From: Eubacteriales bacterium
Lineage (GTDB): Bacteria > Bacillota > Clostridia > Lachnospirales > Lachnospiraceae
DNA length: 35,497 bases
Direction: 5' to 3'
NCBI GenBank assembly: GCA_030533235.1
Contig: JAUNJN010000024.1
Coordinates: forward strand, 1 to 35,497
A model generated the notes under the pieces. That model saw only the letters and a list, made by a program, of their open reading frames with translations. It was not told where the DNA came from and made no database searches. Positions 1 through 35,497 of this stretch are shown in pieces. The position numbers and the translations under genes were made by a program. Numbering within the stretch: the first letter of the stretch is position 1; each line of letters starts with the position of its first letter.

Positions 1-678
1 GCAACAACAGAAGCGGTTTCAAACGAGATAATTTCGGGAGAACGGACATTTGTAAAAACAGATGGCTCACATAAAGATGGAACAACAACGCTTACATATG
101 GCGGTCATGCGACAGTAAAAATTGTGGCCGCAGACGGAACAGTTATATATGTCGATCCGAATTACCGGGATGCGGATTATTCGGATGCGGCGGATATCGT
201 TTTGGTGACACATGGGCATGATGATCATACACCATGCAGCAATCTTCAGGTAAAGGATGATACGACAACAATAACATGGAAAGAAGCACATCCGGATCCG
301 GATGTTTATGAGACATTTGAGATTGGTAACATACAAATCGAAGCCGTACCGGCATCAAATTCAAATCATAGTATAAAAAGCTGTGTGGGATATATCATTT
401 TTGTTGACGGAATAAAGATTTATCATGCGGGTGACACATCAATGCTTGATACGATGGGGGATTTGGCGGGAAAGGAAATTGATTTCGCATTGTATCCAAT
501 CGATGGAAGCTATAACATGGATGCAGAAGAGGCAACGGAGGTCGCCAATCTCGTAAATGCAAAATACAATATACCGATTCATGAATTTGACGTAGGAAAT
601 GTGCGCAAATCCGATAATTTCCTGCCGAAATCACGTTTAGTACTTGAATACGGAGATACAATCGTAATAAGCGAGTAG
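1..678 (+). CDS. MBL-fold metal-dependent hydrolase, 5' end outside window
   Basis: The reading frame is open from base 1, so the gene begins upstream; 225 residues are visible. A metallo-beta-lactamase-fold core starts near visible residue 33 (LTYGGHA, the usual first strand of UlaG/UPF0173-type hydrolases). The metal motif HGHDDH is at visible residues 71-76, a further ligand-type motif YHAGD follows in the middle, and IPIHEF near the end supplies a late histidine. The family hydrolyses ester, lactone or similar bonds with bound metal ions; the substrate cannot be read from sequence. The 32 residues before the fold are polar and look like the end of an extension or linker, which is unusual because most UlaG-like proteins begin directly with the first strand. 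The gene is convergent with the AraC regulator, and the two stops are one base apart. Confidence 0.85.
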   Translation, partial: ATTEAVSNEIISGERTFVKTDGSHKDGTTTLTYGGHATVKIVAADGTVIYVDPNYRDADYSDAADIVLVTHGHDDHTPCSNLQVKDDTTTITWKEAHPDPDVYETFEIGNIQIEAVPASNSNHSIKSCVGYIIFVDGIKIYHAGDTSMLDTMGDLAGKEIDFALYPIDGSYNMDAEEATEVANLVNAKYNIPIHEFDVGNVRKSDNFLPKSRLVLEYGDTIVISE

Positions 679-679
679 T

Positions 680-1573
680 TTATTGATTACGATATTCGCT
701 GGGAGAACATCCGCAGCTTTTTCGAAAAACCTTTGTAAAATAATTGCTGTCAAGATAGCTGAGACGTTGGGCAATTTCGGCAATCGGGATTTCTGTTTCA
801 CGTAACCATAATTTGGCAAGATCCATTCGAAGTGACAATAAAAAGCTTAAGCATGTCATGCCGGTTTCTTGTATGAACAGATCATTTAATGTATTTCGAT
901 TGATATGAAATTGATTGGTTAGTGTATCAAGCGTAATAATATCACTGATATGCTGATTCAGATAATCAATAATCTGTGTGGTGAGCTTCGAATAAGACTC
1001 CAATGTGTATGGATTTGTTGAATAGCAAAAATTGATGGTAAAGAGTAGCTCAATAAAATACGAACGACTTCGGCAAGGCCAAAATCCGTCGTACTGAACA
1101 GATAGTTCTTTTTCCATCTGACGAATTAAACGAGTTATATTCAATAAAGAATCATCGGATAGTCTGGTGCTCTTTATTGGATGTGACTCTTTTTTTAAAA
1201 AATTACGGATTAGAAGATAATCCTGATGAATGGTTGTTGCATACATTGTATCATAGTTTTCGCCATTATCCGTGAGATTGTCATATTCAAAGCTATCATT
1301 GATTACTGAAGGTTTGAAATAGATGGTAGTTGCCTTGAATTTGCAGTTATGTATTAAAAATTTGTCTGTATTTGAAAGAAAAATTGCAGATGGAGATGGG
1401 ATTTCACCGTCAAAGTTGTCATTGATACAAAAAGAAATCGTTCCCTTTTTTAAGATGATAAGCTTACATGTTGAAGTGTCATTAATATAAGGCAAACTGT
1501 TTTCAGATTTATCAATATAAATATCGACGATTCGCTCGTAATCGTTTGCTTTTCGTTCGGTGTATAATTTCAT
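680..1573 (-). CDS. AraC family transcriptional regulator
   Basis: A 297-residue protein with the usual AraC/XylS layout. The N-terminal part (about 1-180) is a cupin-like effector-binding or dimerisation region without a clear ligand signature. The C-terminal ~100 residues form the double helix-turn-helix: first helices around TLDTLTNQFHINRNTLNDLF, then IAEIAQRLSYLDSNYFTKVF and the closing CGCSPSEYR motif that defines the family. The start is supported by a GGGGGA ribosome binding site (1582-1587) about 8 bases before ATG and by a TTGCCA/TATAAT promoter further upstream. It probably binds DNA as an activator or repressor of a nearby or distant gene; the convergent hydrolase shares no promoter region with it. 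The divergent neighbour is the decayed gene at 1724-2163, a possible former target. Confidence 0.9.
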   Translation of the reverse strand: MKLYTERKANDYERIVDIYIDKSENSLPYINDTSTCKLIILKKGTISFCINDNFDGEIPSPSAIFLSNTDKFLIHNCKFKATTIYFKPSVINDSFEYDNLTDNGENYDTMYATTIHQDYLLIRNFLKKESHPIKSTRLSDDSLLNITRLIRQMEKELSVQYDGFWPCRSRSYFIELLFTINFCYSTNPYTLESYSKLTTQIIDYLNQHISDIITLDTLTNQFHINRNTLNDLFIQETGMTCLSFLLSLRMDLAKLWLRETEIPIAEIAQRLSYLDSNYFTKVFRKSCGCSPSEYRNQ

Positions 1574-1603
1574 ATTTGAAATCCCCCAAGTGATTTTTGT
1601 TCC

Positions 1604-1632
1604 ATTATATAATTTAAGGCATAAAATGGCAA
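1604..1632 (-). promoter_or_regulatory. Sigma-A promoter for the AraC regulator
   Basis: On the minus strand TTGCCA (1627-1632) and TATAAT (1604-1609) are separated by 17 bases. Transcription would start near 1597, giving a short leader before the ATG at 1573. Confidence 0.65.
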
Positions 1633-1660
1633 GAAGTAGGTGGAATGCTTTCTTATTTCA

Positions 1661-1669
1661 TGTTATACT
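1661..1669 (+). promoter_or_regulatory. Extended -10 promoter candidate, divergent from the AraC gene
   Basis: TG-T-TATACT is an extended -10 element. The -35 position (1641-1646, TGGAAT) is poor. It would transcribe the decayed gene that starts at 1724 and lies back to back with the AraC promoter, the usual arrangement for a regulator and its target. Confidence 0.4.
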
Positions 1670-1723
1670 TATTAAAGTTATTTTAAATTAACTATATGTG
1701 CGATAAGAAACAGAGGATTATGC

Positions 1724-2163
1724 ATGGAAATTGAATTACGTAAATTAAATCAAACAGCGGATGTGCAGGAGAATGGCGGTATAAAATATGTTCCGATGGA
1801 GTATTTGGCATTATGATCGAGTTAATGGATGTGCGAATATGCAAGAAATAAAGAGAGGATATTCTCTTTTTGTGGATGAAGCGGATTTGTATCATGAAAT
1901 CGGAAGACTTCAAAAGGAAGGATGGCATATAGTTCGTCCGGTGTTGCCGTTGATAACTGTTTTAAGGAAGCATATATGCAAAATCGATTTCCGTTTGTGG
2001 GGATACCGAAGCCGAAGCTTATGCAACTTATCTTAGGGATTATAGCAAAATAAATCCGAAATGGGTCACGGATTTTGTCGGGAAATATCGGAATCGCATG
2101 AATCTGCTTGGCATCAAAGAAGCATCAAAATATATAAATACATCATTCGAAGAAGGGGTTTAG
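1724..2163 (+). pseudogene. Decayed gene of unknown family (frame-disrupted)
   Basis: This 700-base gap between the AraC gene and the chemoreceptor holds coding-like sequence broken across frames. An ATG at 1724, after AGAGGA, opens a 31-codon peptide starting MEIELRKLNQ that stops at 1817. The text continues in a second frame (about 1818-1950, with YSLFVDEADLYHEIG and LQKEGWHIVRP) and then in a third frame (about 1966-2163, with YATYLRDYSKINPKWVTDF and LLGIKEASKYI), ending at TAG 2161-2163. Each segment has globular-looking composition, so two frameshifts or small indels in one ORF of about 145 codons are the simplest reading. I do not recognise the family; the N-terminus resembles the start of some GNAT acetyltransferases, which is weak. 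A short unrelated ORF is the alternative. Confidence 0.4.
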
Positions 2164-2199
2164 TAGGTAGTCGGATGGCCTTCAATTGTTAGACATATT

Positions 2200-2228
2200 T
2201 TGACAAAACATACTTAATGTTGTAAAAT
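2200..2228 (+). promoter_or_regulatory. Sigma-A promoter for the chemoreceptor
   Basis: TTGACA (2200-2205), a 17-base spacer and TAAAAT (2223-2228). Transcription would start near 2235, about 40 bases before the ATG. A GGAGGGGG ribosome binding site follows at 2260-2267. Confidence 0.75.
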
Positions 2229-2273
2229 GTTATTGTGTTTTATTAAGCTTTTTTTAGACGGAGGGGGAGTAGT

Positions 2274-4313
2274 ATGAAGGTCACATTTGGAAAGAAAATT
2301 ATAGCCTGCGTATTGTCAATTCAGATTGTGATTATGGTTGTTCTTTCTTTATTTGTTAGCATAAAAACATCCCGACAGACGAAGGAAAGTACAATCAACA
2401 ATATGGAAACAATTACACAGGAACGTGCACAGATTGTTCGAAATTATGTACGTGAGACGGAGAGTACCCTTACGGCTTTCAGCCGTGCAGGCGAAGTGAA
2501 GGATTTATTAAAGCATCCGACAGATACTCAGGCTATACAGTCTGCACAAGCATATACAGAAAATTTTTCAGCTGATGTAGCGAATCTGGAAGGTTTATAT
2601 ATTAGTGAATGGAATACGCATGTGCTGGCTCATACAAATCCCGCGGTTGTCGGTATAACAACGCGTAAGGATGATCCGCTTAAAGCATTGCAGGATGCAC
2701 TCGTTGCGGCAGAGGGAGTGTATAATACAGGTATTATTATTTCGCCGGCAAGTAAGCAGCAGATTGTTTCTCTTTATCAGGGGATATTTGATGAGAATGG
2801 TCAACCTCTCGGTCTGGTTGGCGGAGGTATCTTTACACAAGGACTGATTGACATACTGGATAGTTTGGAACTGAATGGTATGAATAATTCCAGATATTGC
2901 ATGGTTGATGTAAAGAGCGGACAGTATATTTTTACGGAAGACAGCGAAAAGATTTCTACGGTTGCGGAAGAGGAATATATTCAAACACTTTGTGCCCGGT
3001 ATGCAAATGCCTCAGAAGATGATGCCGGTTATACGCATTACAAGGATGGAAAAACAAAGTACATATCAACTTACTATTATATGGCAGATTATGGATGGTT
3101 ATTTTTCCTGGACAATACAGAAAAGGAAATTTACGCATCTACAAACAACCTGAAAATTGCATTAATTGTAATCAGTTTCATAGCAATCGTGGTAATGTGC
3201 GTGCTCACTCTGCTGATTGTCGGTAGAATGACACACCCGATACATACGATTAAGGACAGTATTGTTGCATTACAAAATCTGGATATTTCCGAAAAGGAAG
3301 CAGGCAAACGTTATCTGAACCGCAATGACGAGCTTGGAAGTATCACAAAGGCGACAGAAAGCTTATTACAGTCCCTTAGAAAGATTACGGGAACCTTGCA
3401 AAACTGTTGTGGAGAATTAGAAGGAAAAGCGGATAGCTTACATGAGCTCTCGGCAGTTCTTACAGATACCGTATCTGATAATATGGCAACAACCGAACAG
3501 CTTTCGGCATCGATATCTACAACGAATGGTATAGTTGTTAATATTAATGATGAGATTGATAAAATTAACAGTGCGGTTAGCTCCGTTCATCAAAATATTA
3601 CAGATTCAGTCGGGGTAAGCGAAGCTGTAATTACAAGTGCAAAGTCTATGAAAGGGCAGGCAGAGGCTGCCTATAAGAATGGACAGATAACGCTGGACAA
3701 GACGAAATCTTCTATAAAAGAAGCACTTGAAAGTTTGAATAATCTTACAAAAATAAATGAGATGGCTTCCGAAATTCTAAACATTTCAGGACAGACCAAT
3801 TTGCTGTCTCTGAATGCTTCCATTGAGGCGGCACGGGCAGGCGAGTCCGGTCGCGGATTTGCGGTTGTTGCACAGGAAATCGGCACATTGGCCGAGACAT
3901 CCAGGGATACGGCGGAAATTATTCAGTCATTATGTCAAGATGCGGATTCAAGTATTACGATTGTAAATGCTTGTTTTGATTCCATTATTCGTTTTATCGA
4001 GCAGGATGTGATGGGACAGTTTAAGGAATTCGTTGATAAGTCTACGTCCTATAGCAAGGTTGTTGACACAATTAAGACGAAGCTTGATACTACCAGTGCG
4101 GACGTCGATGAGTTGTGCGAATCGGTTACAGAGATATCCAACAATATGAACGATGTGCATACGATTACGGGTGAAAACGAGTCGGCAGTTGAAGGTATCG
4201 TTGAAAAAACTGAAGACATTTCCAATATTTCACTGGAAATTCAAGAACAGGCAGAGCAAAATCGTCAATTGGCAAAACAGCTTGAAGAGATGCTTATGCG
4301 ATTTGAACGATAA
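2274..4313 (+). CDS. Methyl-accepting chemotaxis protein (dCache receptor)
   Basis: A 679-residue transmembrane chemoreceptor. TM1 is about residues 8-30, followed by an extracellular double-Cache-type sensor region (about 35-285), TM2 (about 293-316), a HAMP linker (about 317-370) and a long cytoplasmic coiled coil. The hairpin tip that contacts CheA/CheW is diagnostic: [18 protein letters not shown] followed by [11 protein letters not shown], near residues 507-540. Receptors of this type bind small molecules directly or through binding proteins and steer CheA autophosphorylation; dCache domains often bind amino acids or related ligands, but no ligand motif is readable here. No other che or flagellar genes are in the window, so it feeds a chemotaxis array encoded elsewhere. 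It has its own consensus promoter, and two acetyltransferase genes follow within 40 bases of one another, probably as read-through partners. Confidence 0.95.
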
Positions 4314-4331
4314 TTTAGGGAGAAGTCTCGG

Positions 4332-4826
4332 ATGTTACGATTACGACCATATAATAAAAACGATGCTAAAACAATTATATCCTGGATACAGGATGAAAAA
4401 GCATTTTATAAGTGGACAGCCGGTATTTTGGGTGAATTTCCAATTGATGAAGAAACGTTTCAGCAGGTAAATAACCTCATGGCATTTACAGCAATCGATG
4501 ACAATGAAATCGTTGGATTTTTTACATTGAGAGATCCGGGACAGACGTTTGAAGAACTTCGATTTGGGTTTGTGGTTGTTGATCCTAATATACGTGGGAA
4601 AGGCTACGGAAAGAAGATGATTATGCTTGGTCTTACATATGCGAAAGAAATCTATGGAGTAAAAAAAGTTTCTTTAGGCGTATTTGAAAATAATGAGCCG
4701 GCATACTATTGCTACAAGTCCGCAGGCTTTGTTGAGGATATCTCGGCAGAAAAAGAAGTATATCCGATATTAGACGAAAATTGGAATTGTCTTGTAATGG
4801 AATATAAGTTTGATACAGCAGAGTAA
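4332..4826 (+). CDS. GNAT family N-acetyltransferase
   Basis: A 164-residue single-domain GNAT protein. The acetyl-CoA pyrophosphate-binding motif is RGKGYGKKM (R/Q-x-x-G-x-G/A), preceded by the usual beta strand (FGFVVVDP) and followed by NEPAYYCYKSAGF, the late helix found in RimJ/RimL-like enzymes. It transfers an acetyl group from acetyl-CoA to an amine; the substrate (small molecule or protein N-terminus) is unknown. The start has AGGGAG 9-16 bases upstream. It lies 18 bases after the chemoreceptor stop without a terminator, so co-transcription is likely, but a functional tie is not evident. Confidence 0.85.
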   Translation: MLRLRPYNKNDAKTIISWIQDEKAFYKWTAGILGEFPIDEETFQQVNNLMAFTAIDDNEIVGFFTLRDPGQTFEELRFGFVVVDPNIRGKGYGKKMIMLGLTYAKEIYGVKKVSLGVFENNEPAYYCYKSAGFVEDISAEKEVYPILDENWNCLVMEYKFDTAE

Positions 4827-4850
4827 ATTAACATGAGATAAGGGGGAGGA

Positions 4851-5303
4851 ATGGAAGAATATACATTTATTTCGTTGCGTAAACAACCGGAATTGATTGA
4901 TGTAGCAGCCGAATGGTTTCATAGTAAGTGGGGTGTTCCGAAGGAAGCCTATTTCGAGTGTATGAAGGATTATCTTGATAAGAAGACAGAGTACGGTTGG
5001 TACGTATGTTTGGATAATAATAAAATTATCGGTGGGCTTGGTGTTATCGAAAATGATTTTCATGATCGAAAGGATTTGACGCCAAATGTGTGTGCGGTAT
5101 ATACAGATGAACAATACCGTTCAAATGGTATTGCCGGAAAACTTTTAAATATGGTTGTTGAAGATTTAAGAGAAAAGGGAATCTCTCCGATTTATTTAAT
5201 TACAGATCATACAAGCTTTTACGAGCGATACGGCTGGGAATTCTTTTGTATGGTACAGGGTGATGATGAACCCAAAATGACAAGAATGTACATTCATCGA
5301 TAG
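4851..5303 (+). CDS. GNAT family N-acetyltransferase
   Basis: A 150-residue GNAT protein with strand sequence NVCAVYTDEQYRSNGIAGKLL, in which R-S-N-G-I-A fits the acetyl-CoA loop, and a C-terminal FYERYGWEFF motif common in this family. A strong GGGGGAGGA site sits just before the ATG. It is the last gene of the unit that starts at the chemoreceptor, and a hairpin terminator follows 2 bases after the stop. It is not a close copy of the preceding GNAT (different length and motifs), so the pair is not a recent tandem duplication. Substrate unknown. Confidence 0.85.
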   Translation: MEEYTFISLRKQPELIDVAAEWFHSKWGVPKEAYFECMKDYLDKKTEYGWYVCLDNNKIIGGLGVIENDFHDRKDLTPNVCAVYTDEQYRSNGIAGKLLNMVVEDLREKGISPIYLITDHTSFYERYGWEFFCMVQGDDEPKMTRMYIHR

Positions 5304-5305
5304 TG

Positions 5306-5335
5306 AAAAAGGACTGTTTGACAGTCCTTTTTTAT
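5306..5335 (+). terminator. Intrinsic terminator after the GNAT pair
   Basis: AAGGACTG / CAGTCCTT stem with a TTTGA-type loop, followed by a T-rich tract. It closes the chemoreceptor-GNAT unit. Confidence 0.85.
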
Positions 5336-5428
5336 TTGTACAATCTGCCGAGGCACTGTATCAACAGGGGATTTTGACACCCGAATCTGCATAGGAAAGT
5401 GCTTCGCACCTTTGACACCTTCTTTGAA

Positions 5429-5481
5429 GTAAACAGTATATAACACTTGACAACAGTTTTATACTGTTATATACTGTTTAC
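5429..5481 (+). promoter_or_regulatory. Promoter flanked by a perfect 16+16 bp inverted-repeat operator
   Basis: The arms GTAAACAGTATATAAC (5429-5444) and its exact reverse complement (5466-5481) bracket a sigma-A promoter: TTGACA (5447-5452), 17 bases, TATACT (5470-5475). The -10 box lies inside the right arm. A smaller inverted repeat, AACAGT (5452-5457) / ACTGTT (5463-5468), sits in the spacer. This is the geometry expected for autorepression by the GntR-type protein encoded immediately downstream. The sequence before it (5340-5428) holds only a small hairpin (AAAGTGC-TTC-GCAC) and no gene that I can support. Confidence 0.85.
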
Positions 5482-5503
5482 GACATAAAGGAGGGAATAC
5501 TGT

Positions 5504-5875
5504 TTGAAAATCATAATAAACGCATCCGGTATGATACCGATTTACGAACAAATTATGGATCAGATCAAAACGATGATTCGAAAGGGAGAATTAAAAGAAA
5601 ATGATATATTACCTTCGGTTCGTACATTATCAAAAGATTTAAAAATCAGTGCATTGACGGTAAAAAAAGCTTATGATGCCTTAGAAACAGAAGGATTTAC
5701 GGTGACTGTTCATGGAAAAGGGACGTATGTGGCAGCGACAAATAAGGAGTTTTTGCTTGAAGAACAAAAAAAGGAGTTGGAAGCTGATTTGGAGCATGCC
5801 GTACAAAAGGGGAGAAACTTTGGAATCAGCGATGAGGATATCAGAAGCTTATTTGAATTGGTTTTGGAGGATTAA
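5504..5875 (+). CDS. GntR family regulator, YtrA subfamily
   Basis: A 123-residue protein with an N-terminal winged helix (about 10-78: PIYEQIMDQIKTMI, ILPSVRTLSKDLKIS, LTVKKAYDALE, GKGTYV) and only a short C-terminal helical tail, the hallmark of the YtrA group, which lacks an effector domain. The start is TTG at 5504, chosen because AAAGGAGGG (5487-5495) lies 8 bases upstream and the domain begins at once. YtrA-type proteins usually repress an ABC exporter operon that they head, and here the next gene is the ATPase, 2 bases away. The flanking inverted repeat at 5429-5481 is the likely operator. In other Firmicutes such units respond to cell-wall-active compounds, which here is inference only. 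Confidence 0.9.
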   Translation: MKIIINASGMIPIYEQIMDQIKTMIRKGELKENDILPSVRTLSKDLKISALTVKKAYDALETEGFTVTVHGKGTYVAATNKEFLLEEQKKELEADLEHAVQKGRNFGISDEDIRSLFELVLED

Positions 5876-5877
5876 AT

Positions 5878-6729
5878 ATGTTAGAAATTGAACATTTAAG
5901 AAAAGAATATGAGGATTTCTCGCTAGACTGTTCGCTCAAGGTTAAAAAAGGCTGTGTAACAGGTTTGGTTGGTCAAAATGGTGCCGGTAAGAGTACGACA
6001 TTTAAAGCAATATTGAATTTAATTGCTGCAAAGGACGGTAAAATTACACTTTTCGGAAAGGATATTCGGACATTTGATACGAAGGATAAACAAAAGCTTG
6101 GAGTTGTTCTGTCAGATTCCGGTTTTAGCGGATATTTGACGATAAATGACATTTTGCCGATACTATGTAGTATGTATGATGAATTTGATAATAACCTTTT
6201 TCTTGAAAAGGTTGATGCTTTTAAGCTACCACGCAATAAGAAGATTAAAGAGTTTTCTACCGGAATGAAAGCAAAACTAAAGGTTTTGGTTGCGATTACA
6301 CATAATGCAAAGTTTCTGATATTAGATGAGCCGACTGCCGGTCTTGATGTGGTCGCACGAGATGAATTGCTTGATATGCTTCGTGAATACATGGAACAGG
6401 ATGATGAACATGCACTATTGATTAGCTCTCATATATCAAGTGATTTGGAATCAATATGTGATGATATTTATATGATTCATGAAGGAAAGATTGTTTTGCA
6501 TGAGGATACCGATGTATTACTTAGTAATTATGCATTGATGAAGCTTGAGAAAGAAACCTATGAAAAAATTGATAAACAATATATTATGCGTGTTAAAAAA
6601 GAAGGTTATGGTTATCGCTGTCTGACAAACGAAAAACAATACTACATGGATAATTATCCGAAAATTGTGATAGAAAAGGGTACTATTGATGAAGTAATTT
6701 ATATGATGATCAGGGGGGATATGGTATGA
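5878..6729 (+). CDS. ABC transporter ATP-binding protein (YtrB-like)
   Basis: A 283-residue ATPase. Walker A is GQNGAGKS (residues 32-39), the signature is FSTGMKAKL (about 125-133), Walker B plus D-loop is ILDEPTAGLD (about 145-154) and the switch histidine is in ISSHIS. FSTGMK in place of LSGGQ is typical of ABC-2 exporters of the CcmA/YtrB type. The last ~70 residues form a small C-terminal domain seen in this group. It overlaps the permease gene by 4 bases (ATGA), so the two are translationally coupled. It powers export by, or signalling through, the membrane partner at 6726 under control of the upstream GntR protein. Confidence 0.93.
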   Translation: MLEIEHLRKEYEDFSLDCSLKVKKGCVTGLVGQNGAGKSTTFKAILNLIAAKDGKITLFGKDIRTFDTKDKQKLGVVLSDSGFSGYLTINDILPILCSMYDEFDNNLFLEKVDAFKLPRNKKIKEFSTGMKAKLKVLVAITHNAKFLILDEPTAGLDVVARDELLDMLREYMEQDDEHALLISSHISSDLESICDDIYMIHEGKIVLHEDTDVLLSNYALMKLEKETYEKIDKQYIMRVKKEGYGYRCLTNEKQYYMDNYPKIVIEKGTIDEVIYMMIRGDMV

Positions 6730-7382
6730 AAGGATTATTAATCAAGGATTTCAAATTGATGAAGGGACAAAAAAATTATTTTGCCATGCTTTTCATTATT
6801 TGTATAATTATGTCCATATCTATGAGCGATACTGTGACTTTTGTTATCGGATATATGAGTTTTTTTGCGGCCATGTTTACATTAAGCACCGTGAGCTATG
6901 ACGAGTTCGATAACGGAAATGCTTTCTTGTTTTCTCTTCCGATTACAAGAAAAATCTATGCAATTGAAAAATATATATTTGGTCTTATCGTTGGAGGATG
7001 TGCGCTCTTGTTGTCAACAATGGTTGCTGTGGTATCGTCATATATAAACAATAACGCGATATCGACGGATATATTATTGAGTGCGGTTATGCTTCTTCCG
7101 GCATTGTGTGTGTTTCTGTCGGTTATGATGCCATTTCAGCTGAAATATGGAGCTGAAAAAAGTCGGATGGTAATGTTTATTACGATTGGCTGTACATTCT
7201 TATTTGTGTTTGGTGTATCTTTGATTTCAGAATTATTTGGAATTGATCTCGGGGCAGTAATAAAAAAATTATCGATGGTTTCAGTATGGGGAATTGCTGT
7301 TTTGTTTTATGTGTTTGCTGTTTTGGTACTTTTGTTTTCATGCAGAGTCAGCATAAGAATAATGGAAAAAAAGGAGTTTTAG
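6726..7382 (+). CDS. ABC-2 type transporter permease
   Basis: A 218-residue membrane protein with about six hydrophobic segments. The N-terminus MKGLLIKDFKLMKGQ followed by two close TM helices is characteristic of the small ABC2_membrane_5-like permeases that accompany YtrA-type regulators. A cytoplasmic stretch with the SYDEFDNGNAFLFSLPITR motif follows; D-E-x-D-G/N-x-x-x-L-x-S-L-P-I/V is a conserved coupling segment of the family. GGGGGG (6714-6719) is its ribosome binding site, and its start overlaps the ATPase stop. The transported substrate is unknown. Confidence 0.88.
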   Translation: MKGLLIKDFKLMKGQKNYFAMLFIICIIMSISMSDTVTFVIGYMSFFAAMFTLSTVSYDEFDNGNAFLFSLPITRKIYAIEKYIFGLIVGGCALLLSTMVAVVSSYINNNAISTDILLSAVMLLPALCVFLSVMMPFQLKYGAEKSRMVMFITIGCTFLFVFGVSLISELFGIDLGAVIKKLSMVSVWGIAVLFYVFAVLVLLFSCRVSIRIMEKKEF

Positions 7383-7389
7383 GTTTATT

Positions 7390-7442
7390 CGGTCGAAGAA
7401 ATACATTGATTCGAAGGTGTGCGTTTAAATGTGATTCGACCG
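7390..7442. repeat. Inverted repeat between the ABC permease and cobI
   Basis: CGGTCGAA (7390-7397) and TTCGACCG (7435-7442) are perfect 8-bp complementary arms with a 37-base spacer. A long-range hairpin or a bipartite protein site are both possible. It is too short and unstructured to be a cobalamin riboswitch. Confidence 0.35.
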
Positions 7443-7477
7443 GTTGCATATGTTTTACGAGAAAGAGAGGGGCTATT

Positions 7478-8167
7478 TTGAATAAGGGCATATTGTATGG
7501 TGTCAGTGTCGGCCCGGGAGATCCGGAGCTTCTTACAATTAAGGCAATGAACATCCTAAAACAGGTAAAGGTAATTGCAGCTCCGAGAACCGGCGGAAAA
7601 AAAACAATGGCGCTTGATATTGTAAAACAAGTGGTAGATCTTTCGAAAAAGGAAATCGTATATTTGGATTTTGAGATGAAGAAGGATACAGAGACGTTGA
7701 CTAGTTCGCATAGGAAGATTGCAAATTGCATTGAGAAGTATTTGCAGGATGGAATCGATACGGCAATGTTAAACCTTGGAGATGCATCCCTGTACAGTTC
7801 GTATTCCTATATTCATGATATTGTAGAAAACGATGGATTTGATGCTATAACAATACCGGGAGTCACAAGTTTTTGTGCTGCTGCCGCATTGTCGGGAAAA
7901 AGCCTTACGGTAATGGATATGCCGATGACGATTATTCCCGGAGGACTATCGGATTTCGAAAAGATGCTTGAAAAAAAAGGAACGAAGGTTATTATGAAGC
8001 CGGCATCTGCAGTTGGGGCAATAAAGGAATTACTCAACAAAAAGCAATTGCTTGATAAATCGGTAGCGGTATGTGATTGCGGACTTGATACACAGATGGT
8101 ATATGAAAATATAAGGGAACTACCCGAAAATCCGGGATATTTTGTGACAATTCTTGTGCAGAATTAG
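7478..8167 (+). CDS. cobI: Precorrin-2 / cobalt-factor-2 C20-methyltransferase
   Basis: A 229-residue tetrapyrrole methylase. GVSVGPGDPELLTIKAM at the N-terminus is the family's SAM/substrate loop; later motifs LGDASLYSS and IPGVTSFCAAAA are the usual cofactor-pocket signatures. The enzyme adds a methyl group from SAM to C20 of precorrin-2 (or its cobalt form) in cobalamin synthesis (CobI/CbiL). I chose TTG at 7478 because GAGAGGGG precedes it by 6-7 bases and conserved sequence begins directly after it; the frame is open further upstream but without homology. No other cobalamin gene is in the window, so this copy is detached from a cob/cbi operon. It follows the ABC permease by 95 bases without a terminator. 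Confidence 0.9.
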   Translation: MNKGILYGVSVGPGDPELLTIKAMNILKQVKVIAAPRTGGKKTMALDIVKQVVDLSKKEIVYLDFEMKKDTETLTSSHRKIANCIEKYLQDGIDTAMLNLGDASLYSSYSYIHDIVENDGFDAITIPGVTSFCAAAALSGKSLTVMDMPMTIIPGGLSDFEKMLEKKGTKVIMKPASAVGAIKELLNKKQLLDKSVAVCDCGLDTQMVYENIRELPENPGYFVTILVQN

Positions 8168-8184
8168 TGTTTAGTTGTAAATAC

Positions 8185-8213
8185 TTGACAAAAAAACCAT
8201 AAAATGTAATTAT
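8185..8213 (+). promoter_or_regulatory. Promoter for the amino acid symporter
   Basis: TTGACA (8185-8190), then 17 bases, then AATTAT (8208-8213) preceded by TG one base upstream, an extended -10. The ATG is about 30 bases after the -10. Confidence 0.6.
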
Positions 8214-8244
8214 AAATTGATTAAATAAAGAGGGGTATATACGG

Positions 8245-9648
8245 ATGACTAATTTTGACACAATTTTGGAGCGTATCAGTACGGTCGTGCAAGGTCCGAT
8301 TCTCGTTGTGATGATACTTGCGACCGGCATTTTTTTGACGATACGACTCGCGGGATTACAGTTTCGACATTTGGGTAAGGCACTTCGTTTTATGTTTAAG
8401 GATGAGGAAACCGGTGAGGGTGAGGTTACCAGCTTCGGTGCTTTATGTACGGCTCTTTCAGCGACAATCGGTACCGGAAACATTGTAGGTGTTGCAACTG
8501 CAATTGTAGCGGGTGGTCCGGGGGCACTGTTTTGGATGGAAATCGCTGCATTGTTTGGTATGGCAACGAAGTATGCAGAGGGACTTTTAGCAGTAAAGTA
8601 TCGTGTGATCGATTCAGAAGGTCACGTGCTGGGCGGTCCGTTCTACTACATAGAAAACGGTATGGGTGCACGCTTTAAATGGCTTGCAAAGATATTCGCA
8701 TTTTTTGGCGTGTGTGCCGGTCTGATGGGAATTGGTACATTTACACAGGTAAATGGTATTACAAGTGCTGTCGGTAATTTTTTTGATCCGGATAGTATGA
8801 ATACCATTCGTCTTTTTGACAGAGATATTTCGCTTGCAGTAGTAATTGCAGGTGTTGTGCTAACTGTAGTAGTTGCACTTGTTATTATCGGTGGTATTAA
8901 GCGTATTTCGACTGTATCGCAGGTCGTTGTTCCGTTTATGGCAGTGATTTATATTATCTTTTGTCTTATTTTACTTGGGTTTAATCTGAATAAGATTCCG
9001 GGTGCGATACAGTTGATTGTAAAGGAGGCATTCGGTATGCGTGCTGCAGCGGGTGGTGCGCTCGGTGCAATCATCATCTCCATGCAAAAAGGTATTTCAA
9101 GAGGTATTTTCTCAAATGAGGCAGGCCTTGGGTCCGCACCGATTGCTGCAGCGGCAGCAAGGACAAAGGAGCCGGCTCGTCAGGGCCTTGTTACTATGAC
9201 TGGTACATTTATTGATACGATTGTAATTTGTACGATGACTGGACTTGCAATCGTTATCACAGGCGCATGGGACAAAGGTCTCGAGGGTGTTGCGGTTACG
9301 ACGGATGCATTCCAAAACGGGATACCGTTTTCCGATAGCCTGATTGCATTTGTTTTGATGATGTGCTTGATTTTCTTTGCATTTACAACGATTCTTGGCT
9401 GGAATTACTACAGTGAAAAGTGCTTAGAGTACCTGACGGGAAATAAAACAACGGTGCTTGTATATCGTTGGCTTTATATTTTTGCGGTATTTATCGGTCC
9501 GTACTTTACAATTACGCAGGTTTGGACAATTGCAGATATCTTTAATGTACTTATGGCGGTACCGAACCTGATTGCACTTCTCGCGTTAAGTGGTGTTACC
9601 GCAATCGAAACCAAAAAGTTTTTCAAAAAGGACAATATTTACAAATAG
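8245..9648 (+). CDS. Sodium:alanine symporter (AGCS family)
   Basis: A 467-residue polytopic carrier with the AGCS hallmarks: ATIGTGNIVGVATAI, then GGPGALFWME and FGMATKYAEG, the family signature in the third membrane region, and SNEAGLGSAPIAAAAA in the middle. AGCS proteins import alanine or glycine with Na+ or H+. The length is normal (about 450-540) and 10-11 hydrophobic segments are visible. An AGAGGGG site precedes the ATG. It is a monocistronic unit between its own promoter and a strong terminator. Its neighbour is a cation/proton antiporter operon that could restore the Na+ gradient it uses, which is inference from position. Confidence 0.95.
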   Translation: MTNFDTILERISTVVQGPILVVMILATGIFLTIRLAGLQFRHLGKALRFMFKDEETGEGEVTSFGALCTALSATIGTGNIVGVATAIVAGGPGALFWMEIAALFGMATKYAEGLLAVKYRVIDSEGHVLGGPFYYIENGMGARFKWLAKIFAFFGVCAGLMGIGTFTQVNGITSAVGNFFDPDSMNTIRLFDRDISLAVVIAGVVLTVVVALVIIGGIKRISTVSQVVVPFMAVIYIIFCLILLGFNLNKIPGAIQLIVKEAFGMRAAAGGALGAIIISMQKGISRGIFSNEAGLGSAPIAAAAARTKEPARQGLVTMTGTFIDTIVICTMTGLAIVITGAWDKGLEGVAVTTDAFQNGIPFSDSLIAFVLMMCLIFFAFTTILGWNYYSEKCLEYLTGNKTTVLVYRWLYIFAVFIGPYFTITQVWTIADIFNVLMAVPNLIALLALSGVTAIETKKFFKKDNIYK

Positions 9649-9672
9649 TATCAAATCATTGATATTTGGATG

Positions 9673-9726
9673 ACAAAGCTGTCACAAGACGATAGGAATC
9701 GTTTTGTGACAGCTTTGTTGTTTTTT
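9673..9726 (+). terminator. Strong intrinsic terminator after the symporter
   Basis: A 15-bp perfect stem, ACAAAGCTGTCACAA (9673-9687) with its complement at 9704-9718, extended by an inner ACGAT/ATCGT pairing and followed by a T-rich tract. The near-symmetric stem could work in both directions, but no gene converges here. Confidence 0.9.
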
Positions 9727-9819
9727 CGGTTTTGTATAATTTTATATTAAAAAATCATATTATAGCATATATTTTAGTCACTTTTTCGTAGGTAAAAGGA
9801 TGGAATGCCGCAAAAAAAG

Positions 9820-9828
9820 TGATATAAT
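9820..9828 (+). promoter_or_regulatory. Extended -10 promoter of the antiporter operon
   Basis: TG-A-TATAAT is a perfect extended -10; no good -35 is visible (9800-9805 is ATGGAA). Transcription would begin near 9835, so the ATG at 9832 cannot start the protein and the ATG at 9853 is the start. The leader is only about 18 bases, just enough for GCGGAGG. Confidence 0.75.
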
Positions 9829-9852
9829 ACAATGTTGCGGAGGTATGGAATC

Positions 9853-10314
9853 ATGTGTATATTATATTTTCTTTTGTGGATTATTTTTAACGGAAAGATA
9901 ACACCTGAAATTATTTTGTTCGGAATTGTAATTGCAACGATAATGCTTGCTTTTACATGCAAATTCATGGATTATAGTCTGAAAAAAGAGTTAAGGATTT
10001 ATTCAAAAATAGGAAAAGCACTTCGATATATTGTTTTACTAATTGTTGAGGTAGGAAAGGCAAATATTAGTACGATTCGATTGATTTTGTCTCAAAAGGA
10101 AGAGATTGTGCCTACACTGGTTACGTTTGAATCGGATATTTCTTCTCCGGTCGGAAAGGCAATGCTTTCAAATGCTATTACGCTCACGCCGGGAACGATT
10201 ACGGTTTCACAAGAGGAAAATACGTATGTCGTACATTGTCTGGATGACAGTCTGGTGGATGGATTAAAGGATAACCCATTTGAAGAGGTTGTAAAGGCGG
10301 TCGTTGATGAGTAG
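9853..10314 (+). CDS. mrpE: Multisubunit cation/proton antiporter subunit E
   Basis: 153 residues, matching the MrpE/MnhE/MbhA family (about 158). There are two to three N-terminal membrane helices (LYFLLWIIFNGKI is the family opening), then a cytoplasmic domain ending in the diagnostic SNAITLTPGTITV and a terminal segment beginning NPFEEVVKAV. MrpE is a small membrane subunit of the Na+(Li+)/H+ antiporter complex, needed for assembly or stability. The start at 9853 is set by GCGGAGG (9837-9843) and by the promoter at 9820-9828. It is the first gene of the 12-gene unit and is followed by mrpF after 18 bases. Confidence 0.92.
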   Translation: MCILYFLLWIIFNGKITPEIILFGIVIATIMLAFTCKFMDYSLKKELRIYSKIGKALRYIVLLIVEVGKANISTIRLILSQKEEIVPTLVTFESDISSPVGKAMLSNAITLTPGTITVSQEENTYVVHCLDDSLVDGLKDNPFEEVVKAVVDE

Positions 10315-10332
10315 TGAAAGGGAGGGGTTGTT

Positions 10333-10674
10333 ATGAATGAAATATTTCATATGTTTTTTATGGTTGTTTTGGTAATTTTGGCACTCCTTGTGCTTTTGTG
10401 TCTGCTCCGGGCGATTATCGGTCCGAGAGTTACTGACCGTATTATAGCTGCAAATATGCTTGGCACTATGGTTATGGTTATGATAGGAATACTGGCGATT
10501 GTGTTAGATGAAGGTTATCTCGTTGATATATGTATTATTTATGCCATGATCAGTTTTCTTGCGGTTGTCGTATTTACCAAGGTTTATACAGGTGTTTATT
10601 TAGATGCCAAAGAGAAAAATCAAACTACGGATATTGATCAGATTGATATTTTGGATGATGAGGAGGACGTGTAG
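10333..10674 (+). CDS. mrpF: Multisubunit cation/proton antiporter subunit F
   Basis: 113 residues with three membrane helices. The conserved core is LLRAIIGPRVTDRIIAANMLG followed by a helix ending in YLVDICIIYAMISFLAVVVF, the MrpF/MnhF/MbhB pattern (R-x-x-x-GP-x-x-x-DR-x-x-A). The C-terminal tail is longer than usual and acidic (DQIDILDDEEDV), carrying the ribosome binding site for the next gene. The start is preceded by GGGAGGGG. It is part of the membrane arm of the antiporter. Confidence 0.92.
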   Translation: MNEIFHMFFMVVLVILALLVLLCLLRAIIGPRVTDRIIAANMLGTMVMVMIGILAIVLDEGYLVDICIIYAMISFLAVVVFTKVYTGVYLDAKEKNQTTDIDQIDILDDEEDV

Positions 10675-10677
10675 GAT

Positions 10678-11022
10678 ATGGATGCATGGTTATGGATTCG
10701 GTATTGTATAGGCGCATTGTTAATCATATGCGGACTTGTTATTTTTATTATCGAGATAATCGGGGTATTTCGGTTTAAGTATGTGTTGAATCGTATGCAT
10801 GCAGCTGCACTTGGAGATACGCTTGGAATCGGACTTAGCTTTCTCGGATTAATTTTGATCAGTGGATTTACATTTACATCCCTTAAATTGATATTGGTTA
10901 TTATTTTTCTCTGGTTTGCATCGCCGACCGCATCACATTTGATTGCTCGCCTGGAGGTTACGACAAACGATGATGAAAAGCCGCATTTTGATACTGTGAC
11001 ACTGAATAAGAAGGAGGAATAA
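10678..11022 (+). CDS. mrpG: Multisubunit cation/proton antiporter subunit G
   Basis: 114 residues, three membrane helices. The sequence FRFKYVLNRMHAAALGDTLG is the MrpG/MnhG/MbhC signature (F-R-x-D/K-x-x-x-R-x-H-A-x-x-x-x-D-T-x-G), and ASPTASHLIAR closes the third helix. It begins 3 bases after mrpF with GAGGAGG inside the mrpF end. A small structural subunit of the complex. Confidence 0.92.
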   Translation: MDAWLWIRYCIGALLIICGLVIFIIEIIGVFRFKYVLNRMHAAALGDTLGIGLSFLGLILISGFTFTSLKLILVIIFLWFASPTASHLIARLEVTTNDDEKPHFDTVTLNKKEE

Positions 11023-11025
11023 AAA

Positions 11026-11358
11026 ATGACGGGATTTATGGGCATATTATTATTTTTCCTGATTGTATGTGCGATTGCAGCAAGCTTTTCAAAAAATTTA
11101 TTAAACACAATTTTGATTTTTATGACGTACAGTATGGTTATGTCAATTATTTGGGTTGTATTAGAGTCGCCGGATCTTGCGATTACGGAAGCGGCTGTCG
11201 GAGCAGGAGTAACAACAGTTCTGTTTGTGATAACTTTGAAAAAGATTCATGCGGTTGTTGAGGAAGAAAAAAAGAACGAAAATAAAGAGGACAACGTATT
11301 CGAATCCGTGGATGAAACGACAGAAGACGAACGGGAAGGAGCAAAAGAGCATGAGTAG
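11026..11358 (+). CDS. mbhD: MbhD-type subunit (DUF4040 domain)
   Basis: 110 residues, two to three membrane helices plus a charged tail. The core ESPDLAITEAAVGAGVTTVL is the conserved DUF4040 motif, equivalent to part of the C-terminal region of MrpA and to MbhD of archaeal membrane-bound hydrogenase. A conserved glutamate in A-I-T-E-A sits in a helix thought to be part of the ion path in these complexes. The last ~35 residues are strongly acidic and basic (rich in E and K). The gene overlaps the next by 8 bases. Its presence as a separate gene shows that MrpA is split in this organism. Confidence 0.88.
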   Translation: MTGFMGILLFFLIVCAIAASFSKNLLNTILIFMTYSMVMSIIWVVLESPDLAITEAAVGAGVTTVLFVITLKKIHAVVEEEKKNENKEDNVFESVDETTEDEREGAKEHE

Positions 11359-12307
11359 AAAACTTTCGCAAAAGGAATACGAAAAAACTTTTTCCTATCG
11401 ATTTTCTGTATGGTTAAAGGGTGATAAGGATCCGTATATGGATCGGGTTGAAATGAAACCGCAGATATTGAAGGAAGAGCCGGAAGAAGTAAAAAAACAA
11501 CATCATATCGATGAATTAAAAGAAAAACATCGTGCTTATGATTTGGAACATAATCTTGAGATTAAGCGTTTTGGCAAGCTTTATGTCGTCTTCAGTGTCG
11601 TTTTTTGTCTGTTTTTGGTAGGCGTGCTCCTTTTGGGAGTATCAGACTTACCATCATTTGGTGAAAAAGACAATCCGGTAAATAATGAAGTTGCAGAACG
11701 ATATATTGAAAATGGTATGGAAGAAACAGGAGCAGTTAATATCGTAACCGGTATGATTCTTGATTATCGTGCCTTTGATACGCTTGGTGAATCTCATGTT
11801 TTGTTTATCGCGACATGTACGGTTTTGATTCTTCTGCGCAAGGATAAGAAAAAACGCGAGGATGAGGAAGATGATCGTTTGCATGAGCCGAAAAATGATG
11901 TAATTTTACAAACTGCTGCAAGATTTTTGGTTCCGCTTATCATTATTTTTGGTGTGTATATTATTTTGTGCGGACACTTAGGACCCGGTGGTGGTTTTTC
12001 GGGTGGAGCTGTGATTGGTGCAGGTCTTATCATGTATTTGAATGCATTTGGATTTGAAAAGACAGAGAAATTCTTTCGGGCAAGTACTTACAAGTGGATG
12101 AGCTTTGGTGCGCTTGCCTGCTATAGTTTGGCAAAAACGTATTCGTTTTATACGGGAGCTAATCATATTAAAAGTGTTATTCCACTTGGAATACCGGGAA
12201 ATATATTGAGCAGCGGTCTTATTTTGTTATTAAATATTTGTGTTGGAATTGTTGTTTCCGGTACGATGTATGCATTCTATTGTATGTTCCGAAAGGGGGA
12301 TTTTTAG
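11351..12307 (+). CDS. mrpB: MbhE-MrpB fusion subunit
   Basis: 318 residues in three parts. Residues 1-70 are a highly charged cytoplasmic extension unlike normal MrpB. Residues about 73-166 form an MbhE-like segment: a membrane helix, then NEVAERYIENGMEETGAVN and DYRAFDTLGE, the hallmark of the MbhE/MrpA C-terminal end, then a second helix. Residues about 185-315 are an MnhB domain with CGHLGPGGGFSGGAVIGAG. In Mbh-type operons MbhE and the MrpB homologue MbhF are separate, so this is a fusion. I chose the ATG at 11351 (GGAAGGAG upstream, overlapping the mbhD stop); the open frame before it runs through mbhD out of register. Confidence 0.87.
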   Translation: MSRKLSQKEYEKTFSYRFSVWLKGDKDPYMDRVEMKPQILKEEPEEVKKQHHIDELKEKHRAYDLEHNLEIKRFGKLYVVFSVVFCLFLVGVLLLGVSDLPSFGEKDNPVNNEVAERYIENGMEETGAVNIVTGMILDYRAFDTLGESHVLFIATCTVLILLRKDKKKREDEEDDRLHEPKNDVILQTAARFLVPLIIIFGVYIILCGHLGPGGGFSGGAVIGAGLIMYLNAFGFEKTEKFFRASTYKWMSFGALACYSLAKTYSFYTGANHIKSVIPLGIPGNILSSGLILLLNICVGIVVSGTMYAFYCMFRKGDF

Positions 12308-12685
12308 ATGAATATATCGAATTTACTGAATAATTATGCAGAGGTTGTTTCCGTAATCTTGTTTGGTATCGGTTTTTCAAATCTGCTTCTGCAGAAAAAC
12401 TTAATAAAAAAAATTATCGGCCTGAATATCATGGACACAGCGACTTATTTGTTTCTTGCACTGAAAGGATATATCGCAGGGAGAAAGGCTCCGGTTGTTG
12501 TCGATGGAGTTCTTAGTGTGGAGTCATATATCAACCCGATTCCAAGTGGTCTTGTTCTTACGGGAATTGTTGTGTCCGTATCGGTAACCGCACTTATGTT
12601 AGCACTTACGATTCGTTTATTTAAACGTTACCATACACTTGATTTGGATGAGATATCCGCACTTATGAAAAAGGAGGAACAATAA
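12308..12685 (+). CDS. mrpC: Multisubunit cation/proton antiporter subunit C
   Basis: 125 residues, three membrane helices, NuoK/MrpC family. Diagnostic parts are LLLQKNLIKKIIGLNIMDTA at the end of helix 1/start of helix 2 and NPIPSGLVLTGIVVSVSVTA in helix 3 (consensus DPLPQALVLTAIVI). It starts directly after the mrpB stop with GGGGGA upstream, and its stop overlaps the mrpD start by one base (TAATG). MrpC is homologous to complex I NuoK and lines the membrane ion path. Confidence 0.92.
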   Translation: MNISNLLNNYAEVVSVILFGIGFSNLLLQKNLIKKIIGLNIMDTATYLFLALKGYIAGRKAPVVVDGVLSVESYINPIPSGLVLTGIVVSVSVTALMLALTIRLFKRYHTLDLDEISALMKKEEQ

Positions 12686-14190
12686 TGGATTTTGTTCAAA
12701 ACTTTCCTTTTTTTAGCATTATTTTATCATTGTTTTCCGGTCCGTTTTCCGCGATTTTAGAAAAAAAATGGGCGAAACGGGTGAATTATTTCATATTGTT
12801 TGTAATCGGTGCAATGTCTGCAATGGTATTTGCTTATACATTAGAAACAAGGCAGGCATATGTGTATATTATGGGACATTTCCCGGCACCATGGGGAAAT
12901 GAAATCCGATTTGGTATATTGGAAGCCTTTATGGCAACTTTTTTCTGCGTGATTATGTTACTTTGCATGGTGGGCGGAGAACGAGAGCGTGCACTTGAGG
13001 TTGAGGACACAAAGCAGAACCTTTATTACATCATGGTAAATTTATTGCTTTGTTCCTTGCTTGCATTAATATACACAAACGATCTTTTCACAGCCTATGT
13101 GTTTGTTGAGATTAATACAATCTCGGCTTGCGGTCTGATTATGATTCGTCAAAACGGAAGAACCATCGAGGCTGCAACAAGATATATGATTATGAGCTTG
13201 CTTGGTTCAGGACTGTTATTACTCGGAATCTGCTTCCTGTATTCGATTACCGGTCATCTTCTGATGAGTAATATTCAGGTGGCGGTACATGGACTTATGG
13301 CATCCGGTCTATATCAAAGACCGCTTATGGTGGCGATATGTCTGATGGCGGTCGGTCTTGCGATAAAGAGCGCCCTGTTCCCGTTTCATACATGGCTTCC
13401 GGATGCATACGGATATTCCACGGTGTCATCAGCGGCAATTCTGTCATCGCTCGTTTCGAAAGGATACATTTTCCTGTTAGTTAAAATATTTTATCGGGTG
13501 ATAGGCAGCGATATAATTTTTAATAGCAAGGTGATTCATATTTTGTTTATTTTCGGTATCGCCGGAATGATTATGGGATCGATTGATGCCATACGTGAAA
13601 ACGATATCCGAAGAATGATTGCGTATTCATCGGTTGCACAGATTGGATATATTTATATGGGATTTGGTCTTGGAACGACTGAAGGCGTGATTGCGAGTAT
13701 TTACCACGTGTTGTCACATGCGGCAACAAAATCGTTGTTGTTTATTACTGCTGCCGGACTGACGGATTGTACGAACGGAAAGCGAAATATTCATGAAATA
13801 AACGGAGCAGGATACCGAAACAAGCTGGCGGGTGTTGCTTTTACGGTAGGTGCACTATCTATGGTAGGTGTTCCGATGTTTTCAGGATTTATATCTAAGC
13901 TTCTTTTCTCAAAGGCTGCAGTCGGACATACGATTAAGATGCTTCCAACCCTGATTGCACTTGCAATCAGTACAATCCTAAATGCGCTTTATTTCATGAA
14001 AACAGTTATTCGTATTTATTCACCGATTAAGGACGAAAATGCGGGCGAAGAATATACGTGCGTAAAATTTTATGAGCAGCCGTTGAAATCTGTCGCATAT
14101 ATTTTGTTTATTGTATTAAACGTTGTAATGGGACTTAATTCGGAACCGATTATTGACTGTATCAGACGTGGTTTGGAAATCTTTTCCTAA
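12685..14190 (+). CDS. mrpD: Antiporter subunit D, copy 1 (MrpD/NuoN-like)
   Basis: 501 residues, about 14 membrane helices, the length of a normal MrpD. The ion-pump residues of the ND2/4/5 family are all there: TM5 glutamate E142 (FVEINTIS), TM7 lysine K228 (AIKSALFPFHTWLPDAY), TM8 lysine K259 (LVSKGYI) and TM12 lysine K405 (GFISKLLF), plus SHAATKSLLF in the 10/11 region. This copy lies in the standard place after mrpC and is the true MrpD equivalent. D subunits carry out Na+/H+ exchange or proton transfer in the membrane. AAGGAGGA is the ribosome binding site. Confidence 0.93.
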   Translation: MDFVQNFPFFSIILSLFSGPFSAILEKKWAKRVNYFILFVIGAMSAMVFAYTLETRQAYVYIMGHFPAPWGNEIRFGILEAFMATFFCVIMLLCMVGGERERALEVEDTKQNLYYIMVNLLLCSLLALIYTNDLFTAYVFVEINTISACGLIMIRQNGRTIEAATRYMIMSLLGSGLLLLGICFLYSITGHLLMSNIQVAVHGLMASGLYQRPLMVAICLMAVGLAIKSALFPFHTWLPDAYGYSTVSSAAILSSLVSKGYIFLLVKIFYRVIGSDIIFNSKVIHILFIFGIAGMIMGSIDAIRENDIRRMIAYSSVAQIGYIYMGFGLGTTEGVIASIYHVLSHAATKSLLFITAAGLTDCTNGKRNIHEINGAGYRNKLAGVAFTVGALSMVGVPMFSGFISKLLFSKAAVGHTIKMLPTLIALAISTILNALYFMKTVIRIYSPIKDENAGEEYTCVKFYEQPLKSVAYILFIVLNVVMGLNSEPIIDCIRRGLEIFS

Positions 14191-14214
14191 GAAAATGGAA
14201 AGAGGGGCATATGT

Positions 14215-15714
14215 ATGAGTACGATTTTAATTATCCCTATGGCAATATTGATAATTGCAGGTCTTGTATTACTCATTTGGTCATTTGTTGAGCATATTCG
14301 GTGTAAGGGAGTATATGAAGAAAAACATACAGGAATTGCGCAAAGTATTTTTTTGATTGCACTGTTCGTTTCGGCAGGAATTGTTGTTTATCTTGCGTTG
14401 GGCAAGGAACGAAGCGTGACATTGTTCTATCTGATGAATAACATTCCGATTTATTTCAAAATCGATGAAATAGGTCGATGGTTTGTGTTGATTGTAACGA
14501 TTGTATGGTTACTTGTCGGAATATACAGCATCAGGTATCTTCGTCATGAAGGCGAGCAAAAACGGTTTCTTGGCTTTTTTTTGCTTGTGTATAGTGTATT
14601 GATCGGTTTGGATTTTTCCGGAAATTTAGTAACGATGTATCTGTTTTATGAGCTGATGACATTGACGTCATTCCCACTTGTTTTACACAATGGAAGCAAA
14701 GAAGCAATTATGGCGGCATTAAAATACCTGTTCTACTCGATGGCAGGTGCTTATATGGGCTTGTTCGGAATATTTTATCTGCAGCATATGATGGGTGATC
14801 TTACCTTTGTTGCAGGTGGTGCGATAGGACGTGCTTTCTTTGATGAAAATAAAGCATTGATGTTAGTTGCATTTTTTATTATGATACTTGGATTTGCGGT
14901 AAAGGCCGGACTTTGTCCGTTACATGCATGGCTTCCGACTGCGCACCCGGTAGCTCCGTCACCGGCATCTGCGGTTTTATCCGGTATTATTGTGAAATCC
15001 GGTGTGCTTGCAATTATCCGTGTGATTTTTTATCTGATTGGACCTGAGATGCTTCGCGGAACATGGGTAATCACAGTATTATTAATTTTGTCGCTTGTGA
15101 CGGTATTTATGGGATCATTGCTTGCCTTTCGTGAGCCGGTTCTAAAAAAGAGACTTGCGTATTCTACAGTCAGTCAGGTGTCCTATATACTGTTTGGTAT
15201 TTTTTTGCTTACACCGAAGGCTCTGACCGGTGCTTTGCTGCAGGTCGCTTTTCATGCAATTGTAAAATGCGGATTGTTCCTGGTTGCGGGTGTTTTCTTG
15301 TATGAGCATCATGTAAAGCGTGTCGATGAGCTGGTCGGAATCGGACGAAGGATTCCGGTTACACTTTGGAGTTATACATTTCTTTCTTTGTCATTAATCG
15401 GTATACCGCCGATGAGTGGATTTGTCAGTAAATGGTTTTTGGCACAGGGCGCGCTTGTGAGTGGTACCGGTGTGTTTGAAATTATCGGACCGATTGTTTT
15501 ACTTGTGAGTGCTCTGCTTACTGCCGGATATTTGATGCCGATTACGATGAAAGGATTTTTCCCGGGAGAGGAAGCGGCATCCGAAAAAGTAAAAGAAACA
15601 TCGCTTTGGATGTTGGTTCCGATTGTGGTGCTGACTGTATTTGCGTTTGTACTTGGTGTTTTTCCAAATGGACTTATAGATTATGCCGATAAAATTGCGG
15701 CATTACAATGGTAA
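14215..15714 (+). CDS. Antiporter-like subunit D, copy 2 (ND2/4/5 family)
   Basis: 499 residues, about 14 membrane helices. Key residues: E146 (FYELMTL), K230 (FAVKAGLCPLHAWLPTAH), K261 in TM8 (IIVKSGV) and K406 in TM12 (GFVSKWF), so the full proton/ion relay is kept. The HAWLPTAHPVAP stretch is close to HyfB/MbhH/NuoM-type subunits. It follows copy 1 by 24 bases with its own AGAGGGG. It is an additional D-type subunit beyond the standard Mrp set. Confidence 0.9.
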   Translation: MSTILIIPMAILIIAGLVLLIWSFVEHIRCKGVYEEKHTGIAQSIFLIALFVSAGIVVYLALGKERSVTLFYLMNNIPIYFKIDEIGRWFVLIVTIVWLLVGIYSIRYLRHEGEQKRFLGFFLLVYSVLIGLDFSGNLVTMYLFYELMTLTSFPLVLHNGSKEAIMAALKYLFYSMAGAYMGLFGIFYLQHMMGDLTFVAGGAIGRAFFDENKALMLVAFFIMILGFAVKAGLCPLHAWLPTAHPVAPSPASAVLSGIIVKSGVLAIIRVIFYLIGPEMLRGTWVITVLLILSLVTVFMGSLLAFREPVLKKRLAYSTVSQVSYILFGIFLLTPKALTGALLQVAFHAIVKCGLFLVAGVFLYEHHVKRVDELVGIGRRIPVTLWSYTFLSLSLIGIPPMSGFVSKWFLAQGALVSGTGVFEIIGPIVLLVSALLTAGYLMPITMKGFFPGEEAASEKVKETSLWMLVPIVVLTVFAFVLGVFPNGLIDYADKIAALQW

Positions 15715-15726
15715 GGAGGGGATTGT

Positions 15727-17196
15727 ATGAACAGAATCATTATGTTTGCAGTCATTCTTCTTCCAATTATCGGAGGAAGTCTGATTCCGATATTACCGTT
15801 TAAAACAAGACAACGTATGATGTTTTATATTGAGGCACTTTGCGTAATTAATTCTGTGCTTGTATGTTCTATGCTGTTCTATCAGCCGAATGAGGTGTTT
15901 ACATTGTTTCGGTTTAGCGGAGATTTATCCGTGACACTTCATTTGGACGGACCGGGTAAAATGTTTTGTGCATTGGCCGCCATTATGTGGCCGTTTGCGG
16001 TGCTTTATTCATTTGAGTATATGAAGCATGAGGAAAGAGAAAAAGGCTTCTTTATGTTTTACATCATAACCTATGGAATTACACTCGGTGTGGCTTTGTC
16101 GGAAAATATACTGACTATGTATTTCTTCTTTGAAATGATGAGTCTTGTAACACTTCCGCTTGTGATGCATACGCATACGCGAGAGGCAATTTTGGCAAGT
16201 AGGACGTATTTGTATTTTATGTTAGGCGGTGCGGCCTTTGCATTTATCGGGATGGTGTTTATCCTTTCGTACGGCACAACCTCAAGCTTTCTGCCGGGCG
16301 GCATTATCGACATGGCAAAGCTGGATGGAAAGACAGATATGATGCTGCTTGTATATGTATTCAGTTTCTTTGGATTTGGAATCAAGACTGCCATCTTTCC
16401 GTTTGGCAGATGGCTTCCGAAGGCTTCGGTTGCACCAACACCTGTTACGGCGTTACTACATGCAGTTGCGGTTGTTAACACAGGCGCTTTTGCTGTAATG
16501 CGAATTACGTATTACAGCTTTGGAACCAATTTACTGCGTGGAACATGGGCACAGGATGTTGTCATGCTTTTTGTTATATTTACAATCGTGTACGGTTGCA
16601 GCAGGGCAGTAAAGGAAACGCATTTAAAACGCAGACTTGCATGGTCTACGGTTAGTAATTTATCGTATATTTTGTTCGGTGTAGTGATTATGACACCGGA
16701 GGGTGCATGTGGTGCGTTATGCCATATGCTTTTCCATTCGTTTATGAAGATTACGTCATTTTTCTGCGCCGGAGCCATTATTTACAAAACGGGTAAAAAT
16801 TATGTACATGAACTAAATGGATTTGGGAAAAAAATGCCAAAGATATTTTGTATTTTTACGGTTTCGGCAATGGCATTGATGGGAGTTCCGGGACTGGCAG
16901 GCTTTATTAGTAAGTGGTCACTCGTGAGGGCCGCATTTGCATCGGAGAATATTCTGGCTTATGTCGGTGTAGGAGCATTACTTGTTTCGGCGTTGCTTAC
17001 AGCGATTTATATGCTGACAATCTGCGTACGAGCTTTTTTCCCGGGAAAAGAGTTTGATTACAGTACGATTTCGGATGTGAAGGATCCGAATATGCTTATG
17101 ATTGTTCCGCTTTGCGTATTTTTGGCTTTTGTAATTTATTTTGGTATACATCCACAGTATGTACTTACTTTCTTATCGGGAATTGATTTTGTATAG
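15727..17196 (+). CDS. Antiporter-like subunit D, copy 3 (NuoL/MrpA-N-like)
   Basis: 489 residues, about 14 membrane helices. E136 (FFEMMSL), K220 (FGIKTAIFPF) and K396 (GFISKWSL) are present, but the TM8 lysine position is asparagine (N251 in VVNTGAF), with H245 just upstream in LLHAVAV. The segment APTPVTALLHAVAVVNTG closely follows the NuoL/ND5 pattern PTPVSALIHAATMVTAG, where a histidine serves in TM8. Of the four D-like proteins this is the best candidate for the N-terminal part of a split MrpA. FGRWLP replaces the usual FHAWLP. It starts 12 bases after copy 2, with AAGGAGGGG. Confidence 0.88.
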   Translation: MNRIIMFAVILLPIIGGSLIPILPFKTRQRMMFYIEALCVINSVLVCSMLFYQPNEVFTLFRFSGDLSVTLHLDGPGKMFCALAAIMWPFAVLYSFEYMKHEEREKGFFMFYIITYGITLGVALSENILTMYFFFEMMSLVTLPLVMHTHTREAILASRTYLYFMLGGAAFAFIGMVFILSYGTTSSFLPGGIIDMAKLDGKTDMMLLVYVFSFFGFGIKTAIFPFGRWLPKASVAPTPVTALLHAVAVVNTGAFAVMRITYYSFGTNLLRGTWAQDVVMLFVIFTIVYGCSRAVKETHLKRRLAWSTVSNLSYILFGVVIMTPEGACGALCHMLFHSFMKITSFFCAGAIIYKTGKNYVHELNGFGKKMPKIFCIFTVSAMALMGVPGLAGFISKWSLVRAAFASENILAYVGVGALLVSALLTAIYMLTICVRAFFPGKEFDYSTISDVKDPNMLMIVPLCVFLAFVIYFGIHPQYVLTFLSGIDFV

Positions 17197-17208
17197 GAGG
17201 GAAAGAAG

Positions 17209-19245
17209 ATGAATGAAAATATGTTAATCAGTTTAATCTTTTCACCCTTCGTGATGGGAATAGTCGCTTTCGCTGTGGGCAAGAAACACCATACCGTGCG
17301 AGATTATCTTACAATCGGTTATATGCTATGTATGCTGACGGGGATGTTGTATCTGGCGTATAATATCGTTTCAAGCGGTGAGACTCTTTATGTAGAAATA
17401 CCGGAAATATGCGGCTTTGGTCTCTTCTTTGAAATGGATGGATTTCGGGCGATTTACGCCTCTGTCGCAGTTTTAATGTGGACGATGACGGCTTTGTTTT
17501 GTAAGGAGTATTTCTGCCATCACAAGCACACAAGCAGATTTTACTTATTTTACCTGTTTACACTTGGTGCAACACTCGGAGTATTTTTATCCGGAGATTT
17601 GATGACAACCTTTGTGTTCTTTGAAATTATGTCATTTACATCATATGTCTGGGTTGCACAGGAAGAAAACCGTGCGTCGCTGCGTGCGGCAGAAACCTAT
17701 CTGGCGGTTGCGGTCATCGGTGGACTTGTGATGCTTATGGGTATTTTTATGCTCTATGCAAGAATCGGTTCTTTGCGAATTGATGACCTGATTCTCGTTG
17801 GAATGTCTGACCGATATACGATGATTGCAGGCGGATGTATGTTGTTTGGATTCTGTGCGAAGGCAGGTGCATTCCCGCTTCATATATGGTTGCCAAAGGC
17901 ACATCCGGTCGCACCGGCACCGGCTTCTGCGTTATTGTCCGGTATTCTAACAAAGACGGGTATATACGGAACACTTATATTAAGCTGTCGATTGTTCCAT
18001 AATAATGCACAGTGGGGCATGCTTATATTATGTCTTGGTGTGATTACGATGTTTGGCGGTGCATTACTTGCTGTTTTCTCGATTGATGTGAAGCGTATTC
18101 TTGCATGCTCTTCCATGTCGCAGATTGGCTTTATTCTGATCGGTATCGGTATGCAGGATTTACTGCAGGAGGAAAACCAGCTTGCCTTACACGGAACGAT
18201 GCTTCATATGATGAATCATTCGCTCATAAAGCTTGTTTTGTTTATGGTAGCAGGTGTCATTTATATGAATCTTCATGCGCTTGATTTAAATGTCGTTCGC
18301 GGATATGGTTGTAAAAAGAAGGTACTTATGGTAAGTTTTCTTATAGGTGCACTTGCCATTATGGGTATCCCGATGTTTGGTGGGTATATCAGCAAGACAT
18401 TACTTCATGAAAGTATTGTGGAATATGGCGGCGGCATGCTGTTTCATGTGATTGAATGGGTATTTCTAGTCTCAGGTGGTATGACGATTGCTTATATGAC
18501 GAAGCTGTTTGTTGCCATATTTATTGAGAAGAACAATGACCGGGAACTTCAACATAATTATGATTTAAAATCCAAATATATGTCAAAAGGTTCTATGACT
18601 GCGATATGCGCAAGCAGCTTGATTTTATTTGTAATTGGGTTGTTTCCAAACAGGATTATGGAAAAGCTTGCGATTTCCGGCGAATTCTTCCTCGGAGCAG
18701 AGTATGAGCAACATCGTGTCGTAGATTTTTTCTCCCTTGAGAATCTGAAAGGTGCGGCAATATCAATTACAATCGGAGCAATCTTGTATTTGTTTGTAGT
18801 CCGTAAGCTGCTTATAAAGGATGGAGAGTATGTAAACAGATGGCCAAAACGTCTTGACTTGGAAGATCTGTTATACAGACCGATTTTACTTCGTTTTCTT
18901 CCGTTTGTTTTTGGCGTAATTTGTCGATGTATAGATTGTTTGCTTGACACGATTGTAGTTGCTTTTCGAAAGACTCTTTTTAAAGACAGTCCTTTGCCAT
19001 ATGAGCGGACGGAAGGAACTGCATTTACGGAATTGCTCGGACATATATGCAATGGTTGGCAGATTATTATGAATAAGACATTTCACAAGAAGTCACCGCA
19101 AAAAAAGGATTATGTACATCTTATGGCAATGAAGCACTTTGCAGCAAAGGAAAATCATTCGATTATCCAAAGAAGTTTATCCTTCGGTCTTTTGCTGTTT
19201 TGCGTCGGAATTACGATTACCCTGATTTATATTGTGTTAATGTAA
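17209..19245 (+). CDS. Antiporter-like subunit D, copy 4, with long C-terminal extension
   Basis: 678 residues: a 14-helix antiporter-like core (to about 490) and an extra ~185 residues. Core residues are complete: E139 (FFEIMSF), K218 (FCAKAGAFPLHIWLPKAH), K249 (ILTKTGI) and K396 (GYISKTLL). The extension has a further helix (ISITIGAILYLFVV), a basic amphipathic stretch, and a final C-terminal helix (LLLFCVGITITLIYIVLM). A long tail of this sort recalls the lateral helix extension of NuoL, though I cannot show homology. AGGAGGG precedes the ATG. It is the last antiporter gene, and the kinase gene starts 5 bases later. Confidence 0.9.
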   Translation: MNENMLISLIFSPFVMGIVAFAVGKKHHTVRDYLTIGYMLCMLTGMLYLAYNIVSSGETLYVEIPEICGFGLFFEMDGFRAIYASVAVLMWTMTALFCKEYFCHHKHTSRFYLFYLFTLGATLGVFLSGDLMTTFVFFEIMSFTSYVWVAQEENRASLRAAETYLAVAVIGGLVMLMGIFMLYARIGSLRIDDLILVGMSDRYTMIAGGCMLFGFCAKAGAFPLHIWLPKAHPVAPAPASALLSGILTKTGIYGTLILSCRLFHNNAQWGMLILCLGVITMFGGALLAVFSIDVKRILACSSMSQIGFILIGIGMQDLLQEENQLALHGTMLHMMNHSLIKLVLFMVAGVIYMNLHALDLNVVRGYGCKKKVLMVSFLIGALAIMGIPMFGGYISKTLLHESIVEYGGGMLFHVIEWVFLVSGGMTIAYMTKLFVAIFIEKNNDRELQHNYDLKSKYMSKGSMTAICASSLILFVIGLFPNRIMEKLAISGEFFLGAEYEQHRVVDFFSLENLKGAAISITIGAILYLFVVRKLLIKDGEYVNRWPKRLDLEDLLYRPILLRFLPFVFGVICRCIDCLLDTIVVAFRKTLFKDSPLPYERTEGTAFTELLGHICNGWQIIMNKTFHKKSPQKKDYVHLMAMKHFAAKENHSIIQRSLSFGLLLFCVGITITLIYIVLM

Positions 19246-19249
19246 GCTT

Positions 19250-20437
19250 GTGAAAAAAGTGAAATGTTCTTGGAATAGGGATGATATGATGCTTGGTATA
19301 CTATCTCAGATAATTTTGATAATACTTCTTACAATGGTGGCAATTGTATCAGGTGCCAATTCGATTGTATTGATTTTGATTGTATCGGCTTTGCTTGGTG
19401 TAATGGTATACCATTCATTTTTTGAGGAACAAAATGTGTATCTTACGGTTAGCGAAATTGCTTTGATGCTGGCATTTTGCGTTGTATCGTCCAATTTTAC
19501 CGGTTTTTTGATTCTGTTTTTCCTAAAGGATATTAAAATACCTTTTCGAATGGGACTTGGGATGGCAGCATTTTGGTGTATCAGCCTTTGGTCAGAACAC
19601 AATCGTTCTCTGGCGTTTCATATATTATTATCACTTGTTTTGTTTTTGATGTTTGTTGTTTTTGCGTTCGCGGAGATTATGACAAGACGTATATTGGAGC
19701 GAAAACAGCAGGAACGAAAAAAAATCGTGTTGGCGAATATTAGTGAGATGCATGAAAAACGGTTAAATGAGCAGTTGGTTATGCAAAATAGGATTTCTGA
19801 ACGAAATGCAAGACTTGTTGAACGTGAAAATATTAGTCGAAATATTCATAACAGTGTAGGCCATTCCATTACGGCTGCGATTATGACTTTGGATGCAGCA
19901 GACATGCTTTATGAAGTTAAGCCGGATGAAGCAAGAAAGAAGATGAACGATGCAAATGAAAGAATCCGCGGAAGCTTAGAGTCGATACGAAGAGCGGTTC
20001 GTGTACTGGATGAGGAAAATAAAACACTTTTTGTAAGAGATTTGAAGGCAGAGCTTGGTACGATTGCTTCGGAATTTATGATGGATACCAGTATTGAAAT
20101 ATATTGTAATTTTCATGATATGGAGGATGAGGTAGTAATGCCGCATGATTATGTTGTATTTCTTACGAGTGTTTTGCAGGAGTTACTTACAAATGGTGTA
20201 AAGCATGGAAATGCAACGGAATTTCTTGTCGTTTTATTTGGAGATTCGGCACATGTAAGCCTGAAAATATCTGATAATGGACGAAGTGATTTTAATGATC
20301 AAAATTATGCCCAAAGAATTGAGCATGGTTTTGGACTAAAAAAAATTGTTTCTTATGTTGAAAAGGTCGGAGGATGTGCAAGGTTTAAAAACGAGCAGGG
20401 TTTTCAGGCTATTATTGAGTTGCCGATTGTTTTTTGA
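19250..20437 (+). CDS. Sensor histidine kinase (HisKA_3 / DesK-LiaS type)
   Basis: 395 residues: five to six membrane helices (about 12-140) without an extracellular domain, a coiled coil, a HisKA_3 dimerisation domain with phosphorylatable H200 in SRNIHNSVGHS, and a C-terminal HATPase (N box ELLTNGVKHG, G1 SDNGRSD, G2 HGFGLKKI). The residue after the histidine is Asn rather than the Asp/Glu normally used as catalytic base in this subfamily. The start is uncertain: GTG at 19250 has no clear ribosome binding site; ATG at 19286, after AATAGGG, is an alternative. It is co-transcribed with the antiporter genes, and the response regulator follows after 10 bases. Membrane-embedded sensing without a loop domain suits detection of membrane state or ion stress (inference). 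Confidence 0.88.
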   Translation: MKKVKCSWNRDDMMLGILSQIILIILLTMVAIVSGANSIVLILIVSALLGVMVYHSFFEEQNVYLTVSEIALMLAFCVVSSNFTGFLILFFLKDIKIPFRMGLGMAAFWCISLWSEHNRSLAFHILLSLVLFLMFVVFAFAEIMTRRILERKQQERKKIVLANISEMHEKRLNEQLVMQNRISERNARLVERENISRNIHNSVGHSITAAIMTLDAADMLYEVKPDEARKKMNDANERIRGSLESIRRAVRVLDEENKTLFVRDLKAELGTIASEFMMDTSIEIYCNFHDMEDEVVMPHDYVVFLTSVLQELLTNGVKHGNATEFLVVLFGDSAHVSLKISDNGRSDFNDQNYAQRIEHGFGLKKIVSYVEKVGGCARFKNEQGFQAIIELPIVF

Positions 20438-20447
20438 GGAGGAAAAC

Positions 20448-21086
20448 ATGGGAGAGTATCGAATTCTTCTTGTGGATGATGAAAATCTATTATTGGATAG
20501 TTTGGAAATCATTCTTACGTTAAATCATATGGAAATTATCGGAAAGGCAAATGACGGAAACGAGGCGTTGCAGATTTTGGAGAAAACGTGCGGAACATGT
20601 GACATTGCGCTTGTAGACCTTAATATGAAGGGCATGGGTGGAATCGAGCTCATCTCGTTTATGAAAAAGCAATTTCCAAAGATTAAGGTGTTGGTACTTA
20701 CGACATTTTACGATGATAAAAATATTACAGATGCGATTGCGGGCGGTGCAGAAGGATATTTATTGAAAGACAGCGGGAAGGATGCCATATTGGGAGCGAT
20801 TCATCAGATTATGGGAGGAAGTACGGTGCTTGACCAGAAGGTTATGGCACGACTTTCGGAGCTTATGATGAGGCATACGGCAAATGATAATCCGAGTACT
20901 ATGACCTATGAGCTTACAGACAGGGAACAGGAAATCAGTGCACTTATGGTAGAAGGACTTACAAATCGGCAAATTGCGGATCGCTTATATATTTCAGAAG
21001 GAACTGTCAAAAATTACATATCAAACATCTATGATAAAACAGGCATTCATGACAGAGTAAAATTAATAGTAGAGCTTCGCAAATAA
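20448..21086 (+). CDS. Response regulator, NarL/LuxR (FixJ) family
   Basis: 212 residues: a receiver domain (1-120) with the acidic pair in LLVDDEN, phospho-acceptor D57 (LVDLNMKG), T in LTTFYDD and K in YLLKDS, then a LuxR-type helix-turn-helix (about 150-212) with LTDREQEISALM, GLTNRQIADRL and ISEGTVKNYISNIYDKTGI. The start is ATG 20448, preceded by GAGGAGG (20436-20442); the frame is open further upstream inside the kinase gene but without receiver homology. It is the partner of the kinase just before it. Plausible targets are its own antiporter operon or the ABC operon 95 bases downstream; no operator was identified. Confidence 0.93.
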   Translation: MGEYRILLVDDENLLLDSLEIILTLNHMEIIGKANDGNEALQILEKTCGTCDIALVDLNMKGMGGIELISFMKKQFPKIKVLVLTTFYDDKNITDAIAGGAEGYLLKDSGKDAILGAIHQIMGGSTVLDQKVMARLSELMMRHTANDNPSTMTYELTDREQEISALMVEGLTNRQIADRLYISEGTVKNYISNIYDKTGIHDRVKLIVELRK

Positions 21087-21130
21087 GACTGTGGTCATAT
21101 GGAAAATATGACCGCAGTCACTTTTTTTTT
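21087..21130 (+). terminator. Terminator closing the antiporter/two-component operon
   Basis: A 14-bp stem, GACTGTGGTCATAT (21087-21100) with ATATGACCGCAGTC (21106-21119), one G-T wobble, followed by nine Ts. Confidence 0.9.
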
Positions 21131-21180
21131 GTTGGAAGAATCGTTAAGATAATCACAGAACACAAAAAAGGAGAATCGCT

Positions 21181-22338
21181 ATGAAGAGCAAATTATCAGC
21201 AACAAAGTTTGTTGCGAACAATAAAAAGCAGGTCTGGGTCATGATGCTTGCTTTATCTATGACATTTATGACGATGTATCTGATAAATTTTTTGTTTATG
21301 ACAACGCAGGAAAGCTATCAGGTATTATGCTTCGAACAACCCAAAAAGGTTGCATTTGTAAATTTAAGTCTTGAGACGATGGGGCTTTCGTATAGTGATG
21401 ATTTGTCGGATGAGGACTGGAATCGTCGATATAATGACAGGAAAAATGAAATTATGGAGAAAATTCGGTTATGTGACGGAGTGTCGGATGTGTTTTATAC
21501 GCAGACGCTGAATGCACAATATAAGGGACTTGTCGGAAGTATCGGATATGATTTTCCGCTCCTTGAGGCATCTCAAATTCAATCCTATTTGGACCATATG
21601 GATGCAAAGCTTGTATCCGGAAGAATGCCGCAAAATGCAGGTGAAATATTAGTTGATGAAATAATCTACAAAAATCAGCATATGAAGCTGGATGGATATT
21701 TTATGGAGGATGCATTTGGAAAGGTGTTTCGGGTTGTCGGTGTTGTAAAGTCAGACTACATGATTTGTGTCGGAATACCGGACGGATTTACAAATACCGG
21801 TTGGTATATGGTTGTTTTATGTAACGAAGATACCTGCAATATGAAAAACTTATTAAACCGGATAGGAATACAACCGACAGAGTATGATGGGATTTGTGAC
21901 GTGGTTCATTGGAAGGAGGATTATAATGAGTGGATGTCGCAATTAAATGCATCCTTGCTCGGTATTTTGCTTGTCGTCATGATTATTTTAGCAATATCGA
22001 TTTTGGTTGCTTATGTATCATTTATGAGAAGTCGGGTCAGTGAGTATTGTCTATATATCTCCATCGGATATTCAAGAAAGGATATTTATACAATGATGAT
22101 GAAAGAAGTCGGGATCATCTTTGGAGTAAGTATTGTTCTTGGCAGCGTGATTTCGTTACCGGTAATGTTTGCCTTTGGTCATTTTGTGTTAGATAATATA
22201 GGACTTTTATATCGTTATTTTTATCCGGAGCATTTACTTCGAATTCTTGCGGCGTATGCGGCAATTATAGCATTTTTGCAAATACCGATGATTTTAACGA
22301 TCAATAAGATAAAAACTGTAGATGAAGTAGAGGAATAA
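21181..22338 (+). CDS. ABC transporter permease, FtsX/MacB-like (first)
   Basis: 385 residues with the FtsX-type topology: one N-terminal helix (about 20-42), a large extracellular domain (about 45-250) and three C-terminal helices (about 257-285, 310-335, 351-372). SIGYSRKDIYTMMMKEV in the cytoplasmic loop after the second helix matches the G-x-x-x-x-D-I/L coupling-helix region of FtsX permeases. AAAGGAG precedes the ATG. It heads a permease-ATPase-permease set. Such systems act in lipoprotein trafficking, antimicrobial-peptide resistance or mechanotransmission to cell-wall enzymes; which applies here is not visible. The two-component system just upstream suggests stress regulation. Confidence 0.85.
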   Translation: MKSKLSATKFVANNKKQVWVMMLALSMTFMTMYLINFLFMTTQESYQVLCFEQPKKVAFVNLSLETMGLSYSDDLSDEDWNRRYNDRKNEIMEKIRLCDGVSDVFYTQTLNAQYKGLVGSIGYDFPLLEASQIQSYLDHMDAKLVSGRMPQNAGEILVDEIIYKNQHMKLDGYFMEDAFGKVFRVVGVVKSDYMICVGIPDGFTNTGWYMVVLCNEDTCNMKNLLNRIGIQPTEYDGICDVVHWKEDYNEWMSQLNASLLGILLVVMIILAISILVAYVSFMRSRVSEYCLYISIGYSRKDIYTMMMKEVGIIFGVSIVLGSVISLPVMFAFGHFVLDNIGLLYRYFYPEHLLRILAAYAAIIAFLQIPMILTINKIKTVDEVEE

Positions 22339-22354
22339 GGTTAGGAGGAACACA

Positions 22355-23047
22355 ATGATTAATATTAGTAATGTGAGTATGATATATGATATGAATTCGG
22401 ATGATAAAATGTATGCTTTAAATGGATTTGATTTAAAGCTTCCGGATACAGGACTTGTTGGAGTGGTTGGTCCATCCGGAAGTGGAAAAAGTACACTTAT
22501 GTATGTGATGTCCACATTAAAGAACCCGACAGAGGGTAGTATTATTTATAACGATAAGGAGCTTACAACACTTACGAATAAGCAGAGAGAGGATATCCGA
22601 AGAAATGAATTTGGCTTTGTGTTTCAAAAGCATTATCTTGTTCCGTATATGAACGCATTGGATAATGTTCTTGTGGCTTCGACCAGTGATAAGAAAGAGG
22701 CACAGGAGAAGGCAAGAAATTACCTGGAGGCACTTGGACTAGGGGAAAGAGAGTTTGGGAAAAAGCCTTCAAAACTATCAGGAGGACAATGTCAGAGAGT
22801 TGCGATTGCAAGAGCAATGATCAATAATCCAAAGGTCGTTTTTGCAGATGAGCCTACTGCTTCTCTAGATCATGAAAACGCATTCAACGTTATGAAAATT
22901 TTGAAGAAGTATGCGGAGGATAAGCTCGTAATCGTTGTAACACACGATCGTTCCGTGTTATCGGATGTGGATATATTGGTTGAAATGTGGGATGGAAAGC
23001 TAAGTAAGGTTTCTTCGGCAGAAGAGAGAGGAATGGACAATGAGTAA
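22355..23047 (+). CDS. ABC transporter ATP-binding protein (LolD/MacB type)
   Basis: 230 residues with all ATPase motifs: Walker A GPSGSGKST (residues 39-47), Q-loop FVFQKHYLVPYMNALDNV, signature LSGGQCQRVAIARAM, Walker B VFADEPTASLD and switch VTHD. QK in the Q-loop and the VPYMNALDNV sequence are typical of MacB/LolD ATPases that pair with FtsX-like permeases. The ribosome binding site is TTAGGAGGA. The 3' end overlaps the following permease by 8 bases, so they are translated together. Confidence 0.95.
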   Translation: MINISNVSMIYDMNSDDKMYALNGFDLKLPDTGLVGVVGPSGSGKSTLMYVMSTLKNPTEGSIIYNDKELTTLTNKQREDIRRNEFGFVFQKHYLVPYMNALDNVLVASTSDKKEAQEKARNYLEALGLGEREFGKKPSKLSGGQCQRVAIARAMINNPKVVFADEPTASLDHENAFNVMKILKKYAEDKLVIVVTHDRSVLSDVDILVEMWDGKLSKVSSAEERGMDNE

Positions 23048-24143
23048 AGGGAATCCGTATTCAGCATTATATTATATAAAAGAAAATAAAGGGAAAAGCA
23101 TTTTGTGTATTTTTATGATGTTTCTTGCAACACTTATGTTTCTGACAGGAAACTATATTCAATCGGTGCTTGCAACATTTGACAAGGATTTTTTGTACGG
23201 AGATACAATCGTTCGGGTAAATATGCTTAGTACCGATGTAAAACAAGAGGATTTTAAGGCATTTTCTGAGATGGTCGAGCAGGATGAAAGGCTGAAATCC
23301 GTAAAAGTAACCGGATATGGATTCGGTAGCCTGACACATAGTACGGTGCTTGGATTTGAGATGAGTGGGAGATCGTATGTATTTCGGTCTTTGGAAGATA
23401 TGGAAAATGTGTTTGCACGTCTTAATATTGAAGGTGATTTTTCATCCTGCGGACATCGAAGTATTATTATAAGCAAGGAACTTGCGAAAAACAGAGGGAT
23501 AGAGCTTGGAGATACAATTGATCATGCGTTTGATCCGAATTTGGACGGAGCATATACAGTGGACGCGTTGATTGATGACGGAGGCTATTGTACATTTTAC
23601 ATATTTGAAGACGATGATAATTTGGTACGGCTTTATATTTACAGTGATTCTATGGAAGGAAAAGAGTTATATGATTATGTAAGAAATCTTGCAGGTGACA
23701 AAAGGGTTCAGATATCGGAAACGGAACGAGACGTTGTGCTTCCGCAGTTATCCATATTTTATATCGTATTTTACATCGTAGATATTTTGATAGCGATTGT
23801 GCTTGCCGTGACAGTGAATTCGGTTGTTACCGGACAGTATTTAAAGAGAACTTATGAGTTTGGTGTATACAGAGCTCTGGGACGAAGTAAAAAAGATATA
23901 TGGAAAAAGGTTGCGGCAGAAATACTTATTATGAATCTTTTTGCATGTGCACTAGGATTTTGCGTAATGTTTCTATATACATATTTAGTCAATGAACTTT
24001 ATTATACGCAAAAAGGGTTGCATCTACTTTATGCGTCAAAAGCAGGCTTCTTTGGATTATTAATATGTGAAACATTGATTGTGGTTCCGCTTATCTTTGC
24101 AAAAGCAAAAAAAATGAGCCGGGCGGATGTTACACAATTTTAG
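23040..24143 (+). CDS. ABC transporter permease, FtsX/MacB-like (second)
   Basis: 367 residues: N-terminal helix (about 15-37), extracellular domain (about 40-230) with MacB-periplasmic-core-like features, and three C-terminal helices (about 235-262, 293-318, 335-355). GVYRALGRSKKDIWKKVAAE is the permease coupling region. It differs clearly from the first permease, so the transporter is probably a heterodimer of the two around an ATPase dimer. It ends 3 bases before the -35 of the next promoter; no terminator was seen. Confidence 0.87.
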   Translation: MSKGNPYSALYYIKENKGKSILCIFMMFLATLMFLTGNYIQSVLATFDKDFLYGDTIVRVNMLSTDVKQEDFKAFSEMVEQDERLKSVKVTGYGFGSLTHSTVLGFEMSGRSYVFRSLEDMENVFARLNIEGDFSSCGHRSIIISKELAKNRGIELGDTIDHAFDPNLDGAYTVDALIDDGGYCTFYIFEDDDNLVRLYIYSDSMEGKELYDYVRNLAGDKRVQISETERDVVLPQLSIFYIVFYIVDILIAIVLAVTVNSVVTGQYLKRTYEFGVYRALGRSKKDIWKKVAAEILIMNLFACALGFCVMFLYTYLVNELYYTQKGLHLLYASKAGFFGLLICETLIVVPLIFAKAKKMSRADVTQF

Positions 24144-24146
24144 TAG

Positions 24147-24175
24147 TTGACATATGAATGTCGGTAAAATATAAT
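24147..24175 (+). promoter_or_regulatory. Perfect-consensus sigma-A promoter for the methyltransferase
   Basis: TTGACA (24147-24152), exactly 17 bases, TATAAT (24170-24175). All twelve consensus positions match, implying strong constitutive transcription unless a repressor intervenes. The leader to the ATG is about 54 bases. Confidence 0.85.
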
Positions 24176-24235
24176 CGTTAGCAATTTCTTGGACATTGTT
24201 CTTTTTTATAGCTTGTTGGAAGGAGGCTGATTCTT

Positions 24236-25024
24236 ATGCAAATTAACGGAATCGATGGAGGAAAGGTATTTGATTGGGGACGTACGTCAAAGGATTATGC
24301 AAAATATCGAGATATTTATCCGGAGACGTTCTATAAGAAAATAGCGGAGCTTGGAATAGGTATGGAAGGACAAACCGTACTTGATATTGGAACCGGTACG
24401 GGAGTACTTCCGAGAAATATGTATTCCTATGGTGCAAAGTGGATTGGGACCGATATTTCGGAAAATCAGATTGAACAGGCAAGAGAACTTGCGAAACAAC
24501 AAAATATGGACATTGAATTTTATATGTGTCCGGCAGAGCAAATTACATATCCGGATAATACATTGGATGCGATTACGGCTTGTCAGTGTATTTGGTATCC
24601 GGATCATAAGGTTTGTGCACCGAATTTTTATCATATCTTAAAGCCTGGTGGTCGATTCCTCATTTTATATACAGCCTGGTTGCCTTTTGAGGATGCTGTC
24701 GCAAAACGGAGTGAAGATATTATATTAAAATATAATCCGGCATGGACCGGTGCAGGGGAAACAAGAAAAGATATGTGGGTGCCGGAAGAATACAAGGAAT
24801 ATTTTGAGGTTGGAAGACGCGAGGTGTTTGATGTACGGATTCCGTTTACAAGAGAGGGATGGCATGGAAGAATGCGCGCCTGCAGAGGTGTCGGAGCATC
24901 GATGACAGCGGATGAGCTTTCAGCATGGGATGCGGAGCATTTCAAGATGCTTTGTGAAGAAGCACCGGAGCAGTTTGAAATCTTACACTTTATTTCATAT
25001 GCGGAGCTGATTGTAAAGAAATAA
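24236..25024 (+). CDS. Class I SAM-dependent methyltransferase
   Basis: 262 residues. Motif I is VLDIGTGTGVLPRNM (SAM-binding glycine loop), the acidic residue after strand 2 is in WIGTDISENQIEQAR, and CPAEQITYPDNTLDAITA carries motif II/III, all typical of the Methyltransf_11 type. The C-terminal half, with a WHGRMRACRGVGAS segment, is a substrate domain like that of small-molecule methylases in Clostridia. The substrate is unknown. AAGGAGG sits before the ATG. It is transcribed from its own consensus promoter. Confidence 0.9.
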   Translation: MQINGIDGGKVFDWGRTSKDYAKYRDIYPETFYKKIAELGIGMEGQTVLDIGTGTGVLPRNMYSYGAKWIGTDISENQIEQARELAKQQNMDIEFYMCPAEQITYPDNTLDAITACQCIWYPDHKVCAPNFYHILKPGGRFLILYTAWLPFEDAVAKRSEDIILKYNPAWTGAGETRKDMWVPEEYKEYFEVGRREVFDVRIPFTREGWHGRMRACRGVGASMTADELSAWDAEHFKMLCEEAPEQFEILHFISYAELIVKK

Positions 25025-25049
25025 ACATGAATGGAAGAATAATGAATGC

Positions 25050-25078
25050 TTGTATCATTTAATATTATGTGGTATGAT
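25050..25078 (+). promoter_or_regulatory. Promoter of the riboswitch-antiporter unit
   Basis: TTGTAT (25050-25055), 17 bases, TATGAT (25073-25078). The start point near 25085 lies a few bases before the riboswitch-like hairpin. Confidence 0.7.
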
Positions 25079-25089
25079 GCGTTTGTAAC

Positions 25090-25150
25090 AGGGAATGAGG
25101 TCTCCCTAAGATTATTCTTGAATCGTCTGTTATGGCTGATGACTTCTGCG
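25090..25150 (+). ncRNA. Fluoride (crcB-motif) riboswitch aptamer candidate
   Basis: Seen: a hairpin AGGGA (25090-25094) / TCCCT (25103-25107) enclosing the loop ATGAGGTC, and downstream GGCTGATGACTTCTGC (25134-25149). The loop bases GAGGTC (25097-25102) pair with GACTTC (25141-25146) as a pseudoknot with one G-T wobble. This is the layout of known fluoride aptamers (GGCGATGRNG..CGCC first hairpin, then GCTGATGRCTYCTRC). The middle stem is the weak point: the usual AACC/GCC side is not obvious between 25108 and 25133, where only GATT/AATC pairs. A terminator hairpin overlaps the 3' strand and would exclude the pseudoknot, so ligand would switch expression on. The downstream gene is an ion antiporter, a known type of crcB-motif target. 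Confidence 0.75.
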
Positions 25151-25182
25151 TCTATTTTTGATGCAGAAGTGTCAGCTTTTTT
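25135..25182 (+). terminator. Terminator of the fluoride-type riboswitch (expression platform)
   Basis: Left arm 25135-25152 (GCTGATGACTTCTGCGTC) pairs with right arm 25160-25176 (GATGCAGAAGTGTCAGC) with one bulge, followed by a T tract. The left arm contains the bases needed for the aptamer pseudoknot, so the two structures are exclusive. The remaining 70 bases to the ATG contain only the GGAGG site. Confidence 0.88.
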
Positions 25183-25253
25183 GATGTATAAGATTTTGAT
25201 CTTTTTGCGTTAATTGTGAATCCTGACAGGCATTTTATTTTGGAGGTAGTCAT

Positions 25254-26450
25254 ATGTTAATCAGTATTACTTGTATTTTGTTTTCCGGAATGTTTTTCGG
25301 TTTCTTATGTAAAAAAATAAAATTTCCGAGTTTGTTTGGGATGATTCTTGCAGGAATTTTGATTGGACCATATGTGCTTGATTTGATTGATGACAGCATA
25401 CTAAATATATCGGCGGAAATAAGAAAAATTGCACTTATCATCATTTTGATACGTGCGGGATTAAAGCTTTCCTTTGAGGATTTGAAAAAGGTCGGAAGAC
25501 CTGCGATTTTAATGTGTTTTGTACCGGCTGTATTTGAGGTGTTTGGAATGCTGTTGCTGGCACCGAGAATGCTCGGACTTACACTAAGAGAGGCGGCAAT
25601 ACTTGGAGCAGTTGTCGGGGCAGTGTCTCCGGCGGTTATTGTTCCCAGGATGATAAAACTGATTGATGAAGGGTATGGTACAAAGAAAGCCATTCCGCAG
25701 ATGATTCTTGCAGGTGCATCGGTGGATGATGTGTTTGTGATTGTACTGTTTACCACGTTTACCTCACTGGCAAAAGGGGAAAGAGTTCATGCGGGAAGCT
25801 TTGTAAAGATACCGATTTCAATTGTAACAGGTATTGCAGTTGGGTTACTTGTTGGATACATACTTGTAAAATATTTTGAAAACGTACATATCAGAGATAG
25901 TGTCAAGCTTCTGATAATACTTGGAGTTACGTTTTCTCTTACATTTGCGGAAGATATATTTGGCAAGGTGTTTCCGTTTGCGTCGTTAATCTCGGTTATG
26001 GCTCTTGGGTTAATGATAAAGCGCAAGAATCGTAAGCTGGCAGTAAGATTATCTTTAAAATTTGATAAGCTTTGGGTGCCGGCAGAGTTATTCCTTTTTG
26101 TACTGGTTGGTGCGTCGGTAGCAATTGATAGCTTGCGCATGGCGGGGGTAGATGCAGTAATACTTATTTTGCTTGTACTTGTATTTCGTATGCTTGGAGT
26201 ATGGATTTGTCTTATTCATACAAAACTTCGCGTCAAAGAACGATTGTTTTGTATGCTGGCATATACACCGAAGGCAACGGTTCAGGCTGCAATCGGCGGA
26301 CTCCCTCTTGCGATGGGACTTTCGTGTGGAGAAATTGTACTGACAGTTTCGGTGGTGGCAATCCTGTTGACCGCTCCGCTTGGTGCCTTTGCGATTGATT
26401 TGACATACAATCGGTATTTGGAAAAAAAAACGAATGAAAAAATTAACTAA
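25254..26450 (+). CDS. Cation:proton antiporter (CPA superfamily), fluoride-linked
   Basis: 398 residues, 11-13 membrane helices, Na+/H+ exchanger family fold. FPSLFGMILAGILIGP is the usual first-repeat motif, GAVVGAVSPAVIVPRM the unwound-helix region, and GASVDDVFVIVLF holds the acidic DD pair that takes the place of the ion-binding ND/DD in CPA2/CPA1 antiporters. No C-terminal regulatory domain is present, so this is the short NhaP/KefB-core type. It exchanges a monovalent cation for H+; with the fluoride-type leader upstream it probably helps cells survive fluoride, directly or by repairing the pH/ion disturbance. GGAGG precedes the ATG. It stands alone in its unit. Confidence 0.88.
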   Translation: MLISITCILFSGMFFGFLCKKIKFPSLFGMILAGILIGPYVLDLIDDSILNISAEIRKIALIIILIRAGLKLSFEDLKKVGRPAILMCFVPAVFEVFGMLLLAPRMLGLTLREAAILGAVVGAVSPAVIVPRMIKLIDEGYGTKKAIPQMILAGASVDDVFVIVLFTTFTSLAKGERVHAGSFVKIPISIVTGIAVGLLVGYILVKYFENVHIRDSVKLLIILGVTFSLTFAEDIFGKVFPFASLISVMALGLMIKRKNRKLAVRLSLKFDKLWVPAELFLFVLVGASVAIDSLRMAGVDAVILILLVLVFRMLGVWICLIHTKLRVKERLFCMLAYTPKATVQAAIGGLPLAMGLSCGEIVLTVSVVAILLTAPLGAFAIDLTYNRYLEKKTNEKIN

Positions 26451-26524
26451 CTATGTAACTGAATATCGGTGTTTTTGTCGGATGATGGAAGATTTTGCTT
26501 GATGGAAAAGACATGGTAGTGTAT

Positions 26525-26530
26525 TATAAT
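26525..26530 (+). promoter_or_regulatory. Possible -10 box before the solute-binding protein gene
   Basis: TATAAT in the 151-base gap 26451-26601. The best -35-like hexamer, TTGATG at 26499-26504, is 20 bases away, longer than ideal, so the promoter may need an activator. No terminator was recognised after the antiporter gene. Confidence 0.4.
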
Positions 26531-26601
26531 ACAGGAGAAAATGCCTAATAATTTAAAAATATGTAAGAAGAGCATTATCAATATTTTAAGGAGAATGCAG
26601 G

Positions 26602-27993
26602 ATGAAACATAGAAAAAAAAGAATGAATACATGGAGGCGTGTCATTGTCCTTGTGCTAATTGTATCGCTGACACAGGTTTTGATGGCATGTAATAAAAAG
26701 GAGACGGAGAATTTTCCGATCACAATTACGGTATGGCACGTATATGGGGAACAGACGAACTCTCCGTTAAATGACATGATTGATACGTTTAATGAAACGG
26801 TTGGAAGAGATAAAGGCATCCGCGTGCAGGTAAATGTCGTTTCCAATACAAGCGATATTCATGAAAGTGTACTTCGTGCTGCAAATCATGAGCCCGGAGC
26901 CGGGGAACTGCCGGATATGTTTATCTCGTATCCAAAGACAGTGCTGGCGCTTCCGGATAAAGATATACTTGTTGATTATCATGATTATTTTTCGGAAGAT
27001 GATTTGTCGGATTATATTCCTGAGTTTATTGAAGAGGGAGAAATTGATGGTAAGCTGATGGTTTTCCCGATTGCGAAGTCGACCGAGGTTCTGTTCGTAA
27101 ACAAGACAATTTTTGATCGCTTTGCTGCGGAAAAAAATGTTTCCCTGTCAGATCTTTCAACATGGGAGGGATTGTTTGAGGTATCAAAACAGTATTATGA
27201 ATGGACGGATGCAAAGACGCCGGATATTCCAAACGACGGTAAGACATTTTTAGTAAATGACTATCATTTCAATTACTATCAGGTTGGTGTAGCTTCACTT
27301 GGAGAGAACTTTTTTGAAGGTGAGGGAACAGGTATTAAGGATAGCGATACACTGGAGCGGATTTACAGGTTGTATGCAGACGCGGCAATTGGTGGTGCTG
27401 TATGGTTAGGGAATGGTTTTGCAACAGAGGCATTGCGAACCGGAGATGTCGTATGTAGTGTTGCATCCTCAGCAAGTGTCTTGTATTATGACGATTATGT
27501 TGTTTATCCGGATAACACGAAGGAACAGGTGGAGTTTATTGCTATGCCGGTTCCGGTCTTTAAAGGTGGCGAAAAACTGGTCATGCAGCGTGGCGCCGGA
27601 TTTTGTACAGTGAAATCCACACCTGAAAAGGAACGTGCGGCATGTGTTTTTCTTGAATGGTTGACGGATCCTGAAAATAACGTTCCGTTAGTGACAAGTC
27701 TTGGCTATATGCCGGTTACAAACGAGGCATTTGACAGGATGCCGGAAGCTATTCTTACAATTGATAGTCCAAAATATAGAAGCTTATATGAAGCATTTGT
27801 AGAAACACAGAAGAACTATACATTTTATTCTGCTCCAAAATATGATGATTATTTAAGTCTTGAAACAAAGGTAGAAAGCTTTAGTCGATCAAAGATGCTT
27901 GCAGAACGAGATAATCTGCTTTCGGAAACTGATACGGATATTGAACATATTATTGATATTAGTTATGAGGAATTTAAATCGATAACGCCGTAA
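26602..27993 (+). CDS. ABC-type solute-binding lipoprotein (family 1, UgpB-like)
   Basis: 463 residues. A basic N-terminus and hydrophobic helix end in the lipobox LMAC with C30 as the lipidated residue; the mature part opens with ITVWHVYGEQTNSPLNDMID, the characteristic start of family 1 (sugar-type) binding proteins, and has FPIAKSTEVLFVNKTIFDRF in the hinge region and RGAGFCTVKSTPEKERAACV in the second lobe. It would be tethered outside the membrane and bind an organic ligand, perhaps a sugar. No ABC permease or ATPase is nearby. Instead the next gene, 14 bases on, encodes a membrane sensor with a DNA-binding domain, so this protein may act as a ligand-presenting co-sensor. AAGGAG precedes the ATG. 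Confidence 0.9.
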   Translation: MKHRKKRMNTWRRVIVLVLIVSLTQVLMACNKKETENFPITITVWHVYGEQTNSPLNDMIDTFNETVGRDKGIRVQVNVVSNTSDIHESVLRAANHEPGAGELPDMFISYPKTVLALPDKDILVDYHDYFSEDDLSDYIPEFIEEGEIDGKLMVFPIAKSTEVLFVNKTIFDRFAAEKNVSLSDLSTWEGLFEVSKQYYEWTDAKTPDIPNDGKTFLVNDYHFNYYQVGVASLGENFFEGEGTGIKDSDTLERIYRLYADAAIGGAVWLGNGFATEALRTGDVVCSVASSASVLYYDDYVVYPDNTKEQVEFIAMPVPVFKGGEKLVMQRGAGFCTVKSTPEKERAACVFLEWLTDPENNVPLVTSLGYMPVTNEAFDRMPEAILTIDSPKYRSLYEAFVETQKNYTFYSAPKYDDYLSLETKVESFSRSKMLAERDNLLSETDTDIEHIIDISYEEFKSITP

Positions 27994-28007
27994 ACGAGGA
28001 TTTAGAT

Positions 28008-29612
28008 ATGAAGAAGCGATTGCGTAATATTGTTTTACAATTTAAAACTGAGTTTCGGGATAACATGACATTAGGTCAGAAGATACGTATTTATATGCTG
28101 CTGGTTGCATTTGTAACGGTATTAATCGGTGTTGTATTTCTTGTAGCTACAGGATCATGGAATATTGAGAAAAAGACCATTGGTTCTCATCTTCGTTATG
28201 AGCTTGCAGCAACATACAGTCAATTAGAAGATGAAATAAATTTATATGAGGGTTATGGACTTGCTTTATCAAGAACACTTGGAAAAATACTTGATAATGA
28301 GTTGTATAACGGAATTAAGGATATTTCAAGTCTTGATAACAATGCAGATAAATTGCTGGAATTGCAGGAAAAGATGTTTGGTGAGATAAATACAACATTG
28401 CAAATGGCAGGAAGCAGCGGCGTGTTTGTTGTTTTGGATACGACGACAAACAGTCAGGCTCCAAATGCTGAGAATTCCAGAAGTGGTTTATACATACGTT
28501 TGAAAAATGTTGGGGATGATGTCGCGTTTAAGCAAACATATAGTTTCTTCCGAGGCATTCCGGATGTTGCGCATTCGCATGATATCGAAATGAATACAAG
28601 ATGGAATCTTGAATTTAATATCGATAATCTTCCGTATTACAAAGAGATGATGGAATCGGGAGGAAATGCGGAAGTTGATTATTATTGGACGGAACGCATA
28701 CAGCTGGAGGGAACATGGCAAAATGTAATTTTATTGTGCTTTCCTATCTACAGTGCGCAGGGAACATTATATGGGATGTGTGGAATCGAGTTAAGTGCAT
28801 TGTATTTTCAAAATCAGTATCCTTCTGTGGATAGTGATTTTGGTAAAGTAGTTATGGTGTTGGCTCCTATGGAAGATGGTGTGCTTATGACCTCGGAGGG
28901 CATGACCGGCGGAACAGATGGTACATGGTTAAGTGCAGACGATAACCTGAAATACCGTAAAACAAAACCTTATAATATCTATCAATCCGAGGAAACAGCT
29001 TATTTTGGATTGCAAAAGTCAATCTCAATCAATAGCTGCCAAGGAAAAGACTGGCAGGTTGTGGTATTGATTCCAAAAGAAAGCTGTCAGAGTGTAATTA
29101 TGACAGGAAATATGAAGTATACGGTTTTGCTCATTGTATTGTTAATCGTTATGGTTGTATTATCAATCATTCTATCGCGGCGAATTGTACGACCGATTCA
29201 AAAAGGTGTTGAGGATATTAAAGAAAAAGGAATTATTAATCAGAAAACGTTTGGTATTAAAGAGTTTGATTCTTTGATTGAATATTTAAACGATAAAATG
29301 GAAAACGATGAGATAAAGCAAAAGGAACTTCCGAATGGGGTTGAGGAATTATTTGATCGATTTGTTCAGGGAGTTGATAAACTGAGCAAAGCGGAATACC
29401 GGGTTTTTCAATGTTATTTGGATGGTTACCAGGTGGCACAGGTGCCTGAGGTTGCATTTATCAGTATGAGTACGGTGAAAAAGCATAATCGCAGTATATA
29501 TGAAAAACTGGGAGTATCATCTTACGATGAACTTATGCTTTATCTTGATATGCTGGAACGATGTGACAGACGAAATTTAGTTATTCGAAACGAAGAAGAC
29601 GCAGATGAATAA
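28008..29612 (+). CDS. Membrane-bound sensor with Cache-like domain and LuxR-type HTH
   Basis: 534 residues. TM1 about 30-50; extracellular domain about 52-365 with dCache-like features (DTTTNSQAPNAENSRSGLYI, YYKEMMESGGNAEVDYYW); TM2 about 370-390; a short HAMP-like linker (SRRIVRPIQKGVEDIKEKG); then a LuxR/GerE helix-turn-helix (about 458-515) with LSKAEYRVFQCYL, STVKKHNRSIYEKLGV. There is no kinase, receiver or cyclase domain. The simplest model is a one-component regulator that senses outside the cell and binds DNA from the membrane, like CadC or ToxR but with a LuxR output. It forms an operon with the solute-binding lipoprotein. The 3' end overlaps its terminator, whose loop contains the stop codon. 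Targets are unknown; the palindrome at 29693-29711 is a candidate. Confidence 0.85.
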   Translation: MKKRLRNIVLQFKTEFRDNMTLGQKIRIYMLLVAFVTVLIGVVFLVATGSWNIEKKTIGSHLRYELAATYSQLEDEINLYEGYGLALSRTLGKILDNELYNGIKDISSLDNNADKLLELQEKMFGEINTTLQMAGSSGVFVVLDTTTNSQAPNAENSRSGLYIRLKNVGDDVAFKQTYSFFRGIPDVAHSHDIEMNTRWNLEFNIDNLPYYKEMMESGGNAEVDYYWTERIQLEGTWQNVILLCFPIYSAQGTLYGMCGIELSALYFQNQYPSVDSDFGKVVMVLAPMEDGVLMTSEGMTGGTDGTWLSADDNLKYRKTKPYNIYQSEETAYFGLQKSISINSCQGKDWQVVVLIPKESCQSVIMTGNMKYTVLLIVLLIVMVVLSIILSRRIVRPIQKGVEDIKEKGIINQKTFGIKEFDSLIEYLNDKMENDEIKQKELPNGVEELFDRFVQGVDKLSKAEYRVFQCYLDGYQVAQVPEVAFISMSTVKKHNRSIYEKLGVSSYDELMLYLDMLERCDRRNLVIRNEEDADE

Positions 29613-29628
29613 TGCGTCTTCTTTTTTT
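29594..29628 (+). terminator. Terminator enclosing the stop codon of the sensor gene
   Basis: GAAGACGCA (29595-29603) pairs with TGCGTCTTC (29613-29621); the loop GATGAATAA holds the last codons and the TAA stop, and seven Ts follow. Confidence 0.85.
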
Positions 29629-29692
29629 ATCGGGAATTTTGATGATCACAATTTTATTATATTTTAATCCGCAAAAAAAACAGGAAACGCAT

Positions 29693-29711
29693 TGGTATAC
29701 CTGGTATACCA
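29693..29711. promoter_or_regulatory. Perfect 19-bp palindrome, candidate operator
   Basis: TGGTATACC-T-GGTATACCA is fully symmetric about the central base; each half is also the 8-bp palindrome GGTATACC. It lies 82 bases after the sensor gene and about 45 bases upstream of a promoter candidate, a position suited to an activator. No T tract follows, so it is not a terminator. Confidence 0.5.
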
Positions 29712-29755
29712 TCAAAATATCACGGAAAAACGCGGAAAGAGTGTTCTTGGTACTA

Positions 29756-29784
29756 TTTACCATTTTATTGTTTCTGTATATGAT
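29756..29784 (+). promoter_or_regulatory. Weak promoter candidate for the mini-lipoprotein gene
   Basis: TTTACC (29756-29761), 17 bases, TATGAT (29779-29784). The -35 matches 4 of 6 consensus bases. The transcript would begin near 29791 and carry a small hairpin (CCGA/TCGG) before AGGAGG at 29840-29845. Confidence 0.45.
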
Positions 29785-29853
29785 AGCAGTGTGAACCGAG
29801 TGATTCGGAGAGCGAGAAGCTTACAATATTATAATTTTTAGGAGGATTTAATT

Positions 29854-30063
29854 ATGAAAAAGGTACGTAAGTTTGGAGCAATTGTTGGATTAATGGCAGT
29901 TATGATGTCAACACTTGCAGGTTGTGCAAAGAAGACAACATGTGAGGTTTGCGAAACAGAGCAAAAGTGTAAGCAGAAGGAATACCTTGGTGAGAAGATA
30001 TGGATCTGCGATGACTGTAAGTCACTTATGGATGCATTTATGAGTGGCGATCTTGAATTTTAG
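29854..30063 (+). CDS. Small cysteine-rich lipoprotein (zinc-ribbon-like)
   Basis: 69 residues. A lipoprotein signal (about 1-23) ends in LAGC; the mature part has CEVC, a lone C in KCKQKEYLG, and CDDC, spaced like a short zinc ribbon (CxxC...CxxC), with EYLGEKIWICDDC resembling the treble-clef knuckles of small zinc-binding domains. AGGAGG lies 8 bases before the ATG. The function is unknown; a metal-binding or redox-active cell-surface peptide is possible. The next two genes also encode proteins built around zinc-ribbon modules, so this trio may share a role. Confidence 0.82.
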   Translation: MKKVRKFGAIVGLMAVMMSTLAGCAKKTTCEVCETEQKCKQKEYLGEKIWICDDCKSLMDAFMSGDLEF

Positions 30064-30102
30064 ATAAAAAAACTATTTCCCTTTTTATATAAAATATTTC
30101 AT

Positions 30103-30129
30103 CCGGGTGAAGCTTATGGCTTCACCTGG
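30103..30129 (+). terminator. Hairpin after the mini-lipoprotein gene
   Basis: CCGGGTGAAGC pairs with GGCTTCACCTGG around a TTAT loop, with one G-T wobble. Only a broken T tract (TTACTATTTT) follows, so termination may be partial and let transcription continue into the SPFH gene. Confidence 0.55.
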
Positions 30130-30155
30130 TTACTATTTTGATTTGGAGGTGTATT

Positions 30156-31514
30156 ATGGGACTGATTAAAGCTGCATTTGGCTCTTTTGGCGGGGTAATG
30201 GCAGAGCAATGGAAAGAATATTTCTATTGTGAGTCAATGGAAAAAGATGTTCTTGTTGTAAAGGGCATGAAGCGTGCAGGTGGCAATTCATCCAATACGC
30301 ATATACAGGACAATATTATTTCAAACGGTTCAACGATAGCAGTTGCCGATGGACAATGTATGATAATTGTGGATCAGGGAAAGGTAGTGGATATTTGCGC
30401 AGAACCGGGTGAATATACATACGATATGTCAACCGAACCGTCCCTTTTCAGTGGATCCTTAAGTGAAACAATTCCGCAAATTTTTAGCAATATCGGAAAA
30501 CGTTTTACATATGGAGGTGAACCTCCAAAGGACCAAAGAGTATATTATGTAAACACAAAAGAACTTCTTGGAAATAAATACGGGACTGCAAATCCGGTTC
30601 CGTTTCGAATTGTAGACAAAAATATCGGACTTGATATGGATGTGTCCGTAAAATGCTTTGGAGAATACAGCTACCGAATTACAAATCCAATTTTATTTTA
30701 TACAAATGTTTGTGGCAATGTACCGGATGTATATTTCAGAGATGAGATTGACAGTCAGCTGAAGTCAGAATTGCTTACAGCATTACAACCGGCTTTTGCA
30801 CGTATATCCGAAATGGGTATCCGATATTCTGCACTGCCGGGTCATACAATGGAGCTTGCGGATGCAATAAATAAAGTATTGTCTGCAAAGTGGCGCGATA
30901 CACGTGGAATAGAGATTGCGTCCATCGGTGTATCTTCAATTAAAGCATCGGATGAAGATGAGGCCATGATTAAAGAGTTGCAGAGAAATGCAACCTTCCG
31001 TGATCCGACAATGGCTGCCGCTCATCTTGTAGGTGCACAGGCTGCTTCTATGCAGGCTGCTGCAAAAAACGAGGGCGGTATGGGTGCAATGGGCGCATTC
31101 ATGGGAATGAATATGGCAGGAAATGCCGGCGGTATGAATCCACAGAGTTTGTTTGCCATGGGCCAGGCGCAACAACAGGCACAGCAACAGACACAGCCGG
31201 CTGCTCAACCACAGCCTGCCGCTGATTCATGGAAATGCGCTTGCGGAAATATTGTAAGCGGAAAGTTTTGTCCGGAGTGCGGCGCAAAGAAGCCGGAAGC
31301 AAGCGGAAGCGACAGTGTTGGCTGGCTTTGCAGTTGCGGAGCTACAAACAAAGGTAAGTTCTGCTTTGAGTGCGGTGCAAAGAAACCGGCCGGAGTACCA
31401 CAATATAAATGTGATAAGTGTGGCTGGGAACCTGCTGATCCGACAAATCCACCAAAGTTTTGTCCGGAATGCGGCGATCCGTTCGATGATGGTGATATTC
31501 AAGGAGGAAATTAA
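30156..31514 (+). CDS. SPFH domain protein with three C-terminal zinc ribbons (YdjI-like)
   Basis: 452 residues. Residues 1-295 form an SPFH/band-7-like domain of the YdjI (virion core protein) type: MGLIKAAFGSFGGVMAEQWK is the usual opening, and GQCMIIVDQGKVVDICAEPGE and PVPFRIVDKNIGLDMDVSV follow. Residues about 300-355 are a Gly/Met/Gln-rich linker (MGAMGAFMGMNMAG, QAQQQAQQQTQ). The C-terminus carries three four-cysteine zinc ribbons (about 361-383, 389-412, 418-446: CxCG..CPECG, CSCG..CFECG, CDKCG..CPECG). In Bacillus the homologue YdjI works at the membrane with PspA in envelope stress; no PspA gene is here. The start is ATG 30156 with GGAGGT upstream; the DUF4428 gene follows after 2 bases. 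Confidence 0.88.
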   Translation: MGLIKAAFGSFGGVMAEQWKEYFYCESMEKDVLVVKGMKRAGGNSSNTHIQDNIISNGSTIAVADGQCMIIVDQGKVVDICAEPGEYTYDMSTEPSLFSGSLSETIPQIFSNIGKRFTYGGEPPKDQRVYYVNTKELLGNKYGTANPVPFRIVDKNIGLDMDVSVKCFGEYSYRITNPILFYTNVCGNVPDVYFRDEIDSQLKSELLTALQPAFARISEMGIRYSALPGHTMELADAINKVLSAKWRDTRGIEIASIGVSSIKASDEDEAMIKELQRNATFRDPTMAAAHLVGAQAASMQAAAKNEGGMGAMGAFMGMNMAGNAGGMNPQSLFAMGQAQQQAQQQTQPAAQPQPAADSWKCACGNIVSGKFCPECGAKKPEASGSDSVGWLCSCGATNKGKFCFECGAKKPAGVPQYKCDKCGWEPADPTNPPKFCPECGDPFDDGDIQGGN

Positions 31515-31516
31515 GT

Positions 31517-32287
31517 ATGGGATTATTTGATAAAAAGTATTGTGATTTATGCGGAGAGAAGATTGGTCTTCTTGGCAACAAAAAGCTGGATGACGGTAAT
31601 TGCTGTAAAGAATGTGCCGGAAAGCTTTCTCCGTGGTTTAGTGAAAGAAGACATAGTACAGTAGAAGAAATAAAAAGCCAGCTTGAATATCGTGAAAATA
31701 ACCGTGCGGCTGTCGAAGCGTTTCATGCGACAAGAACCTTAGGCTACGGAATGAAGGTCTATTTAGATGAGGATAACAAAAAATTTCTGGTTACGCGTGC
31801 AAGAAATCTTGCGGAAGCAAACCCGGATGTTTTGGATTTTTCTCAGGTGACCGGTTGTACGCTTGACCTTGATGAGAGTTCTACGGAGGAGAAACAGGAA
31901 ATTCGTAGAGAGGACGGCACAATTGAGAGAGTCAGCTTTAGACCGCCAAGATATAATTACGGCTACGATTTGTTCTTAAACATTCATGTGAATCATCCAT
32001 ATTTTGATGAAATTCGCTTTAGAATCAATGAACATGAAATCCATATCAACGGAGTGGGGACCATGATGGGGCGTGATCCAAAACATATGAGTCGTGAATT
32101 GGAAGAATGTTATGAAATCGGCGAAGAAATTAAGAGCGTATTAACAGATGTGCGTGAGCAGGTACGTGAAGCGGCGATGAGTGCAAGTATGCCAAAGGTT
32201 GCAGTTACATGTCCTTGCTGCGGAGCAACTACAATGCCGGATGCAAGCGGATGCTGCGAATATTGTGGCGGAGCATTGAATGCATAA
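31517..32287 (+). CDS. DUF4428 protein with N- and C-terminal zinc ribbons
   Basis: 256 residues. The N-terminal DUF4428 ribbon is YCDLCGEKIGLLGNKKL with the second pair CCKEC; the C-terminal ribbon is CPCCG...CCEYCGG (about 231-252). Between them lies a globular alpha/beta region with LFLNIHVNHPYFDEIRFRIN, a pattern seen in DUF4428 proteins, followed by an amphipathic helix. It starts 2 bases after the SPFH gene, with AAGGAGG, and is followed by a terminator, so the two form one unit. Function unknown; metal-dependent protein-protein contact with the SPFH partner is an inference from shared ribbons and coupling. Confidence 0.85.
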   Translation: MGLFDKKYCDLCGEKIGLLGNKKLDDGNCCKECAGKLSPWFSERRHSTVEEIKSQLEYRENNRAAVEAFHATRTLGYGMKVYLDEDNKKFLVTRARNLAEANPDVLDFSQVTGCTLDLDESSTEEKQEIRREDGTIERVSFRPPRYNYGYDLFLNIHVNHPYFDEIRFRINEHEIHINGVGTMMGRDPKHMSRELEECYEIGEEIKSVLTDVREQVREAAMSASMPKVAVTCPCCGATTMPDASGCCEYCGGALNA

Positions 32288-32333
32288 TTTTAATTTGAAG
32301 GATGAAAGAGTAAGGGGAATATAGGAGAAATGG

Positions 32334-32376
32334 AAAGGGATTGAAAAATGTCGGAGTTTTTCAATCCCTTTGTTTT
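32334..32376 (+). terminator. Strong intrinsic terminator after the zinc-ribbon genes
   Basis: AAAGGGATTGAAAAA (32334-32348) and its perfect complement at 32357-32371, loop TGTCGGAG, then TGTTTTG. Confidence 0.88.
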
Positions 32377-32404
32377 GCCCATAAATGCATATATAAATAA
32401 AAAC

Positions 32405-32433
32405 TTGATGCAAAGACGTTCGTTCGATATAAT
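32405..32433 (+). promoter_or_regulatory. Sigma-A promoter of the tRNA-modification group
   Basis: TTGATG (32405-32410), 17 bases, TATAAT (32428-32433). The leader before the ATG at 32471 is about 30 bases and lacks a strong ribosome binding site. Confidence 0.8.
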
Positions 32434-32470
32434 TATATTTAACAGATTAAATACAGAATGAGATGTTGCT

Positions 32471-33457
32471 ATGAAGATTTATTTTGCACCCATGGAAGGA
32501 ATTACTGGTTATATCTATCGTCGGATTTATCAGGAACATTTTGGATATATTGATAAATATTTCGCACCGTTTATTTCGCCGGCCGATAATTGTGCGATTA
32601 ACCCGAAGGAACGAAAGGATGTTTTACCTGAAAATAATGAGAATATCAGACTGGTACCGCAAATTCTAACTTGTAAATCCCATCATTTTATCGATACGGT
32701 AAAAGTGTTGCAGGAAATGGGATATACGGAGGTGAATTTGAATCTTGGTTGTCCTTCGGGAACAGTATGCGCAAAGGGAAAGGGCGCAGGTTTTTTGCCG
32801 GAAACAGATAAGCTTAAGCATTTTCTTTATGATATCTATTCATATGGAGCTGCACATGGAGTTTCCATATCTGTGAAGACGCGTTTGGGATATTTTCATC
32901 CGGATGAGTTTTATGATTTGATAGAAATATTTAACCAATATCCAATCAAGGAATTGATTGTTCATCCGAGAATACGAACAGATTACTATAAAGGTTTGCC
33001 AAGATATGAATATTTTTCTTATGCGATTTCGCACAGTAAAAATCCGTTGATTTATAATGGGAATATATTTTGCACAGAGGATTATACACAGACGGTAAAC
33101 CGATTGCAAATAATTCAATCGGATTCGGTGATGCAAAACAAGATAAAGACCTCGATGGATTGCGTCATGCTTGGAAGAGGATTATTATTTCATCCGGGGC
33201 TTGCAAGAGAGCTTGTCTCAGGGGAGAAGGAAAAGAAATCTTTTTCTGATAAACAATTTTGGAAGATGCATGATTCAATTTTTTATGCATATAAACAGGT
33301 GTTTTCACCGGATATTCAGATTATGCATCATATGAAGGAGTTATGGGCATATTGGGAAATACGTTTTCCGGAGAGAAATAGAGAGCTAAAAAATATCAGA
33401 AAGGCAAAAAAATGTATGGAATATGAGAGTGCGATACGGCAACTTCGATGCTCGTGA
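32471..33457 (+). CDS. dus: tRNA-dihydrouridine synthase
   Basis: 328 residues, TIM-barrel flavoenzyme of the Dus family. MKIYFAPMEGITGYIYRRI is the FMN-binding opening (P-M-x-G-x-T), NLNLGCPSG carries the catalytic cysteine C94 next to the flavin, SVKTRLGY is the K-x-R motif and LIVHPRIRTDYYKG the H-x-R FMN-phosphate motif, followed by YNGNIF and CVMLGRGLLFHP. It reduces uridine to dihydrouridine in tRNA with NADPH. The C-terminal ~70 residues form the helical tRNA-recognition domain. The length is normal. No strong Shine-Dalgarno is visible. Downstream are other tRNA/rRNA-related genes, which fits a translation-quality cluster. Confidence 0.93.
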   Translation: MKIYFAPMEGITGYIYRRIYQEHFGYIDKYFAPFISPADNCAINPKERKDVLPENNENIRLVPQILTCKSHHFIDTVKVLQEMGYTEVNLNLGCPSGTVCAKGKGAGFLPETDKLKHFLYDIYSYGAAHGVSISVKTRLGYFHPDEFYDLIEIFNQYPIKELIVHPRIRTDYYKGLPRYEYFSYAISHSKNPLIYNGNIFCTEDYTQTVNRLQIIQSDSVMQNKIKTSMDCVMLGRGLLFHPGLARELVSGEKEKKSFSDKQFWKMHDSIFYAYKQVFSPDIQIMHHMKELWAYWEIRFPERNRELKNIRKAKKCMEYESAIRQLRCS

Positions 33458-33499
33458 CGGCAAGCTCCATGTCACATACATCATAAGGATTAAAAGAAT

Positions 33500-33670
33500 A
33501 TGGAAACAATCATTTATACAGTTATAAGAATTGATGGAGATTATGCAATGTTAGTTGCAGATGAAATGCCGGAGCTTGGAGAAAAATGTGTGGCGAGAGC
33601 GTTGTTGCCAACGGAGATTAATGAAGGTACGAAACTAAAGTATGAATTCTTACAATATGAAATCTTATAA
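33500..33670 (+). CDS. DUF3006-like small protein
   Basis: A 56-residue protein beginning METIIYTVIRIDGDYAMLVA and ending in EINEGTKLKYEFLQYEIL. The pattern (I-D-R/G-x-x-x-x-x-A-x-L followed by L-P-x-x-I/N-x-G-x-x-L-x-x) matches the small DUF3006 beta-barrel domain, function unknown. AAGGA lies about 11 bases before the ATG. The last 29 bases overlap the 5' end of the methyltransferase gene in another frame, so translation of the two is likely coupled. It is easily missed because it is so short. Confidence 0.7.
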   Translation: METIIYTVIRIDGDYAMLVADEMPELGEKCVARALLPTEINEGTKLKYEFLQYEIL

Positions 33671-34481
33671 TATTATTAATATTACGGACATGAATTCTCC
33701 GGAACTTGCGATATATTCCTGCAGATCGGAGGTACAGCTGTTACGGTATTATGAACCAAACCCGGGGATTTTTATTGCAGAAAGTCCAAAGGTTGTTATG
33801 CGTGCATTAGAAGCCGGATACGAACCGATTTCTTTGTTGATGGAAGAAAAGCATGTACAAGGCGAAGGTCAACCGGTCATAAATATGTGCGGTCAGATTC
33901 CTATATATGTTGCACCATTTGATGTGCTTACAAAATTGACAGGTTTTCAGCTTACACGCGGTTTGCTTTGTGCGATGCGGAGAAAAAAGTTACCATCACC
34001 GGAGGAAATATGTGCTGGGAAAAGACGTATTGTTGTGCTGGAGTCAGTTGTAAATCCAACAAATATAGGAGCGATTGTCCGTTCTGCGTCTGCACTTTCC
34101 ATGGATGCTGTCTTGTTTACAGGTGGTTGCAGTGATCCGTTGTATCGACGTGCAATTCGAGTCAGCATGGGGACGATTTTTCAAATTCCATGGACGGTTG
34201 TGGCGGATTCGATAGACTGGCAGGAAAAACTGCATGCTATGAGATATAAGACGGTTGCCATGGCACTGCGGGATAATACGTGCACAATCAAGGATGCCAA
34301 GCTCATGGCAGAGGAGCGACTAGCAATTGTATTGGGTGCTGAGGGAGACGGTTTACAAAGTAAAACGATAGATGCGTGTGATTATACAGCATGTATACCG
34401 ATGTCGCACGGAGTCGATTCTTTAAATGTTGCAGCCGCAAGTGCAGTTGCGTTTTGGCAGCTTGGAAATAATGAACAGTGA
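33642..34481 (+). CDS. SpoU/TrmH family RNA 2'-O-ribose methyltransferase
   Basis: 279 residues. A short N-terminal RNA-binding region (GIFIAESPKVVMRALEAGYEP, the SpoU substrate-binding type) is followed by the SPOUT knot: motif 1 ESVVNPTNIGAIVRSASA (with N and R catalytic residues), motif 2 LAIVLGAEGDGL and motif 3 CIPMSHGVDSLNVAAASAVA, the SAM-binding trefoil. It methylates a ribose in tRNA or rRNA; the exact site is not readable. The start is uncertain: ATG 33642 has GAAGG upstream; ATG 33657 is also possible. Both overlap the DUF3006-like gene. The following ybaK gene starts 12 bases after the stop. Confidence 0.92.
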   Translation: MNSYNMKSYNIINITDMNSPELAIYSCRSEVQLLRYYEPNPGIFIAESPKVVMRALEAGYEPISLLMEEKHVQGEGQPVINMCGQIPIYVAPFDVLTKLTGFQLTRGLLCAMRRKKLPSPEEICAGKRRIVVLESVVNPTNIGAIVRSASALSMDAVLFTGGCSDPLYRRAIRVSMGTIFQIPWTVVADSIDWQEKLHAMRYKTVAMALRDNTCTIKDAKLMAEERLAIVLGAEGDGLQSKTIDACDYTACIPMSHGVDSLNVAAASAVAFWQLGNNEQ

Positions 34482-34493
34482 GGATGGGTGACT

Positions 34494-34991
34494 ATGGCAA
34501 AAAATCATAAAGCAGGTGAAGAAAAGACAAATGTCATGCGTATATTGGATGGTAAAAAAATAAACTACAAAAGCTATTGTTATCTGGAAACCGGTGTAAT
34601 AAGTGGTCTGGAGGTTGCAAATGTACTTGGACAAAATCCAAATCAGACCTTTAAGACTCTTGTTACAGTCGGAAAGACAAACATAAACTATGTATTTGTT
34701 GTGCCGGTATGTAAAGAACTTGATTTAAGAAAGGCAGCTTCCTGTGTCGGTGAGAAAAAAATTGAAATGTTAAAATCAAAGGATTTGCTCGGATTAACCG
34801 GTTATATTCACGGCGGTTGTTCGCCGATAGGTATGAAAAAGGCATTTCGCACAGTTGTTGATCAAAGTGCAAATCAATTTGATACGATTATGTTTAGCGG
34901 AGGTAAGATTGGATACCAGGTGGAACTGTCCCTGCAGGATTTAGGTAAGGTCATTCGGTTTGAAACCGCAGATATTACTATGGATGAATAA
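34494..34991 (+). CDS. ybaK: YbaK/EbsC-type aminoacyl-tRNA deacylase
   Basis: 165 residues, INS superfamily deacylase. The catalytic lysine is K54 in NQTFKTLVTVG, and the later GGCSPIGMKKAF carries the G-x-x-x-P loop that binds the aminoacyl-tRNA end. It hydrolyses mischarged Cys-tRNA(Pro) in trans, protecting translation fidelity. I prefer ATG 34494 to GTG 34488 because GAGG (34480-34483) is about 10 bases upstream of the ATG. It is the last gene of the dus group, followed by a terminator directly at the stop. Confidence 0.9.
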   Translation: MAKNHKAGEEKTNVMRILDGKKINYKSYCYLETGVISGLEVANVLGQNPNQTFKTLVTVGKTNINYVFVVPVCKELDLRKAASCVGEKKIEMLKSKDLLGLTGYIHGGCSPIGMKKAFRTVVDQSANQFDTIMFSGGKIGYQVELSLQDLGKVIRFETADITMDE

Positions 34992-35028
34992 AGATGTGAC
35001 AAATGTCATATCTTTATTTTTTTGTCAA
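34990..35028 (+). terminator. Intrinsic terminator after ybaK
   Basis: AAAGATGTGAC (34990-35000) with GTCATATCTTT (35005-35015), one G-T wobble, AAAT loop, then TTTATTTTTTT. Confidence 0.85.
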
Positions 35029-35035
35029 AATATGG

Positions 35036-35064
35036 TTGACATCATAGAGACTAGATGGCATAAT
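35036..35064 (+). promoter_or_regulatory. Sigma-A promoter of the riboswitch-ABC unit
   Basis: TTGACA (35036-35041), 17 bases, CATAAT (35059-35064). The transcript would start near 35071, right at the first base of the riboswitch-like fold. Confidence 0.8.
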
Positions 35065-35071
35065 GACAGAA

Positions 35072-35164
35072 ACTTAAGGGAGTAGATGGCGCATATGTGC
35101 GTGGCAAGTCAACAACCTCGACTATATATTTAGTCTGGCTTGTCTTAAATATTGAGACTTGAGT
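35072..35164 (+). ncRNA. yybP-ykoY (manganese)-type riboswitch candidate
   Basis: Seen: outer stem P1 ACTTAAG (35072-35078) / CTTGAGT (35158-35164) with one G-T pair; directly inside it GGGAGTAG (35078-35085); hairpin CGCA/TGCG (35090-35101); helix GGCAAG (35103-35108) / CTTGTC (35139-35144); loop TCAACAACCTC; hairpin GACTA (35120-35124) / TAGTC (35131-35135) with TGG after it; TTGAGA before the P1 closing strand. The GGGGAGTAG box, TC..CAA..CTC / CGG internal loop and TGAGAC end are the recognised parts of the yybP-ykoY Mn2+ aptamer; here the C/TGG and box are slightly degenerate. A terminator (35156-35192) uses the 3' strand of P1, so bound metal would favour read-through. The downstream gene, an ABC ATPase, is atypical for this class. 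Confidence 0.7.
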
Positions 35165-35192
35165 ACAGGTTTACTGTACCCGGTCTTTTTTT
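35156..35192 (+). terminator. Riboswitch-linked terminator
   Basis: GACT...GTACAG pairs with CTGTAC...GGTC around a GTTTA loop, with a small internal loop, then seven Ts. Its left arm overlaps P1 of the aptamer (35158-35164), so the two folds compete. Confidence 0.8.
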
Positions 35193-35193
35193 G

Positions 35194-35220
35194 TCGGATA
35201 CAGTAACGTATCCGATTTTT
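35194..35220 (+). terminator. Second terminator-like hairpin in the ABC leader
   Basis: TCGGATAC (35194-35201) and GTATCCGA (35208-35215), perfect 8-bp stem with AGTAAC loop, then TTTTT. It follows the first terminator directly and does not overlap the aptamer. Confidence 0.7.
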
Positions 35221-35239
35221 CATTTTAGGAGGTAAAAAC

Positions 35240-35497
35240 ATGAAAAACAAAAACGAAGCGTATATTATGGTCAAGGATGCGGTAAAAAAGTATGGAGAGG
35301 GCGAGTCGTTGGTGTATGCATTAGACCGGGCAAATCTGCAGATTGCAGAAGGTGAAGTATGTGTTGTTCTTGGACCGTCCGGCTCCGGAAAGTCAACATT
35401 GCTTAACATGCTTGGGGGACTGGATAGCTTGGATGATGGGGAAATATTACTTCGGCTGTTAAATGTCACAATATTTAACAGCCATATATTTCAATAT
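35240..35497 (+). CDS. ABC transporter ATP-binding protein (MacB/LolD type), truncated by window end
   Basis: 86 residues are visible and the frame runs to the window edge. It begins MKNKNEAYIMVKDAVKKYG (GGAGG before the ATG), with the A-loop tyrosine in KKYG, Walker A GPSGSGKST (about 45-53) followed by LLNMLGGLDSLDDGEIL, all typical of MacB/LolD ATPases. After residue 71 (GEILL) the sequence leaves the family pattern: instead of the expected DGxxI-type segment it reads RLLNVTIFNSHIFQY, encoded by an 11-bp inverted repeat (35454-35483). The gene may therefore be interrupted by an element starting near 35453; otherwise it continues normally beyond the window. The leader carries a manganese-type riboswitch and two terminators. 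Confidence 0.8.
   Translation, partial: MKNKNEAYIMVKDAVKKYGEGESLVYALDRANLQIAEGEVCVVLGPSGSGKSTLLNMLGGLDSLDDGEILLRLLNVTIFNSHIFQY
35454..35483. repeat. 11+11 bp inverted repeat inside the ABC ATPase frame
   Basis: GGCTGTTAAAT (35454-35464) and its exact complement ATTTAACAGCC (35473-35483), with an 8-base loop. It falls exactly where the encoded protein leaves the ABC family pattern. The end of a mobile element or an assembly artefact at the contig edge are the candidate explanations. Confidence 0.6.

Follow-up and report, generated by a model that had tools for sequence, protein, structure and literature searches.

What does a solute-binding lipoprotein do when the gene next to it encodes a membrane-spanning, DNA-binding sensor, and not an ABC permease or ATPase? 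The question is raised by two genes in the window, the whole stretch of 35,497 nucleotides analysed here. Both were found at the positions originally given, on the plus strand and separated by 14 bp (Table 1). The pair is probably a two-protein, membrane-bound transcription factor, switched by the binding protein, for an envelope operon.

The sensor carries a LuxR/GerE helix-turn-helix (HTH) domain that Pfam recognises at 5.6e-9, with 35.9 bits against a curated cut-off of 23.5, and no further family, the Response_reg receiver included, scores above cut-off. Hydropathy places two transmembrane (TM) segments in the chain. In the AlphaFold2 model, whose mean pLDDT is 82, both places are occupied by long helices, which flank an alpha/beta region of about 300 residues; a helical linker follows, and the C-terminal domain is likewise helical. 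The predicted order of two TM helices and a terminal LuxR/GerE HTH, with no kinase or receiver, is borne out. By its C-terminal domain the protein belongs to the LuxR/GerE regulators and, as it combines TM segments with a DNA-binding domain in a single chain, to the transmembrane one-component or co-component regulators; without an N-terminal receiver in Pfam, it falls outside the NarL-type response regulators. The extracellular domain may be called dCache-like by homology: Pfam makes no Cache call in the sensor itself, the dCache_1/PDC matches in relatives sharing the domain are mostly weak, with locus L099 alone above cut-off, and a sequence-profile search of the PDB gave 4wy9 as its best hit at an E of 0.03, no clear match.

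The lipoprotein matches SBP_bac_8 at 2.2e-32 with the profile covering most of the protein, and its closest solved sequences in the PDB are sugar/UgpB-type binding proteins. An alignment of 20 proteins of its family contains 31 invariant columns, and the lipobox cysteine is invariant. With both the binding-protein profile and the lipoprotein signal present, its description as a UgpB-like solute-binding protein is borne out.

Table 1. Features of the sensor locus and its presumed target operon, with positions in the window
Feature	Position	Strand	Description and basis
Solute-binding lipoprotein, sensor's partner	26602..27993	+	463 aa, SBP_bac_8; invariant lipobox Cys30
Membrane sensor-regulator	28008..29612	+	534 aa; TM1, extracellular domain, TM2, linker, LuxR/GerE HTH
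TM1 region, residues ~22-54	28071..28169	+	hydropathy; model helix 22-50
Extracellular alpha/beta domain, residues ~55-361	28170..29090	+	model; dCache-like by homology
TM2 region, residues ~362-397	29091..29198	+	hydropathy; model helix 357-406
LuxR/GerE DNA-binding HTH, residues 458-511	29379..29540	+	Pfam; recognition-helix motif VKKHN
Candidate operator, perfect 19-bp palindrome TGGTATACCTGGTATACCA	29693..29711	.	sequence search
Candidate promoter TTTACC-17-TATGAT	29756..29784	+	consensus match; 45 bp operator spacing same in G1098
Small Cys-rich lipoprotein, first gene of presumed target operon	29854..30063	+	ORF reading; no Pfam match
SPFH/Band_7_1 protein with zinc ribbons, presumed target	30156..31514	+	Pfam, neighbour comparison
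DUF4428 zinc-ribbon protein, presumed target	31517..32287	+	Pfam

The sensor had been described as the only operon partner of the lipoprotein, a claim that holds for the pairing but left out the downstream genes, which are part of the story. The palindrome TGGTATACCTGGTATACCA stands before the lipoprotein-SPFH-DUF4428 operon and is the only such site found in this genome. In Bacillus, SPFH has a link to the phage-shock response. Across the genus the site occurs, at one mismatch or fewer, in 2 of 37 genomes, the same two that carry the sensor and its partner. In the second of these (G1098, which seems to be identical with assembly G1128) it precedes the same operon with the pair on a different contig, so that the site stays with the operon; it was found upstream of SPFH in none of the 18 genus genomes that have SPFH without the pair. 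That the GGTATACC site is rare is nothing unusual, since reversed-pattern controls give similar counts (2 against 1 for the motif in G000, 4 against 7 in 12 genomes and 3 against 2 in the 37 genus genomes), and it is place and recurrence alone that argue for an operator role. Some 45 bp separate the operator from the first hexamer of the candidate promoter downstream of it, a position that fits activation; promoter-like matches in this region are about as many as chance would give (15 found against 14.7 expected). Lying just downstream of the pair, the palindrome looks like the switch by which the pair controls a membrane-protein operon in this gut bacterium.

Allowing up to three mismatches, the GGTATACC form follows the sensor in only five LuxR-type loci, with related sites in this place in L032, L034, L035 and L064. 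At one mismatch or fewer it is absent from 5 of 12 genomes; no site was found in L037, L038 and L041, which share the KKHN motif of the recognition helix, nor beside the pair of L031. The idea of a single universal operator was dropped, as the GGTATACC form could not be extended to other clades. There, an unbiased scan for odd-centred palindromes found related sites before the pair itself. These ATCA-type palindromes number 15 in the LuxR loci (633 kb) against none in the other loci (871 kb) and none in five simulated sets, and in 22 whole genomes 29 were counted against one for the reversed pattern. Extra sites precede AIM24/zinc-ribbon and DUF4870-like genes. Two of ten unlinked sites fit clearly, one precedes a lipoprotein gene close to the end of a contig, and the remaining seven are unclear or inside unrelated genes; no ATCA-type site was found at the pair in G1014, G845, G859 and G1085. 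The half-site tracks the recognition helix, KKHN going with GGTATACC and KTHN with the ATCA form, in a correlation that follows the clades. Such candidate operators add support for an HTH that acts on DNA.

SPFH, AIM24 or zinc-ribbon genes lie beside 15 of 31 LuxR loci and none of 41 others, with a Fisher p of 2.6e-7 that is optimistic, the families having been picked as recurring in LuxR loci and kinship being uncorrected. The comparison covered the 31 of 42 LuxR and 41 of 79 other loci in which the pair is flanked by at least 3 kb on either side and the sensor match is 1e-20 or better.

Some observations on repeats stand apart. The odd-centre scan gave additional, uninterpreted matches in L033, L044 and, for one of two, L046. 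An enrichment of palindromes with a three-base centre (18 matches in LuxR loci, 3 in others) was set aside because most of the matches were palindromes already found, widened by one base; among the other six three-base-centre matches, two lie before T runs or look terminator-like by eye. By eye and without statistics, an ACTACCC..GGGTAG-like repeat was seen before L033, L118 and L040, and a TTTTGTCCCC-like element before L042, L045, L047 and L119.

The proposal that a binding protein presents its ligand to a membrane sensor acting directly on DNA, a one-component system, is supported as a reading. Computation shows the pairing, the lack of importers beside it, the order of the domains, the change of output and the palindrome with its distribution, whereas ligand binding, docking, occupancy of the site by the HTH and activation are inferred. 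The lipoprotein would sit at the membrane's outer face as a dedicated signalling protein with no part in import, and would dock, with or without ligand, on the dCache-like extracellular domain of a dimer of the two-TM sensor. Docking may alter the geometry of TM2 and the linker, upon which the paired cytoplasmic HTHs would bind an odd-centred palindrome of 17-19 bp, presumably activating rather than repressing. The target here would be the operon behind the palindrome, and in other clades the pair's own genes and the AIM24, zinc-ribbon or DUF4870-like genes.

The palindromes might instead be sites of another LuxR/NarL-family regulator, for example a nearby two-component response regulator, the sensor being merely a neighbour. 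Cores of the TACC-N-GGTA type generally fit NarL-family proteins, and a kinase/NarL-regulator set lies in the window at 19250-21086 (regulator 20445-21086) and near the pair in seven LuxR loci (L032, L033, L034, L038, L039, L040 and L118). Yet in the genus the site is found only alongside the sensor, the far-clade sites precede the pair itself with a response-regulator-like ORF near L202 and L214 only, and the half-site matches the sensor's own recognition helix, albeit in a clade-following manner. We consider this explanation unlikely. A proven kinase partner of the sensor, which would have spoken against direct action on DNA, was not found, although those seven LuxR loci have such a set nearby.

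Homologues of the sensor without the HTH do exist, but only across one deep branch. LuxR forms occupy one side of it, with a single LuxR split in the sensor tree and likewise in the binding-protein tree, and the HTH is present in all 40 rows on that side. Elsewhere the visible outputs are GGDEF, GGDEF-EAL or histidine kinase (the 79 other loci include 6 cut before the output domain and 6 unclassed by motif labels). The binding protein is mostly kept across this swap, which makes the input pair a plug-in module. A broader and more tentative reading, to which we give slightly less than an even chance, is that a dedicated binding lipoprotein and a dCache-like sensor form a widespread input module that has come to feed different outputs: c-di-GMP, a kinase or direct binding to DNA. 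The LuxR form would then be an unrecognised regulator acting directly, in one step, on SPFH/AIM24/zinc-ribbon envelope genes, with an extracellular solute as its switch and a clade-specific palindrome code as its read-out. If true, a single extracellular input module would serve several kinds of output; and since sequence alone yields operator, target operon and genus control, the question of which solute changes the envelope could be put to a reporter.

In NspS-MbaA of Vibrio cholerae the gene of a binding protein overlaps that of the membrane sensor which this protein controls from outside, the same layout as in the GGDEF-EAL relatives found here; NspS binds polyamines, whereas the present pair has a sugar/UgpB-type binding protein and a DNA-binding output (PMC8967002). 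Salmonella STM1987 is a dCache_1 sensor dependent on a binding protein, its response to arginine needing periplasmic ArtI, but it is named among c-di-GMP enzymes and not as a transcription factor (PMC8846402). Sensor kinases activated by a neighbouring solute-binding protein share the gene arrangement and signal via a histidine kinase, unlike the LuxR form, which has no kinase or receiver (PMC11113362). DadR, HcdR and CadR of Eggerthella lenta are membrane-spanning LuxR-type transcription activators, as proposed here, but with an N-terminal domain of 10-12 TM segments, and neither an extracellular sensor domain nor a binding-protein partner is seen in the portion available (PMC9734109). Among open-licence PMC papers, no description was found of a binding-protein co-receptor joined with a membrane-spanning LuxR factor; if true, the present reading unites these two, known from NspS-MbaA and E. 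lenta.

The co-component systems VtrA/VtrC and ToxR/ToxS are also two-gene cassettes of a membrane-tethered transcription factor and a periplasmic, sensor-forming partner, but their HTH is N-terminal and VtrC is lipocalin-like; 'LuxR' occurs 0 times in the available text (PMC9214523). They suggest that our lipoprotein could be a ToxS-like structural or protective co-factor that binds no ligand, the sensor detecting its signal directly, and locus L038 does keep a LuxR sensor without a binding protein. Retention of the full binding-protein profile with its 31 invariant columns argues otherwise, as does the precedent of NspS-MbaA, where a sensor of this type is driven by a protein that binds ligand (PMC8967002), so that a ToxS-like role appears improbable.

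In 104 of 121 loci (37 of 42 LuxR-type, 67 of 79 others) the gene immediately upstream of the sensor encodes a homologous lipoprotein, with a median gap of 15 bp in the paired loci, and conversely the sensor adjoins 66 of 68 lipoprotein-family genes: the pairing is old and conserved. As 29 of the 121 loci were found via the binding protein (L149-L154, L178-L184, L186-L200 and L216), the sensor-first loci were also counted alone, giving 37 of 42 LuxR and 38 of 50 others. As a subset of candidates was scored in each genome, these searches give minimum numbers of genomes, and the sensors of G033, G370:C29 and G046 (2.77 Mb) and some matches of the order search lie outside the 121. A sensor without a binding protein is seen in the LuxR-type L038 (G155), in L028 and in six distant loci with EAL-/GGDEF-type motifs (L099, L102-L106).

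Of 78 pairs, 2 have import permeases within 3 kb and 3 have them within 6 kb, as counted with a home-made model in paired loci longer than 9 kb; outside this count, L097, with its binding-protein gene after the sensor, has permeases about 3.3 kb away. Pfam, run on 129 of 151 selected neighbour proteins, matched PF00528 in at most 2 of the 129. The lipoprotein is thus not routinely encoded with permeases, and the idea of it as operon partner of an ABC importer was dropped for want of a recurrent permease. The original prediction that no ABC permease or ATPase lies nearby is right for importers and wrong as worded, since an ABC ATPase with two FtsX-type permeases, which has its own kinase and regulator and is no binding-protein importer, lies upstream at 21181-24143. 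It is very unlikely that the lipoprotein is an ordinary importer subunit whose permease and ATPase are encoded elsewhere, the sensor monitoring uptake: its PDB relatives are ABC sugar/UgpB binding proteins and 13 BPD_transp_1 proteins of the genome are among the matches listed (the best in 20 genomes, not used for distances), but the sensor adjoins nearly every family member and the family is sharply bounded, with no full-length match between 1e-50 and 7e-111 among the top four candidates scored in each of 397 genomes. One ORF, L121 in G609, joins binding protein and sensor and was tried as a Rosetta-stone fusion; it lacks segments of the binding protein as well as the sensor's beginning, and is treated as decay or misassembly.

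The original prediction had placed both genes correctly, 14 bp apart on the forward strand, and its reading of the lipoprotein as UgpB-like is borne out by a Pfam match to SBP_bac_8 (2.2e-32) and by profile matches to binding proteins of known structure, of sugar and UgpB-like type. The sensor, also as predicted, has two hydrophobic segments and a terminal GerE/LuxR HTH (Pfam, residues 458-511), and no kinase or receiver was found in it by Pfam. Its AlphaFold2 model (mean pLDDT 82) runs from a long helix through an alpha/beta region, another long helix and a linker to a helical C-terminal domain; the Cache label derives from mostly weak matches in relatives. The claim that no ABC genes lie nearby holds for importers and fails for ABC genes in general, since the nearest of these (21181-24143) are of FtsX type, accompanied by an ATPase, a kinase and a regulator, and do not make up an importer. 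In the window, 19250-24143 is one run in which a HisKA_3 kinase and a NarL-type response regulator join an ABC ATPase and two FtsX-type permeases; it looks like a self-contained ABC system under its own two-component control. The membrane-gene run at 9832-19245, by reading only, resembles a multi-subunit cation/proton antiporter.

Features of the lipoprotein-sensor locus
Feature	Position	Strand or place	Character
Binding lipoprotein, 463 aa	26602-27993	+	sugar/UgpB type, SBP_bac_8
Membrane sensor, 534 aa	28008-29612	+	GerE/LuxR HTH, two hydrophobic segments
Candidate operator TGGTATACCTGGTATACCA	29693-29711	between sensor and next gene	perfect palindrome

Sensor matches occurred in 33 of 397 family genomes, 20 of them with LuxR-type loci (L032-L050 and the window), and a sensor-domain profile matched in 57/392 order and 19/388 phylum genomes. 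Across 121 loci, a co-directional binding-protein gene lies immediately upstream in 37/42 of LuxR type and 67/79 with other outputs; 29 loci had come in via the binding protein, not the sensor, and without them the counts are 37/42 and 38/50 (our own count). The median intergenic gap is 15 bp. Of the five LuxR loci outside this count, L064 and L202 are at contig edges, L121 and L173 are broken, and L038 alone truly lacks the gene; the 12 with other outputs comprise two contig edges, the broken L073, L097, where the binding-protein gene follows the sensor, and eight loci without that gene. Conversely, a sensor adjoins 66 of 68 binding-protein genes (E <= 1e-50, 397 genomes, 69 rows), 63 from fetched DNA and three (G033, G370:C29 and G046 at 2.77 Mb) from coordinates; the remaining two genes are G177:C25, at a contig edge, and G295:C47. 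In all, 104 of the 121 loci are paired, and among 78 paired loci longer than 9 kb our own permease model placed import permeases within 3 kb of two and within 6 kb of three. Pfam revealed no ABC import permease among neighbour families of three or more members (129 near neighbours of 151 selected). By these comparisons, sensor and binding protein form a long-standing unit.

At the sole intact LuxR-type sensor found without a binding protein (L038, 7949-8977, genome G155), the partner's place is taken by a protein bearing SpaA and FctA-like domains. In L121 (7460-9580, genome G609), binding-protein remnants run into the sensor in a single ORF, read as decay or misassembly because parts of both are missing. 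Four GGDEF-EAL-type proteins (L099, L102, L104, L106) carry the same sensor domain without a binding protein, and the two mapped (L099, L102) adjoin shikimate-pathway-like genes.

With the same partner, the sensor domain is joined to GGDEF-EAL (L055), GGDEF by motif (L056, L057), HisKA-HATPase-receiver (L075, L085) or PAS-GGDEF-kinase-receiver (L089) outputs. When 117 sensor domains were placed in a tree, leaving out broken and weak rows, the 40 LuxR forms make up one side of one branch (support 99), with the non-LuxR outputs intermixed on the far side, and the binding-protein tree (102 rows) has the same single LuxR split (support 100). Partner and sensor have therefore been inherited jointly, and one change could account for the LuxR output.

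The candidate operator lies upstream of the presumed target operon, small lipoprotein-SPFH-DUF4428 (29854-32287). When up to 2 mismatches are allowed, its 17-bp core has no other site in the genome (2.28 Mb), a scarcity not unusual in itself, since the reversed pattern yields 2 sites there; the weight lies in the place of recurrence. In L032, L034, L035 and L064 the locus-best match (0, 3, 3 and 2 mismatches) is intergenic and no more than 180 bp past the sensor; best matches in other-output loci all have at least 3 mismatches, three having 3, one of them intergenic (L057, +323). A looser form, sought in 12 genomes, gave one site in each of 7 (reversed control, 4 sites), 5 at the expected place and 2 inside genes. 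Two to three palindrome-like sites, ~31-42 bp apart, stand in tandem between sensor and next gene in L034 and L064 and 39-121 bp after the sensor in L043, an arrangement suggestive of several dimers binding cooperatively.

The genus offers a natural test. In one close relative, G1098 (G1128 is apparently the same assembly), the pair, locus L031, is 82-85% identical and located away from the SPFH operon; a single site precedes the orthologous small lipoprotein-SPFH-DUF4428 operon on a different contig, and by our own count lies 141 bp from the start codon, whereas none stands beside the pair on its own contig. DNA similarity of the two species starts at the operator and continues into the gene, and a TTTACC-17-TATGAT promoter candidate keeps the same 45-bp spacing from the operator in both. 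Among 37 genus genomes, 2 have the sensor, 20 the SPFH gene, and the same two as the sensor the site with no more than 1 mismatch (the reversed pattern gave 3 sites, one in each of three others); in the available DNA upstream of SPFH in the 18 genomes that have SPFH without the sensor, no match was better than 5 mismatches. As the two site-bearing genomes are near relatives, this co-occurrence counts as one evolutionary event. Only in these two was the small lipoprotein gene found upstream of SPFH, many of the 37 genomes being incomplete. Between them (L261, L262) the SPFH protein is 99% and the sensor only 82% identical, which points to a far quicker rate of change in the sensor than in the presumed target.

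In other clades, ATCAYMCY-N-RGKRTGAT-like sites came out of an unbiased palindrome scan with odd centres. The pattern, framed from L043, L046, L204, L207 and L214, occurs 15 times in 13 LuxR loci (633 kb; 7 of these unused in framing, several being close kin) vs 0 in others (871 kb), and none in five simulated sets. Eleven matches sit 18-190 bp ahead of the binding-protein gene, two in L043 lie 3' of the sensor ahead of the next gene, and two precede other genes. Twenty-two whole genomes hold 0-4 sites each, 29 in all vs 1 for the reversed pattern, and 14 of 18 LuxR-type genomes have one at the pair or linked genes (12 from fetched DNA; G817 and G1000 from coordinates). Linked extra sites lie ahead of AIM24/zinc-ribbon genes (G1078) and a DUF4870-like gene (G1042). 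Ten sites are unlinked: two (G1062:C41, G1078:C6) stand before a related small protein, with a weak DUF4870 match in G1078:C6, and then a similar lipoprotein, one (G1042:C16) is ahead of a lipoprotein gene near a contig edge, and seven are unclear or within unrelated genes. Four genomes hold other outputs exclusively; two of them carry a single site apiece, within genes, and two carry none.

The recognition helix reads KKHN in loci with the GGTATACC form and KTHN in those with the ATCA form, some loci of either kind having neither site; this correspondence is what one would expect of direct binding, though it tracks clades. By eye, a different inverted repeat (~ACTACCC..GGGTAG), which may be another clade's version of the operator, lies upstream of the binding-protein gene in L033, L118 and L040, and L042, L045, L047 and L119 have a TTTTGTCCCC-like element in common there.

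SPFH, AIM24, zinc-ribbon and 116-aa Cys-containing families recur beside LuxR pairs, downstream or divergent, and lie within 6 kb in 15/31 LuxR loci vs 0/41 others, with a p value (2.6e-7) that is optimistic because the families were picked from LuxR loci. In B. subtilis, PspA needs the SPFH protein YdjI to reach the membrane (PMC8581546). The recurring neighbours may form an envelope-stress set here.

The arrangement was predicted not to be a standard described one, and our searches agree: the main text of a survey of transmembrane transcription regulators contains neither LuxR, GerE nor Cache (PMC10269533), and among the papers that literature searches listed, none has a title describing the pairing. 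The parts are of known kinds; we did not find their combination, with the operator, described. NspS-MbaA is the working precedent for the first half of the likely mechanism, a binding protein driving a sensor (PMC8967002), and the membrane-spanning LuxR activators of E. lenta for the second (PMC9734109). The lipoprotein, solute-loaded or emptied, would dock outside on the sensor dimer and shift TM2 and the linker, whereupon the HTH pair would grip the palindrome and the envelope operon would be switched, most likely on.

In seven LuxR loci the pair is accompanied by a large protein (7TM-kinase-like in L032), a HATPase-type kinase and a NarL-type regulator, upstream in L032, L034, L038 and L040 and downstream in L033, L039 and L118; these perhaps add another level of signalling to the control of the same genes.
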